Part shown: piece by piece, positions 1 through 64,000 of the stretch
Position numbering within the stretch: the first letter of the stretch is position 1
Layout of the letters: each line of letters opens with the position of its first letter
NCBI GenBank assembly: GCA_949751835.1
Contig: CATKHK010000096.1
Coordinates: 1-64,000 of the forward strand
Direction: 5' to 3'
DNA: 64,000 nucleotides
From: Blepharisma japonicum
Taxonomy: Eukaryota > Ciliophora > Heterotrichea > Heterotrichida > Blepharismidae
Program-made: the position numbers and the translations under genes
The notes under the pieces: generated by a model
What the model was told of the DNA's origin: nothing
Seen by the model: only the letters and a program-made list of their open reading frames with translations
Databases searched by the model: none

Positions 1-1
1 C

Positions 2-1768
2 TTCAAATTCATTGCTGTCTTATCAGAAGAAAATCAAATCTTATCAATCCGTAATACAGGAAAATACCCTGCAGGCGTCGATCTTATGAGAATTGACTCT
101 GAACAAGAAACTGACTTATGGGGCTATGAATTTTCCTTAACCCCTAATTTCAAAGGAAGAAATACCAAACTCATTGATTCCTATTTAAGTTTCGCATCAG
201 CTGACGACAGAGAAAATTGGAGAGAAAACTACAAGCCTACCTATTCTAAATTCTTCAAAGACGGCATAGCACAGCAGTTTATCGAATTTATGGATGGCTA
301 TTTGAAAGCAAATTCAATTAGTTTCGAAGATATGCTAAACGACACTTCATTGAGCATTTCTCCAGAAGAATTAATTTATTATCCAGACTTACAAAAACTA
401 TCAGAGGAAGAACTATTTAATTTGAAAGAAATTCTGTTTAACTTCTGCGCAAGATTCCAAAATTACTTCTATCTATTTGATTTGCATGCTGAAGCAGACG
501 AACCAGAAAATTCTCTTATGAAATTTATTAAGAAGGCAAAGTATTATTTACTATCAAAATTCAAGAAGGAGAAATTGAAAAGCCATCTTGATGGGTCTAA
601 AACTGACTGTAGGATTGAAATTACAATTGATAAAGCTAAAGCACAAGAAATTAAAGCTAAAGGGGAGGTTGACCATTCTGCAACTGCTTCAATGTTTAGT
701 CAAATAAGCAGAGCTTTGGGAGCAGTATCAAATAAAACTCTTAGACATTCTGATACGCTTTTCAAATTTGGATATAAAGGAGAAGAAATGCAAGATGAAG
801 AGAACAAGTATAATGAATTATTGACTGAAATTTCTAAAGAGCTTCAATCTGAACTACTTCCACTTTTAATCCAATCTCAAAATAATGTCCTTAACGTAGG
901 CAATGGAAGAGATAATTGGATCATCAATCCAACCTCTACCCTTCCAGCTCATATGCACCTATTCACAACTCTCGGAAAATTCTTTGGCTCAACAATCCGC
1001 ACCAAGGAAAGGTTAAGACTTTCACTCCCTATTATTGTATTTAAGCATCTTCTATACGAAAATGTCACAACTGAAGATTTAAGAGACTTCGACTTCCCAC
1101 TGTACAAGTTTTTGCATAAATTAAGGAACCTTGAATCCTATGGAATTACTTCAGAAAACTTCAGCCAGCTCATTTCTGAGAAGTTCATAGTAAAATATGG
1201 AGAAGAAGTTGTAGAACTTTGTGAAGACGGAGCCAATATCGACGTTACTTTTGAAAATGTAGGTCACTATGCTGATCTGTTGGAGAAGCACAAATTATTT
1301 GAAAATCCTAAAGCATACGATTCTATAAGGAAAGGCATGGCTGCAGTTATTCCTATTGATAAATTAAATCTATTTACAGCTGCTCAACTACGTGAACTCA
1401 TATGTCTGAATCAAGAAATCAATTTTGATGTCCTAGAAGAAAACACCGTTTATGAGAACTGCAGAAGAACAGATCCGCACATCGAAAACTTCTGGGTAGC
1501 AATTAAATCATTAAAAGAAAGTGAGCATGCCAAGTTTATTGACTATATTGCAAGAAGATCTAAGATTAATGAGTGGAACTGGCCTCTTAAATTCACAATA
1601 GCCAAGCACAGTAAATCAGGAGCTGTGAATACATTGCTTCCTATTGTTGATAACGTTATTTTCAGACTTGAACTGCCAGCTTATACATCTCCAGAAATTA
1701 TGAAAGAGAAGTTAACACTTGCTATTGCTCGTGCACCTAAATTTGATTCGCTAGAAATCAATATTTAA
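2..1768 (+). CDS. HECT-domain protein, 3' part, catalytic Cys absent
   Basis: The frame is open to the left window edge, so this is the C-terminal part of a larger protein; the first ATG in the window (86) is unlikely to be the start. The last ~270 residues align by eye with a HECT E3 ubiquitin-ligase domain: an N-lobe stretch (LGKFFGSTIRTKERLRLSLP, then FKHLLYENVTTEDLRDFDF), a middle stretch (RKGMAAVIPIDKLNLFTAAQ) and the C-lobe ending FRLELPAYTSPEIMKEKL. In active HECT ligases the C-lobe reads LPTAHTCF before this strand. Here it reads LPIVDNVIF with the same spacing, so Val stands where the thioester Cys should be. HECT proteins pass ubiquitin from E2 to substrate; without the Cys this one probably cannot form the thioester and may act as a scaffold or binder. 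A decayed relative lies at 58159-58437. HECT assignment fairly sure; function inferred. Confidence 0.8.
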   Translation, partial: FKFIAVLSEENQILSIRNTGKYPAGVDLMRIDSEQETDLWGYEFSLTPNFKGRNTKLIDSYLSFASADDRENWRENYKPTYSKFFKDGIAQQFIEFMDGYLKANSISFEDMLNDTSLSISPEELIYYPDLQKLSEEELFNLKEILFNFCARFQNYFYLFDLHAEADEPENSLMKFIKKAKYYLLSKFKKEKLKSHLDGSKTDCRIEITIDKAKAQEIKAKGEVDHSATASMFSQISRALGAVSNKTLRHSDTLFKFGYKGEEMQDEENKYNELLTEISKELQSELLPLLIQSQNNVLNVGNGRDNWIINPTSTLPAHMHLFTTLGKFFGSTIRTKERLRLSLPIIVFKHLLYENVTTEDLRDFDFPLYKFLHKLRNLESYGITSENFSQLISEKFIVKYGEEVVELCEDGANIDVTFENVGHYADLLEKHKLFENPKAYDSIRKGMAAVIPIDKLNLFTAAQLRELICLNQEINFDVLEENTVYENCRRTDPHIENFWVAIKSLKESEHAKFIDYIARRSKINEWNWPLKFTIAKHSKSGAVNTLLPIVDNVIFRLELPAYTSPEIMKEKLTLAIARAPKFDSLEINI

Positions 1769-2477
1769 ATCTTAGATTAACTTAACAATCATTCAATTTA
1801 AGAAATTTAAGAAATATGGTTGTTAAGATTTCTCTCAATAAACTTAATAATTAGATGCAACTCAGTCTGTATGCTTATTTTTTCATAATAAAAACTTAAC
1901 TAAAATCCATAGTATGCCTAGAAAAATATTGAAAGTATATTGCTATCTTAATAACTGTAAATATTTAAGGTTACGGTTAAAGAATGAAATTAAGTATTTT
2001 AATATAAAATAAACTGTGTTATTTCATGAAGCTCTTAATACTAATTAAGACTGAAATTGCATTCAAAAACAATAAAAGAAAGCTATTTAATTAGTTGATA
2101 TATAGAAAATTGCAACGAAATAATATATTAGTACAAAGGTTTTATTTAAATAATAGAAATTAAAGCATGGACAGAAGAATTAAGAGCTTATATATGCACA
2201 TTTTATAGTCTAAATAAATCAAACGCAATTGAAACTTAGATTCTATTATTAAGATTAATAGATAGTAAAGTTGCATACTCATAATTGAAATGAATTAAAA
2301 CGATTAAATTGACTAATTATTATAAGATATAATTAATTATATAATAAAATAATCACTTTAATTATATAAAATATTTTATTATTAAATAATCTCAGCATAT
2401 CTATAAGCAAGTAACTACAGCTTAAATCATCAGCTATGCAATTAAAACTTAAGCGATTTTAACTACTGAAATTATTT
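1769..2477. other. Intergenic, no gene seen
   Basis: Very AT-rich 0.7 kb between the HECT gene and the convergent dehydratase-like gene. All frames are broken by TAA/TAG and I see no RNA gene or repeat. It is long for this compact genome, so a decayed gene cannot be excluded. Confidence 0.5.
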
Positions 2478-2810
2478 CTAATCTGCCATACTTTCGTCTT
2501 GCTTAATGTGTGCTCCAGCTTTGTCCATGAATGATGCAAGTCACACCTGCCCATTCGTTAATTCTTGTTTTGGTTCAGGCGGAAATTTAATTGCAACACT
2601 GTTATGGCTCAATGACCAGGCTGGTGGACATTGATGCTTGGCTGCTATTTTGCCAACTGTTTCGACAAAGTCCCAAGCTTCTTGTGAATTATTAAAGTAG
2701 AACGTTTTTCTTAATTCGGAAGAGTCATGTGATACGCTCCATGAAGGAAGAAACGATTTTAATTCTTTCAACTGGTTAACACTAACTTGGGAGGCAAATT
2801 TTCTTAGCAT
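2478..2810 (-). CDS. Pterin-4a-carbinolamine dehydratase-like protein
   Basis: Starting at the ATG at 2810 and reading one TGA (2541-2543) as Trp gives 110 residues ending at TAG (2478-2480), the usual size of the PCD/DCoH family (about 100). The core resembles that family: a first strand with W, then R-K-T-F-Y-F-N, a helix (SQEAWDFVETVGKIAAKHQ), then P-x-W followed by SHNSVAIKF. PCD dehydrates 4a-hydroxytetrahydrobiopterin made by aromatic amino acid hydroxylases and thus recycles the pterin cofactor. The usual His-His/Asn pair before the Pro is H-Q-C-P-P here, so the catalytic signature is altered; activity is uncertain. Reading the TGA as Trp supplies the final helix that a PCD fold needs. 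Divergent from the oxidoreductase gene with a 278 bp gap that would hold both promoters. Confidence 0.6.
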
Positions 2811-3088
2811 TTTATTATTATCGACAATCCATATTGATTGATCTGTATAACGAGCGTTTCCTTAGATTTTAAAAGAATCAAAAGATATTTTTATTATATA
2901 ACCCAGCTGTTTTGATTTGTAAAAATTCAAAGTTTTATCTTGTATTTTAAAAATAGTTTAAGAAGCTTCAATAAAAAATTTCTTCAACTTTTCTATCTAA
3001 TTTTATTCTTTTGATTATTTCTGACTTTGATTTTCCAAATTTTTAACTTTTGCTTAATTTCACCTATATATCACCATTTGCATACGTA

Positions 3089-4102
3089 ATGAACAAAAAG
3101 GTTATTCTCCTAAAAAGACCAAAAGGGATACCTCAAGATGATGACTTTGCAATAATAGAAGAACCTATAAAAGCTAATTTCAACGATGGTGAAGTTTTAG
3201 TTAAAGTAAAATGAATTTCAATTGATCCAGCTCAGAGGGTCTGAATAGCAGGATCTCGGTCATATATTGAGCCAGTCTCTATTGGATCAGTTGTTAAAGG
3301 ATTAGGGGTGGGTCAAGTTATTATCTCAAAAACCCCTCTTCTTAAAAGAGGACATTATGTTGCTGGATTTTTACATTGCCAAGAATTTTGCAAAATTAAC
3401 GCTTCTGAATTGTGAAAGCTTCCTTCATATGAAAATCCTCAGCTTTACTTAGGAGTTTTAGGGATAACTGGCTTATCTGCTTTTTTTGCTATTGAAGAAC
3501 TTGCCAAACCTAATAGAAGAGACACAATAGTGATATCAACTGCTGCTGGAGCAACTGGATCTATTGCTTGCCAATTAGCAAAATTAAGAGGTGCAAAGGT
3601 GATTGGCATTGCAGGAAGTGAAGAGAAGTGTGACTATCTCAGAAATGAATTAAAAATTGATGCAGCTATAAATTATAAAACAACAAGAAGCATGAGCAGT
3701 GCCTTACGCGAGCTTTGCCCTGATGGCATTGATATATATCTTGATAATGTGGGTGGAGAAATTCTAGATGCTGTACTTTTGAATATAAAAAAGCATGGGA
3801 AAATCATAGCATGTGGAGCAATAGCCTCCTACAATTCAAAAAAGCCAAAACCAATTTATAACTATCCTTTGATTATTGCATTATCTATAACAGTAGAAGG
3901 CTTCATTGTGTGGGACTATAAAAATAGATTTCAATTGGCTACTAGACAGTTGAGCAGACTTGTGCAAGAGAAACAAATAGCATATAAAGAGCACATACTA
4001 GAAGGAATCAAAAAAGTGCCTGAAGCTTTAAGGCTACTGATGACAGGAGAAAACCAAGGGAAATTGATTGTTAAATTACAACACAGTGATCCTCATCTTT
4101 AA
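3089..4102 (+). CDS. NADP-dependent MDR oxidoreductase (prostaglandin/alkenal reductase type)
   Basis: ATG at 3089 to TAA at 4102, 337 residues, the normal length for the leukotriene B4 dehydrogenase/prostaglandin reductase branch of medium-chain reductases. Three in-frame TGA codons are read as Trp; one sits in QRVWIAGSRSYIEPV, where relatives carry R-x-W-M-S-x-x-x-S-Y. The N-terminal GroES-like part is followed by LGVLGITGLSAFFAIEEL and a Rossmann core STAAGATGSIACQLAKLRGA with VIGIAGSEEKC and INYKT, the NADPH-binding landmarks of the family. No structural-zinc cysteine cluster is evident, as expected for this branch. Such enzymes reduce alpha,beta-unsaturated ketones and aldehydes with NADPH; substrate here is unknown. 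Convergent with the ATPase gene downstream, 62 bp between stops. Confidence 0.88.
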
Positions 4103-4164
4103 TAAATAAGACATAATAAATAATTAGCATTTTAAATGCTTGAGCAAGTTAGTAAACTATTTTA

Positions 4165-7100
4165 TTAATAAAACGTATTAGCTTCTATCCACCCTTTTTT
4201 CCCAGTACCTTTATTTTTAGCCATTTCTATTCTCATCAAGAATTTTCTGCACTCATCATAGCATACAAGTAAAATAAATGCAGGAACAGCAGGAAAGCCA
4301 TAATGCAAAGTTACCAAAGGTCTACCTCCTAGTGCACTATTTAGTCCAGGCACATAGCAAATTAACAATGTAAACAAAGTTTCAAAGCAAAGCGCAAAGT
4401 TCACAAACCAATTTGTGAATCCTCTATCAATGATACTTTTTTCTCTTGTTCTGACAATCATTATGTTTGCATATTGGCAACAAACAACTCCTACAAAGTA
4501 GCCACATTGGGCGTACTTAAAAGCTTCTGTAGTATAGCAGATTTCATGATTGGATATTGGTGATGTCCACCCAGGATATCTGCAATCAGACCAATTATCC
4601 TTTCCATAATTATGGAACCAAATTCTTAAGTCAAGATGTGCATCACCATTTGTGATAAAATCAACAGCCTGATTTTCATAATTTGAGTCTCCCATGTGAG
4701 AATTTCCTTTTGAATTGAGATCAGGGTCATAGACATCATCCTTGCCGGGCTTATACCCAGACTGTGCTACATAAAAAAACCACAAAACTTGTGGTTTGAA
4801 TCCGAAATCATAAAAAATTGTGAAATAAGCTAGCATTCCACCCATAGTGATTATTTCGCCTGTTTGCATGTAAGCGAAAAATAGAAGCTGATAAGACATT
4901 AAATGGTCTTTTTCGGCGTCTCTTGGTTTTCTTTTCATAATATCAAGTTCGGACTCTTCATAAGCAAGCCCAACAGCTGGAATAACATCAGTTCCTACAC
5001 TAATTGCAAGCATTAAAACAGTTGATAAAGGTAAAGGTAGCTGGAATATAACTGTTATTAAGTAAGGTATGATCTCTGCCATGTTTGATGCTAAAACATA
5101 TGCGATAGTTCTTTTAAGATTATCAAAAATGACTCGGCCTTGCTCTACACCTTGAATAATAGATGCGAAATTGTCATCGATCAATAGCATATCTGCAGCG
5201 TCTTTAGCTGCATCACTTCCTACAATTCCCATAGCAATTCCAATGTCTGCTTTTTTAATGGCTGGGCTATCATTTACACCATCACCAGTAACAGCAACGA
5301 TTTGTTTAAGCTGTTGATTGGCATCAACAATCATATATTTTTGAGCAGGGGAAGTTCTTGCAAACACGATCTCTTTTTTTCTTAACCACTTAGCAATTCT
5401 TTGCTCTCGAAATGGAAGATCAGAATCTTCTGTGTGAGCTTTTGTGAGCATATCTCCGTGGATCACAATAGCGTCACTTAAGTCCATAGCTTTTTCCCAA
5501 TCCAAGCCTTCTTCAACATAGTCATTTACAGTCTTGTCTACAGTGATAATTTGCACTTGTCTTGCAATTGCTGCAGCTGTAAGAGGCTGATCTCCAGTGA
5601 CCATAATAACTTTGACTCCTGCCTCATGTGCTGAAATGACAGCTTCTTTCACTCCTTTTCTAGGTGGATCCATTAGAGCTGTTAAACCAATAAAAGTGAG
5701 GCCTCGAAGAGGAAAATTTGGTCCTTCTTTTTTATTTGGTTCAAAAACATAATCTTTAGGATATTCATTGTTATCAAGTCACGTATAAGCAAATCCTAAA
5801 ACTCGCTGACCTTTACCTCCAAAGCATTTATTTGCAGCTGCAAACTGAATTTTTTTCTCTTCAGTTATAGGAACAGCATTTCCTTCTGATAGTATAGTTG
5901 AGCATCTCTCCCACAGCTGCTCAGGGGCTCCTTTCATAAATAGTATGCAATCTTTCTTGTGGTCTTCAGGATTCCAATCAGTTGGTTCGTGAATTGTTAC
6001 TGCATATTTATTAGCTGAAGTAAATGGGATTTCACCTTTAATGCCTTCTCTTACAAGAATAGGGTATGTCTGCCTCATGTCTGTAATGTTTTTTATAGGA
6101 TGAAAGAATTTAATTAAAGCAATTTCTGATGCATCACCTCCAAATGTTGGCCAAGTTTGTATGGATTTGGTTGCTAAGCTTGTTTTAAATTTTTCTTTTA
6201 CTTCTGCAATTTCATTTTCAGAAAGCCTATTTCCATGCTTATCTGATAAAAGGTCTTCGGGTGGCTCAGTTGAAAATTGGGCTTTGCTATTTAAAATAGA
6301 ACATCTAAGAAGCATTTCAAAGGTTGGCTCTTCAATATTATAGCCTAAAGATACTCCAGTGTTTTTTTCTTCATAATTATTGACATCTCTAATTTTACTG
6401 TCATACCAAATACTAACAACTCTCATTTTGTTTTCGGTTAAAGTCCCAGTCTTGTCTGAACAAACACATGTAACAGATCCTAAAGTTTCGACACATTCTA
6501 AGTTTTTTACAAGGACATTTTTTTCAGCCATTCTTTTTGCAGTAAGAGCAAGAGCAACTGTGACTTCTCCAAGTAGTCCTTCGGGAACATTAGCAATAAT
6601 GCATCCAATAGCATTAATTACATTTACCGTAATAGTGAACCCAAAGCTAAAGCCTAAAGCGAAGAAAATGATACCCATAGTCACTGATATAATAGTGATT
6701 ACCTTTACAAAAAAATCAATTTCTCTTCCCAATGTGGTTTGTTCATTCTTAGTAGTGAATGCTAAGTTTGCAATTCTTCCCATTACAGTCTTGTCACCAG
6801 TGTTAATCACCACACCTTTTGCTTCCCCAGTGCTGCACATAGTCCCAAAAAATGCCATATTTTCAGTTTCAAGTGGATTTTTTTCGTTAGTACATTTCTC
6901 AGTTCTTGGAAGAGGATCACTTTCTCCAGTTAAGGATGAGTTATCAACCTTCATATTATTAGATGATAAAATCCTGATGTCTGCTGGTATTTTTCTGCCT
7001 TCCTTGACAAACACAATGTCTCCTGGAACAAGTTTTGATGACTCCATTTCTCTTGCATTTCCATCTCTGATGACTGAGCATTTAGGTGGTATCATGTTCT

Positions 7101-7653
7101 TAAAACCCGCCATGATGGCTGCTGACTTTTCTTCTTGATAAAAGCTAAATGTACCTGTGATTACTACGACTACAACAATCGCAATAGCAAGGTAAACATT
7201 GGATGGATCAGTTTGATCAATACCATATGTGATGAAACATAAAATGGCCCCAGCCCATAACATCAAGGAGAAAAAGCCAGTTAGACACTTAATAAAATGC
7301 AAGTATCATGGGAGTCCAGCCTTCTCAGTCAATTTGTTTTCTCCAAAAACTTTAAGTTTGTTATGTGCTTTTTCATCTGATAAGCCACGATCGAAATCTG
7401 TTTCTAAATTTCTTGCTAAATCATCTAATGAGATTTTGTGCTCAATCATGTCCCTAAAAGCTTCCGAGCTCTTAATAGCATCATCTTGCTTATCTCTTCC
7501 TTTCGGCTTCGGTACAGACTTTTTTGTGGCTCCATGTTTTTTGCTTTCCTCTTCTGCTAGTCTTTCGGCATGCTCTTTTATCTCAATTTGATCTTTAATT
7601 TGTTGAAAACCGATAATGAATGAAGAGCTTGTTCTTCTAATAGATTCTAACAT
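4165..7653 (-). CDS. P2C-type (Na,K-ATPase-like) cation pump alpha subunit, copy A
   Basis: ATG at 7653 to TAA at 4165, 1162 residues with two TGA-Trp codons (one in LPWYLHF). All P-type landmarks are present: TGES in the A domain (about residue 243), PEGLL in TM4, the phosphorylated Asp in CSDKTGTLT (about 400), KGAPE in the nucleotide domain, VTGD, DPPR and TGDGVNDSPA (about 790). The TM5 motif is SNMAE instead of the usual SNIPE. TM6 reads ISVGTDVIP, so the Asp equivalent to Na,K-ATPase D804 is Ser while D808 remains. The C-terminus ends NTFY, similar to the KETYY end of animal pumps. The family exchanges cations across the plasma membrane by an ATP-driven E1/E2 cycle; the ion pair moved here cannot be read from sequence. 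Close paralogue of 13184-16669. No beta subunit gene in the window. Confidence 0.95.
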
Positions 7654-7691
7654 TTATAAATCGTTCAGTTGCTATTAATTTGTGCCTGATA

Positions 7692-7711
7692 TTCCAGTGC
7701 AAAAGTGAACT
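7692..7711 (-). promoter_or_regulatory. Shared ATPase upstream motif, proximal copy (A)
   Basis: Read on the minus strand: AGTTCACTTTTGCACTGGAA, ending 38 bp before the start codon of ATPase copy A. The equivalent place upstream of copy B has AGTTCATTTTTTCACTGGAA, and in both genes a GCCATTTTT stretch lies just upstream of it. It may be a promoter or 5' leader element; a role is inferred only from conservation between the two paralogues. Confidence 0.5.
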
Positions 7712-8069
7712 GAAGTTTTCAGAAAAATGGCGAAAGAGGGATCACAATAAACCTTGCATTGGTAGAAGATCTATTTATAGTTTTTAAATATTTATTGATA
7801 TTTTATATAAGGTGACTACTGGAAGATTGATATAATTTAGAGTAAACACTTTGAAAAATAAACATAAACTCTTCTGGGCTAAATATAATGCAATCTGCAT
7901 ATAACAAGTTATTCACAAAAAATTAGAAACAGATTTTGCACAAAACTCTTGAAAATTAAATTTTATTTTGTTTTTTAGTTAAATAAAGAGCAAAACAATG
8001 AGATTTATATCTTTTTCTCCTTCTATCTCTATCTTTTTTTATCCAGTATTAAGATTTTATCCAAAAAAT

Positions 8070-8089
8070 TTCCAGTCCAAAATGGAACG
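8070..8089 (-). promoter_or_regulatory. Shared ATPase upstream motif, distal copy (A)
   Basis: Minus strand CGTTCCATTTTGGACTGGAA, about 415 bp before the start of ATPase copy A. Copy B has CGTTCCATTTTTACTGGAA at 12387-12405. Both are preceded by TTTCC or a similar run and followed by ATTTTTT. It resembles the proximal motif (GTTC, T-run, ACTGGAA), so each gene carries a pair. Confidence 0.5.
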
Positions 8090-8624
8090 GAAAAGAGAAT
8101 CCTTTTAAATTTTCAAAAAATAACAGATTTTATAATTTAAGAAATAGAGGCAATTTTCCAATATTAAAATCTACCAAAATTCAAGCTAGAGTTTAAAATT
8201 TGTCTAAGATCAACATTTTAAAAATTGAGAGTTAAAGAAGGAAAGAATATATAAAAAGAAAAATATATAGATGCGATAAACTTAATAGAAAGGCAACTAA
8301 AATGAGATTTGAGAAAAGAATGAAAAGATATTATAATGCAATATTATAAATCAAATATTATGAAAACTCATTTTAAATTAAAAATCGCGAGAATGATGAT
8401 TAAATAATAGTTTAATTTAATTTAGCTTGCAAAAGGAAGCTAAAATGATTTTAATATTCAAGAACTGCTTTTTATAAGTAGAATCCATTTTAATTCTTAA
8501 GAACTCATAGTTAATTTCTAGCTAATTCAGTTATTTTGAAAGCAGAAATGAGTATCTTACTTATTTTTTTTAAGTCTTTAATAGAGCTCAATATAGAATT
8601 CAAATTAATAATAAATTTAAAAAA

Positions 8625-9617
8625 ATGCAAAGCCATCATATTCGTGATTTCCAAATTCTCAAAACAATTGGTATTTTCCAATTAGGAACTGGCACTTTTG
8701 CAAGAGTAGTAATAGCTAGATTAAAAAACCAAAAGCAAGGGACCTACTATGCAATTAAAATGATAAATAAAGAAATTTTAGCGAAATTGAAACAAGTTGA
8801 GCATGCGAAGTGCGAAAAACGGGTACTCATGTCTCTTGATAACCCTTTTATTCTGAAAGTGTAAAAAAAAATTAGATTCAGCTCATTTCAAGACAATGCT
8901 TGCTTATATTTAGTCATGGAGTATATTGCAGGAGGAGAGCTCTTTACACGTCTCAGATTATGACATCATTTCCCAAATGATGTAGCTTTATTTTATGCTA
9001 CTGAAATTTTGCTCGCAATTGAGTACATTCACTCTAACAACATTATATACCGAGATTTAAAGCCTGAGAACCTACTAATCGATCATACAGGACACATAAA
9101 AATTGCAGATTTTGGATTCTGCAAGCATATTTCTGAAGGAGAAAGGACTTTTACGCTGTGCGGAACACCAGAATACTTGGCGCCAGAAATAATAAAATCA
9201 ATTGGCCATTCAAAGCCAGTCGACTGGTGGGCGTTTGGAATTTTGATTTATGAAATGCTTGTAGGGCATCCACCGTTTTTTGATAATAACCCTTACAAAA
9301 TTTACAAAAAAATAGTAAAAGGAGAGTTTGATATGCCACCAGAGGTTCCGCACGCAGCAGCAAAATTAATTTCAAGGCTTTTAGTAATAGAACAGGAAAA
9401 TCGTTTAGGAAAAGCCAGGGGGAGTATTGATATAAAGATAGCTAAATGATTTAGAGGAGTTGACTGGGAAATGGTTTGCCGAAGAGAAATCAGGGCACCT
9501 TGAATACCAAACTTAAGTGGGCCTGGGGACACTTCATCCTTTGCAAACTATCCTGATGATGACGCATTTTTTCAACCTGCATCAGCATCAGTTAATGAAT
9601 TATTCAGAGATTTTTAA
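8625..9617 (+). CDS. cAMP-dependent protein kinase catalytic subunit (PKA-C), two 15-nt introns
   Basis: Three exons, 8625-8670, 8686-8860 and 8876-9617, encode 320 residues. Removing the introns restores the AGC kinase pattern: glycine loop TIGTGTFARV, ATP lysine in AIKMINKE, MEYIAGGELF, catalytic loop YRDLKPENLL, DFGFCKH, activation segment ending TLCGTPEYLAPE, then DWWAFGILIYEM. Three TGA codons are Trp, for example KWFRGVDW in the C-tail. The protein ends LFRDF, matching the terminal F-x-x-F of PKA-C (FTEF in mammals) that docks on the N-lobe; this separates it from PKG, PKB and PKC. It phosphorylates Ser/Thr in basic sequences when cAMP frees it from a regulatory subunit; in ciliates PKA is linked to ciliary beating. 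No N-terminal myristoylation glycine follows the Met. Convergent with the FYVE-like gene, 118 bp between stops. Confidence 0.93.
8671..8685 (+). other. 15-nt intron without stop or frameshift, in PKA gene
   Basis: GTATTTTCCAATTAG. It is a multiple of three and contains no stop, so translation would continue through it and insert five residues in the glycine loop. Removing it turns a broken loop into TIGTGTFARV, the exact kinase pattern. The size and ends match the second intron at 8861. Confidence 0.85.
8861..8875 (+). other. 15-nt intron in PKA gene
   Basis: GTAAAAAAAAATTAG. Without removal the frame ends at TAA immediately after FILK. Removal joins FILK to VFSSFQDNACLYLVMEY, matching the PKA region F-S-F-K-D-x-S-N-L-Y-M-V-M-E-Y. 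Phase-2 position inside a Val codon. Confidence 0.95.
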
Positions 9618-9735
9618 TAAATATTGTGATTGTAAGCATTTTAAAAATAATGTAAAATAATTTTTAGCAATAGATTTATTTATGCTATTTAAATATTAAA
9701 TTATGTCTTCAATTATATAATATAGCCTACTTTAA

Positions 9736-10854
9736 CTACATAATATTGCAATTGCACACATCACTTCTCATAGAATCCCTTCTAATTAAATCTTCGGGTG
9801 TTTTCAAATCTGTTATTGTAGCTTCTAAGTTTTTAATTGCTTTTTTTTGCTTAGCGATTTTCGAATTAAGAAAAGAAAAACGATCTTCTGTTCCAGTGCT
9901 AGTCATTGTTGTATTTTGAGAGATTCTTTTTTCATCTTTCCGAGCGAGTAATATGTTTTGTGTCAAATTTAGTATTTCTTTGTCTTTTTTCTCTATATTC
10001 TCACCCATTTCAGTATTCAAATTTTGGATAGCTTCTATATGAGCTTTATCTCCTTCTAATTGTTTTTTCATGCAATCAATGATTATTTCTAGTTCGGCCT
10101 CATTTGATCATTTTTCAAAGCTATCGGGCTCTGATCTGTTGCCTAAATCTTTAATTTTTTTATCAATTTCTTCATTTTCTTCAACTATTCCATGAAGCAC
10201 TGATATCAATTTTTCATTTTTGGCATCTAAACTATTTTCGTAAAATAATAATTCACGTTTAATTTTTTTGATTTTTCTCTTTTTTCCTTTATTTTCTACA
10301 GCCAATTCTTTTGCTCTTGCTTTAAACCCAGCGATTTCGCTCTCTATTTTCTGGTTATCTTTCTTTAAAGTATCAATTAATGCCAAAGATTCGATATTTT
10401 GCATTTTATGGTTTTCTTGCGCTTCAGCTATTTTTATTTGTAATTGCTCAATTTTTAAATTTTCAGCAAAAGACTCACTTTTCTTTTGGTCAATGCTTTT
10501 TAGTAGACCCTTGAGCTCTTTGCTAACATTTTTAAGTGATGTTTTAAAGTTCTTTCTTATTGAACTTTGTATGGAATTATTAGTGCAGTTATTGCAAATT
10601 CTTAGCTGGAATTTTATTCCTGGAATTGATGGAGGCTCAGTGATACACTTAAGACAGCATCCTCGATAACATACTGTACAGCAAAATCTTTTCCTTAAAA
10701 GATTAAAAATATTACCACAAACTACACAAGATTTGTCGTCTTTATAAGCTAACTTATCTACATAAGGAGTTATTGTATAGTAATTACTACGTGTTCTAGT
10801 GATTATGGAATTATGATGGGCTTTCATTCCTGGCTCTGTATGCTGTCTTTCCAT
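9736..10854 (-). CDS. FYVE-like zinc finger coiled-coil protein with C-terminal CaaX box
   Basis: ATG at 10854 to TAG at 9736, 372 residues with one TGA-Trp near the middle. Residues ~35-95 hold a zinc-finger pattern CxxC, then RKRFCCTVCYRGCCLKC and a final CxxC, the eight-ligand layout of FYVE or related RING-like fingers; the R-K-R-F-C-C part stands where FYVE domains have R-R-H-H-C-R, so PI3P binding is not certain. The remainder is strongly charged coiled coil (residues ~110-350, rich in E, K, I, L). The chain ends DVCNCNIM; the last four residues CNIM fit a CaaX prenylation signal, with Met favouring farnesyl, and a second Cys two residues upstream could be palmitoylated. I infer a membrane-attached tether on endosomes or other vesicles. 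Not assigned to a named family. Confidence 0.75.
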
Positions 10855-10920
10855 CAGTAAATAGCTTCTCCTATACTATTTATATTATTTGTGAGTATAA
10901 TGGATTTAATTTAATACATT

Positions 10921-11425
10921 CAATCGCAAATGCGAATAAGTGCGTTTATAGACAAGCTTAAGAAAATCTGGAATTCAACTTTGAAATTAATTTGGAAACC
11001 TAAACATAAGTGCCTTTCAATTTCAAAGTCGACTTTAATATTTATATTTTGATATAGAATTAAAACTAAAACTAATGACTTCTTCCATGAGCGTAAACTT
11101 GCTCACTTTAATTTAATTCTTAACAAAAAATAAACTTTATCTTTAAAGACATTAGATGTAGATACTAAACTAATGCAAAAGATATAATTTCAAAATAAAT
11201 GAATTGCAAATTTTATGCATTTTGAATGAAATCAAAAATTTTGTGATTTTTAGCCTAATGAGCAAATTTTATAAAATATTTTATTAAAAATTTAGTTAAA
11301 TCAACTTACGATGAGTCAACACATGAAAAGATCAAATTAACTGTATTGATGCAGTTTGATTATATTGCTTTTTAACCTATAAGTTTTATCTGAAATTTTG
11401 GAAAATTTGATTTAAAAACAGCCTT
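10921..11425. repeat. Non-coding direct repeat, copy 1
   Basis: Begins CAATCGCAAATGCG, continues with GTGCGTTTATAGACAAGCTT, then TTCAACTTTG, GGAAACCTAA, GACTTTAATATTTATATTTT, later CAACTTACGA and TTGATTATATTGCTTTTT. The same landmarks recur in the same order about 820 bp downstream. Copies differ by many substitutions and small indels, so the duplication is not recent. Both copies are full of stops. It could be a duplicated regulatory block or an unrecognised RNA gene. Confidence 0.8.
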
Positions 11426-11742
11426 AAAGCCTTAATAAATAATTCATAGGAAATAGAAGAACAAAATATTGGTCTTTTCAAGTATGCCACTATAATGGAA
11501 AATAGCTGCAATGAAATCTGTGCTTATAAATTAACGCTGGTCAAAATTCTATATGTTTATGAAGGAATTTTAAATAAGCTTTACACTATTAAATCACTAA
11601 CGACTCTTATATAGAATTATAAAAATTTATTCTAGCCAAAGTATATACTGGGAGAAATAATATCCTGTGCATGAATTAAGTTTCAATTCATAATTTTTAT
11701 TGGAGAATAAATCAATCGTGAAAGTGCCATCAGTTATACATA

Positions 11743-12265
11743 CAATCGCAATTTTAATGTGTGCGTTTATAGGCAAGCTTAAAAAATCTATAATTCAACT
11801 TTGAGATTAATTCGGAAACCTAAGCATCAGTGCATTTTAATCAAAGTTGACTTTAATATTTATATTTTTGCTATAGAATTAAACTAAAATTAATAATTTT
11901 TTCAATGAGTATAAACTTGTTCATTTTAATTTAATTCTTAAGCAAAATTAACACAAAAAATCAGCTTTATCATTAAAGACATAAGGTTAAAAATTCAAAA
12001 AAATCCAAAAGATATATTTTCAAAATAATGAATTGAATTTTGAATTAAATAAAAAATCTTGTGTTTCTTAGCCTATTGAACTATCCTTTTAAAAATATTT
12101 TATTGAAATTATTTAAAACAACTTACGACGATTCGCTTCACAATTTCAATAGATTAAAAATACATGAAAATATCAGACTAACTGTATTGATTTGAACTTT
12201 GATTATATTGCTTTTTTACCTATAGTTTTACCTGAAAATTTTACAAAATCCTTTGAAAAAAAGCA
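11743..12265. repeat. Non-coding direct repeat, copy 2
   Basis: Second copy: CAATCGCAATTTTAATG, GTGCGTTTATAGGCAAGCTT, TTCAACTTTG, GGAAACCTAA, GACTTTAATATTTATATTTT, CAACTTACGA and TTGATTATATTGCTTTTT in the same order as copy 1. The segment between the two copies (11426-11742) shows no similarity to either. Confidence 0.8.
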
Positions 12266-12386
12266 TGAGAAATAAATCAATTTGTTTTCAAGCGACTTTC
12301 TTTGCGTTTTATTGTTTTAAATTCTTCTTAATCTTTCCAATATATATATACTCAAAATGTTCATTTTTGTAAATTTCACTAATTTC

Positions 12387-12405
12387 CGTTCCATTTTTAC
12401 TGGAA
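12387..12405 (+). promoter_or_regulatory. Shared ATPase upstream motif, distal copy (B)
   Basis: CGTTCCATTTTTACTGGAA, about 780 bp before the start of ATPase copy B, one base shorter than its counterpart at 8070-8089. Flanks also match loosely (TTTCC before; ATTTTTT, then ATAAA after). Confidence 0.5.
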
Positions 12406-13117
12406 TTTTTTATAAAGACTTTTAATCCAGATGAAACACACAATTTAGAAGGTTGGATACGCAAAACTCCAAGTAGATTGATAATTTCATTTCATATAGC
12501 AAGATCTTCAGCAATACTAAAAAGTTAGGAATAAGAATATTGTATATAATGAACACTCTGCAAAAATTGATTTTTCACTTTATTCACAAATCATGATCAA
12601 TGAATAAATGCATTTTTGATTAAAAATCCAAATTATCTATAAACGAATTTTACAAATGTTCTGGTTCCTGATTATAAATAAAATTGGAATACCTTATAAC
12701 AAATCTTCATCTCTGCATGCATTTTAATCAATTATACTTGATCAAAATTCTCAACATCCTGCTTTCTTATCATTTTTTGGAATATTGCTCAATCTATAGG
12801 GTGTTTAAAAAATAACTAAAATTATAACAACAATATAAATCTAATTAAGCAGATTTTACTAAAATTTAATATTAACTATCAAAATATTCGACTTATTCGC
12901 CCTATTCTTAGTTAATTTTTCTTTAATTTTTGTTTAGTTGATTTTCTGATAATAAAAATAAAAAATCTTTGTATAAGCATTTTCCATTGAATTGGAGTAG
13001 AATAATCTTGGTTTCTTCTTAAAAAGTTGAATCTTGGAAATAAACTAAATTTGAATTTGGATTCTGACAAAATATTGAAAAATCTTATAACTTAATTGCC
13101 ATTTTTTCAAAATTTAC

Positions 13118-13137
13118 AGTTCATTTTTTCACTGGAA
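13118..13137 (+). promoter_or_regulatory. Shared ATPase upstream motif, proximal copy (B)
   Basis: AGTTCATTTTTTCACTGGAA, 46 bp before the start codon of ATPase copy B, preceded by GCCATTTTTTC as in copy A. The similar distance to the start in both genes suggests a core-promoter or leader role. Confidence 0.5.
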
Positions 13138-13183
13138 GCTTGCAAACACTTTGGTAAAAGACTTAATTAAATGTTATAATAAT

Positions 13184-16100
13184 ATGTCACAACCTCTTAG
13201 AAGAACCAGCTCCTCATTTATCATCGGGTTTCAGCAACTCAAGGACCAAATTGAGATAAGAGAACATGCTGAAAGAATAGCTGATGAAGAGAACCTTAAA
13301 AAAGGCATTACGAAGAAACCCAAAGAGACTAAAGGAAAAGATAAGCAAGATGACGCAATTAAAAATACTGAAGCTTTTCGTGATATGGTTGAGCACAAAA
13401 TACCCCTAGAAGAGCTTGCAAGGAACCTAGAAACAGATTTAGATCGTGGTCTACCAGAAGAAATAGCTCGTAATAAGCTCAAAGTTTTTGGTGAAAATAA
13501 GCTAACAGAAAAAGTTGGAATGCCATGGTATATACACTTTATAAAGTGTTTAACTGGATTTTTCTCACTTCTCTTATGGGCTGGAGCAATTTTGTGTTTT
13601 ATCACTTATGGTATTTCTCAATCTGATCCATCAAACTTATATCTAGCTATTGCACTTGTTGTTGTGGTCCTTGTTACAGGCTGTTTTGGCTTTTATCAAG
13701 AATCCAAGTCAGCAGCAATTATGGCTGGTTTCAAAAATATGATTCCTCCTAAATGCTTAGCTATAAGAGATGGCAGTCAAAGAGAAATGGAGTCACAGAA
13801 ACTTGTCCCAGGAGATATAGTATTTGTAAAGCAAGGCAACAAAGTTCCAGCAGATATCAGAATTTTGACTTCTAATAATATGAAAGTTGACAACTCTTCT
13901 TTAACCGGTGAGAGTGAACCTTTAGCAAGAACTGATAAATGCACTAATGAAAAAAATCCACTTGAGACTGACAACTTAGCATTTTTTGGAACAATGTGCA
14001 GTTCAGGAGAAGGTAAAGGAGTAGTAGTTAACACTGGCGATAAAACTGTCATGGGAAGAATTGCCAAGCTAGCCTTTTCAACAGAAACTGAACAAACAAC
14101 TCTGGGAAGAGAAATTGAATTCTTCGTGAAAGTAATAAGCGTTATATCACTTTCTATGGGAGTCATTTTCTTTGCCTTAGGATTCAGCTTTGGATATGAT
14201 ATAGTTACAAATGTAATCAATGCAATTGGTGTAATCGTTGCAAACGTCCCTGAAGGACTTTTAGCAGAAGTTACCGTAGCTCTTTCTCTCACAGCAAAAA
14301 GAATGTCAGAAAAAAATGTCCTTGTGAAAAATCTTGAATGTGTTGAAACTTTAGGCTCAGTCACATGCGTCTGTTCGGATAAAACTGGAACTTTGACTGA
14401 AAACAAAATGAGAGTTGTCAGCATTTGGTACGATAGTAAAATTAGAGATGTGAATAACTATGAAGATAAAAACACTGGAGTTGCTTTAGGCTATAACATT
14501 GAAGATCCAACTTTTGAAATGATGCTGAGATGCGCAATTCTGAATAGCAAAGCTCAATTTTCAACTGAACCTCCAGAGGAAGTTTTGAATGATAAAAAAG
14601 GAAATCCATTACCTCAAAACGAAATTGAAGCAGCTAAAGAAAAGTACAGAGCTGAGCTTGCTCAAAAATCAATTCAAGTCTGGCCAACATTTGGAGGAGA
14701 TGCATCAGAAATCGCACTTATTAAATTTTTCCACCCTATACAGAATATTGTAGAAACGAGAAAAACATATCCTGTTCTGGTAAGAGATGGCGTAAAAGGT
14801 GAAATCCCATTCAATTCAGCTAATAAATATGCAGTAACACTCCACGAGCCATGTGATTGGAATCCTGAGGACCACAAGAAAGATTGTATATTATTTATGA
14901 AAGGAGCTCCTGAGCAACTATGGGAGAGGTGCTCAACTATTCTTTCAAATGGAAATATTGCTCCTATAACTGAAGATGTGAAAAGCCAATTTGCAGCAGC
15001 AAACAAGCATTTTGGAAGCAGAGGTCAAAGAGTTTTAGGATTTGCTTATATGTGGCTTGACCATAATGAGTATCCTAAAGATTATGTTTTTGATCCAAAT
15101 AAAAAAGAGGGACCGAATTTTCCTCTTCGTGGGCTCACTTTTATTGGTTTAACAGCTCTAATGGATCCACCTAGAAAAGGTGTAAAAGAAGCAGTTATTT
15201 CAGCCCATGAAGCTGGAGTCAAAGTAATTATGGTCACTGGAGATCAGCCTCTTACAGCTGCAGCTATTGCAAGACAAGTACATATAATTACACAAGCCAA
15301 GACTGTAAATGACTATGTTGAAGAAGGAATGGATTGGGAAAAAGCTATGGAATTAAGCGATGCTATTGTGATACACGGAGATATGCTCACAAAAGCCCAC
15401 GCAGAAGATGCCGAACTTCCTTTCAATGAGCAAAGAATTGCAAAGTGGTTGAGTAAAAAAGAAATTGTATTTGCAAGAACTTCTCCAGCTCAAAAATATT
15501 TAATTGTTGATGCCAATCAGAAACTCAAACAAATTGTCGCCGTCACTGGTGATGGTGTTAATGATAGCCCAGCCATTAAAAAGGCTGACATTGGAATTGC
15601 TATGGGAATTGTAGGAAGCGATGCTGCAAAAGATGCTGCAGATATGCTGCTTATTGATGATAACTTTGCGTCTATTATTCAAGGAATTGAACAGGGCCGT
15701 GTCATTTTTGATAACCTTAAAAGAACCATTGCATACGTTTTAGCCTCAAATATCCCTGAAATTATCCCGTTTTTGGCAGCAGTTATTTTCCAAATACCTT
15801 TACCTTTGACAACCATTTTGATGCTTTGTGTTTGTATTGGAACAGATGTTATTCCAGCTGTTGCTCTTGCTTATGAAGAACCTGAGCTTGATATTATGAA
15901 GAGGAAGCCAAGAAACGCTGAAACTGACCATTTAATGTCATTCCAGCTCCTTTTCTTTGCATATATGCAAACAGGAGAAATACTAACATTAGGAGGAATG
16001 ATGGAATATTTAGTAATTCTCTATGACTTTGGATTCAAGCCACAAGTTTTGTGGTTCTTTTATATTGCAGACTCAGGCTGTAAACCTGATGAGCATGATA

Positions 16101-16669
16101 TTTATGATCCAGATATCCCATCAAAAGGAAACTCTCACATAGGAGATAGTAGTTATTGTGGAGACACTGTTAATTATCTAACAAATAGTGACGGAAAATA
16201 TGATTTGAGAGTTTGGTATCATAATTACGGCCATGATAGCTGGTCTGATTGCAAGTATCCAGGATGGACATCCCCTATAACTAACCATGAAATTTGCTAC
16301 ACTAGTGAAGCTGTACATTATGCACAGTGTGGATGGTTTGTAGGGCTTGTTTGTGGCCAATACGCAAATTTACAAATAGTCAGGACAAGAGAAAAAAGTA
16401 TAATTGATAGAGGATTTTCAAACTGGGTGCTTAACTTTTCGCTTGCTTTTGAAACTTTGTTCACATTGCTAATTTGTTATGTCCCTGGGCTAAATGAAGC
16501 ATTGGGAGGAAGACCTTTGTTGACTTTGCATTTTGGATTCCCTGCAGCTCCTGCATTTATTGTTCTTGTAGCATATGATGAAATTCGAAAATATTTACTA
16601 AGAAAAGAAATGAAGAGAAACAAAGGGAAGGGGGTAAAGGGATGGATAGAAGCCAATACGTTTTATTAA
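13184..16669 (+). CDS. P2C-type (Na,K-ATPase-like) cation pump alpha subunit, copy B
   Basis: I start at the ATG at 13184 (MSQPLRRTSSSF) because it matches the start of copy A; an upstream in-frame start at 13151 would add 11 unrelated residues. 1161 residues to TAA. No TGA-Trp is needed in this copy. Motifs: TGES, VPEGLL in TM4, CSDKTGTLT, KGAPE, VTGDQP, DPPR, TGDGVNDSPA, SNIPE in TM5, end NTFY. TM6 reads VCIGTDVIP, so the residue equivalent to Na,K-ATPase D804 is Cys, whereas D808 is kept. The extracellular TM7-TM8 loop is long and Cys-rich, with conserved SKGNSH and LRVWYHNYG segments shared with copy A. A plasma-membrane cation pump; the ions are not predictable. The paralogue pair is divergently placed 5.5 kb apart with other genes between. 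Confidence 0.95.
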   Translation: MSQPLRRTSSSFIIGFQQLKDQIEIREHAERIADEENLKKGITKKPKETKGKDKQDDAIKNTEAFRDMVEHKIPLEELARNLETDLDRGLPEEIARNKLKVFGENKLTEKVGMPWYIHFIKCLTGFFSLLLWAGAILCFITYGISQSDPSNLYLAIALVVVVLVTGCFGFYQESKSAAIMAGFKNMIPPKCLAIRDGSQREMESQKLVPGDIVFVKQGNKVPADIRILTSNNMKVDNSSLTGESEPLARTDKCTNEKNPLETDNLAFFGTMCSSGEGKGVVVNTGDKTVMGRIAKLAFSTETEQTTLGREIEFFVKVISVISLSMGVIFFALGFSFGYDIVTNVINAIGVIVANVPEGLLAEVTVALSLTAKRMSEKNVLVKNLECVETLGSVTCVCSDKTGTLTENKMRVVSIWYDSKIRDVNNYEDKNTGVALGYNIEDPTFEMMLRCAILNSKAQFSTEPPEEVLNDKKGNPLPQNEIEAAKEKYRAELAQKSIQVWPTFGGDASEIALIKFFHPIQNIVETRKTYPVLVRDGVKGEIPFNSANKYAVTLHEPCDWNPEDHKKDCILFMKGAPEQLWERCSTILSNGNIAPITEDVKSQFAAANKHFGSRGQRVLGFAYMWLDHNEYPKDYVFDPNKKEGPNFPLRGLTFIGLTALMDPPRKGVKEAVISAHEAGVKVIMVTGDQPLTAAAIARQVHIITQAKTVNDYVEEGMDWEKAMELSDAIVIHGDMLTKAHAEDAELPFNEQRIAKWLSKKEIVFARTSPAQKYLIVDANQKLKQIVAVTGDGVNDSPAIKKADIGIAMGIVGSDAAKDAADMLLIDDNFASIIQGIEQGRVIFDNLKRTIAYVLASNIPEIIPFLAAVIFQIPLPLTTILMLCVCIGTDVIPAVALAYEEPELDIMKRKPRNAETDHLMSFQLLFFAYMQTGEILTLGGMMEYLVILYDFGFKPQVLWFFYIADSGCKPDEHDIYDPDIPSKGNSHIGDSSYCGDTVNYLTNSDGKYDLRVWYHNYGHDSWSDCKYPGWTSPITNHEICYTSEAVHYAQCGWFVGLVCGQYANLQIVRTREKSIIDRGFSNWVLNFSLAFETLFTLLICYVPGLNEALGGRPLLTLHFGFPAAPAFIVLVAYDEIRKYLLRKEMKRNKGKGVKGWIEANTFY

Positions 16670-17261
16670 TTTAAGAAAATTATATATCAATGCTAGAGTT
16701 TAAATAAAATAATGTTGATAGTATTATTAGTGGTTTTCTTGAGATTGCAAGTCTATCTTAATTTCAGGAAATATAATTAAATGGTGGTCATGCTAAACTG
16801 GCATCTTGGAGTCTAAACTTAGATATAACGAATTGGGAAGGATTTCAATCAAAAAAATTTGCTGCTTCCCACAGTTGAAGTGAAGACACCTTAATAACTT
16901 ATGAATAATGACCATTTATTACAGAAGAAGTCAGTTATCATCTTGGTGTTTTTTCCTGCTATCTAGAGAGACATCTGGAACCTCAGATCTTGTGAAGCTA
17001 ATTTATAAAATCTAGCTACTCAAACATTTAATTAGGTGCAGAAACCATAAAGCTATCCACTCAAAGCTGAAGAATTTCAGAAAGCTTGAGAGCTAAAACA
17101 TCCTTTTCTAATTTTTTTTTGCATCACAAGGGGGTAAACCTTCTGCTGGAAAATCCTACGATTTTATAATAAGTCTTGCAAAATGCCTGCTTTATTTAAT
17201 TCTTATCTTAATCTTAATTTTAGAAATAAAATATATAAATATTTTGGGGATTATAAAGAAT
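16670..17261. other. Intergenic, no intact gene seen
   Basis: About 0.6 kb after ATPase copy B. It is less AT-rich than typical spacers here, and short frames such as GKDFNQKNLLLPTVEVKTP are soon stopped, so it may hold an old decayed gene, but I could not recognise one. No repeat or RNA gene seen. Confidence 0.4.
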
Positions 17262-17483
17262 ATGGAACGCGAATCCGAACTAAGTAGTTTAACTGAAGAG
17301 GAGAAGGAAAAATTGAATTTTTTCAAATCATTAAAGCCACGGATGAATGAAATAAATCTCCCCGAAACTTATCAGCATGTTAACTTAGAAATTTTGGATA
17401 GAATAATTGAAGAAGGAGAATATATAATAAGCAAATTAGATGAGCAGATTATTGAAAATCGTTTAAATAAAATGTCTTTATAA
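17262..17483 (+). CDS. Small acidic helical protein, unknown
   Basis: ATG at 17262 to TAA at 17483, 73 residues. Starts MERESELSSLTEEEKEK and contains NLEILDRIIEEGEYIISKLD, a pattern typical of an amphipathic helix or short coiled coil. I recognise no family. Its stop codon directly abuts the stop codon of the convergent gene at 17484 with no base between, so the two 3' ends must overlap in transcripts. Codon use looks ordinary. Whether it is expressed cannot be told from sequence; a chance frame of this length is possible in AT-rich DNA but its helical charge pattern argues for a real gene. Confidence 0.5.
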   Translation: MERESELSSLTEEEKEKLNFFKSLKPRMNEINLPETYQHVNLEILDRIIEEGEYIISKLDEQIIENRLNKMSL

Positions 17484-19007
17484 TTATACTTTTACCTTTT
17501 GTAAAAACACTTTAGGCCAGTTTCTTTTATCTATTTTATATAAGTCATTTACTTTTTCATTTACACTTAAGCATCGACTTTTTCCTTCTTTTTCTTTAAA
17601 TTTTAATGCATATTCATCTTTATTTATCTTCATAGTTTCGCACAATAAATTTAAAATATCTTCAATCTTAGCTTCGGAGAAATATTTCACATAGTAAAAA
17701 TTAGAATAAGAGGGATAGCCTTGTGGAATGTAAATTTTTAGCCTGTTTAAGCTAGGATTTAATTTGAAATGGTCAGAGTCTTCAGTAAAAAGTGTAGAAA
17801 TTGATATTAGAGATTCAGATTCTTCAAATGTTGGCAAAAAATCAGAGTTTGATCTTGAGGTCGCTTCAGTTGCAAGCTCAACGCTTGGCTTTCTGGAAAT
17901 ATGGATACTTTTGTCTGCTATCGATTTTTCAATTTTACTTATCCTTTGCGCCATTTCTAAGTTCTTTTTGGCCAGCTCCTCATAATTTCTGTCTTTTTTG
18001 GATTTATCAGTTGATTGTCCCCTTCTTCTTGATGAGCATCTATGTGACCCACAAGGTAAATTTAAATTTTTCTTTTCATCTTTAATTGGAATTTCATCAC
18101 TCATTAGCTCTTTATGTGAATATTCTGTTTTTAAAGTCAAAACATCGCTTGTTTTGCTTATTTCAGACAAATTTATATCGTTTAACAATTTATTTTCTTT
18201 AGGCAATTCTACACCCCTTGGCTGAATATGCAAGTCATATGTGGGAGTTTCTAAATGTGTCCATTCAGGTGATAAATCACATTCTGGTGCCCAAACTTTC
18301 AAGGTTTCTTCACTTTCTCTATAAATTTTATCGAAATGGTCCATAAATCTTTGTTTTGGCTCAGCCCGCAATTTTAATTCTAACGTTGAAATGGTATTTT
18401 TTATTTGACATAAAACACATTCCAATTCTTGGTCTTTTATTTTAATTTTCAGCTCTTTTTCTTTATGGTTGATACAAAGTTGGTTAAATGACAAATCATA
18501 TTGCTCGTCAATTTGGGCGACATATGCATTTCTTTTACTCTGCAGCTCAGCAACGCCAAGTTTTAAACTATTTTGAAGCTGCTCTTTAATGGAATTTATA
18601 TAGAGTTTGATTCCCATATGACGGTCTCTTACTAAATATAATTGTTCCAGTTGAGATTTTATAGAGTCTACTTTTCGGTTGTAGGTAGAATTTGATTCCT
18701 CATCAAAAGAGTCGCAAACTTGAGCTTGTTTGGAAAGGATTAAGGGAGAAGGTGAAAGACGAGCATAAGAAATTGGAGAACTTGCTCTAGTTCCATCGTC
18801 AACTTTAAAGTTTTGTGGGATATTGAAAGGCTTTGGGAGGTAGTTATTCTTTTCATGATTGTGAATAACATTTGCGGAAATTTCTTTAAGTGGAAATGGG
18901 CAAGGCTCTGAAATATCTTTATCAAAATGAGTTGTTATGAGCTTCCTTGGAGGAAAAGGCTCTTCTGAATCCCAAGGTATTTTTCCTTCTCGACCTAAAG
19001 TATACAT
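17484..19007 (-). CDS. Coiled-coil protein with C-terminal RA/ubiquitin-like fold candidate
   Basis: ATG at 19007 to TAA at 17484, 507 residues, no TGA codons in frame. The first ~100 residues are Pro- and Ser-rich and look disordered. Residues ~110-240 form coiled coil. A basic CSSRRRGQSTDKSKK segment follows and then a short coiled coil. The last ~85 residues (LKIYIPQG, then IEDILNLLCETMKINKDEYAL, ending WPKVFLQKVKV) have the strand-helix-strand order of a Ras-association or other beta-grasp domain; this is a fold guess, not a family match. It might link a small GTPase to a scaffold. Divergent from the ATPase fragment at 19195, 187 bp apart. Confidence 0.7.
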   Translation of the reverse strand: MYTLGREGKIPWDSEEPFPPRKLITTHFDKDISEPCPFPLKEISANVIHNHEKNNYLPKPFNIPQNFKVDDGTRASSPISYARLSPSPLILSKQAQVCDSFDEESNSTYNRKVDSIKSQLEQLYLVRDRHMGIKLYINSIKEQLQNSLKLGVAELQSKRNAYVAQIDEQYDLSFNQLCINHKEKELKIKIKDQELECVLCQIKNTISTLELKLRAEPKQRFMDHFDKIYRESEETLKVWAPECDLSPEWTHLETPTYDLHIQPRGVELPKENKLLNDINLSEISKTSDVLTLKTEYSHKELMSDEIPIKDEKKNLNLPCGSHRCSSRRRGQSTDKSKKDRNYEELAKKNLEMAQRISKIEKSIADKSIHISRKPSVELATEATSRSNSDFLPTFEESESLISISTLFTEDSDHFKLNPSLNRLKIYIPQGYPSYSNFYYVKYFSEAKIEDILNLLCETMKINKDEYALKFKEKEGKSRCLSVNEKVNDLYKIDKRNWPKVFLQKVKV

Positions 19008-19194
19008 TTGAATTATGAAAATTTAAAAATGTTCGAATTAAATAATTTTTGCAGTTAATTTAATGCTCTACCGCCAATTAATTAATTCAATATTCAGTCG
19101 TTATCGGCCCCTAATTTATAAAATAATTTTATTATAAAGATTTTGCAATTAATTTAATGCTTTCTTATTAAACCTTCCAAAATCATTGTTTTTA

Positions 19195-19914
19195 ATGTCT
19201 GAAGAAGGATATTCTCCTGTCTGTGAAGATATTATAAACCAAAGCTGGCATAAAATGACACCTGAAGAGCTCTCAAAAAACCTTGAGAGCGACTTAAATG
19301 AAGGTCTAACCCAAGAGACAGCACAAAAAAAGCTAAAAGTTACTGGCACAAATTGCTTATATGAAGACGAATCTGCTTTGTATAAAATTTTAAAGCATTT
19401 GTTTTCTCGTATCACAGTTCCTCTATATATAATAGCTTTCTTATTCTACCTTGCTTATAGGGAAGGGCTAATCAACTCTTTTGTATATCGCACATTACCA
19501 TTAATTGCATTTGTTATTTCAGTCATCACTATAATAAAGAGCGAAAACGCAGCAAAAGAGATAAAGTTAGTCGAGAACCAAATACCCCAAAAATGCACAG
19601 TCATAAGAGAAAAAAAGGAAATGACAATTTCAAGATATGAAATAGTTCCAGGAGACATAGTTAAAGTGAAGATAGGAGAAACTGTTCCAGCAGATATCAG
19701 AATTTTATACGCGAATGACTGTAAAATCAATATTCAATGCTTAACAGATACTGAAACAATTTTAGATAGATCAGAAAAGTGTACAAGTCAAGAATTTCTT
19801 CAATCACAAAATATTGCATATTTTGGATCAGTTTGTGCTCAAGGGGAATGCAAAGGAGTTGCTATTAGCACAGGACAAAAAACTTTATTATCAAGACTAG
19901 TACACTCTAAATAA
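19195..19914 (+). CDS. Truncated P2C ATPase-like protein: N-terminus, TM1-2 and A domain only
   Basis: ATG at 19195 to TAA at 19914, 239 residues. It aligns with the start of the pumps: MTPEELSKNLESDLNEGLTQ matches the N-terminal cation-ATPase segment, two hydrophobic stretches follow, then IPQKCTVIREKKE, VPGDIVKVKIGETVPADIRI and the A-domain end GECKGVAISTGQKTLLSRLV. The TGES loop, which removes the phosphate in working pumps, reads LTDTE here, so even the A domain is not catalytic. The frame ends where TM3 should begin, and the next 340 bp do not look like ATPase. Either a decayed 5' piece of a duplicated pump or a retained short protein; the open frame of 239 codons with family-like conservation suggests the frame has been kept. 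Fast-evolving compared with copies A and B. Confidence 0.6.
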   Translation: MSEEGYSPVCEDIINQSWHKMTPEELSKNLESDLNEGLTQETAQKKLKVTGTNCLYEDESALYKILKHLFSRITVPLYIIAFLFYLAYREGLINSFVYRTLPLIAFVISVITIIKSENAAKEIKLVENQIPQKCTVIREKKEMTISRYEIVPGDIVKVKIGETVPADIRILYANDCKINIQCLTDTETILDRSEKCTSQEFLQSQNIAYFGSVCAQGECKGVAISTGQKTLLSRLVHSK

Positions 19915-20253
19915 GTTTATGAAGAGAATTAATATAATTTGTGAATAAAATAGTTTTTATAATTAGTTGGGATTATATTAAAGGAACTCAAAATCAAAAC
20001 ACTGCAAAATTATTCAGATATCCAAGTTTAAAATTCCTTCTTGGGTTTTGGAGCAGTACAAGCAAAAATGCTTATTATAGTAATTTATATTGAAATATTC
20101 TATTGGTATAAATTATATGAGTTCTATATAATTTTTTTTAATTCTGCTCTATTGGAGTATTCCTACACGATGAGAAGCAGGTAAGAGTGAATTTTGCATA
20201 GCTATCAATAGAATGATCAAAATAATTAGTTCAATAATCAGGAGTTATAAACA
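19915..20253. other. Intergenic, no gene seen
   Basis: AT-rich 340 bp between the ATPase fragment and the diverged ATPase. I looked for TM3 and the phosphorylation site that should follow the fragment and found neither. Probably the promoter of the downstream gene. Confidence 0.5.
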
Positions 20254-23200
20254 ATGTCAAAAATTGATGCTAATTATGAGCAATCTGATGAGGGAATTTC
20301 AGGATTTGGTCCTGTAAAGTGGCATTTATTACCTCCAAATGAAATAGAATCTCGCTTAGAAACTGATCTCATTAATGGCTTAACAGACGGAAGAGCTGAG
20401 CTTGCGCGAAAAATTTACGGAGAAAATTCTATCGAGATTTCCAAGCCTCCAAAATTATGAAAAAAGTTTTTTGGTCACTTGAGAACTTTTCCTTGTCTGC
20501 TCTTATTTACATTTTCAATATGATGCTTTATATTTCACATTATAGACAAAAATGACTCCATTGATCTCTATCTTGGAACGGTAACTTTGTGTGCCTTAAT
20601 AGTATGGAGTTTCCATAGATCCTATATTGAAATCAAAGATTATCAAAATCATTTGGCACTTCAAGATCTACTTTTACCAAAATGTAATATTATAAGAGAA
20701 GGCATAATAAAATCAATAGACTCTGTTTACTTAGTCCCAGGAGATATTGTGCTTATTCGCACAGGAGAGAAAATACCTGCGGATATAAGAATATTAGAGG
20801 CAAATAATTTGAAAATTGATGAATCTGCTTTAACTGGAGAAAACATGCCTGTTGCTAAAACTAGCAACGCCTCAGAGATAGATTCTATGATTGAGGCTAA
20901 AAATATAGCATATGCGCAAACTTACTGTGTTGAAGGGAGCGGAAAAGGTGTGGTTGTTGAAACAGGAATAAATACAATGATAGGCAAGATTGCTATTTTG
21001 GTAGCTGATCCATCTCCCTCTGCTACTGGGGACATTTCTTATAAAAATACCCATAAATGACTACTTATTATACTTGCTTTTCCAATAGTTTTCAGATTAT
21101 TAGGAATTTTATTAGGATTCAGGTTTAATTTTACAATGCTTGGCTTCATTTTGGCAGTTGATTTAACAATCATTGGCATTATTCCTCACAAGTCTATAGA
21201 GGAAATAACAACTTATTTTACATCAAATATACTCATTAAGAAAAATATATTAGCAAAATATCTTGAAAGAATAAGAATTTTTGGTGAAAATCCTATTATT
21301 ATAATGGATAAAACTGGAGTAATTACAGAAAATAGGCTGTGTCTTGTTCAGCTTTGGGATAATTGCGAATTTAAAAGCGCAGAAGATATAAAAAAAGATG
21401 AGACTTCCAGTAAGAATTTATCATTTAATATGGCAATGATCTCAGCAATTCTTATTAATGATGCAAAATTTGACCTTGATTTTAAAGTAGCTGGCCAAAA
21501 TCTTTACGAAAGTCAATATAAAAAAATTAAAGCTAAATTTTCAGACGAAATAATTTCAAAGCCAATAGCTGAATGGCCTGCTAAAGGTTCCTCATCAGAT
21601 ATTGCCATAATAAAATTTTTCCAATCGCTAGTGGATATTGAGAATTTTAGAGACACTCACAATCCAATAAGAATAGAAGGAAACGAATTAAAAATACCTT
21701 TCAGGGCTTCCTACAAATATGCATCTGCAGTTTATAATGGACACGAATTCGGATTTGAGGATGCTTCCCAAAAGTATATTGCATTCTATAAAGGTGCTGT
21801 TGAAGTTTTATTAGAAATGTCGTCCAAGATTGTATGTGAAGATTCTGAGCTAAAAAATAGCGAAGAATTAAAGGAAAATATAATTAAAGCTTACAAAGAA
21901 TGTAACAAAAAAGGGTTAAGAGTTGTTGCGTGCGCTTATAAATGGCTAAAGGAATCTGATATCCCTGAAGATTTTCAACCTGATCCTCAAAGCGTGCCAG
22001 AATTTTTGAAGGGAAATTTAGTTTTTGCAGGATTTATTGTATTAAAAGATCCTCCCAGGAAAAATGTTAAAGAATCTATATTAGCTCTAAAGAATCTTCA
22101 CATGAAGTGTATTATTGCTACAGGTGATATGCTTCCTGTTGCAACAGAAATTGCAAAGCAAACGTGCATTATCAGTAACCCCAAAACAACAAGTGATTTT
22201 GAAGAAGAAAATATAAACTTCTATGAGTCTCTTGAGTTAACCGATTCTGCGATTGTTAATGGAAATTTAATAAATGAATTTTATAATAATATAGCCAATG
22301 ATGAAGATGGAAAAGAAAAACTATATAAGATATTAAGCAAAAAAGAAATTGTGTTTGGAAGACTATCACCAGCACAGAAGCTTTTTATTATAGAAAAATA
22401 TCAAGAGATGGGAAATAAAGTAATTTTCATAGGAGATGAAATGAATGATGTACCTGGGATGAAGAGATCTGATGTAAGCATTGCAATGAGAAAAACTGCT
22501 TGCTCAACAGTATTGGATAATTGTGATATAATTTTATTAGATGATGATTTTATCTCAGTTTCTGAAGGGTTTAAGATTTTCGAAGCTGTTTTTGATAATC
22601 TTAAAAAATCAGCTCAGAGTATATTAGCATCAAACATACCAGAACTCATTCCCTTCTTTATTTTCATTGCTTTACAGCTGCCATCAGCGTTTACAGTTGT
22701 ACTGATATTTTTGATTGATTTAGGAATAGATATTACTCCATCAATTGCGATGAGCTCTAATTTTACTCTTGATATTAATAATCGCAAGCCAAAAGATTTA
22801 ATTGAAACACAATTGAAATATAGCAAATCTCGATTTTTTTCTATTATACAGCCAGGATTACGAGAAGCTTTAGCAGGATTTATGGCTTATTTTATCGTCT
22901 TGGAAAATTTTGGCTTCAGCTTACAAACCGTATGGCTCATGAATAACTCTAAATCAGGAACAGTTCCAGGAATAAATGACATATATGATCCAAATATTCA
23001 GAGTAAAGGAAATAGTCACTATGGAATAGTAGAATATGAAAATATTCTATTCGATTATACATCCAAAAATTATGATTCCTATGATTTAAGAGTTTGGTTC
23101 CATGGATTATCTCCAGAGACATGATCGTCTTGCTATTTCCCTGAACTCTATTCTCCATTTACCGATGAGATGATTTGCTACTCTGGAGAGGCTTTATATT

Positions 23201-23517
23201 ATGCACAATATGCATGGTTCGTTTCAATTATAATTGCAAAATTATTGAACTTTTTGATACCTAATGCTACTAAGCTCCCGCATCACTATCATAGATTAAG
23301 CAAAAAAGTGGCTTTTTGGAGCATTTTACTTGGTGTAATGCTCTCTTTATCCTTATGTTATGTTCCGATTACAAGTGAACTTCTATCTGGAAGGCCACTT
23401 CCTCTATTGCAGTTTGGTTTTCCAGCTCTTCCTTCATTTTTGCTTTTGCTTCAAGTTGATGATATAAGAGCATTGGTCATGTCTAAGAGTCAGATAGACA
23501 TATTTAGTCTTTATTAA
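20254..23517 (+). CDS. Strongly diverged full-length P2C ATPase-like protein
   Basis: ATG at 20254 to TAA at 23517, 1087 residues in one frame once four TGA codons are read as Trp. Order and length of domains match copies A and B, including SKGNSH and LRVWFHG in the TM7-8 loop and the C-terminal GRPLPLLQFGFPALP. Landmarks are altered: TGES is TGEN (194-197); the TM4 PEGL that holds a cation-binding Glu is PHKS (311-314); the phosphorylation motif is DKTGV with Asp352 kept; KGAPE is KGAVE; GDGVND is GDEMND (727-732). TM5 SNIPE is intact and TM6 has IDLGID (821-826), i.e. both Asp residues that copies A and B only half keep. Phosphorylation might still occur, but transport as in normal pumps is doubtful. 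Perhaps a regulator or a pump with changed ion choice. Absence of stops over 3.2 kb argues against a pseudogene. Confidence 0.88.
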
Positions 23518-23564
23518 TAAATAAATATATATTATTAGCTTGTTGATGATATAATAAAAAAAAT

Positions 23565-24626
23565 ATGGAAAGGTTAAAGATCTTGAAAAGACATTTAAGT
23601 CCTAATATATCAATTGAAGATTTTCCATACACCCGCATTTTAACTCTTAATAGGCCAGAGAGTTTAAACTCATTAGACTATGAAATGCTTTCAACATTAT
23701 CTTATCTGGCTGACCAAACCCCTAATAAAAATCTTGTAGTTCAAGGTTGCAATTCAAATTGATTTTCATCAGGAGAAGATAATAAGGCTATTGTTGAAGG
23801 CCATGCAAATGTCACAGAATTTTATAGGACTGAACTTTCTACTATTTATCAAATCTATAAACATCCAGCTGAAACCCTTGCAATTTTACGAGGGTTTTCT
23901 ACGGGTGCAGGAAATGGTATAGCGATGGCTTGCAAATATAGAATAAGCACAGAAACTACACGATTTTCAATGCCCGAAAATTCAATTGGCAAAGTCCCTT
24001 GTGCAGGCGCTTCTTATTTTCTTACACATTTGTATAATAAGCCTTTAGGATTATTTCTAATGCTATCGGGAAAAGAATTAGATGGAAATGATTTATTTTG
24101 GGGTGGAATTTCTACACACTATATCCCAGAATCGCAAATCCCTAGCCTTCTTAATGATTTAAAGTCATCGAATAGTCTTATTGAGGTATTAGACAAATAT
24201 AATCAATTTCCACCGAGAGAGCAGTCAAATCTTATAAGGCATTTATATGAAATAGAGCAAGTTTTTGGAGAAGTTAACACAGTTGAAGAAGTTTTGATGA
24301 AGCTATGTGCTAAACCTACACCTTTTAAGGAAATGGTGCTTCTTAATATCTGTAAAAGCTGCCCACTTTCAGTGAAAGTTGCATTCAAATCATTTAAGCT
24401 TGGATTGAATATGACTTATAAAGAAGCATTGGAGCATGATTATAATATAGAAGTGCAGCTTTGCTATAGGAGAAGCTATAATTATAAGACAGCTATTACT
24501 AAGAAGCAAATGGAAAAGGGAGAAAATGAGATAAAATGATACCCCGACCACATCAATCAAGTCACTGACAAAATGGTTGATATCATCATAAGAAACCCTG
24601 AAGGCCCTTTTCTAAAACTACAATAA
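23565..24626 (+). CDS. 3-hydroxyisobutyryl-CoA hydrolase-like protein (crotonase fold)
   Basis: ATG at 23565 to TAA at 24626, 353 residues with two TGA-Trp codons; relatives are 350-385. Crotonase landmarks: TLNRPESLNSLDYEM, FSSGEDNKAI (usually F-C-A-G-G-D), RGFSTGAGNGIAM (oxyanion loop), FSMPENSIG, GKELDGNDLFWGGISTHYIP and, in the C-terminal part, SPLS-like CPLSVKVAFKSF, which is typical of HIBCH rather than enoyl-CoA hydratase. HIBCH frees 3-hydroxyisobutyrate from its CoA ester in valine breakdown in mitochondria. The catalytic Glu is kept (Glu138), but the catalytic Asp eight residues on, in the usual F-P-D-V-G, is Cys146 in VPCAG. Activity may be lost or changed. No clear mitochondrial presequence. 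It starts 47 bp after the diverged ATPase on the same strand. Confidence 0.85.
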
Positions 24627-24763
24627 ATTAATATAAACTACTAAATATCCATAAAAGATGAATAAAACATATTTTCTTACAAAACAATCAAAAGACTTTA
24701 ATCCATCTTAATTCAATGTATATGGGGTGAAAGAGTTTTAAATCTAAATAAAAATTAATTCCT

Positions 24764-25042
24764 CTACGATCTTGTCATTGTTTGAATAATTTCTTTGTTC
24801 TCTGGAGTTACTGCAGGGCGTACAAAATGATTGTCACATCGTGGACAGTACTCATCAGATTCATCGAAATCTTCAGCGCTCTTTCGAAATACTTTGCGGC
24901 ATTTTTTGCAGCCAAACACAAGTTCAGTTGTTTTGACTAAAGGATGATCAGCTGCTTCAGAGTGACATTCTGGACAGTCAAACCATTGCTTGCAGCATGG
25001 AGCTCTCACTTGTACTTGGGCATTCAGTATATGTTTGCACAT
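24764..25042 (-). CDS. Small CHY-type zinc finger protein
   Basis: ATG at 25042 to stop at 24764, 92 residues. Begins MCKHILNAQVQVRAPCCKQWFDCPECH: the C-x-H start, the paired CC and the CxxCH are characteristic of the CHY zinc finger. Two more CxxC pairs follow (FGCKKC and YCPRCD), giving three zinc sites in under 80 residues. In yeast, a small protein of this type (Hot13) helps oxidise Tim13-family proteins in the mitochondrial intermembrane space; larger members (RCHY1) are ubiquitin ligases, but no RING is present here. Last gene of a three-gene same-strand run, only 30 bp after the stop of the coiled-coil gene. Confidence 0.8.
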   Translation of the reverse strand: MCKHILNAQVQVRAPCCKQWFDCPECHSEAADHPLVKTTELVFGCKKCRKVFRKSAEDFDESDEYCPRCDNHFVRPAVTPENKEIIQTMTRS

Positions 25043-25072
25043 TTATATATTTATTAGATTAAGACAGTTTTA

Positions 25073-26425
25073 TTATTTTTTAAGAGTATGCTCAAAATTG
25101 GGATGAGGCTTTCGGAAGCAAACGTCACAGCGGTCTTTTAAATTTTTTGATGATGGGGTGCTTGGATTATTTCTAAGATTTTTTGGAGTGGAATAGTGAC
25201 TTCCACCGAACTCTTTTCGAGGCTCTTGAGCAAGATCAGAGACATCAATCTTTAATGAATCAGCGGAGTTATCGTTAAAAAATTTCCTCTCGCTTCGGCT
25301 GACAATAATCGTTTTGTGTTTTGGAGGCTTTTCTCCTGAACTTAGTTTACTTTCAATCTTATTTACAATATCTGCGTTATGGGCTATCTGATCTTGGATG
25401 ATTCTTTTAAGGTCTCGCTTTTCTTTAAAAATTTGAATTGATCTCTCTTTATTGCTTTTATTGACTGCATTTTCAATAAGTTGGTTATTTGCTTTTAAGT
25501 TTTCCTCTAAGCTTATACATCTTTTTTGCAGTATTAGGTTGTCTTCTCTTACAGGATCATTAAACTTCGTTTCCCCCAATAAAATTTTATTTTGAAATTT
25601 TATTTCTTCTAACTCTTTATTCAATTTTTTAAAGTATTTTTGATACTCTAGCTGAAGATTTTTAATATAATCTTTGGCTTCTATTAGCTCATTTTGATAA
25701 TTTTCAAAATCATTTGGTGAGCTTCCTTTACTTTTTAATTCGTCCAATAATTGTAGAGCTTGAAACTTTTGTTCCCTTTCTTGCTCAAGCGTTTTATTTA
25801 ATTTCATAAGTTCTTGTGAATGCTTTTTTCTTTCTTTTTCTAAAATTTTATAAATTTCATGTATTTGAAGATCATTTGAAGTATTTGATGATTGTAGCCT
25901 AGCTTCTAGCTCAGCTATTGTGAAATCGCATTGTGATAAGTCTTTTTTCAGTGTATTTATAATTTCGTCTTTTTCTGATAAATTGATTTTAAATCTCTCA
26001 ACTTCTCCTCTATATATCTCTCTTTCTGCTAAAATTTCCCTATTTAGAATCTCTATTTCTTCTGTAAATTTTTCAATTTCCTCTGAATTTTTTAAATCTT
26101 TTTCTTTAATTTCTTGATATTTTAGTTCTATATCATGCCGCGCGCTTTCTTCTTGACGGAGCTTATCAGTCAAAGATTGGATTATTAATAGATTATCTCC
26201 ATCTGCTTTTGGGCTTTCACCTTTTGTACTTAGAACTTCTGGCTCAACTTCTAAATCATTTTCTGAAATTTGCAAAAATGACGAAGATTTTTCAGAGTAT
26301 CTCTGTTCTGGGACTATATCTGGACGTTTAAAGAGTTCTTTATGTGCCAGATGCTCTCTAATCCTTTGCTCAAGCAATTGCTTTTTTTCCTTATTTTTTT
26401 GAGTAATTTGATCCTTTGGTTTCAT
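25073..26425 (-). CDS. Coiled-coil protein, unknown (cytoskeletal or basal-body type)
   Basis: ATG at 26425 to TAA at 25073, 450 residues. A basic start (MKPKDQITQKNKEKK) leads into long heptad-rich coiled coil from about residue 70 to 350, rich in E, K, L and N. The end is Ser/Pro/Lys-rich, then DRCDVCFRKPHPNFEHTLKK, a short Cys/His tail. No family recognised; such proteins are common in ciliate basal bodies and cortex, which is only a general analogy. It begins 15 bp after the stop of the next coiled-coil gene upstream (26441) on the same strand. No GT-AG intron joins them and three stops in a row (TAATAATAA) separate them. Confidence 0.7.
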   Translation of the reverse strand: MKPKDQITQKNKEKKQLLEQRIREHLAHKELFKRPDIVPEQRYSEKSSSFLQISENDLEVEPEVLSTKGESPKADGDNLLIIQSLTDKLRQEESARHDIELKYQEIKEKDLKNSEEIEKFTEEIEILNREILAEREIYRGEVERFKINLSEKDEIINTLKKDLSQCDFTIAELEARLQSSNTSNDLQIHEIYKILEKERKKHSQELMKLNKTLEQEREQKFQALQLLDELKSKGSSPNDFENYQNELIEAKDYIKNLQLEYQKYFKKLNKELEEIKFQNKILLGETKFNDPVREDNLILQKRCISLEENLKANNQLIENAVNKSNKERSIQIFKEKRDLKRIIQDQIAHNADIVNKIESKLSSGEKPPKHKTIIVSRSERKFFNDNSADSLKIDVSDLAQEPRKEFGGSHYSTPKNLRNNPSTPSSKNLKDRCDVCFRKPHPNFEHTLKK

Positions 26426-26440
26426 ATTTAAGAATTATTA

Positions 26441-27769
26441 TTAGTAACTAGGGTAGTTTGTAAAAGAATCAATTGCTTCAGTAAGTTTATTGACTTCAGC
26501 AGTTCGTTGGTTTAAAAGCTCCATTTTCATTTTTGCAAATTGTTTTCGCTCAAGTTTTTCCTGCCTTTCTTTTTCTCTAAAAGTTTCTAACTGCTTTTTT
26601 AGCTCGAAATTTTCTCCTTTAACTTGCACCATAAAAGAGTCAAAGTCAGTATTTTTTTTGGAATTTTCTTCAAGTTCTTGTTGGAGTTTTTGAATTTTTA
26701 TATTCAAACGATTTTTTTCTTCATCTTGCTTTGATAAAGATGCTTGCAAAGATGATATTATGGATTCATCTTCTTTTGATTTCATACGAAGATCCATTAT
26801 AGTATTTTCCTGACGAGATATCAATTCAATCGCCCTATTGAGCTCGCTATTGAGTGATTGAAATTCTTCTGAAATTTTTTCCTTATAATTAAAGGTGGAT
26901 GATTTTAGATCTTTTATCTCTTTTTCATTGATTTCTTGGGTTCTTTTTAGGTCTTCAACTTTTTTCCTTTCCTTTTGCAGAGAATTTTCCAAATCTTGAA
27001 CTTTTTGGGAACTGTAGTATAATTTTTCGTTGTTTTCTTTAAGCTCTCTTATATTGTTTGCTAGAATATTTTTTTCTTGTGAAAGCTCGATTATTTGATC
27101 TTTCAAGACTTTCTCAAAGTTCTTTCATGTTCTTAGCTGTTCATTTGCATGCTTATCTCTTTCTTTTGCCATCGAAATCTCTTCATCAAGTCTATCTTCT
27201 GCCTGCTTATTTATTTTCTTATACTTCTCCACTTCATTAAGCAAAAATGTGGTTTCTTCATTTTTTTCTTTAAACTGCTCTCTTAAAGCTTTGATTTCTT
27301 TATTTTTATCATCTCTTTCTTTCATTACAACCATCTGCATTTCCCTCAACGATCTCTCATACTCCTCAGCTTGTTTTCTCATGCTTTCCCTGATCTCATC
27401 ATTTTCTCTATCCCTATCTTTTATTTGTTCACTTAAATCATATATTTGCTTCTCGAGGTTTCCAATTTCACTCCTTTTCCCTCTTGAATTTCTTATTTCT
27501 TCTTCCAACTCCAAAATCCTCTGATCTTTCTTTAAAACTTCTCTTCTAAATTGTTCAATTTTTTCTCTCTGCATTTTAAGCCCTTGTATATACCTTTCCT
27601 CTTCTTGCATTTCCCTCATTTCAATAGCTCGAATTGAATCAAAGTCACCGACAATAAATTTTGATGTATTATTGTTGGGAGATACATTATAAAAGTCAGC
27701 TGGTCCTGGGGTATCTGAAATTCTGCTGCGTTCAGCTGATTTTTCATTTTCTCTCTGGTAAAGGGCCAT
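26441..27769 (-). CDS. Coiled-coil protein, unknown
   Basis: ATG at 27769 to TAA at 26441, 442 residues with one TGA read as Trp (LRTWKNFEKVL). Residues 1-55 look flexible (RISDTPGPADFYNVSPNN); a DTPGPADFY-like motif of this kind occurs in SHIPPO/ODF3-type flagellar proteins as P-G-P-x-x-Y, so a cytoskeletal role is possible but rests on one motif. From residue ~60 to the end it is almost continuous charged coiled coil (repeated E, K, R, L, Q). Head-to-head with the NEK-like kinase with just 73 bp between the two ATGs, so both promoters must be very short or overlap. Ends in NYPSY followed by three consecutive TAA codons. Confidence 0.7.
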
Positions 27770-27842
27770 TTAATTTTATTTTTTGAATTATTTGATTTTG
27801 AAATTTGAGGAGATGAGTTAAATTTCTGTCTTATAATGGTAA

Positions 27843-29435
27843 ATGGAAAACAATCATAAACTTACAGATTTCGTGATTCAAAAAGAACTTGGCCGCGGGA
27901 GCTTTGGAATTGTATTTTTAGTACAAAATACAAGAAACCGCAAACTTTATGTGCTAAAGCGCATTAACTTAGGCCTTTTAACCATAAAGCAAAAGAAGGC
28001 AGCGCTCAGAGAAGCAGAAATTTTGAAACAATTAGACCACCCACACATTATAAAATATCATGCATCTTTTCTAGAAGATAATGACCTCTCATTGATTATG
28101 GACTATGCTGATGGTGGAGATTTGCAACAGTTGTTGCTTAAACATAGACTCAGAAAGAAAAATTTCAACGAAAAAGAACTATGAAGATTTGCAAATGAGT
28201 TATGTTCAGCTGTGAGCTACTTGCATAGCAGAAAAATCATACATAGGGATATTAAATGCCATAATGTTTTCTTAACTAAAGACCATTCAGTAAAGTTGGG
28301 CGACTTGGGAGCTTCAAAAATGGTCAGTGCCGAAATGCAGGCTACAAGAGTAGGGACTCCTCTATATTTAGCCCCAGAAATGGTCAAGCAGCAACCCTAT
28401 GATTTTAAGGTCGATGTATGGGCTATAGGCTGCGTCTTATATAACTTAGCCTCCTTAGAGTCTCCATTTGTAGGGAGAAATTTAATAACTCTTGGTATTT
28501 CTATAGTAAACAAAATACCAAAACCGCTCCCATCTGGATACTCTAAAAGGCTTTCTGAGTTAATAATGAAGCTTTTAGAGAAAAAGCCTATAGAGAGACC
28601 AAGTATGCAAGAGACTATGCAATTCCTACAGAATGAATTGACTAATTTTAATAGTGTAGAAATCGACGAAATGAGCACGATGTGTACACTAAATAAAAGT
28701 ATAGAACCTTATTATCCGTTAGTATCAAAAATACCAAACCCTAGTTCTTGCAAACCGTTCACTATTTGCAATGTCCCAGAAAAAGCAAGGTTCTATGATG
28801 ACCGAGAAGAAGAAAAAATCATCAAAAGACCTTCAACTCAACCTGGGAGACCAAGAACAGCTGGGCTTGAAAAACTCTTGGCAAGAAGAGAAATTGCATC
28901 AATAAACCCAAATATTTCACCTCAAGCTTCACAAGGAAGCTATTATGTGGAGAAGCCAAGTTTTTCAAATAATTTGAGACATAGCGATTCTGAAGGTGTT
29001 AATAAAAAACTGAGAAAAGACCCTATACCAATTTTCCCAAGGAAATCGTCAATTCCAGTTATTCCATTATTATCGTCATCTCAGACATCAATATCAAATA
29101 TTATTGACAAAAGACTTGAACAAGCTCCTGTTATAATTAGAAGTACACCAACATCAGTTAGTACTATTAAGCCAAGCTCTCCTCTTCCTCAGCAAGCGCA
29201 TCCAGGGGTTATATTGAAGCCTCAGCTTGCAAGGCCTCAAACTTCTCAGCCTAGATTAGCATTGCAAGGAAATTTTATAAGACCAAAATCTGCTGTTAGC
29301 AGAGAAAATATTTTATTCACGACTCCAGCGTTAAAATCTCTTGTAAAATCTAATGCTGCCATCAAGCTTTCCTTAAGTCAAGAATCATCCAGCATCAAGA
29401 AAAAACCAAGTATTATTGACTTAAAATGTTTGTAA
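27843..29435 (+). CDS. NIMA-related (NEK-like) protein kinase
   Basis: ATG at 27843 to TAA at 29435, 530 residues, one TGA-Trp (KELWRFANEL). Kinase domain at residues ~8-265: ELGRGSFGIVFLVQN, VLKRINL (ATP lysine), REAEILKQLDHPHIIKYHASF, LIMDYADGGDLQQLL, HRDIKCHNVFL, GDLGASKM, GTPLYLAPE, KVDVWAIGCVLYNLASLESPF. The D-Y-A-D-G-G-D-L and REAEIL patterns are typical of NEK kinases. The DFG motif is DLG, still with the metal-binding Asp. The long C-terminal tail (~265 residues) is Ser/Pro/Arg-rich and has no coiled coil that I can see. NEKs are numerous in ciliates and control ciliary length and cell division. The stop is 11 bp from the stop of the convergent gene. Confidence 0.9.
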
Positions 29436-29446
29436 ATATTTTTCGC

Positions 29447-29959
29447 TTAATTTAACATCCTATTAATATATTCTTTTAAATCATAATCTTTGTCAATATC
29501 TCCATATTCCCATTTATCCCATAAATGTGTTATAGGTCTAGTAGATTTTGAATTTTTTATACTAGGAATTTTATTATTTTCTTTATTTTCTTTGGATTTT
29601 GGAGAAATTGATAGAGCTCTGACTGGGACTAACTGCTTAAATAGCAATTTTGGTTTATTGATTTTTGGGATATGTGCCACTTTTGAGTTGAAATTTATAG
29701 TGCTGCAGCTTGAAGAGCATTTTTTGATGTTTAAAACTTCTGAAAAATTATCTGCGTCCGTCAGAGTTTTGAGTGAAGAGTTTTCTACTGTTCCGTTAAA
29801 ATCTGTCTTGCTAGAATTTGAGCTATAAAGATAATGATTTTTAGGCAAGCATTCTGTGCTAATTAAAGTTCTCCCCAGCGGCGGTTTATTAGACCTAGTT
29901 CTATTAAATTGGCTCAAAAGCTGGGGATTTTTTCCTCCTTTGATTAAAGATCCTTTCAT
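29447..29959 (-). CDS. Unknown basic protein
   Basis: ATG at 29959 to TAA at 29447, 170 residues. Basic and Ser/Asn/Lys-rich for most of its length, so probably disordered. The last 30 residues are more structured (THLWDKWEYGDIDKDYDLKEYINRML). I recognise no domain. Convergent with the NEK-like gene (11 bp gap) and divergent from casein kinase 1 (157 bp), so it is squeezed between two kinase genes. Confidence 0.55.
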   Translation of the reverse strand: MKGSLIKGGKNPQLLSQFNRTRSNKPPLGRTLISTECLPKNHYLYSSNSSKTDFNGTVENSSLKTLTDADNFSEVLNIKKCSSSCSTINFNSKVAHIPKINKPKLLFKQLVPVRALSISPKSKENKENNKIPSIKNSKSTRPITHLWDKWEYGDIDKDYDLKEYINRMLN

Positions 29960-30116
29960 ATTTAAAAATAGCAGTTATTTTCTTCCCAAAACATGAGCTC
30001 ATTTCCAGATAATTTTAACCTCATCATCCTGCAGTTTTCTTAAAATATTTACACCTAATCTACTGATAAAACCATAAAAAAAATCCATTTCCTTGATCAT
30101 TATTAATTTCTAACAT

Positions 30117-31142
30117 ATGGAACTAAGAGTCGGAGGCAAATACCGAGTTGGCAGGAAGATTGGCAGTGGCTCATTCGGTCAAATTTATTTGGGCGCAAAT
30201 ATCCAAACAAATGAAGAAATCGCGATAAAGCTAGAGAAGAATAATACCAGACATCCCCAACTCCAATTCGAATCTCGCATCTATAGAATCTTGCAAGGAG
30301 GACCAGGAATCCCTATGATCCATTGATATGGAGTGGAAGGCGATTATAACGTACTGGTGATGGATTTACTAGGACCTTCACTAGAAGATCTCCTCAAATT
30401 TTGTGGACAAAGGTTTTCTGTTAAAACAACCCTTGTCTTGGCTGAACAAATCATTTCCAGACTCGAATTCATGCACGAAAAAAATCTAATCCATCGCGAT
30501 GTCAAGCCTGATAACTTTTTAATTGGCTTAAGGAGAAATGAAAGCCAAATTTATGCAATTGATTTTGGCCTCGCAAAACAGTATCGGGATCCCAGAACGA
30601 ATCAGCATATTCCGTACAAAGAAGGGAAAAGCTTAACTGGGACTGCCCGATATGCCTCGATTTTTACTCATATGGGTATAGAGCAGTCAAGAAGAGATGA
30701 CCTTGAAGGGCTCGGATATGTTTTGATGTATTTTTTAAGAGGAAGTCTACCGTGGCAAGGGCTCCAAGGGAACAATAGAAAAGAAAAATATAGAAATATT
30801 ATGGATAGAAAAATAAATACACCTGTAGAAGTCCTTTGTGAAGGCTTCCCTGTTGAGTTTGTGAACTTTATCAATTATGCGAGGGCTTTAAGGTTTGACG
30901 AAAGGCCAGATTATGGGTATTTAAAAAGGCTATTTAAAGATGAATTTATGAGGCAAAATTATCAACAGGATTTTTTGTTTGATTGACAACTGGTGAAAAG
31001 AAAACAAGAAACACAAAAATCACCAGAGGGACAGGAGGGTAGAAACCAAACACAAAAGTCACCAATAAGAGGATCACCAATGGGGAATAGAGGCGCGACT
31101 TTTGCAGCGACCAATGGGAGACAAGCTTTAAAAAGATTATAA
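30117..31142 (+). CDS. Casein kinase 1 (CK1)
   Basis: ATG at 30117 to TAA at 31142, 341 residues with two TGA-Trp codons, one in the conserved MIHWYG of CK1. Kinase signatures of the family: [71 protein letters not shown], the CK1 replacement for APE (TGTARYASI), [20 protein letters not shown] and GSLPWQGL. The usual S-I-N-T-H is SIFTH here. The tail after residue ~290 is short, basic and Gln/Arg-rich with no clear localisation motif. CK1 is a constitutive Ser/Thr kinase acting in trafficking, DNA repair and timing. The TRRAP gene ends 74 bp further on, convergent. Confidence 0.95.
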
Positions 31143-31216
31143 ATCGTGAAATTATAATATTTTAAATAGATTATTTATTATATAAAAAGATAAGTCAACA
31201 TTTATATTAGTTTATT

Positions 31217-34200
31217 CTAAAACCATTTAATTGATGAAGCATTGATTGGCTCTTGTATTGACATTTCCAATTTTTGATGGATGCGCTGGACATCAATATT
31301 TTCTTCGATTATGGACATGATTTTACCCATATCGGCTTCTCCTTCATCCCTTAGTATATAGAATAACAATGGCTCAATTTGAGATCTTTGCTTAAGAAGT
31401 AGCTTCATTGAATTAGAAATTACTGCGGGCATCAAACCTTTAATTCCAGCTTCACCTATTAAATATTTGATATTTGGTGTTAGACGGACTCCAATATTGC
31501 CTTCATAATTGGAAATTAAAGGAAGATCAGAAAACCCTAGCTCTAAAGTCCCAGATGTCTTAGAGATCCAGAGCCTAGTTAACAGCTGCTGATTTATTGG
31601 TATTTCTAGAAGCTCAGCTAGAACATAAAACAATCCCCATTGTGCAGTAAATTGCTTTGAAAAGACTGCAAACCTATCAGGAGACTGCAAGCATCTTTGT
31701 ATATATGAACTAAACAAATGTTCAGGCACAATTTCATCATTATCTTCAAATATCCAAAAATCAGGGTCATTTCCTGTTTCATCTACAGTTAAATTATAAA
31801 TTTCATTCAAAGATATAGAGCCTGACCTCATTTCTACTAGCGAATGCCTTGAGTCAATAGGGACTTGCTCTTGTATATCAAAATTTGACCCCTGTATCCT
31901 GTGACTGATTTTATGCCCATGCACAATAAAGCAGTGATTTAAATTTTTCATTATTTGCGTCAGCCTATAAGAACTATGTGAAAACGGTGCATTTACAGCG
32001 ACCATAAATGTATAATCTTTTCCATTAGACCCTCTTATAGTTAAAGCTCTATTACTGTTTTTTCCTCTAATAGGGACTATTTTCGGCAAAAATCTTTCCA
32101 AAATTACTTTTTCAGTCCCAGGGATTTCTATTTCTTTTGAATAAAACGTGCTTAGGTCTATGCACTCTTGGTCTAAATATTTTAGCTCATTGAGTTTTAC
32201 TTCTTGAGACAGTCTGTCTTTCCATTTTTTCAGATTTAGCTGGATTTGTCTGAGATTTCCATATATATTTTCATTGAAATCATTAATGAAATCTTCATGG
32301 TATTTTTCAATAAATTCGTCATTTCCATCTCTATTAAAAAACTTGTCATCGATAGCTTCAAAAGTTTCTTGGACGTGCTCCTCTGTGATTTCTTCATTGG
32401 TGATAAAAGTAAGCTGAAGAAGGTTGGAAATGGTGTTGTAGAAATCCTCCTCTAAAGAAACTTTGACATTTTGTGATAAGTTTTGACAGAGGATTTCTAA
32501 GGTTTGGATTAGGATAGGATGCTTTTTCCGAAGCTCTCCCATAAGAAGCTGAGGATAGCGGAGTTTTTCATTGAGAACTTCTGAAGGGGAGCTCGCGTAT
32601 TGGTCGTTGATTTCCAAGATGAGACTTCTGAGGTGATAAAAGAGGGATTGAGGCTTTTGAGTTGCAATTTTAATGAGTAGCTTATAAATAGCGTCAGAAT
32701 TAGGTCTACTCAGACTGGATAATAGTTGAGGAATCCAATTAGCCATTAGACTTAAAGAAATTCTATCTGAGAACTCTTCAAATGAGCTAGGATTATCACA
32801 ATTTTCTAATAAAAGCAGTATTTTTGGAATATAAAGACGGTATTTCTGCAAATTTGACTGTATTCCTAATAAATATGCTATCATTGCTTGGGTAGCTAAT
32901 TCTGCTGATTTGCTTTCTTCATAGTTTTTGAATATTAAATGTGCCCAGCTAAGCCAATTTTTCATAATTTTTGGACTTGTGGATACTGCATTACTAAAGC
33001 AGTGCTTTGATTTTTCCTCATCATTAATTCTTGAATATATTATTCCTTTTAGCCTCTTAAATTCGCTTATTTTTGTTGGATCGATATTAGTGTTTTCCTG
33101 TGAGTAAAATCTTGCTAAATTAAGGGCACCTTCGTAGTGCTCAGTTGACATGCAGAGTTTTATTTTTTCTTTAGCAATAAGAAACATCTCTGATTGAGAT
33201 TCTTCATTTGATAAATTTTCAAGAATGCTGGCTGCCTTATTATAGATTCCAGCCTTTCTGCACAGCTTTGCATGTGTCACATCAGTCCATGTTGAGTCTT
33301 GCAAATTGCCGATTTCTGAAGCACTTATATAGTTTGGATTTTTTTGAGCAATAATTCCCATATGCTTGAAGAACACTTTTCTTGCCTTTAATATTGACCC
33401 CCACATTCTTGGGCCGTCCTGAGGGCTGATTTTTCTCCTTCTCCACTTATTGATGCTGTCTACTAAATCAATTGGCGTTTTATTAGCTGACAAATGGTCT
33501 TCCATAGCTTTTAGCATGACCAATCCTTCATAGAATTCATATTTGAGCTCTAATTGCTGCATTATTGGTATATGTGCTGCTGATGGGTATTTTGGTATTG
33601 CTGCCCATTCTTGTAGCAGTCCCATAGTTCCGAATTCATTTTTCTTTTCTAATTCTCTGATAGAGTTATTATCGTCTGAGCTTTGAGCTAAATCAGCTAC
33701 ACAAAAATAGTAAATACAAGTAGGATGGAATGAAATATTGAGTTTATGGCAAAGCGATTTCATCTTACCAAACTCGTCACTCTGCCAATAGCTTTCAACC
33801 AGCGACAAGTCTTGTCTAGGCTCTCCATACTCTACAAGTGTACTCCAATCACCAAGCCTTTCTACACTTTCTCTTCAGGAGTTTTCCAATATATCAACAT
33901 CTTCAGTATCACCTGATCCCAAAATTTTTTCAAACTCTGCACGAGCTTTATCCCAATCTGCAATTAAAAAGGTGTTTAGAGATGATTTTGTGGTTTCATT
34001 GCTGCTTCTTATCATTTTCCAGCCAATTTCAAGCTCTCTTTCACTTAGTCGGTGGTAGAGATTTTCAAGTAAATAAATATATTTATCGGATTCTGGGAGA
34101 TATTTTGTATAAGCTTGAAGCAAAGGAATAGCAATGTTCCATGAGTTGTGGGAAGTTGCTAAAAAGTGAATAATTTCTGGCCGGATTATAGGAAGTGGGT

Positions 34201-37200
34201 AGCATGATGAAACAGCTGTAAGAATTGTTTTAGCAGAGTTGTGGTATACGGGCTCTGGAGCCAGTCTATTGGTCAATAAATTTTCAATTGAATATGTTAG
34301 AGCTGTTTGCTGGGTTTTATTGAAAGATTCCCAAAGCTGTGGGAAAAGATATGTAAATAAATAATGAGAAATTGGTAAATTCAATAGCTGCCTCAGAGGC
34401 GCAATCAAGTCTTTAGCATATTTCACTTTTTTATGTGTAATATACCATACGTGCTGCCTTAGAAACTCAGCTATATCTCTATCCATCCCCCAGTCCGCTT
34501 CTTCTTCCATTTCGTCATCTTCTACTACGACACTTTCTTCAAGCGCTCCCAAAATAATATCAATTGAAGCTTTGGTCCACGCTTTTGACTCGCTGCAGTC
34601 CTGCTGCTCAAATGCAAACTGTAAACGTCTCCATATAGAAGTCCCTATCATCTGTTTTAATAAATTGTTAAATGCTGACTTCATCTCATGGCATGGATCT
34701 TTTAAGAGATATTGTAAAACTGCTTTACAAAGAGCTATACGAGGCTCATATACAGAGGATTCTGCAGATAAAACACGAAGACTTAGCTGGAGAGGAGCAG
34801 AAGCGTTTTGGATTTCTAGCTTAGGAGATGCAAAAAGCTTCAGAAGCATTGAGCATTGGTCTTTTATAGTTAATTGAGAATCTTCAGGGCATTGAGTTAT
34901 CCAGACTTCCATAAGGCCACAAGCTTCAAGCATAATTTTGGGGTCAGTGCTGCCTTCAAATATAATAATGATGATATTTTTTAGAGCCCGCTTGTTCTCG
35001 TCTGCAAGAAGAGTAATATTGTTTTGGATAATTTTGAGAGATGTGAGAAGGGCATCAAATTTATTTTCCTTGCCAATTGTGTCTTGGAAAAGCTCTTTTA
35101 CGAGGGTTGTTGTCATCTGTAATAGACCTTTCATATGATTCGTCACATCTTTTGGAGAAAAATCTGCAACTACTGCTAGTAGCTTTACTGTCCACAAATA
35201 ATTTTGCTGGGAAGTGTCTGCGAAAGAAGCATCTAAAATTTCATTAAGCTGCCCTTTTAAGTCTGAAGCCCTTGAGTTAAGCAGCAATTCAATTATATCG
35301 CAAAGTGTTTTTATAAGCGGAGGACTTTCTGTAATTTTTACTTGTAGAGCTAGGTATTTTGTTAATTCTGGGTATTGAACAATAGCCATCCTTGTATTGT
35401 GCTCTGATAATATTTTGACAATATTTAAGCTTCTCTCTAATAATTTCTTCAATGCATCAGCAGAAGACCCTCTTTGTTGGTGCTGTTGTACTAAATTCAC
35501 ACATTTTTTCAGAGCTTCTGTCCAGTTTTTAGCTTTAAAAGTAACTTCTCCCCATAGCCTTAAAGCATTTTTCATGTTATTGATGCATCTTACACTTAAA
35601 AAGTTCATTTGCTCAAATGTTCTTTGTGGAGTTCTGCTTATATACAATGCTGGAGCTTGGCCAAATCTTGCGAAAAAGTTAATAAGCATTTCTTTATGTG
35701 GAGCAGTTATATAAGAATCTCCTATTTCCTTAGCATGTCGATCAGACCAATCAATCATGACTGCAGTTAAATCAAGTAGAGTCTTTTTGGCATTATAATT
35801 TGAGTGAAGCCCTAAGCCTAAATGATTGATCCAGTTCAAAAAGTGGCTTGTAAGGCCTTCTCTGATATAATAAAAGACATGTGCATTTTTTATTATAATG
35901 TCAATTACATGCATCATTGATTGGAATTGTCGAGTTTCTTGAAGCAAATTTTTCCTAACAAATTCTGTAAGATATTCACGAAGACGTGATTCTTTGAATA
36001 GGTTTATAAGCTTTTCTGAAAGATATGTGAATGCTTGCTGAGAAGATTGAGCTAGCTCAATATGGTGAGCTTTTAATAGAGCTCCTAAAAGCTGTACTGT
36101 TAAAGTATCAGGAAGATTATAAATATTAATAAACCTCGCAACATTTACATAAGCGCTTCCTTTGATAAACGGGTTTTCAGATTTTATCATTCCCCAACAG
36201 AATTTTATAAGCTCTTTTCTATGTGGGAAAAATTCTTGATTTAGGTTCTCTATAAAGAGTGACCCTAAATTCATCAATTGGACACAACAAGTATTTGAAA
36301 TATCATTTAGGTGTTTTCTTATTAGTTTTATTGTTGAGACTTGTAGAGATTTTGTTAAAATTGTTTTTCCATTTTCCTGCTTAAAAGTTTCAGACAAGAA
36401 AGGAATTGTGAAAAACTCAAGGACTTTTGACTTCTGCTGAGAATGCACTTGGGGATCATGCAAAAATTGCATCAGCTTTTTTAAGGTTTTATATTTTTCT
36501 TCTAAAGTTAATATAGATGGGAGTTCCTTTTGCAAGAATTCAGACAGGAAGTCTGTATTCCATATTTGTTTTCTGCCAAAAGCTAATGGGATTTCAAATA
36601 GTACAAGCTTTATTCCGTCTTTGTGATTGTATCTGATAAAGCTTACAAAAGCTTTTATCATGTATTTCTCAATGTAGCCTTTTTCAATAATTAATGCTTC
36701 GTTTTGGATTTCTTGGTCTATCATTATTTTCCATATTTTATATAGAGCATCAATTAAATCTTGTTTTGTACTTATTCATCTTGGCATATACTTCACAAGA
36801 CAGTTAAGCATTTTCAGCCCTTCAGACAAAAACTCAGTACTTCCAGTACTGAAAAATTTGTCTCTTAAGGTAGCCTGGTATCTTTGTGCTATACATTCTC
36901 GTAGTGGATATCCAGCTGGATGTCCTAGCAGTCCAATGAAATAATTAAGAAGTCTTTTTTCTGTAAATTTGTCCTCAAAGAAAAATTTCAATGTTTCGTT
37001 AGGGAATCTTGATAGGTATCTGATTAATGGAACTGTGAAATAGGAATTTAAAAATCCTTGCAAAGAGTTTTTCTGAAGACTCTCTTCTGATTTAATAAAG
37101 CCTGTGATCACTGGTGTAAGAATTTCAACTGCACAGCTTGGCATTAAATGGAAAAGATTCGCGATAGCTGGGACTAAAGGAATTAAAGGACGAGCGTTAT

Positions 37201-40200
37201 GGTCATTACAAATATCTGTCAAATGATGGAGAAGTCTGTCGCCTAAATTCGTATTGAAACAATTAGAAATTACTTCTAAAAGCCTTGAAAAATTCTGTAG
37301 TCGTGGCAAACTAGGAAGGTTTGAATTTTTTGCTAAATCTAGTAAAATTGGCCTCAAGCAAGCTTTTAGCTCATCTTGTGGAAGGATATGCCTGCTATTT
37401 TCTTCTCTTTCAAGCAAGCTGATAATTCCTTCTTTAACTATATCAATCACTCTTTGGTCATTATGCTGGCTCATAGCTCTCAAAAACTTAAAAGTGATCT
37501 TATACCTCATTTTTTCATATTTTTCGTCTTTTTGTCTGATGAAGGCCCACATTTCTTCATTTTTCAATATAGTTTTCATGCATTCATATGCAGCGATCTT
37601 TTCATTTAATACCAAGTCTGGGCTTTCATCTTTAGTTTTGTCCTTTTTTGGCTCTTTTTCTAAGAAATCATCTGCCCTTTCAACTAATGTAAGGATAAAA
37701 TTGTAAATGACTTGATTCCCGTCTTGTGATATTTTGATAATTCCTTTTTTCAAGCAGAATGTAAAGGCCTCTAATATAAGAGTTCTCACACTCACATGAG
37801 CTGTTTTTATATTTTGCAGGAAAATTACATCAATTAATTGCTGCTGTAGAGAAATTTCAGGCTTATAAGGGCACAAGTTCGATGATAATGCATTATGAAT
37901 TTTTCCAATGTCTTCGACATAATTGTTATCATCAATAAGTTGCCTTGCGATCGATCTTAAAATTGATGATCTTGAGAGCAAAGCTGACACAAGCTCTGTA
38001 ACTATTGTTTCTTTTAAGCAATGAGCTGATGCCAAATTGAAAAGCTTGACTGATTCATCAGTAATTTGTGACTTAAAGTTTGAGGGGAAGCTCTGTAAAA
38101 TATGTAAAGAAGTCTTCAGTATTAAAGTTGCATGCGCTTGAATTAGCTGGTGAGGAAACTTAGCAAATAGCCTGCAAAGTCCTCCACAAGCTCCAACTTG
38201 CATGGTTCACTCTTGCTTATAACAAGTTCTTATCAGGACAAGCAAAACTTGTTTTACTGACTCACTTCTGCTCAACGCAGCTTCATCTTTATGCAGTAAT
38301 TTTCCAATTGTGTTTAGAATATTTGTCAGTCCTCTCAGTGATGCCAAAAATCTTTCATCACCTTTTTCCAAGTAAGCCAATTTTTCACACAAAATTTCTA
38401 GGATATCTAAAGGATTCATTCCAATTTCTACTGGCTCACCTTCAACACTGATAAAAATTAGTAGTCCAAAATGTATGCATACTCTTTCATAAAGCTCACC
38501 AAGCTCTTCACTGGTCTCTGAAAAGGCTAATAAAGAAATTAAAGCTTCAATTGAATTCCTCAAGGTTTCTTGAAATGCAATTTTATGCAATTTAGGCTGC
38601 CCATCGACAGCTAGGGCGATTTCTTCAATTTTCCCAGTCATCACGTAAGCTACTTTCATAGCTAAAAGCTTATGGTCAATTCTGAACTTGGATAATAATG
38701 ACAAAATAGCAACTGAAATTAGCTTACTTGCGGCTAAAACTGTTTTCTTTTGGTTTTCGTCAACGTTGGTTTTCGCTTTGAATGCTTTGGCTATTTTCAA
38801 AATGATGTAGTCCAGAGGGATTTTGAGCGCAGAAGCGTTTTGATCGTAATAAATAGAAAAATGAAAAGTATAGACTGAAGAGTTCCCAGGGGAAAGAGGT
38901 GATAATGGCGCGTTCCAGCTTTTAAAAGTGATCGCTTGGCGGCATTCTCTTACACTTCTTCCCAGTTTTCCAAGAATTTTCATAATTTCAAGGTTGTAGC
39001 TTACATGCGACTTGTGTAGCAGCTCGTATAGTCTTTTTAATAGTTCTGGTGTAATTTGGATCCTACCAAGATTTTCGTCAATTAATAAACAAGCTTGTGT
39101 AATTTTTTCTGAACTCGAGCTGAATAATCCCTGGAAAATCACATGAGAAGGGGGAAATGGAAGTAATAAAGGATCTTGTTGCTGTATCCATGGAGTCGAA
39201 AGTTCATACCTCAGCTCTTTATTCTTGAAAACAATCGTAATGCAGTTTCTTGCTAAAACCACAAACTTTGAAATAGTTTCTGTTTTGCATAAATCTTCGC
39301 ACTTCTGTACAAGTTTTTTGCCATGCATTTCGAGTACTTCATAATTTAAGGTCAGTTCTAAGAAACTCCATAATCGCTTTCTTATTAAATTTTTATCGAT
39401 ATTTGGAGGAATTTCTGTCTTTGCTAACCAATAGAGATGGGATAGCTTAGCTTCACCCATAGGAGAGTTTGGCTCTAAAATATCAAGGTTATCAATAACG
39501 AAAGGCATAAGGACATCTCCCATTGCCCTCATAGAGTCGCGGGAGCTTCTTTTTATGCTGTCAAAGAATTTTGTAATTATTGTTGGAGTTTCTACATATT
39601 TTAAGAAAAGAACTGGTGTTAAGGCTTGTAAAATATCTTGAAGAGCTATTGGATGGAAGCTGCTGAAGAGCTGGGATATGGTCTCGTAGATATTAAATTC
39701 TTCTCGGTCAGCCCTAATTTCTGAATAAATTTTAGAAGAAATGATGAGGTTTTTAAAGATTTTGGTAATCAAGCGGACAGTTGGGTAGTCTTGGAGGATT
39801 GAGACTTGGCCGCTGCCTGCTGCTGGCATATATAGCTTTTCATTAATGACACTTCTTGCTAAATCTGATAGTCTTTTTAATATTCCACACATATCATGAA
39901 CAATTTGATTAGTTCTGGTGCTGTTTAATCTGTTTTCTTTGATTTGTGGCATATTTTCTTCAATGACTCCTCTGCAGTATCCTAGTCTTTTGCTCACAGT
40001 CAATAAAATCATCTGGTACATTGAATCTACGATCTGCAAATTTCTATCCCTTCCTACCCTTTGGTTATCTTTCAGAGCTCTAATGCTATCTAAAAAGCTT
40101 TTCAGCACATTTAATGATTGTACTACTAATAGTGGAAACATATGAATGTTTCTACATATAAGTGCTGTCGCTTTTGATAGCTGCTCTGAAGTCATTTCTT

Positions 40201-41212
40201 GCTTAAAAATTTCTAAAAATTCAAGCATTGCGCCATATCAAGCTGATCTGATGCTATTTGCAGTTGCGTTAGGCTCATTATCTTCGAGCATACTGTCGAT
40301 ATGCCTTGAAAAGCCTTTTCTGTGATTTGATTTAATTATTTCAGAAAAGCCTTGGAATAGGTCTTTTTTAATATTATAAGAATCAGGCGGCAAAGTCCTC
40401 ATCATTTTTATTATTGACTGAGGCAGCCTGTCATCATATTGTTTGAATTCTTCATAAAATCTCTCAGATCTGGAAAATTGAACTACAAAAATCAATATTT
40501 TTGTTTTGCATAAAATGTAGTCATTATAGACTTTGACGTTTCTGTTGAGATTTTCTGGCTCATCTCTGCATACGATTTCAAAAGCATAAGTAATGAAATC
40601 TTTTATATTTACAAGCCTTTGAAAATGGTGATATAGTGATGTAATTCCATTTCCACACTCTATCAGCACTTTTAACGATTGGTTTCTCGCTAGCAACGAC
40701 CCAGTTTGGTACTTTTTATCAAGCGCTCTAGTGCAGATGTCAGCAGAATCTTTAAACATTTTTTCAGCATACTTGATGAATTTGGATATGTAAGCTTCGC
40801 TGACGATGTCTTTGAAAGTTCGAGTGAGGTCTATGAACAGCTTGATAGCAATGCAAGCATTGTCTTCATTATCCTGGTTCATGACTTCTTCAGCGATCTT
40901 GAAAAGCTGATTGTAGTAATTGCGGATTGATTCCAAATTAGGGCACTTTACAACAATCTCCAAAATGTTTTGTCGTGCTGTGTTTTCTGCGCCTTCGTTA
41001 AATTGAGGCGGGATTTTATGCAAAACTTCAAGAAGCTCAGGAATTAGTTGCGCCAGATAGTTTGGCTGCTCGTTTGCGTAATACACGCATCTCTCGAGAA
41101 AGTCTTTTATTTCGTTGACTATTTCTGGGATGTCTGATCCTGTTGCTGCTTTTAGTTTTTCTCTTAAGATCTCGAAGCGTCTATTACGAGTGCTATTGGG
41201 GTCTTCAGACAT
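31217..41212 (-). CDS. TRRAP/Tra1 family protein (PIKK pseudokinase of SAGA/NuA4)
   Basis: One 9996-nt frame, ATG at 41212 to TAA at 31217, 3331 residues, with TGA read as Trp at each place where a shorter frame would end; no intron needed. N-terminal HEAT-type helical repeats include LLEVLHKIPPQFNEGAENTA, as in Tra1. The FAT region is helical throughout. The C-terminal ~300 residues form the PIKK-like kinase fold (VPIRGKNSNRALTIRGSNGK, QFTAQWGLFYVLAELL, VRLTPNIKYLIGEAGIKG) but lack the H-R-D and D-F-G residues, as known for TRRAP/Tra1. The end (QEPINASSIKWF) fits a FATC tail. Yeast Tra1 has 3744 and human TRRAP 3859 residues. It is the scaffold that activators contact to recruit the SAGA and NuA4 histone acetyltransferase complexes. 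Function inferred from family. Confidence 0.92.
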
Positions 41213-41609
41213 TTATTATTATAATAATTTATTAAATATGAAAATTTTTGATAAAATATGAGGAAAAGGAGTAAAGCGATAATAAAATGACATTTAACTT
41301 AAATATTTTTATAAAGGGTGCATTATGAGATATACTGGGAGAAATGAATAGAAAAGATAAATTTCTTTATATAAATAAGTGTTAAAACTATATATGTGCT
41401 TAATAAAATCAATAAATCTTATCTTCACAACGAAATAAGAAAAAAATGAGATGTAAATGGAGGGAAAGATTAAAATAAAGCAGCAGATTTTAGGAATAGC
41501 AAAATAAAATAAATAAAAAATAAAGGAAATTGAACTAAACACAACAATAATAGCGCTTTTTAACTTTGATCTCTATATATACCTCCCCATCTAAAAATCG
41601 TGTAGTTAT
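41213..41609. other. Intergenic, no gene seen
   Basis: AT-rich 0.4 kb between the TRRAP start and the tRNA gene. Only chance frames rich in F, I, Y and S. It presumably holds the TRRAP promoter. Confidence 0.5.
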
Positions 41610-41682
41610 GCCTCTATAGCTCAGTTGGCAGAGCATTAGTTTCGTAAACTAAAGGTCTCCGGTTCAAACCCGGGTGGGGGCT
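41610..41682 (+). tRNA. tRNA-Thr, anticodon CGT
   Basis: 73 nt that fold as a cloverleaf: acceptor GCCTCTA with TGGGGGC (two G-T pairs), D arm GCTC/GAGC, anticodon stem TTAGT/ACTAA around loop TTCGTAA, T arm TCCGG/CCGGG around TTCAAAC. Anticodon CGT reads ACG, threonine. Box A (TAGCTCAGTTGG) and box B (GGTTCAAACC) are good, and a run of six T (41684-41689) ends transcription. No intron; CCA is not encoded. Confidence 0.95.
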
Positions 41683-41766
41683 GTTTTTTATAATCTTAAA
41701 TTCCTACCTTTTTATTCTTTATTTGTTTTACTCTCATCAAATAATTCTAACTTACTTAATATTCAT

Positions 41767-42498
41767 CTAGCTCCTGGGATAAGGATGCACATAATCATCA
41801 TTCCCACCATATTCCGCTAAAAGTTGGTCTTGAGAAAAATGATCTCTTAAACCGTTGGCATTTCTCAATACATGGACTTTATTTCTCGTTTTCTTTTGAA
41901 GCATTGGCTTCACAGCTTGATACATCAGCCAATATACCCAATTCACGTGCAAAACATACAAAGCACCTAATCTCTCAGCATAATAGTCTTGCAGCATTCC
42001 TGAAAGTCTTTTCATAGTTCCTATCAATTCTGGGTCTCTGTTAGCGTCTGTCATCTGCCCTCTATCATAAATCACACAAATTTGTCCATTTCCCGATTCG
42101 TCAGCAAGCCTTATCCCAATTTCTACCAAATAAATGCAATACCTGATCATGTTATCCATTGGAAACTGGCCAGGCCAGTGAAATCTAGTCCTTACAATCA
42201 AGCATGGTCTGCCTTGTTTATCATGCCCATGTCAGAAAGCTTGTCCCGTTTCAATCTGAGGCATAACTTCAAGATCTGTGATTTCGTCTGCTCTATAGGA
42301 TTTTCTCCATTCCATTCAATGTTTCCACATTTCTAAGGCGTTATCAACTTTCATTTCCCTTGCCCTCAAAAACCGTATCAGAGCGTCAGGGTCCAAATAT
42401 CTTTCGTCCTCAGAGGATGTAATGAACTCATTAGCTCGTGAATACAAGACCTCATAGGGGATTTTTTCTTCTTCTTTCATATGAATGCGAGACTCCAT
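41767..42498 (-). CDS. Sec14-like CRAL-TRIO lipid-binding protein
   Basis: ATG at 42498 to TAG at 41767, 243 residues, with two TGA-Trp codons. The N-terminal CRAL-TRIO-N helix bundle is seen as LDPDALIRFLRAREMKVDNA followed by W-K-H-W, close to the Sec14 pattern D-x-x-L-L-R-F-L-R-A-R-x-F. The lipid-binding part has HGHDKQGRPCLIVRT, GQICVIYDRGQMT, LQDYYAERLGALYVLHVNW and ends with AEYGGNDDY, all Sec14 landmarks (D-x-x-G-R-P, Y-P-E-R-L, P-x-x-Y-G-G). Such proteins move or present phosphatidylinositol and other lipids to kinases. It starts just 15 bp after the stop of the SLC45-like transporter on the same strand. Confidence 0.88.
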
Positions 42499-42513
42499 TT
42501 AATTAGGCTAAGG

Positions 42514-43971
42514 TTATTTTAAAAATATACAAAGGACGGCACTGATTGAGCATCAAAAGGCAGACACTTTTAATGCTCATATATTATCGTCAACTTCAGG
42601 GAAAAAGGCTAAAATTGTAGGTACGATGCATAGGACTGTGATTTCGCTAAGAGAGCCACTTCAAAGTAATAGCTTTTCTCATTGTGGGATGTATTCAGGA
42701 GGAAGATGTAATGCATTCGTTTTGTGGTATTTTTGGCTTGGACAGTCTTTAGAAAGGTGAGGAAATGATATTATTGGGCATAGTTTTGAATAGGTTTTGT
42801 CAAGTAGAGGAGAAAGATGTTGAGGGATTACTTGGATAGTAGCAAAAATCAAGCTGCAGAAAGGAATTAAAGCATATAAATAAATATTGCTGTTAAGTAG
42901 AAAACCTAGTGTTAGAGACGCAGTGCATACAATACAAGATATAGATCATATAATGCTTTCTGAAATAAGCGATCTGTGTCTGATATATTTAATGAACTGG
43001 GAAAAAATTAATGCAAAAAAACTCAAAAGTAGCATATCAGATGCACCCCATGAGACACCGATTTCGAATTCTCTATGATGAATTAAGTATTTTGCGCCTC
43101 TTGAATTTTCATTTAAAAGTGATATAGTTACCCAGGAAGTTGTGTAAATTGAAATTAAGAAGTAGCTTCCATAAGAAAAATAATAGGCAAGCAAGAATAA
43201 TTTTATTTTGAGAGGAGACATAAAAAATAAACCAAGGGATGTAATTGAGCATTTTTCAGGGTTATAACGGTAACTGTACGGAATATTCATAATTCCTGGT
43301 AAAACCAAGCAGAAAATTACCATATAAATAAATGCTGAAAATCCAAAAGAGAATGCTAAATTGTCACCTACAGCATAATAGGTATACAAACTATAAGTTT
43401 CAAAAATATCAAGTGATGCAAACAAAAATCCTATTATCCTTCCACCTTTTTTCCAATTAAAAATCCAAAAATCAATATCATTTATATCTGAGTTAGAGTG
43501 ATGAATAATTTCAATCAATAAATCATTTATCATTAGATACCCCAAATCCATAAAGATAAACCCAATTAGCCCTAATATTAAAGCTAAATTTTTTGCATTT
43601 TTATTAGTTTCGACATCTTCTTCAAAATATCATTGGCTTAATGACCCAGCAAACATAAAAATAAGTGTCCCGAGCAGGCTCTGTAAACAAAGATAATATA
43701 GAATTCTGTTCCTTCTTTGCTCAAACTTTTGCTTGTTCGAATAAATATATTGAGAACGGATAGGATTTAATAATAACCTAAAAAATGAAGGAAATAGCCA
43801 AATCATAGCGCTCAGATAGGAATTGGTGCCGAGTCTCAGGAAATACGGAGAAATGAATACATTTTCTAGTGCATATCCGAATTCGATGCAAGCAATAAAA
43901 ATGCTTTGAAAATATAAAGGCGATTGAGTTTTTGGGGAATTTGTAGTTATAGGAGTAGTTTCTTCGTCCAT
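42514..43971 (-). CDS. SLC45-like (MFS) sugar transporter candidate
   Basis: ATG at 43971 to TAA at 42514, 485 residues; several TGA codons read as Trp (after SLSQ, after ESII, in IPQ-W-EKLLLW and near the end). About 12 hydrophobic segments. The first resembles SLC45/GPH transporters: CIEFGYALENVFISPYFLRL followed by a loop with RRNRILYYL, where relatives have F-x-Y-A-V-E-T-A-x-V-T-P-x-L and R-R-R-P-F. Later DLGYLMINDLLIEI stands near the conserved D-F-S-x-D-x-x-x-x-P-x-R of relatives but lacks the Pro/Arg. SLC45 members carry sucrose or other sugars with protons. Family assignment is tentative, membrane transporter fairly sure. Confidence 0.6.
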
Positions 43972-44484
43972 TTTATAATATTAAACACGGAAAGGATATA
44001 TCAAAATTGAAATTATAGAGTATAAAACATTACTTGAGATATTTTTTGAGTAAAAATCATAAATATTTTTTCGATAAAATAAATTCATAGTAAGATAGCA
44101 ATTTAAACTCTTAATATCTAAATATATAATAACTCATGAGAAAAGATATTGTATCAAACATTAGTCTATTATTCTTAGACATTCTCAAAAAACTTGCTCC
44201 TGAAGCATTAATAGAAAAGGAGTAATTTCAAAGACTAGGCCAATGGTTTTTTTCAAGATCATGGTAGCAAATAGTTTTGAGCATTAACTAATTCTATTTC
44301 ATTACTTTAGACTATATCTTTATTTGATTTATTGATTGGCTTATTAATAAGCTATTTATTCAAGTTTAATGATTTATTTATTTTATTTTTTCATATTATA
44401 GCTCTAAAAATTACATTTATAATAATTTCTTCATAATTGTGTAATTTATTTCCATTTTAATGATGACTATTAGGCTCAGGCGTT
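43972..44484. other. Intergenic, no gene seen
   Basis: Half a kilobase of AT-rich DNA between two minus-strand genes. Frames are short on both strands. It would hold the promoter of the transporter gene. Confidence 0.5.
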
Positions 44485-47400
44485 TTATCTAACTATTTTC
44501 CAGGGTATCATATTTGAAATTTTCTGCATTTTATTCATTTTTTTTCGTTCTGCTTTTAAAAAAGGAATATAAAACCCAGCATAAAGGAAAAATGACCCCA
44601 ATGCATATAAAACCAAAGCAATTATAATTATTCTTACCTCTTTTTGAATACTATCATAAGATTCTTCATCAGCTAAATTAATCAAAGTATCATACTCATT
44701 ATTAACTGCTTCTAAAGTAAGTATCAAATTAATAAAAATATTAAACGCATCGAGATCTCCAGAATAATCCAGATAATAAGTCTCAAAAACAACTAAATTT
44801 CCTGCTGTATAAGCTCCATAAGACATCATAGGATTTGAGAGACTTAAAGTTTCATAAAACTGTACCAAAAATTCTGAAGATAAAAAATCCAAATATTTAT
44901 TTCTCCTTACCAGCTGATTTGAGTAATTTATTTTTGATAATTCTCTATTGATAATTATATTGTAGTCACTGAATAGGTATTGTTGAGGTATCAATGCACT
45001 TAAAGAAGCTGGCGAATATCTTGCTAAAGCTTCGCCAGACCAAATAGACAAGCATTTATATTTTAGCTGAATATCTATCATCTCTCTCATGAACTGTGGT
45101 CTTAATTGCAGCAAATAAGCGCAGTTTCGGTATAAGTAAGTATATTCCAATAAGAAGAAAAATAAAGAAAATAAAAAATAAACAAGAACTCTTCAACTGT
45201 AAATCCAACGATCTTTGAAATCACCATTTTTACTTATCCGCCCACTTATGGCATCAGAGTTAATGTCTACCTGCCCATGAATACTTGTAAGACGATCAAG
45301 ACAAGATTGCTTGAGATCATAATAAAATTCGTAAGTTTGGCTTTTTATGTGATTTCAAAATGCATTTTTCATACTATCAGCTCCCAAATAAAAAATAATC
45401 ATAACTCCAACACATATGCAAAGAATTGCGAAGCCTGCTATTAATAGAGCATAAATTTTTATTGATAGGTTGTCAACATGGTTGATCTGGCAATCTACAA
45501 ATTCATATAATGAATAATTGCAATAATCAAAGGTCCTCCCATAGCCATTTAAGGTAAAAAACGTGATTTCTTCGTATACAGTTTTGTTGCTGTTATATTT
45601 ATTGATAAAATTGTTTCCCTATATAATAAATACATTTGTTATAAATTCTTCCAAAGTAGATACAAGGTTAGTTTTGTCTAAAATAATTTCATCACCAATT
45701 TTTCATATATCAACTTCAGGCCTAGAAAAGATTTTTTGAGCTGAGCATTGAGTTCAACTTGATAGATTAGCCAAAATGTCTTGATGGATATTTTTCAAAT
45801 TTTTCATTTCTCCATAAAAGCCATTTAAAAATTCATTAAAAAGTTCTTTACTCGCAGAATCTCTTGCAAAAAAAATTATCCTAGCAAAATGAGAAACAGA
45901 CAGAAAGGATTTCGCAATATTCCCTAGCGTATTTTGGACATCTAAATTACTTGAAGAATTTACTTCATCCATTGCATAAAATAAAACAGCTCCATTAGTC
46001 ATTAAAACAACAATCATAGAGATAATTAAAATAAATTTGAAAATTTTCAATGATTTAACAGTCTTTTCCATAAGACCTTTGAGCACCTTCGAATTAGTAA
46101 AAATTACTGAGCTTTGTGAGCAGACATTTGAAAGAATATCTTCATTTTTTTCTGTGTTGAGATGTTCAGTAAACTCAGTTGTTTCTCCAGTCTGGGTAAT
46201 ATCGTTTCTTGATAATGATTTTAGTCTTAAGGTCTCCCGAATTGATTTATGTCTAAAATTATCAGAGCGATTATCAGTTTTTATCGAGCTGCTTATTCTT
46301 AATAAAGGAGGGGTATCTAGTTCATAATCATCAATTTGACTATACTCTTCAATTTCTTCTGTGTCTCTGTGCTTTCACTTTTCAATTTCGATTGGGTCAT
46401 TTATTAAAACAACATAATTTACCCTTATTGAGTTTATAATTTTGTAGCATAAAACTAAATAAGTCTCCTTATCGATATTGCTAAGTTTATATGGTATAAA
46501 AGGGAGCAAAAGCATTTTCTTTAAGACAGGGAAAAGCGTCGATAATTCAACACCTTGCAAGCTGCTCATTCTTTTCCCTGCAAACTTTGTAAAAAGATGG
46601 GAATGTGACACAATTTCGTTTGATTCTGAAAGTAAAGCAATTTGATGATCCACAGGCCTTTCTCTAAAAATGACCACAAGAGTTGATAAATGGGATAAAG
46701 AGGTTATAGAAGCTCTAACATTGCATTCTACTATATTTGTATTTGATAATTGCAAACAAATGCTAGAAGGAAGCTTTAATTCTGATTTAGAACAATGGTG
46801 CAGATATTTATACATATTTTCATTAAAATTTCTATCTAAAGGTGGGGGAATATATGTTGAAATGCTATTTCCAATAATTGTATCAGAAGATTGCTTCAAA
46901 ATAGCAGCGGCTTTTTGATTGGCATATTGAATTTTTCCAAGGGTAGTTTTTTCTCAGGAAGCTAAAATGATTCCATTATTGTCATCAAAAAAGTTTAGCC
47001 GTTTTTGGTCTTTTAGGGATGTTTCTAATGATTTTTCTAATGAGTGTCTTTTATTATTAAGAATCATTGCTTTATCAAAGTCCATTATAATGCTTTGGAG
47101 TAAAGTTGAGTATAGCAATAGAGCTTCTTTACTTTTTGGGTAGTTATTTATAAGAAATGTATACTCATTATGAAGAAGTTTCAAATTTTTTGAGATAGAT
47201 CTCATCATATTATTCAATTTTTTCAGTTCTGGTGTAGTAGAAACTAACTCCCTTCAGAATGTTTTCAAGACCATACATAAGTTTTCGTCAGCTGCTTTTG
47301 TTACTTGAATTTTATGTATATAGTGTAAAAACTTTGCATTTTCATCGATGTTATATCCTAAATATGATTTGGAGCAAACATACTCTTGATAGGAACCTTC

Positions 47401-48714
47401 CAAATTGAAATCGGATTTTTTAGCTTTTCCCAACTTGATTTTTGCTAAAATCTCATCGTTTAAAGAAAATGTGCAATAATTGGCTTCTCATATTGCAAGC
47501 AACTTATTTCTATAAAGTTTTGTTTCCAGATAACATTTAGAGAAAATATCTATTAGTGCTTCATTAATTTCTGTCGTATCCAAACATAAAAAGTATCTCA
47601 GATGGATTTCCAGTTCATATGCATTTTTTATTAGCTTAATATTTGTAGGCAATTTCTGCTTTTTTTTCATTTGCAAATCAATCATAAAATTAATTAGAAT
47701 TATACTTGATAAGGGGACGATTGTGATTGCTAGTATCACAATGGCCATAGATTTATCTATCATTTCTCCGAATAAAAATAAAAATGATACAACAGTAATA
47801 ATTCAATAACGAACTATAATCACACAATTAGCAAATACCGAGAAATATGGTAAGTACCGAATTGATTCAATGAGCATAATTGCAGAGTAGATCATTACAA
47901 TAATTTGAAAATAAATAGTTCTGTGTATAGCCATAATAGCATATAATATTGATAAAATAAAGGAAAATAAGACTGAATAGAAATCTATTTTTGAATGTGC
48001 TTTTGACTCAAAGTCTTTATAAGCCATTGAGTGTCTTATTTCTCCAGTAAACCCAGCATTAAATAAACCAAAAATAAAAGACAAAGCCAATAGAGGCAGA
48101 GCAAATATTGAAGCAATTAAATTTGCTTGAAAATTACCTTGCTCATAACTATCGCTGTATTCTAAAACATATTTTTCAGGGAAAACTCGATATTTCAATG
48201 TTAAAATTAGCAAAGTGATAATTGGTATTTGGAAAATATGAAGTCAAATGAACGTAATTTTTTTGAAAATGACCAAAATTATCCTTGTAATTTTTATTGA
48301 AAAATATACTAGAAATACTAAAATCAAAAGATATATAGCGTTTACTAAAACTATAATAATTGCAATATAAATGCAATTATCCATTATTCCCAAAGCAGCA
48401 CATCAGCTATCAAATCTTATATAACCTAAATATTGCCAGAACCTTAAATTTTCCTTCCAATTTGTAATAGATAAGTCCGGAATTCATAATAAGCTGATTG
48501 TTTGAAAACAAAAGATCAAATTAATTCCTATAAATTTTGATTTTTGAAAAAATTCAGATTTTTCCCTTGGATTTTGATTATAATAAGAAATACGGTAAAG
48601 CTCGAATAGGGCGCATAATAACCTTTGGAAAAACTGTGAGGCTTTGATTTTTCTCAGAGAAGAATTCAATTCTTCGGTTTCATCCTTAATGTTGAATTGA
48701 TATGATTCAGACAT
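44485..48714 (-). CDS. Large multi-membrane protein with PAS-like domain, one 15-nt intron
   Basis: Exons 48714-45634 and 45618-44485, 1404 residues; many TGA-Trp codons (after TISLL, IRFDS, VRY, LAI, LAS, IEK, LSS and others). Residues ~1-330 carry about eight hydrophobic segments. A helical stretch follows, then a PAS-like domain from about residue 590 (NNGIILASWEKTTLGKIQYA, then GNSISTYIPPP and H), the pattern seen in ciliate TmcB/TmcC-like PAS proteins: G-x-I-x-x-A-N-x-x-A followed by I-x-x-x-I-P. After that come a TM (~890), a large loop, another TM pair and a C-terminal TM (VRIIIIALVLYALGSFFLYA). In free-living protists this architecture is usually linked to sensing, with ligand unknown. 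No kinase or cyclase domain is visible. Comparison is by pattern only. Confidence 0.7.
45619..45633 (-). other. 15-nt intron in PAS protein gene
   Basis: Minus-strand GTATTTATTATATAG, phase 0. Without removal, TAG ends the frame; removal joins EEFITN to GNNFINKYNSN and the open frame continues 370 residues to 44485. Same length and ends as the PKA introns. Confidence 0.88.
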
Positions 48715-49600
48715 TAATTGGCTATTTATTAAAATTATTTTCTTAAAATATCATTTGGCGATTTTATATTTATTTTATTATATTTTATACTAAATTTAAT
48801 TTGAACATTGATACTATCATCAAATCAGTAGAATTTTTTATTAAAAAATAAGAGAGGATGTTTAACACTTGAAAATGATCCTAAAAAAATAGTGATTTAT
48901 TAAATAGAATTATTAAACAAATATTACCTATAAATGATTAAAATCAATAAAGTGCTTATATTTAATAATAAATTTTGTCGCTATTTGTCCTGATTTCACC
49001 TTTAGAAGGCAGATTCAAGACTATCGGAACCGGTACAGATTTTCCTTACCCCAAACTAGCTTCAATCTCTTGTCTGATCCCAAAAGAATTTACAGCTAAA
49101 GGTTCAGCTATGCGGCAGTGGTCTCTGGCCCACTTAATTCGGCAGAGATCTAACCCCTGCTGGGTTGTTATTGTCAAATAAAAAGATTATATTGAATAAA
49201 ACCCCTCCATATTAAAATTCTCTCAGAGCGTTTCCTCATCTCGAAATTCGCCTCAGTTGAAGTTGTGAAGAATTCAAGTTTAACAGAGAAACTATCTCCT
49301 GCTCCTTTTACTAGAAAAACAGAATTTCCCAGACGGATCAAAACTGCATTCAAAGATTTCGCTAAAACAATAGCAACCAATTAAATTAGACGAAATTCAT
49401 TGCGAACTTGAAGCTAAAGTGTAATTGATGCCAATAAATCTCTGCTAAGATGGATTTATGAAGAATTTCTTTCATCAGGAAGGCTTGAAAATCTAGGAAT
49501 CACATATTCAGCCTTAGAAGCTCTAAGCTCTACAAAACTATCAATGAAGAATGCCAAAGCTTTCTATGCGTTTAGTAATTAAGATTGTGGAATTCAGTTG
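48715..49600. other. Gene-free stretch with possible decayed coding sequence
   Basis: From 48715 to about 48960 AT-rich spacer. From about 48975 to 49600 base composition is more gene-like and both strands have partly open frames (for example 48990-49181 plus, 49174-49380 minus) that end in several stops. I recognise no family. Probably an old gene relic, possibly continuous with the kinase relic to its right. Confidence 0.4.
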
Positions 49601-49619
49601 ATGCAAGAAGCTGAAAATA

Positions 49620-50150
49620 AGGGCCGATCACACTGGAGAGTATCCTGGCTGTTTTGCTAGGAAAAAAATCCTAGTGACTTCATTGAAGTGTTTTATAGGA
49701 GAAGTTTCTATCTTTGAGCTGACATAGCTCTTGCTGTTCAGCCTAAATATGCTAAAAGTACCAAGCAAGTCATGGGCCAACTGTAGAATATGCATCAGCA
49801 GGTTTCCAAGCTCAAGATTTAAAAAAAAAAGTTCTAGGCACAGTAGGCTGGAGTCCCACAAAAAGGTAAGAGTTCACTTTGTTGCTCTTTCTTTGGAAAA
49901 TCCTAATTTACCAAATCTTATGTGACCTGCTTGGTCTAGCAGAAAATTCCGAGGTTTAAAATCTATACATAAAATATTTTTACTATACAAAAACTCATAA
50001 CTGATAAGGCTTCTGCTATATAAAATTTAGCCACTTTTTCACTTAAATTATCATTATTCTGAGTACTCCAAATCTTTATGTCAGAGTCATATACAGTTTT
50101 TAGATCCTGTGAGAAGAATACATTATCGAGAGAATCCATAGATTCTATAT
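49620..50150 (-). pseudogene. Decayed AGC-type protein kinase
   Basis: Minus-strand pieces match the PKA pattern in different frames: KVAKFYIAEALS, then FLYSKNILCIDFKPRNFLL, DQAGHIRFGKLGFSKE and FCGTPAYCA. Compare the intact PKA here: ALFYATEILLAIEYIHSNN, YRDLKPENLLID, HTGHIKIADFGFCK, LCGTPEYLAPE. The H/Y-R-D is C-I-D and D-F-G is K-L-G, and frames shift at least twice between motifs, with a TAG after the GTP-Y motif. The first part (glycine loop, ATP lysine) is absent. It is a dead duplicate of an AGC kinase, somewhat different from the PKA gene at 8625. Confidence 0.75.
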
Positions 50151-50277
50151 TTTAAATATAGAAATTTGAGTTTTAAGTGAAAAATAAGATGATGTTATAC
50201 CCAGAATAGAGAAAAAAAGCGATTTTAAGATTGATATAATAAAAGAAGAGAATAATTAAAAGGGAAAATATATTTAA

Positions 50278-51735
50278 CTATAATATATTACTGGTTTTGC
50301 CAGCTTCTATATTCTCTATATATTCTTTCCAATTTTGGTACTTCTGAACATCTGATTTTGCATAAAAGGATGGAAGTGGCTCTAAGCTGCTAATAGGTTT
50401 AGAACATATTTGAGAAGAACTATCTAACTCAAGAGCTTTATCATTAAAAATAGGTGGCTGATAACCATAATGAGACGAATCAAGTGGGTCTTTACTTAAA
50501 CAAATAGAAATACTAATACACGACTTTTCCTTTGCATCTTCGCCATTTTCTATCACTTCTGTAGAAAGCTCGTTTATCTGAAAAAGTCCGCCTTTTCTCA
50601 TTTTTATTGTTTCTGCTGCGACAACGACATTATATGATGCCATATTAAATCCTTTCAATATAACTTCCCTGATGTCTTCTCTATTCAAAAGAGTCAACGC
50701 TTCCTCAATAGAGTTTTTTATTCCTTTTGAGCTGATATAAATTTCATTTTCTTTTCTTGAGTCTTCTTTTTGAGAATTTAGCAGAGGAAAACTGTGTGGT
50801 TGAGAATCTATTTGGACTTCTTTTCTCTTATATTTTGGCTCAATTAAATTTCCTTTTTCATTAGCTTTAAATTCTTCTTGAGATTGCTGAATGCTAAGTT
50901 TTGATTGGTCTTGAATTTCTTTCTTTTTGTAGGTTTTTTGAGCTTTTTCTTTCAAAGTACTTTTATTTTTTGCTTGGTTAAATTCTTCTTGGGATTGCTG
51001 AATGCTAAGTTTTGATTGGTCTTGAATTTCTTTCTTTTTGTAGGATTGCTGAGCTTTTTCTTTTTGAGTACTTTTATTTTTTGCTTGGTTTTCTTTTTTC
51101 TGTTCATTTAGCTTTGCATTTAGGGCTTCTTTTGTTTCATTCGGATTTTTTGTGCTTTGAATAATATCATCTATTTTATTTTTATTCTCAGGCAGCTCTT
51201 TGACCTCTAATTTATTTTTTTCAGCTAGTTGAAGTTCTATTGACTGATCTTTAGAAAACTTTATTAATCCAATATCAGATGAGTATTGTCCAGATTTCTG
51301 CTCAATATACTTATTTAATTTTTTTTTGCCAGCTTTTTTTGATAAGTTGAAAATAGCTCGAATGTCATTAACTGCATTTTTAGGGATTTTTTCAATTGAA
51401 ATAATTTCAGATATGAGGTCATTGATGACCTTTTTATCTTTGGCAATTTTTTCTAATGACCCTTCAAGGTAGTTTTCTAACTTCTCTATTTGGCTTCATA
51501 CATCATCTATAAGTAAGCTTGCTGATTTCTCTAATGATTGGAGCTTTAATTTAAGATTTGCTATATAATATTTTTTGAGATCTTGATCTGGAGTATTTTG
51601 CAAAGCTTTGACGTTGTGGGTAAACCCAGCAAGAGTTATGTGAGCATCAAAATGAGTTTTGCATATCAAAATTTCTCCATCGCAGCAGCAAACAAGCTCT
51701 GGAGTTTCTGTGCAATCTTCTGAAAAGCATTTCAT
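50278..51735 (-). CDS. B-box-like zinc finger protein with tandem 37-residue repeat
   Basis: ATG at 51735 (MKCFSEDC) is chosen because the kelch relatives start MKCFF; it runs to TAA at 50278, 485 residues, one TGA-Trp (IDDVWSQIEKL). Residues 1-45 hold C, C, CCC, C-x-x-H and H ligands (TPELVCCCDGEILICKTHFD), like the N-terminus of the three kelch genes downstream. A coiled coil follows, then a Lys/Gln/Glu-rich region with two nearly identical 37-residue units (KKKEIQDQSKLSIQQSQEEF occurs twice, DNA near 50870-50980 and 50981-51090). The C-terminal ~200 residues include a helical stretch (REVILKGFNMASYNVVVAAE) with no match I know. No kelch repeats. It seems to be a family member that exchanged its C-terminal domain. 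Divergent from importin alpha, 338 bp gap. Confidence 0.75.
50870..51091 (-). repeat. Two tandem coding repeats, period 111 bp
   Basis: The block ATTCTTCTTG.GATTGCTGA (plus strand) occurs at 50871 and again at 50982, each followed by the same ~80 bp ending CTTTCTTTTTGTAGG. Period is 111 bp, 37 codons, so the frame is kept. Few differences, so the duplication is recent. Confidence 0.85.
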
Positions 51736-52073
51736 TTTTAATCTTATAATCAATTTTTATGCTGATTTTGAAGTTTTGATGTATTTTTGATATATTGCCA
51801 TCAGGAATGTTTCTTTACTGGAGCTGTCTGCTCCTTCTTTATATTAATTCAGTGGCTATCTTATTTTTCTTTTAAATTTTTAGCCTAGTATTGCTTTCTA
51901 TTTTTAGCTCTATTATTTGACTAAATTTCTAATTATGAAATTTTGTAAGAATCAACCTCAGTAACCCAAATCTATATTCTCGAACTCTTAATACGAAATT
52001 TTATATTTTAAAGTATTACGGAAACTAATAACACAAATCATTAATAGAATTATCTAATAATTAAATTCTAAAA
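51736..52073. promoter_or_regulatory. Divergent intergenic region, B-box gene / importin alpha
   Basis: 338 bp between two divergent start codons. No frame or RNA gene. It must carry the promoters of both genes, but I see no conserved motif. Confidence 0.5.
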
Positions 52074-53657
52074 ATGAGCACCGCGCAAAGGATTTGTGAT
52101 CGAAACAAAGGTTTTCAACAATCAATAGACCCAGAGCTCCTCCAATTCAAGCGAGACGAGCATCACATTGAGCTCCGTCGCACTAAGCGTCTTGAGCTCA
52201 GCAAGAAACGACGCCTTGCTTCTTCTCAAACTCCCACCCTTTCATTTTCCTCTGATTTTAGTTCATTCCGTCCTTATCTTCAAGATCTTCTTTCAAATAA
52301 ACGAACAATCCTTGAATCCTGCATCGAAATTCTAAAAAATAGCAGCGAGCCAAATATTATCAAAGAAGCCCTTTATATCACTCGGAAACTATTAGAATCG
52401 ATATCTGAAGACTCAGACCTCGATATTTATGTGGAATTAAACTATATCCCAGTATTTATACACTATTTAAACCAAGATTATCCTAAAGAAATTCAATTTG
52501 AAGCTTCCTTCGCTTTATGTTCATTTGCAACTTTTGATCATAAATATGTGGAAATGCTGGTTAAGAATGGGGTCATTAGAGAATGCCAACTTGCGATTAG
52601 TAGAAACTATGATGAAATTGCTGAAAATTGTATATGATGTATAGGAAATATCGCTGGGGATAATGAAAAATATAGAGAGGTTATTATTTCTGAGGGAATT
52701 TTTGAGTTTTTGATGGATGTGCTACAGAATATTAGTGTGCAGGTGAATAAAAACCCATTGGTGAATGTCTTGGTGTGGGTTCTTAGCAATATTTCTAGAA
52801 GTGCAAATAAAATTCCTGATTCGGCTGTGAGAAAATTGTTACATTTAGTTAGACCTTGCTTAGATTTTAATGACAGTGATATAACAGCATCTGTATTCTG
52901 GATTCTAAACTATTCTACACAAGGGGACTCATATATTATAGAAAGAATTCTGGAAGCTAAATACGCACCTATAGTAATTAATTATTGCGATTCTTCAGAC
53001 TATTCTATAGCACTTCCAGCATTAAAAACCCTTGGAAATATTTCTAGTGGAAATAACGCACAGACTGAGCTTATGCTAAATTTAAATGCATTGGACAAGA
53101 TTATGAATCATATTAGATCAAGCCAAGCTGTTATTAGAAAAGAGGCGTACTGGGCTCTAAGCAACATTGTAGCAGGGTCTTCTGCACATGTAGAAAGAGC
53201 TGCTCAGCATTTAGTGATCCCATTAGCAATGAAAGGCCTTACAGATGAAGATTATGGAGTTAGAGTCGAAGCTGGCTGGGTTTTCAGTAATTTTGGTATT
53301 AGAGGAAGCCCAGAATGCACTATTAGTCTCATAAAAAATGGACTTCTAAGTTATTTACAACAAGCTTTGGATAAAGAGACTGACCCAAATATTTTGAAAA
53401 ATTTATTAGTTATTGCAAAAAGAATTTTAGAAGCTGCATTTATTAAACCACAAGAAGGAAAAAAAGAACACAATATTTGTCTCCAGCTTTTTGAAAGTTC
53501 AGGATGCTTAGCAGCTTTGCATAAGCAGTTAAACCATGGGAACAGCTTTGTGAATGAGCCTGCTTTAAAGTTATTAAAAGACTTTTTTGATTATGAGGAG
53601 CCGGATGAAGAACTTGATATTGAAAATGCGAAAATCACAAAATTTGAGTTTTCATAA
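52074..53657 (+). CDS. Importin subunit alpha (karyopherin alpha)
   Basis: ATG at 52074 to TAA at 53657, 527 residues, one TGA-Trp in the ARM motif AENCIWCIGNIAGDN, where importins have W-A-L-G-N-I-A-G-D. An N-terminal IBB domain (ELRRTKRLELSKKRR) binds importin beta; ten armadillo repeats follow, with NLS-binding W-x-x-x-N motifs: WVLSNISR, WILNYST, TLGNISSG, EAYWALSNIVAG and EAGWVFSNFG. Acidic tail (DYEEPDEELDIE). It carries proteins with basic nuclear localisation signals into the nucleus. In the third ARM segment the Asn is in WILNYS, slightly changed. A damaged relative lies at about 55190-56150. Convergent with the kelch gene, 29 bp between stops. Confidence 0.95.
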
Positions 53658-53686
53658 TTTTAATTAATTTTATGGTAGATAAATTT

Positions 53687-55048
53687 TTATTTCTCAAGTT
53701 CATACTCTTTCTGAAGGGCTTTTGTTTTTAAATCAAATCTGAATATCTTATTGTCAATAGAAAAATATACGGTACTTTTATTATATGACTTATAAATAAA
53801 CATTCCACGATTTTGGATATTTGAAGCGCTGAGGATTTTTCACTCGAAAACATTGCCTGGTGAAGATTCATAAATGTCGCCTTCTGCTTCTATAATGTAT
53901 GCATATTTTTTGTATTTGCATATAATTTTTTTTCTTCCTTGGCATAGTTTTAGAGAGCTCCTGCAGTAGCTATTGCTATTTAAGTCATATATATAAAGCC
54001 GAGAATGGCTAGATCCAGAAATCAAAATTTTATTTTTAATTGTCTCACAACAATAAAGGGAGCCTGCAGACGGAAGGTCGGCGAGATCTTGCCATTTGTT
54101 ACTTTTAATATTAAATCTTCTTGTGTTTGCCAATAAATTTCCATCCCATCCTCCAAATGCATACACAAATCCTTTTTTGTATATAGACCCTGAGTAAATG
54201 CTAGGAATTCCTTCTTTTAAGATCTTTATTTTTCCTTGTTTTGTTATAAAAAAAGCTGATCCTAGATAGTTTTTATTAACACAATTTCCATAGCCAAATA
54301 AATTCCCATCTGCATAGCAGAGGGAACAGCCATTTAAAGCGCTTGGCAATTTTAACTCACATGAGGTAACGAGATGAGTGCTTGGATCTAAAGAGACTAG
54401 CTTTTTGGTATCAGGTTTTATCATATATATATTACTTGTCTCATTTGGGGCATGCATGTGGAAGCTTTTTGGCATTGATAAATTTATTTCCTTATTGCCT
54501 TCCAATTCAGCCAAAATAGTGCTTAAAGCATTTTTTGTATTTATTTTCTCAACCTTGAATCTCAATTGGGAAATTTTAAAGTCTTTTTGATTCCAAATAT
54601 CGCTGTTTTTTAAATTCTGAGTATCCTTAAATGCTTCATTCAACGATTTAGATAATTTCTGATGCTTCATTTCTATCTCCTTTATTAAAGCAATCAAGTA
54701 GTTAGAGTAAGATTGTATTTCTGATATTGCTTCCTCAGTTTGGGCTATTATAGTTTTTTTGGTCGCTTTTATATTAATTTTTACTTCTGCAAGCTTATTT
54801 TTCAATGTGTAAAAATCAGCATCACTCTCAGATTTTATATTTAAGCCTGCAAAACCTGTAATTTGTTTTTTTTTTAGCAGTTTTTCAGAATACTCCTCTG
54901 CATCTGTCAAATGAATTAAACCATGCTTACAATCAGGCAAACTTTCAAAATGGTTTGATCTATGGAATTGGCACATAAGTGTTCTTTTGGATTTACACTC
55001 ACAAGCTAGCATTGGAGGCAATCCACAATTAAGGAAGAAGCATTTCAT
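53687..55048 (-). CDS. B-box-like zinc finger, coiled-coil, kelch protein (copy 1)
   Basis: ATG at 55048 to TAA at 53687, 453 residues, one TGA-Trp (NVFEWKILSASN). Residues 1-45: MKCFFLNCGLPPMLACECKS, then TLMCQFHRSNHFE and CKHGLIHL, a compact Cys/His pattern like a B-box. Residues ~60-185 form coiled coil (EVKINIKATKKTIIAQTEEA). From ~205 kelch-type beta-propeller repeats: YMIKPDTKKLVSLDPST, GCSLCYADGNLFGYG, GFVYAFGGWDGNLLANTRRF, NKWQDLADLPSAGSLYC, RLYIYDLNSNSY. About five to six blades can be counted. In other eukaryotes, B-box plus coiled-coil plus propeller occurs in TRIM-type ligases, but no RING is present, so I do not call it a ligase. Closest to copy 3. Confidence 0.85.
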
Positions 55049-55189
55049 TTGCAAATTAATAAACACTTGATAATTATTAATGATAAAGTGTTATTTGTTT
55101 ATATACCATATATATTAGGGAAAAATGGGGAAATGCCATGATAGCTATGATTAAAGAGTGGACAGCTTGAGATTATTCATAGATCCAAA

Positions 55190-56150
55190 TAATGTCTGAT
55201 TAGGAAAGGATTTTAGAGACTTAGAAAATCTAGAAGGCATTATTTAATCAAGATGGTTTCGATTATAATATTTATGGGTAACTTTCAGATTTATTTGCCT
55301 TTGAGGAAGCTCAATGTACACCATTAATCTCATAAAAAAAGGACTCAATGCTCTTAACAATAAGATTAATTTAGCAATTTGATTTAAAATGCCACTGTCT
55401 CAGTATCAGAGTTCTACCGTGCTAGCTGAGAATAGGCTCTCTCAAGGCAGTTTGTGTCCGGTTAAATCTCAGTTTTTCGGCAGCCAATTCCTTTTTGATT
55501 TTAAGACATATGAAATTATGCCGAACCTCAATTTACAACTCTAACCCAGATCTGCTGGTAGATTCAGGTCTCCTTATTAAAGAGTGTATTTTCAAGAAGA
55601 GAGACTTGAGCCATTGAGATTACTGCTTAGCCTGTCTTTCCTTACTATCCTCAATCATCTTCAAATAGAAGATCATTACTTATGCGATTTAAGTCAAAGC
55701 CATAATCAGCTTAGGCAGGTAATAAGTCATTTCTCTTTTGAATTCCATACTGAACCAGAGGCTTCTGGCAAAATGATACCAAAAACTGCCGTTCGAGCCA
55801 GGTCTTAATTAGGGAAAAGTACTGGGCTCTTGCCATAGTCTAGCAAACACTTGGCAAGCTATTTGTAATAAAATCCACCTTTGAATATGCATTTAGCTTC
55901 CTATTTCCTGGAGGGAAACAACTTTTTATATATATGCTATTTTCAACAAGCTAAAAAAAGAAATCGGCCTAACATTTTTAGCTACCATGAAATCATTTTT
56001 TATACGTGGTCTTAAATCACAAAGGCAAAGGGTACAAAATATTTTTCTTCAGGTTCTTAAGCTTAGGATATCTGAATTTTTTACAAAAACTAAAACAGAA
56101 ATAAGAGTTTTAAGTTGTGCTATTTTCGTATAGAAGGTGCTTAAACAAAA
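55190..56150 (+). pseudogene. Decayed importin-alpha relative
   Basis: Scattered plus-strand pieces resemble the intact importin gene: GSSMYTINLIKKGLNAL (55300 area; intact GSPECTISLIKNGLLSY), LLVDSGLLIKECIFK (55550 area; intact MLVKNGVIRECQLA), IREKYWALAIV (55810 area; intact IRKEAYWALSNIVAG) and YLNFLQKLKQK (56060 area; intact YLQQALDKE). Their order is not fully that of the intact gene, and stops and shifts intervene. A 74-codon open frame at 55584-55808 lies inside. The first and third pieces also match at DNA level. The remainder of the region is unassigned. Confidence 0.55.
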
Positions 56151-56213
56151 TAATGAAGTGAAAATCTTAGCTTTGCCTTCCGCGGACTGTTGAGCCGAGG
56201 AATTTTCTGAAAG

Positions 56214-57728
56214 TTAAATAGGTGCATTCAACTGGGAGAGCAGAGATTGGATTAATGATCCAATTATCTCTAAGTTAAGGATATTATTTTGAGATGGGAT
56301 TAAAGTGGAAGTAATGGAAATTCAAATAGTTTGCGAACTGTAAATGCTCCTGTCTCAGGGAGAATAAACATTTAATATGAAGAAATAAAAAATAAAGGGT
56401 TCATAATTTTTATTAATTCTCATGCTCGTTAACTTGCTGATCACCTTGCTTTCTAAGTCAAATTTGTATATGGCTTTGTATAATAAAAAATAGACACTCC
56501 CGTTGCTATATGACTTATAATCGACAGCACAAGGATCTTCGAAATTTGAATCACTAAGGATATTTCACTCAAAAATATTATCTGCTAAAGATTCATAAAT
56601 CTTGCCTTTAGCTTCTATGATGTAAGCCTTTTTTTGGTATCTGCATATCAGCTTAGTTGCTGGCTTATTTAGCCTAAAAGAGCTTTTGGAATAGTTATTA
56701 CAATTTAAATCATATATATAAAGCCGATAAGATCTACGCAAAACAATCAAAATTGTATTTTTTATTTTTTCCAAGCTGAAAGAAGAATCTGCACGAGGTA
56801 GGTCAGCAAGAGCTTCCCATTTTTTGCTTTTTAAATTGAATCTTCTTGCATTTGCTATCGGTTTATTATTATTTTCCCCACCAAATACATAGAAAAATCC
56901 TTTCTTATAAATAGAGCTTGATTTTTTACAAGGAATTCCTTCTTTTAGGAATTTAATTTTTCCTTTTTTTGTTACAAGAAAAGTTTTTCCTAGGTCTTTA
57001 TTTCTATCATAGCCTCCGTAGCAAAATAAATTTCCATCAGCATAGCAGAAAGTTGAGCAGCATAAAGAGTAGCTTATGCTTAAGCTGCTTTTGGCTTTTC
57101 AATTAGTGCTTGGATTAAAAGAGATTAATTTATTTTGAGTTTTTACAAAATATAAATTTTCGGCTTTGCTTGGAGCATATACTCCAGAGAACTTTTTCAT
57201 TGATAAATCTATTTCTTTATCCTTATCCAATTCAGCCAAAATCCTATTTAAAATATTCTTTCTATTTATTTCATCTATCTTGTATATCAATTTGGATAAT
57301 TCAAGTTGCTTTTTGTACCCTAAATTATGATAGCCGCACCTAAAACTAGACTCATACGATTTATATATTTTTTTGTATTTCATTTTTATCTTCGTTAGCA
57401 ATTCAACTAAAGAGTCAGAATAGGAGCTTATTTCTGATTTTATTTTCTCAGTTTGAGCTATTATAGCATTTTTGGTAGCTTCTATGTTATATTTAAATTC
57501 GGCGAACCCGCTTTTTAAAATGTAAAAAATTTCTTTATCATTAGATTTTGGATCTATAATATCTTCCGATTGCTTTGCTTTTTCTTCCAAATAGTCAATA
57601 TTATGCTTGTAATTAGGTAGCTTATCAATATGATTTCATCTATGGAATCGACACATGAGTGTCTTTTTGGATTTGCAATCACAAATCAGCTCTGGATATC
57701 AGCAGCAGTTTGGGAAAAAGCATTCCAT
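56214..57728 (-). CDS. B-box-like zinc finger, coiled-coil, kelch protein (copy 2), extended C-terminus
   Basis: ATG at 57728 (MECFFPNC) to TAA at 56214, 504 residues, with several TGA-Trp codons. The same layout as copies 1 and 3: Cys/His region (CKSKKTLMCRFHRWNHID), coiled coil (NIEATKNAIIAQTEKIKSEI), and kelch blades (FCYADGNLFCYGGYD, GFFYVFGGENNNKPIANARR, KKWEALADLPRADSSF, RLYIYDLNCNNY). More diverged than copies 1 and 3. Its relatives end soon after FRFDLKTK with K-E-Y-E-L-E-K; here the frame after FDLESKV slips past that point, and the expected ending (EHEN, then TAA) is visible one frame away near 56420. It therefore reads about 60 unrelated residues further. Probably a recent small indel; the rest is intact. 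Confidence 0.75.
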
Positions 57729-58158
57729 TTATTATTTATAAGTGTTAATGCCTTGCATTTATAAAATAATTAAATTTCTATGATGAATATAAATGAAGCA
57801 TGTAATAGATATAATTAGAGATGAAAAAATGAATAGTGAAAAAATAAGGTTTAATAGAATTTTAATAAAGCTGTATAAGTATATTAAAATAGCTTATTTT
57901 CTTACTATTATTGCAATAGAACGTTTAGAGATCAATCCTTATAGTCTTAAAATGAAATAATCTATATAGCTAATAAATTGAGACTATTATATATATTCCA
58001 ACAATAAAGTTTAGGAGCAATAGAGAGATATTATTAATTGATGATTATCCATTATTGCCCATTATTACAGAGGCATGCCCTAACTAATTCTTTCCTTTTC
58101 TTGTTTTTCATGAGCTGATAGCTTTCAATTTACTTGCTAAAATGTAAAAAAAAAATCC
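57729..58158. other. Intergenic, no gene seen
   Basis: AT-rich 430 bp upstream of kelch copy 2 and before the HECT relic. No open frame or RNA gene recognised. Confidence 0.5.
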
Positions 58159-58437
58159 AGAGAAGATCCGCATATTGAAAAAATGTTTAAAACGATGAGA
58201 TATAAAAAGCAGGCGAAATTGATTGATTCTATTGCTAAGAGATCAAAACTTATAAAATGGGATTGCTCGTAGAAGCTGAAAATAGTAAATAATAGCGATT
58301 CTGAGTCTCTTCCTACTAATGGCGATGTTAATTGCAGATTAGAGCTTCCTGCTTATTCAACTACAGAAATCATGAAAGAAAAGATCACATTTGTTATTGC
58401 TCAAAGTATTAATTTGATTCTTTAGAAATCATAATAT
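58159..58437 (+). pseudogene. Decayed C-terminus of the HECT protein
   Basis: Reads DPHIE, AKLIDSIAKRSKLIKWD, one TAG, KLKIVNNSDSESLP, then RLELPAYSTTEIMKEKITF and a frame slip before TTGATTCTTTAGAAATCA, which matches the DNA of the last codons of the HECT gene at 2-1768 (DPHIE, AKFIDYIARRSKINEWN, RLELPAYTSPEIMKEKLTL, FDSLEI). Only ~90 codons remain. Its C-lobe loop reads LPTNGDVNC, so the catalytic-Cys position is Val here as well. Confidence 0.85.
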
Positions 58438-58510
58438 AATCAAATAGATTATTTGCTAGAAAATAATTGGATATGCTACCTTTTGTTAAGCTACCCTAAA
58501 TTATTTATTT

Positions 58511-59890
58511 CTAAATTTCTAATTCGTGTTTGATTGATTTTGTTTTTAAATCAAATCTGAAGACCTTGTTGTCAATTGAAAAGAATACGCTGCTATGATT
58601 GTATGCTTTATACATAAGCATGCCACGATTTTGTACATTTGAGGTACAAAGGATTTCCCATTCAAAAATATTTCCCGCGAAAGATTCATAAATATTGCCC
58701 TCTGTTTCTATAATGTACACCTTCTCCTTGTGCTTGCAGATTATTTTCTTTCTACCTTGGCATAATTTCAGTGGGCATTTGCTATAACTGTTGCTATATA
58801 TATCATATATAAAGAGCCGAGAATGACTGGATGCAGAAATCAAAATCTTATTTTTTATGGTCTCGCAGCAATAAAGAGACCCTGGAACTGGAAGATCAGT
58901 CAGATTTTGCCATTTGTTTCTTTCTATATTGAATTTTCTAGCGTTTGCCATCATATTCCCATCACTCCACCCTCCAAATACATATACAAACCCTTTTTTA
59001 TATATGGAGCCTGAATATATGCTAGGAATCCCATCTTTCAGAAATTTAATTTTACCTTCTTTATTTATAAGAACAGCTGTCCCTAGATATTCTTTATTGA
59101 TAAAATTCCCATAACAAAACAAATTCCCATCAGCATAGCATAGGGAATGTCCATATAAATTATTTGGTAAATTTAATTCACATGAGGTCACTAGATGCGT
59201 ATTTGGATTTAAAGAGACTAATTTTTTGGTATTTGGGTTTATGCCATATAAATTATGAATATCAAATGGCGTCGTCATTTGGGAAATTTTTGGGACTGAT
59301 TTATTAATCATCGAATTTTTCTCCAAGTCAGCTAATATGGTATTTAGAAAAATATTTGAGTTTAGCATTTCAATCTTGAGCTTTAATTTTGAAGCTCCAG
59401 AAGTAATTTGTGATTGTTTTTGACTTCAATAATTACTGTTTTTGTTTTTCGGGGTCTGTTGAAACGGGCAAATTGTAAATTTTAACAATTTTTTGCATTT
59501 CTTTTTTATCCCTTCTAATGAGACTAATAAATAACTAGCATAGTTACTTTTTTCTAATTTTGCACTTTCAACTTGAGTTAATATAGCCTTTTTGGCAGCT
59601 TTTATCATACTTTTTACCTCCTCAAGCTCACTGTTCAAAATATTGAAATTGGTATTATAATCAGATTTTGAATTTTCGCTGCTTTTACGAGGATTTTTGA
59701 ATGTTTTTGCTTTATTTAATGCTTCCTTTGCAGGATTTTCAATTTCTTCTAAGTGATTTATGTTATGCTTGCAATTAGGTAGATCTTCAAAATGGTTTGA
59801 TCTATGGAATTGGCACATTAAGGTCTTTTTAGACCCACATTCGCAAACCAAGATTGGGTTTCTAGCACAATTGGAGAAATAGCATTTCAT
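58511..59890 (-). CDS. B-box-like zinc finger, coiled-coil, kelch protein (copy 3)
   Basis: ATG at 59890 to TAG at 58511, 459 residues, one TGA-Trp (NSNYWSQKQSQI). N-terminal MKCYFSNCARNPILVCECGS and TLMCQFHRSNHFEDLPNCKH nearly match copy 1. The coiled coil (VKSMIKAAKKAILTQVESA) is followed by kelch blades: GINPNTKKLVSLNPNTHLVT, LCYADGNLFCYGNF, GSIYKKGFVYVFGGWSDGN, NKWQNLTDLPVPGSLYC, RLFIYDIYSNSY, ending FRFDLKTKSIKHELEI. Much of the propeller is almost identical to copy 1, pointing to a recent tandem duplication or gene conversion. Role unknown; the propeller would bind a protein partner. Confidence 0.85.
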
Positions 59891-60090
59891 TTTACAATTT
59901 TAATAAAAATTTGTGGTATGAATTAATGCATTTGAATTCCATTGATTTGGTATTATATTGCCTTAATAAAATGGAGAATTTTATTTTAGCAATTTTTATC
60001 TCACTCATATTTAAATAAGCTATGCCTAGTCTTTAGTGAGTTAAAACAAAAATTTATATTTTCTAAGCAGAATTAAAGAAATAACTTCCA

Positions 60091-62588
60091 TTAATATTCT
60101 CTATATTTTAAATAAAAGTTTTCCAAGGTATCAAAATTTTCTTCAGAGTTTAAGATTTCTTTATTTCTGACACTTAATTTAGAACCAGAAAAATCCGACT
60201 CATAGTTGCAAACACTATCATTCTTTGATGACCACTCCAAAGAGTGACCTAAATCTTTTCCAATGTTTCACAATTTTATATTCCCATCATTTCCATACGT
60301 TACCATATGCTTTTCATCGTCTGAAAACACAAGAAATTTGATTAGATAAGAAAAATTTTTTCTTTCAAAAACAATGTTATAAGATCCAATTTCAAGCAGC
60401 ATTATTTTTCTGTCTATATCACAAATTGCTATGTATTTATTATGAGGAGAAAACATTAAAATTTGAATTCCAAGATAATCGAAAAGCGTTTTATTGTAAT
60501 TGGAGAAGTCCCATATTTCGACAGATTTGCTATTTCACCATGCAAAGTACAATCCTGAATGCGAAAGGGCTAAATCTTTAAAATTCTTCAAAATTGGGAT
60601 TGTTTTCAAATTTTGACAAGACGATATTTGCCATAAAAAAGCCAAACTTATAGGCCTATGCATAGAAATTAAGTATTTTCCACACGGTGAAAGTGCAATA
60701 TCAGAGATGTGATCTTTACAGCTTCATTTTTGAATGCATTCATTTAAATCTGTATCTCAAATTTCGATTTTTAAATTTATATTAAATGCGAAATATTTAC
60801 CAGAAGGTGAGATTTTTATATTTCCTATAAGACTTGGATAACTCATGGAGCATTTTCTCCTTTTTTGACTATGTAAATCTGCTATAACTAGTTTACGCTT
60901 TTGAAATGACCTATTATATAGGCAAGTAACTGTTGATAAATTATTCGAAAGCATAAATTCTTTATCAAGAAATGAAAATATTTTGTTGTTTTGGGCGTCC
61001 CATATATTAAATTTTGGATTTTTTCCAAAAGTAATAATAAATTTGTTATCATCTGTAATTGAAATATTGTATACAGTATTCTGAGAATTACTATTGCTTA
61101 TTGAGTTGAGAATATTTTCAATATCAAAGGTTTTGATATTGGTATAAAAATTAACAAATAATAAAGAATTAGAAAATTCAGACTTTAAATAAGGATAATC
61201 TACTGTATTTTGATCATAACTTCAGCAGGCCAGTTTCCAAATGAGGCTAAATGATTCAACATCCCATAATTTTATACATATTTCTCGGCTGCAAGATGTT
61301 ACAATGATGGTTCTACCTTTAAAATCCATTGAATCAATTGAAGTAATATCTGATGAGTGTCCTTGAAAATTTTTAGTTTTATCATTTTTTATATTGAATA
61401 AATAAATAACCCCTTGGATATTACCTGCAAATACTCAAATCCCACAAGAAGAAAAACAAACTTTATAATCCCCTAGTATACCAAATGTTTTTATATAGCT
61501 GAAATCTTCTATTTTGTATATCTCTAATCCTTTATACCACTCTCCAATTGTAAAATAGTTTCCATAAGGAGAAAACAAAATAGTATCAACCATATATTTA
61601 TCTATTCCTGAGAAATTCTTTACTATAACTCTATCCCTAATTCTCCAAATATTTATAAATCTTTTAGCTTGAGTCATTAAAAACCTTCCGCAAGGAGAAT
61701 ATGAAATTGCTAAAATTTCATTTTTTTCAAAAATTTTCCAAATCAATGCTTTTGTTTCAATCTCCCATAGCTCAACCTCGCAGCAATTTGTTGCTATTGC
61801 GATAAATTTTTCACATGGAGAAAAAACAAAAGCAGAATCACTTGCCCATATAGGGATTTCTGCAACCTCTCTATTTGTACTTATTTCCCATATTTTTTAG
61901 TTGGAAGGCATGCTAAATATTTTCCTGAAGCTGAAATGGTAAATGATGTAATTTCCAGCCCATTTTGGAATATCGGCAGCTCGCAGAATTTTATATGAGA
62001 AAGGTCACAATTTTTAAAATTAGACTGATAAAAATAGCACTGGCCTAATTTTGCATAAGATAAATCACTGTTTTCAAAGCTTGTATTTATAAAAGTACTT
62101 CTAGATAAATCAGCATAAGGAGCCCTTATTTTCTCGAAATTTCTATTTTTAAACAGAAATTGAGAAAAATTCAAAATTGTCAATGCATTGCTCGATGCTA
62201 TATCTATTTCATTAGTTTCTTTAGAAAATAAAACTATGTTCAATAGTATATTTTGCTGAGTCTCAGATAAAATTTGTTCAAATTCTTTGGTAATATCTAT
62301 CATTTTAGATAAGTCAATAAGATTAAAATATGTTGTTTTAATATTTTCTGGATTTTCTCAACAATAAATATCATGTGAAATCTTTTTGGCAAGAAGGCTA
62401 GAAATAGTTTTTTCAGAACATTTATGCAAAGATGGAAAAGATTTTTGATTTTTGAAAGAACTAAGCAGGCTTTTTAATGTGCTTTGATGAAAAATTTCAC
62501 AGCTACCAAGATTAAAAGATTCTAATCTTCTTTTAGGTATTCTATTTGCATATTTAGCCTGCTTCAATCTAGTTTGAAGTTCTTCCAT
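60091..62588 (-). CDS. Pentapeptide-repeat and WD40 protein, with one frameshift
   Basis: ATG at 62588. The first frame runs to about 61895 and the second from there to TAA at 60091; together ~830 residues. Residues ~1-140 are helical. Residues ~150-200 are pentapeptide repeats (ADLSRSTFINTSFENSDLSY, YQSNFKNCDLSHIKF), a right-handed beta-helix. The remainder is WD40 blades: ISASGKYLAC, IWEISTNREV, AISYSPCGRFL, INIWRIRDRV, DITSIDSMDFKGRTI, IKLWDVESFSLIWKL, ALSPCGKYLIS, FSDDEKHMV, IKLW. The break lies in a run of six A (minus strand, ACTAAAAAATATGGG, about 61893-61898); one more A would give K-K-I-W-E-I and a normal blade. Because only one break occurs in 2.5 kb, a sequencing error in the homopolymer or a very young lesion is likely. 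A 15-nt intron cannot explain it. Confidence 0.75.
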
Positions 62589-62644
62589 TTTATAATTATG
62601 ATAACTTTTTAACCTCAACACCGATAGTCCTATAATAATTACCG

Positions 62645-62810
62645 TATATTATTATCTATTAGTTTCTTATAAGCATCAGAGTTTTTTTTTCTATTTTTTT
62701 AAGCTCCTCTTTCACAATATCACATCCGCCAGCAATTTTTTCTTTTTCTTCAATATTATTGATTATAAACTTTTTTATCACTCACGATGGAAGGTTGATA
62801 ATACAATAAC
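62645..62810 (-). pseudogene. Partial duplicate of the 3' end of the next gene
   Basis: Minus-strand frame FIINNIEEKEKIAGGCDIVK, then EELKKIEKK, followed by codons for SDAYKKLIDNN in the neighbouring frame. It matches SIKNNNEDKESIASRRGDIE, KELEKIEGK, SDDYKKLISKN at the end of the gene at 63098-64000. Only the last ~50 codons were copied or survive, with a frame slip in an A-run. Confidence 0.7.
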
Positions 62811-63097
62811 ACAAATTATAAAAAACTCAGATTAAACAAATTTAAAACTAACATGGCATTAAAATCATATAGTATTAACATTATATATCTCCATCAAAAT
62901 ATTTCTTTACAAGAACCATATTTTAATTATGGTTCACTTAATTGTTTTATAATTTTTCGGCAAAAAGTTGCCTCTAAATCTTATTATTGGTTTCTTTCTT
63001 TATGACTAAGAAATTGATGGTTTTAAATTTCAAAAATGATCCCATTTTTATTACTATAATTATATTTTTTGCTATTAGCTCCACTCTATAATGATAA
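62811..63097. other. Intergenic, no gene seen
   Basis: AT-rich spacer between the partial duplicate and the last gene; nothing recognised. Confidence 0.4.
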
Positions 63098-64000
63098 CTA
63101 CCATAAATTTTTACTGATTAATTTTTTATAATCATCAGAGAATTTTCCCTCAATTTTCTCAAGCTCTTTTTCTATATCACCACGTCTACTTGCAATACTT
63201 TCTTTATCCTCATTATTATTCTTTATAGAGTCTTTGCGGTTTTCCAATTCAAAGAAATAGTTTATCCAGTCTTTAATAAAATAAAGATTGTCTGTCATGC
63301 TGCTTGCATCTATACTCAACTTCTTTAAGGTTTTAGGAGTGATTTTAGTCGATTCTTGTATTGAATAAAGATAAAAATTTGCAATTAAATACCTTTTTGG
63401 GCCCTCTTTTCATGCTTGACTAATTTTATTTTTAACAGTTTTAATAATTTCTATAATGATGTATGGCTTCTCATACCAATTTGAGATATTTGAAAAGTAT
63501 TTATTGATGCAATTTATTTCAGAGTCAGTTTCTTTTGGAATTTGGTTAGTTTTGAGAGTTAAGTTGCAATAAAAATTCTCAAGAATATAGCCTTTGCCAT
63601 CTGAAAACAGTGGTAAGTGGTAATTTCCCAATAATTCTTGAGACTCTAAACAAAGATCTATGGCAGGCTTAATAGTACTTTGGCTCGAAGATTTAAAATA
63701 AACAGTTATTTTGCCTGAACTTTTAAGTTTGAGAGAAAGAAGAGTAACATCATAAATCTTGGTGCTTTTAAAAGATAAAACTGGAAATTCAGTGGATGAT
63801 GACAGAGCATCCATTAAAAGACCGTCAGAAATGATGTAGTCTCTCTTGAGATGCATTACATTTTCTAATGATGGGTTGTTTGGATATATTGAAGGAAATC
63901 TTGATGGATTAAGCCTTTTGGCAATATCATATATAATAATTCCAAATTTGTTTGGTTTTCTTTTTTCAAGGCTGTAAAATTCCGATAAACTTTCGGGCAT
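63098..64000 (-). CDS. Unknown protein, cut by the window edge
   Basis: Frame open from the right window edge to TAG at 63098; 300 residues visible with one TGA-Trp (ISQAWKEGPKRY). An ATG coincides with the last three bases of the window (64000), but whether this is the start or an internal Met cannot be told. The first half looks like mixed alpha/beta with several strands (KIYDVTLLSLKLKSSGKITV), the second is helical (NRKDSIKNNNEDKESIAS and KELEKIEGKFSDDYKKL). No membrane segment or zinc motif. I recognise no family. A copy of its last ~50 codons lies at 62645-62810. Confidence 0.6.

Follow-up and report, generated by a model that had tools for sequence, protein, structure and literature searches.

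A fast-evolved, long-constrained relative of the P2C-type pumps with a remodelled cation pocket in Blepharisma japonicum

Na,K-ATPase alpha2KK (PDB 8k1l), presumably the brine-shrimp pump, has lysines in its cation pocket at N324 and N776 and keeps canonical PEGL, DKTGT and GDGVND motifs. In the sections available of PMC10812997, lysines in M4 and M5 of a brine-shrimp pump go with a reduced stoichiometry, in which the pump can cycle with 2 Na+ for every K+, and H,K-ATPases are described as having a Lys at the TM5 Ser (Ser777 in that source, equated in this analysis with pig S775) and an Arg near the M8 Asp of site III, where it is likely to be a tethered cation. Another described relative is C. 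elegans CATP-1, a P2C paralogue with a conserved D-K-S/T-G-T motif for which a pump-independent role has been proposed; the part of PMC11631496 that was available presents pump activity as relevant and the independent role as unsettled. Limited literature searches found no paper on Blepharisma P-type ATPases and none on catalytically inactive P-type ATPase pseudoenzymes.

The protein analysed here, P0001, is encoded in a 64,000-nucleotide stretch of Blepharisma japonicum DNA (the window). Its top PDB match was alpha2KK, by a slight margin (353.2 bits against 352.2), and both proteins have lysines in the cation pocket. Those of P0001 are at G328 and Q923 instead and, unlike alpha2KK, it has altered forms of all three motifs. 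With the H,K-ATPases it has in common a basic pocket side chain, perhaps a tethered cation (PMC10812997, sections available), but the TM5 Ser is retained. The D-K-S/T-G-T motif of CATP-1 is another point of difference. Judged from its residues, it is just about probable that P0001 is an ATP-driven P2C derivative that moves fewer or other cations and is not dead. The coordinates of its features and of the genes around it are collected in Table 1.

Table 1. Features of P0001 and of neighbouring genes in the window (substitutions such as E327H in pig Na,K-ATPase (NKA) numbering)
Feature	Position	Strand	Remarks
P0001, remodelled full-length P2C-type ATPase	20254..23517	+	1087 aa, TGA=W
TGEN, actuator motif	20833..20844	+	Glu196 retained
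Asp303 gained in TM4	21160..21162	+	Ile in seven paralogues
TM4 PHKS instead of PEGL	21184..21195	+	E327H, G328K
DKTGVI	21307..21324	+	phospho-Asp352 retained; Thr to Val, Leu to Ile
GDEMND	22432..22449	+	both Asp and Asn retained; Gly729 to Glu, Val730 to Met
TM5 SNIPE retained	22630..22644	+	S775, N776, E779
TM6 DLGID	22717..22731	+	D804 and D808 equivalents retained
Long TM7-TM8 extracellular loop	22933..23196	+	22/27 family-invariant positions retained
Lys996 in TM8 for site III Gln	23239..23241	+	Q923K
Gly1027 for TM9 Glu	23332..23334	+	E954G
Full P2C paralogue, canonical catalytic motifs	13184..16669	+	TM6 D804 to Cys; TM5 SNIPE
Full P2C paralogue, canonical catalytic motifs	4165..7653	-	TM6 D804 to Ser; TM5 SNMAE
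Conserved P2C mini-gene limited to N-terminus, TM1-2 and actuator domain	19195..19914	+	TGES to TDTE
Enoyl-CoA hydratase/isomerase family gene (Pfam ECH_2)	23565..24626	+	anchors C30 collinearity

The frame runs for 1087 codons without a stop when TGA is read as Trp, as it is at four codons; this code is consistent with Blepharisma. An open run of this length has a chance probability of about 8e-30 at this base composition, and 300 first-order Markov sequences gave runs of up to 188 codons. Five Pfam models scored above their curated cut-offs (N-terminal, actuator, nucleotide-binding, HAD PF00702 and C-terminal), and the original prediction of a 1087-codon frame with the whole pump architecture was borne out. 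The top NCBIfam model was TIGR01106 (IIC Na,H/K subfamily) at 422 bits, the second scoring 255. P0001 falls short of the curated TIGR01106 cut-off of 946.1 bits, which was counted against its being an altered pump; both full-length neighbours pass (980 and 999 bits). As it scores below the curated IIC cut-off and has neither site III nor the TM4 Glu, P0001 is filed as a P2C-derived variant and not as a Na,K-ATPase. As far as its retained residues allow a judgement, it would work like a P2C pump. The N-terminal extension and the C-terminal W(I/V)xxNT(Y/F)Y tail of its relatives are both missing.

Besides P0001, at least seven full-length and at least two shortened P2C proteins were found in the 45 Mb genome; the genome searches score the best candidates only and these counts are minimum figures. 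Identity between P0001 and the seven full-length proteins is 32.5-35.7%, compared with 61-84% within the seven, and the genome searches found no paralogue more than 36% identical to it. In the protein tree its branch measures 2.48 substitutions per site, compared with 0.08-0.34 for the other ciliate tips. The nearest relatives by residue sharing, C30b and C126, have in common with it the architecture, both TM6 Asp residues, D926N and T774A (the last found in five of the seven paralogues), and P0001 and the P2C proteins of the genome alike have the long TM7-TM8 ectodomain, in which a Cys and a GN(S/T)H stretch are conserved. They differ from it in the TM4 Glu, site III, the C-terminal tail and the letters of DKTGT and GDGVND. 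The common ectodomain, D926N (in all seven) and T774A indicate that P0001 arose from within or beside the ciliate P2C family and evolved fast. Three of five placements of P0001 in the P2C tree lay within 0.4 lnL units and the other two were 3.4 and 10 worse. Residue sharing leans towards C30b/C126 over the clade without D804 (12 positions against 5, with 23 fitting neither). A tree of the N-terminal part joined P0001 to the shortened pair (support 78/73), but as all of these are long branches this kinship was not relied on. A pattern search for orthologues gave no matches in viral contigs and, in a genome-contig collection, 10 stretches that fit the pattern and no confirmed relative; a ciliate gene is not expected in either.

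A codon model of eight sequences and 1083 sites gave an omega of 0.069 for the P0001 branch, as a branch average in which a very recent loss of constraint would not show, compared with 0.056 for the family; the two rates were alike (LRT 0.2). Fixing the branch omega at 1 was strongly disfavoured (LRT 122.7, p 1.6e-28), and four other tree placements of P0001 gave LRTs of 137-156 against omega = 1. This contrast alone is used, the branch dS of about 8 being saturated. Where P0001 and a full-length paralogue have the same residue, they also agree in the codon 41-51% of the time, against a saturation expectation of 43-47%, which indicates that amino acids were held while silent sites were mostly replaced. 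These results support the original prediction of selection on an intact, remodelled frame, and a dN/dS near 1, which together with a lack of orthologues elsewhere was named there as speaking against it, was not observed. P0001 is an old, long-constrained pump relative and not a young pseudogene. That it is a young pseudogene still open by chance has a vanishingly small probability, being ruled out by the codon models and the near-saturated synonymous sites: it would require a dS of 0.63, a divergence that should have introduced about 93 stops, and no point in its support was found.

Constraint through most of its history, followed by a function now fading in a frame still open, would fit the fast branch, the TM3-4 omega described below and the collinear C30 locus without a P0001 counterpart. 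The stop-free frame, however, leaves room for a neutral phase of no more than about 0.020 changes per site (95%), or about 51 replacements, compared with about 700 differences between P0001 and C30b. In TM4, moreover, two neighbouring codons must each have undergone two or more base changes, which is unlikely within so short a neutral phase. Recent decay is for these reasons judged very unlikely.

The four motif changes of the original prediction are all present (TGEN at residues 194-197, PHKS at 311-314, DKTGV at 352-356 and GDEMND at 727-732). The catalytic residues Asp352, TGD, Lys709 (motif III), Asp728, Asp732, the Asn and Glu196 are present and the ATP-site Phe/Lys/Lys/Arg are retained. 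The roles of active-site residues and most roles of Na,K-ATPase residues are used here as general background; those attributed to PMC5026471 are the exception. Letter for letter the DKTGT signature is absent, its phospho-Asp, Lys, Thr and Gly being retained in DKTGV. Neither the nucleophile nor the metal ligands, the loss of which would mark a pseudoenzyme, have been lost. TGEN as a sign of decay is ruled out, because six other pumps of the genome (L027, L031, L032, L033, L035 and L037), presumably PMCA-like, carry it with canonical DKTGT and GDGTND. HAD motifs I-IV can all be recognised in P0001 (DKTGV, T623, K709 and GDEMND), and the third residue of motif I is Thr, not Asp, in P0001; the 25 non-P2C and 7 P2C pumps of the alignment have Thr there too. 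The available parts of the sources give HAD motif I as DXDX(T/V) (PMC8475336, PMC8069645) and include GDXXXD in motif IV (PMC8475336). Since the fifth residue of motif I may be either Thr or Val in this consensus, and the three X of GDXXXD may be any residues, both DKTGV and GDEMND fall within it.

DKTGV and GDEMND were each unique among 36 distinct P-type motif contexts, P0001 included and one spurious row dropped, from 58 loci and the window. The survey pattern picks up only pumps that have a DKTG-like motif and would miss changes of other kinds; 99 genome matches to PF00122 were reported and, of 83 further ones listed, 20 were fetched and 63 left out. A superfamily core was defined without hand-picking by aligning 25 further P-type ATPases of the genome, the eight P2C proteins being excluded, and taking those positions at which at least 90% of the 25 and every one of the seven P2C paralogues agree. 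P0001 retains 37 of these 46 positions, compared with 200 of 477 conserved in the family only (Fisher p 5.8e-7; 200/465 and p 1.4e-6 with gap columns excluded). For polar residues alone the counts are 16/18 and 73/182. As slow sites are retained in any constrained relative, and many are structural Gly or Pro, this retention is no proof of activity. Several replacements were counted against an altered but working pump: T356V, where Thr is invariant in 32 of 32 other aligned P-type ATPases; G729E, G742S and A753V, each invariant in the 31 of 31 others reaching that far; and D443S, E446D and P504V beside the ATP site. Two of the four changed positions that are otherwise invariant fall in active-site motifs. 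The active site is altered and not stripped, and the retention of the core favours activity.

The seven paralogues have 523 invariant columns, of which P0001 retains 237, with 12 of the losses being gaps. Its best-retained region is the TM7-TM8 ectodomain, with 22 of 27 positions compared with 215 of 496 elsewhere (Fisher p 1e-4, the region having been picked from 13 after inspection). The replacement rate of P0001 relative to the family tree is also lowest in TM7 and the ectodomain (0.33), followed by TM8-10 (0.55), the N domain (0.69), TM5-6 (0.74), the A domain (0.86) and TM3-4 (1.37); the domain boundaries behind all regional counts and rates are approximate. The P domain is normally slow, and in it the P0001 branch alone has accumulated 1.9-2.1 times as many replacements as the entire family tree. 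Omega was 0.82 in TM3-4 (58 sites), indistinguishable from 1, and 0.30 in TM5-6 (65 sites, p 0.17 against 1). The P domain, TM3-4 and TM5-6 values were all counted against the preferred reading of an ATP-driven pump.

A well-kept ectodomain with TM3-4 and the P domain most changed would fit a protein that folds and reaches the membrane without useful ATP turnover. By way of its ectodomain and membrane part, such a protein would act on the P2C pumps next to it, whether as their scaffold, as a partner in trafficking or as a dominant regulator. The uniqueness of both its motifs in the survey is consistent with this, as is the maintenance of a derivative without catalytic domains, the actuator-only mini-gene, next to it. 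Pump-independent roles proposed for CATP-1 would offer a precedent, though they are disputed in the part of PMC11631496 that was available. A pure scaffold, however, would not need the charged catalytic residues and most of the superfamily-conserved residues that P0001 retains, and this explanation is possible but doubtful. Among the new roles listed in the original prediction, a pump with another ion is the best supported, and a pseudo-pump is not favoured because the catalytic residues are retained.

The TM7-TM8 loop of the eight full-length P2C proteins appears longer than that of animal Na,K-ATPase. The beta-subunit profile PF00287 gave no matches in the genome, yet control genomes gave none either, and this negative carries no weight.

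Pocket ligands were compared using Table 1 of PMC5026471. The site I side chains N776, E779, D804 and D808 are all present, in agreement with the earlier claim that TM5 SNIPE and both TM6 Asp residues (Asp822 and Asp826) are kept. At site II the TM4 Glu, E327, is replaced by His. In Na+ site III, Q923 has become Lys and D926 Asn, and E954 is Gly; Asn for D926 occurs in all eight full-length P2C proteins found in the genome. Y771S is a further change in P0001. By analogy with the basic residues of the brine-shrimp pump and the H,K-ATPases (PMC10812997, sections available), Lys313 and Lys996 may play the part of a built-in cation.

The neighbouring genes turned out not to be the two ordinary paralogues that had been described, as both lack the first TM6 Asp, which P0001 retains. 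At D804 these two genes and C30a carry Ser or Cys, and the omega of the family is 0.056. The P2C pumps noted with canonical catalytic motifs but no D804 number three, the two neighbours and one at L009 (2138-5629) with Cys for D804 and TM5 SNPPE. According to the available part of PMC5026471, D804N affects K+ binding more than Na+ binding, and by analogy the pumps without D804 may be Na+-biased.

The adjacent mini-gene has a second copy on contig C30 (271309-272028), in which TGES has become TDCE. Both encode 239 aa with the same end point, and the pair has an omega of 0.116 at a dS of 2.6 (LRT 93.9 against 1). The product is a protein of TM1-2 and actuator domain that is kept by selection. 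P0001 is not the remainder of this shortened gene, as TM1-2 and an actuator domain are present in P0001 itself, and tblastn found no further P2C piece between the two.

C96 (window about 8900-26400) and C30 262000-280000 are collinear paralogous segments. Identities are 89% for a kinase, 83% for the P2C pump, 57% for the shortened P2C, 75% for the enoyl-CoA hydratase family gene and 55% for a fifth gene without a Pfam match. No counterpart or remnant of P0001 was found on C30 262000-280000 above chance scores, and C30b has no clear counterpart in the window. The collinearity, together with local gene gain or loss, points to a segmental or wider duplication. Elsewhere, contig C35 has P-type ATPase pieces at 232832-233795, one with 5 TAG and 3 TAA internal stops; this is possibly a real pump pseudogene, in contrast to P0001.

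P0001 is a paralogue of the P2C (Na,K/H,K-type) pumps of ciliates that evolved fast and has been under purifying selection as a branch average. If it is an ATP-driven pump of fewer or other cations, ATP would phosphorylate Asp352 and Glu196 would assist dephosphorylation, both residues being present. The pocket has been rebuilt, with the site I side chains retained, His for Glu in site II and site III lost, and Lys996 (TM8) and Lys313 (TM4) could act as built-in cations in the manner suggested for the brine-shrimp pump and the H,K-ATPase Arg. The outcome would be a pump of lower stoichiometry or other selectivity, for H+ or a single cation, which the conserved TM7-TM8 ectodomain would hold at the surface where its relatives act or with the partner that they use. 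A more specific proposal, which we consider rather unlikely, is a selected P2C-derived ATPase that cycles with its changed DKTGT and GDGxND, with Lys313 and Lys996 as its own counter-ions and His312 for the TM4 Glu. Each cycle would move a single cation or proton, or ATP would serve only to switch the shape of the protein, which shares its locus with pumps without D804 and an actuator-only mini-P2C and might belong to a multi-part pump system.

To our knowledge, DKTGT and the TM4 Glu are regarded as all but inviolable in pumps of this kind. A natural variant that is under constraint although both are changed would be a test of what the pump cycle truly requires, and P0001 may also serve as a natural experiment in basic pocket residues setting stoichiometry. 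As the locus holds pumps without D804 and an actuator-only mini-gene as well, the parts could be compared within one genome.
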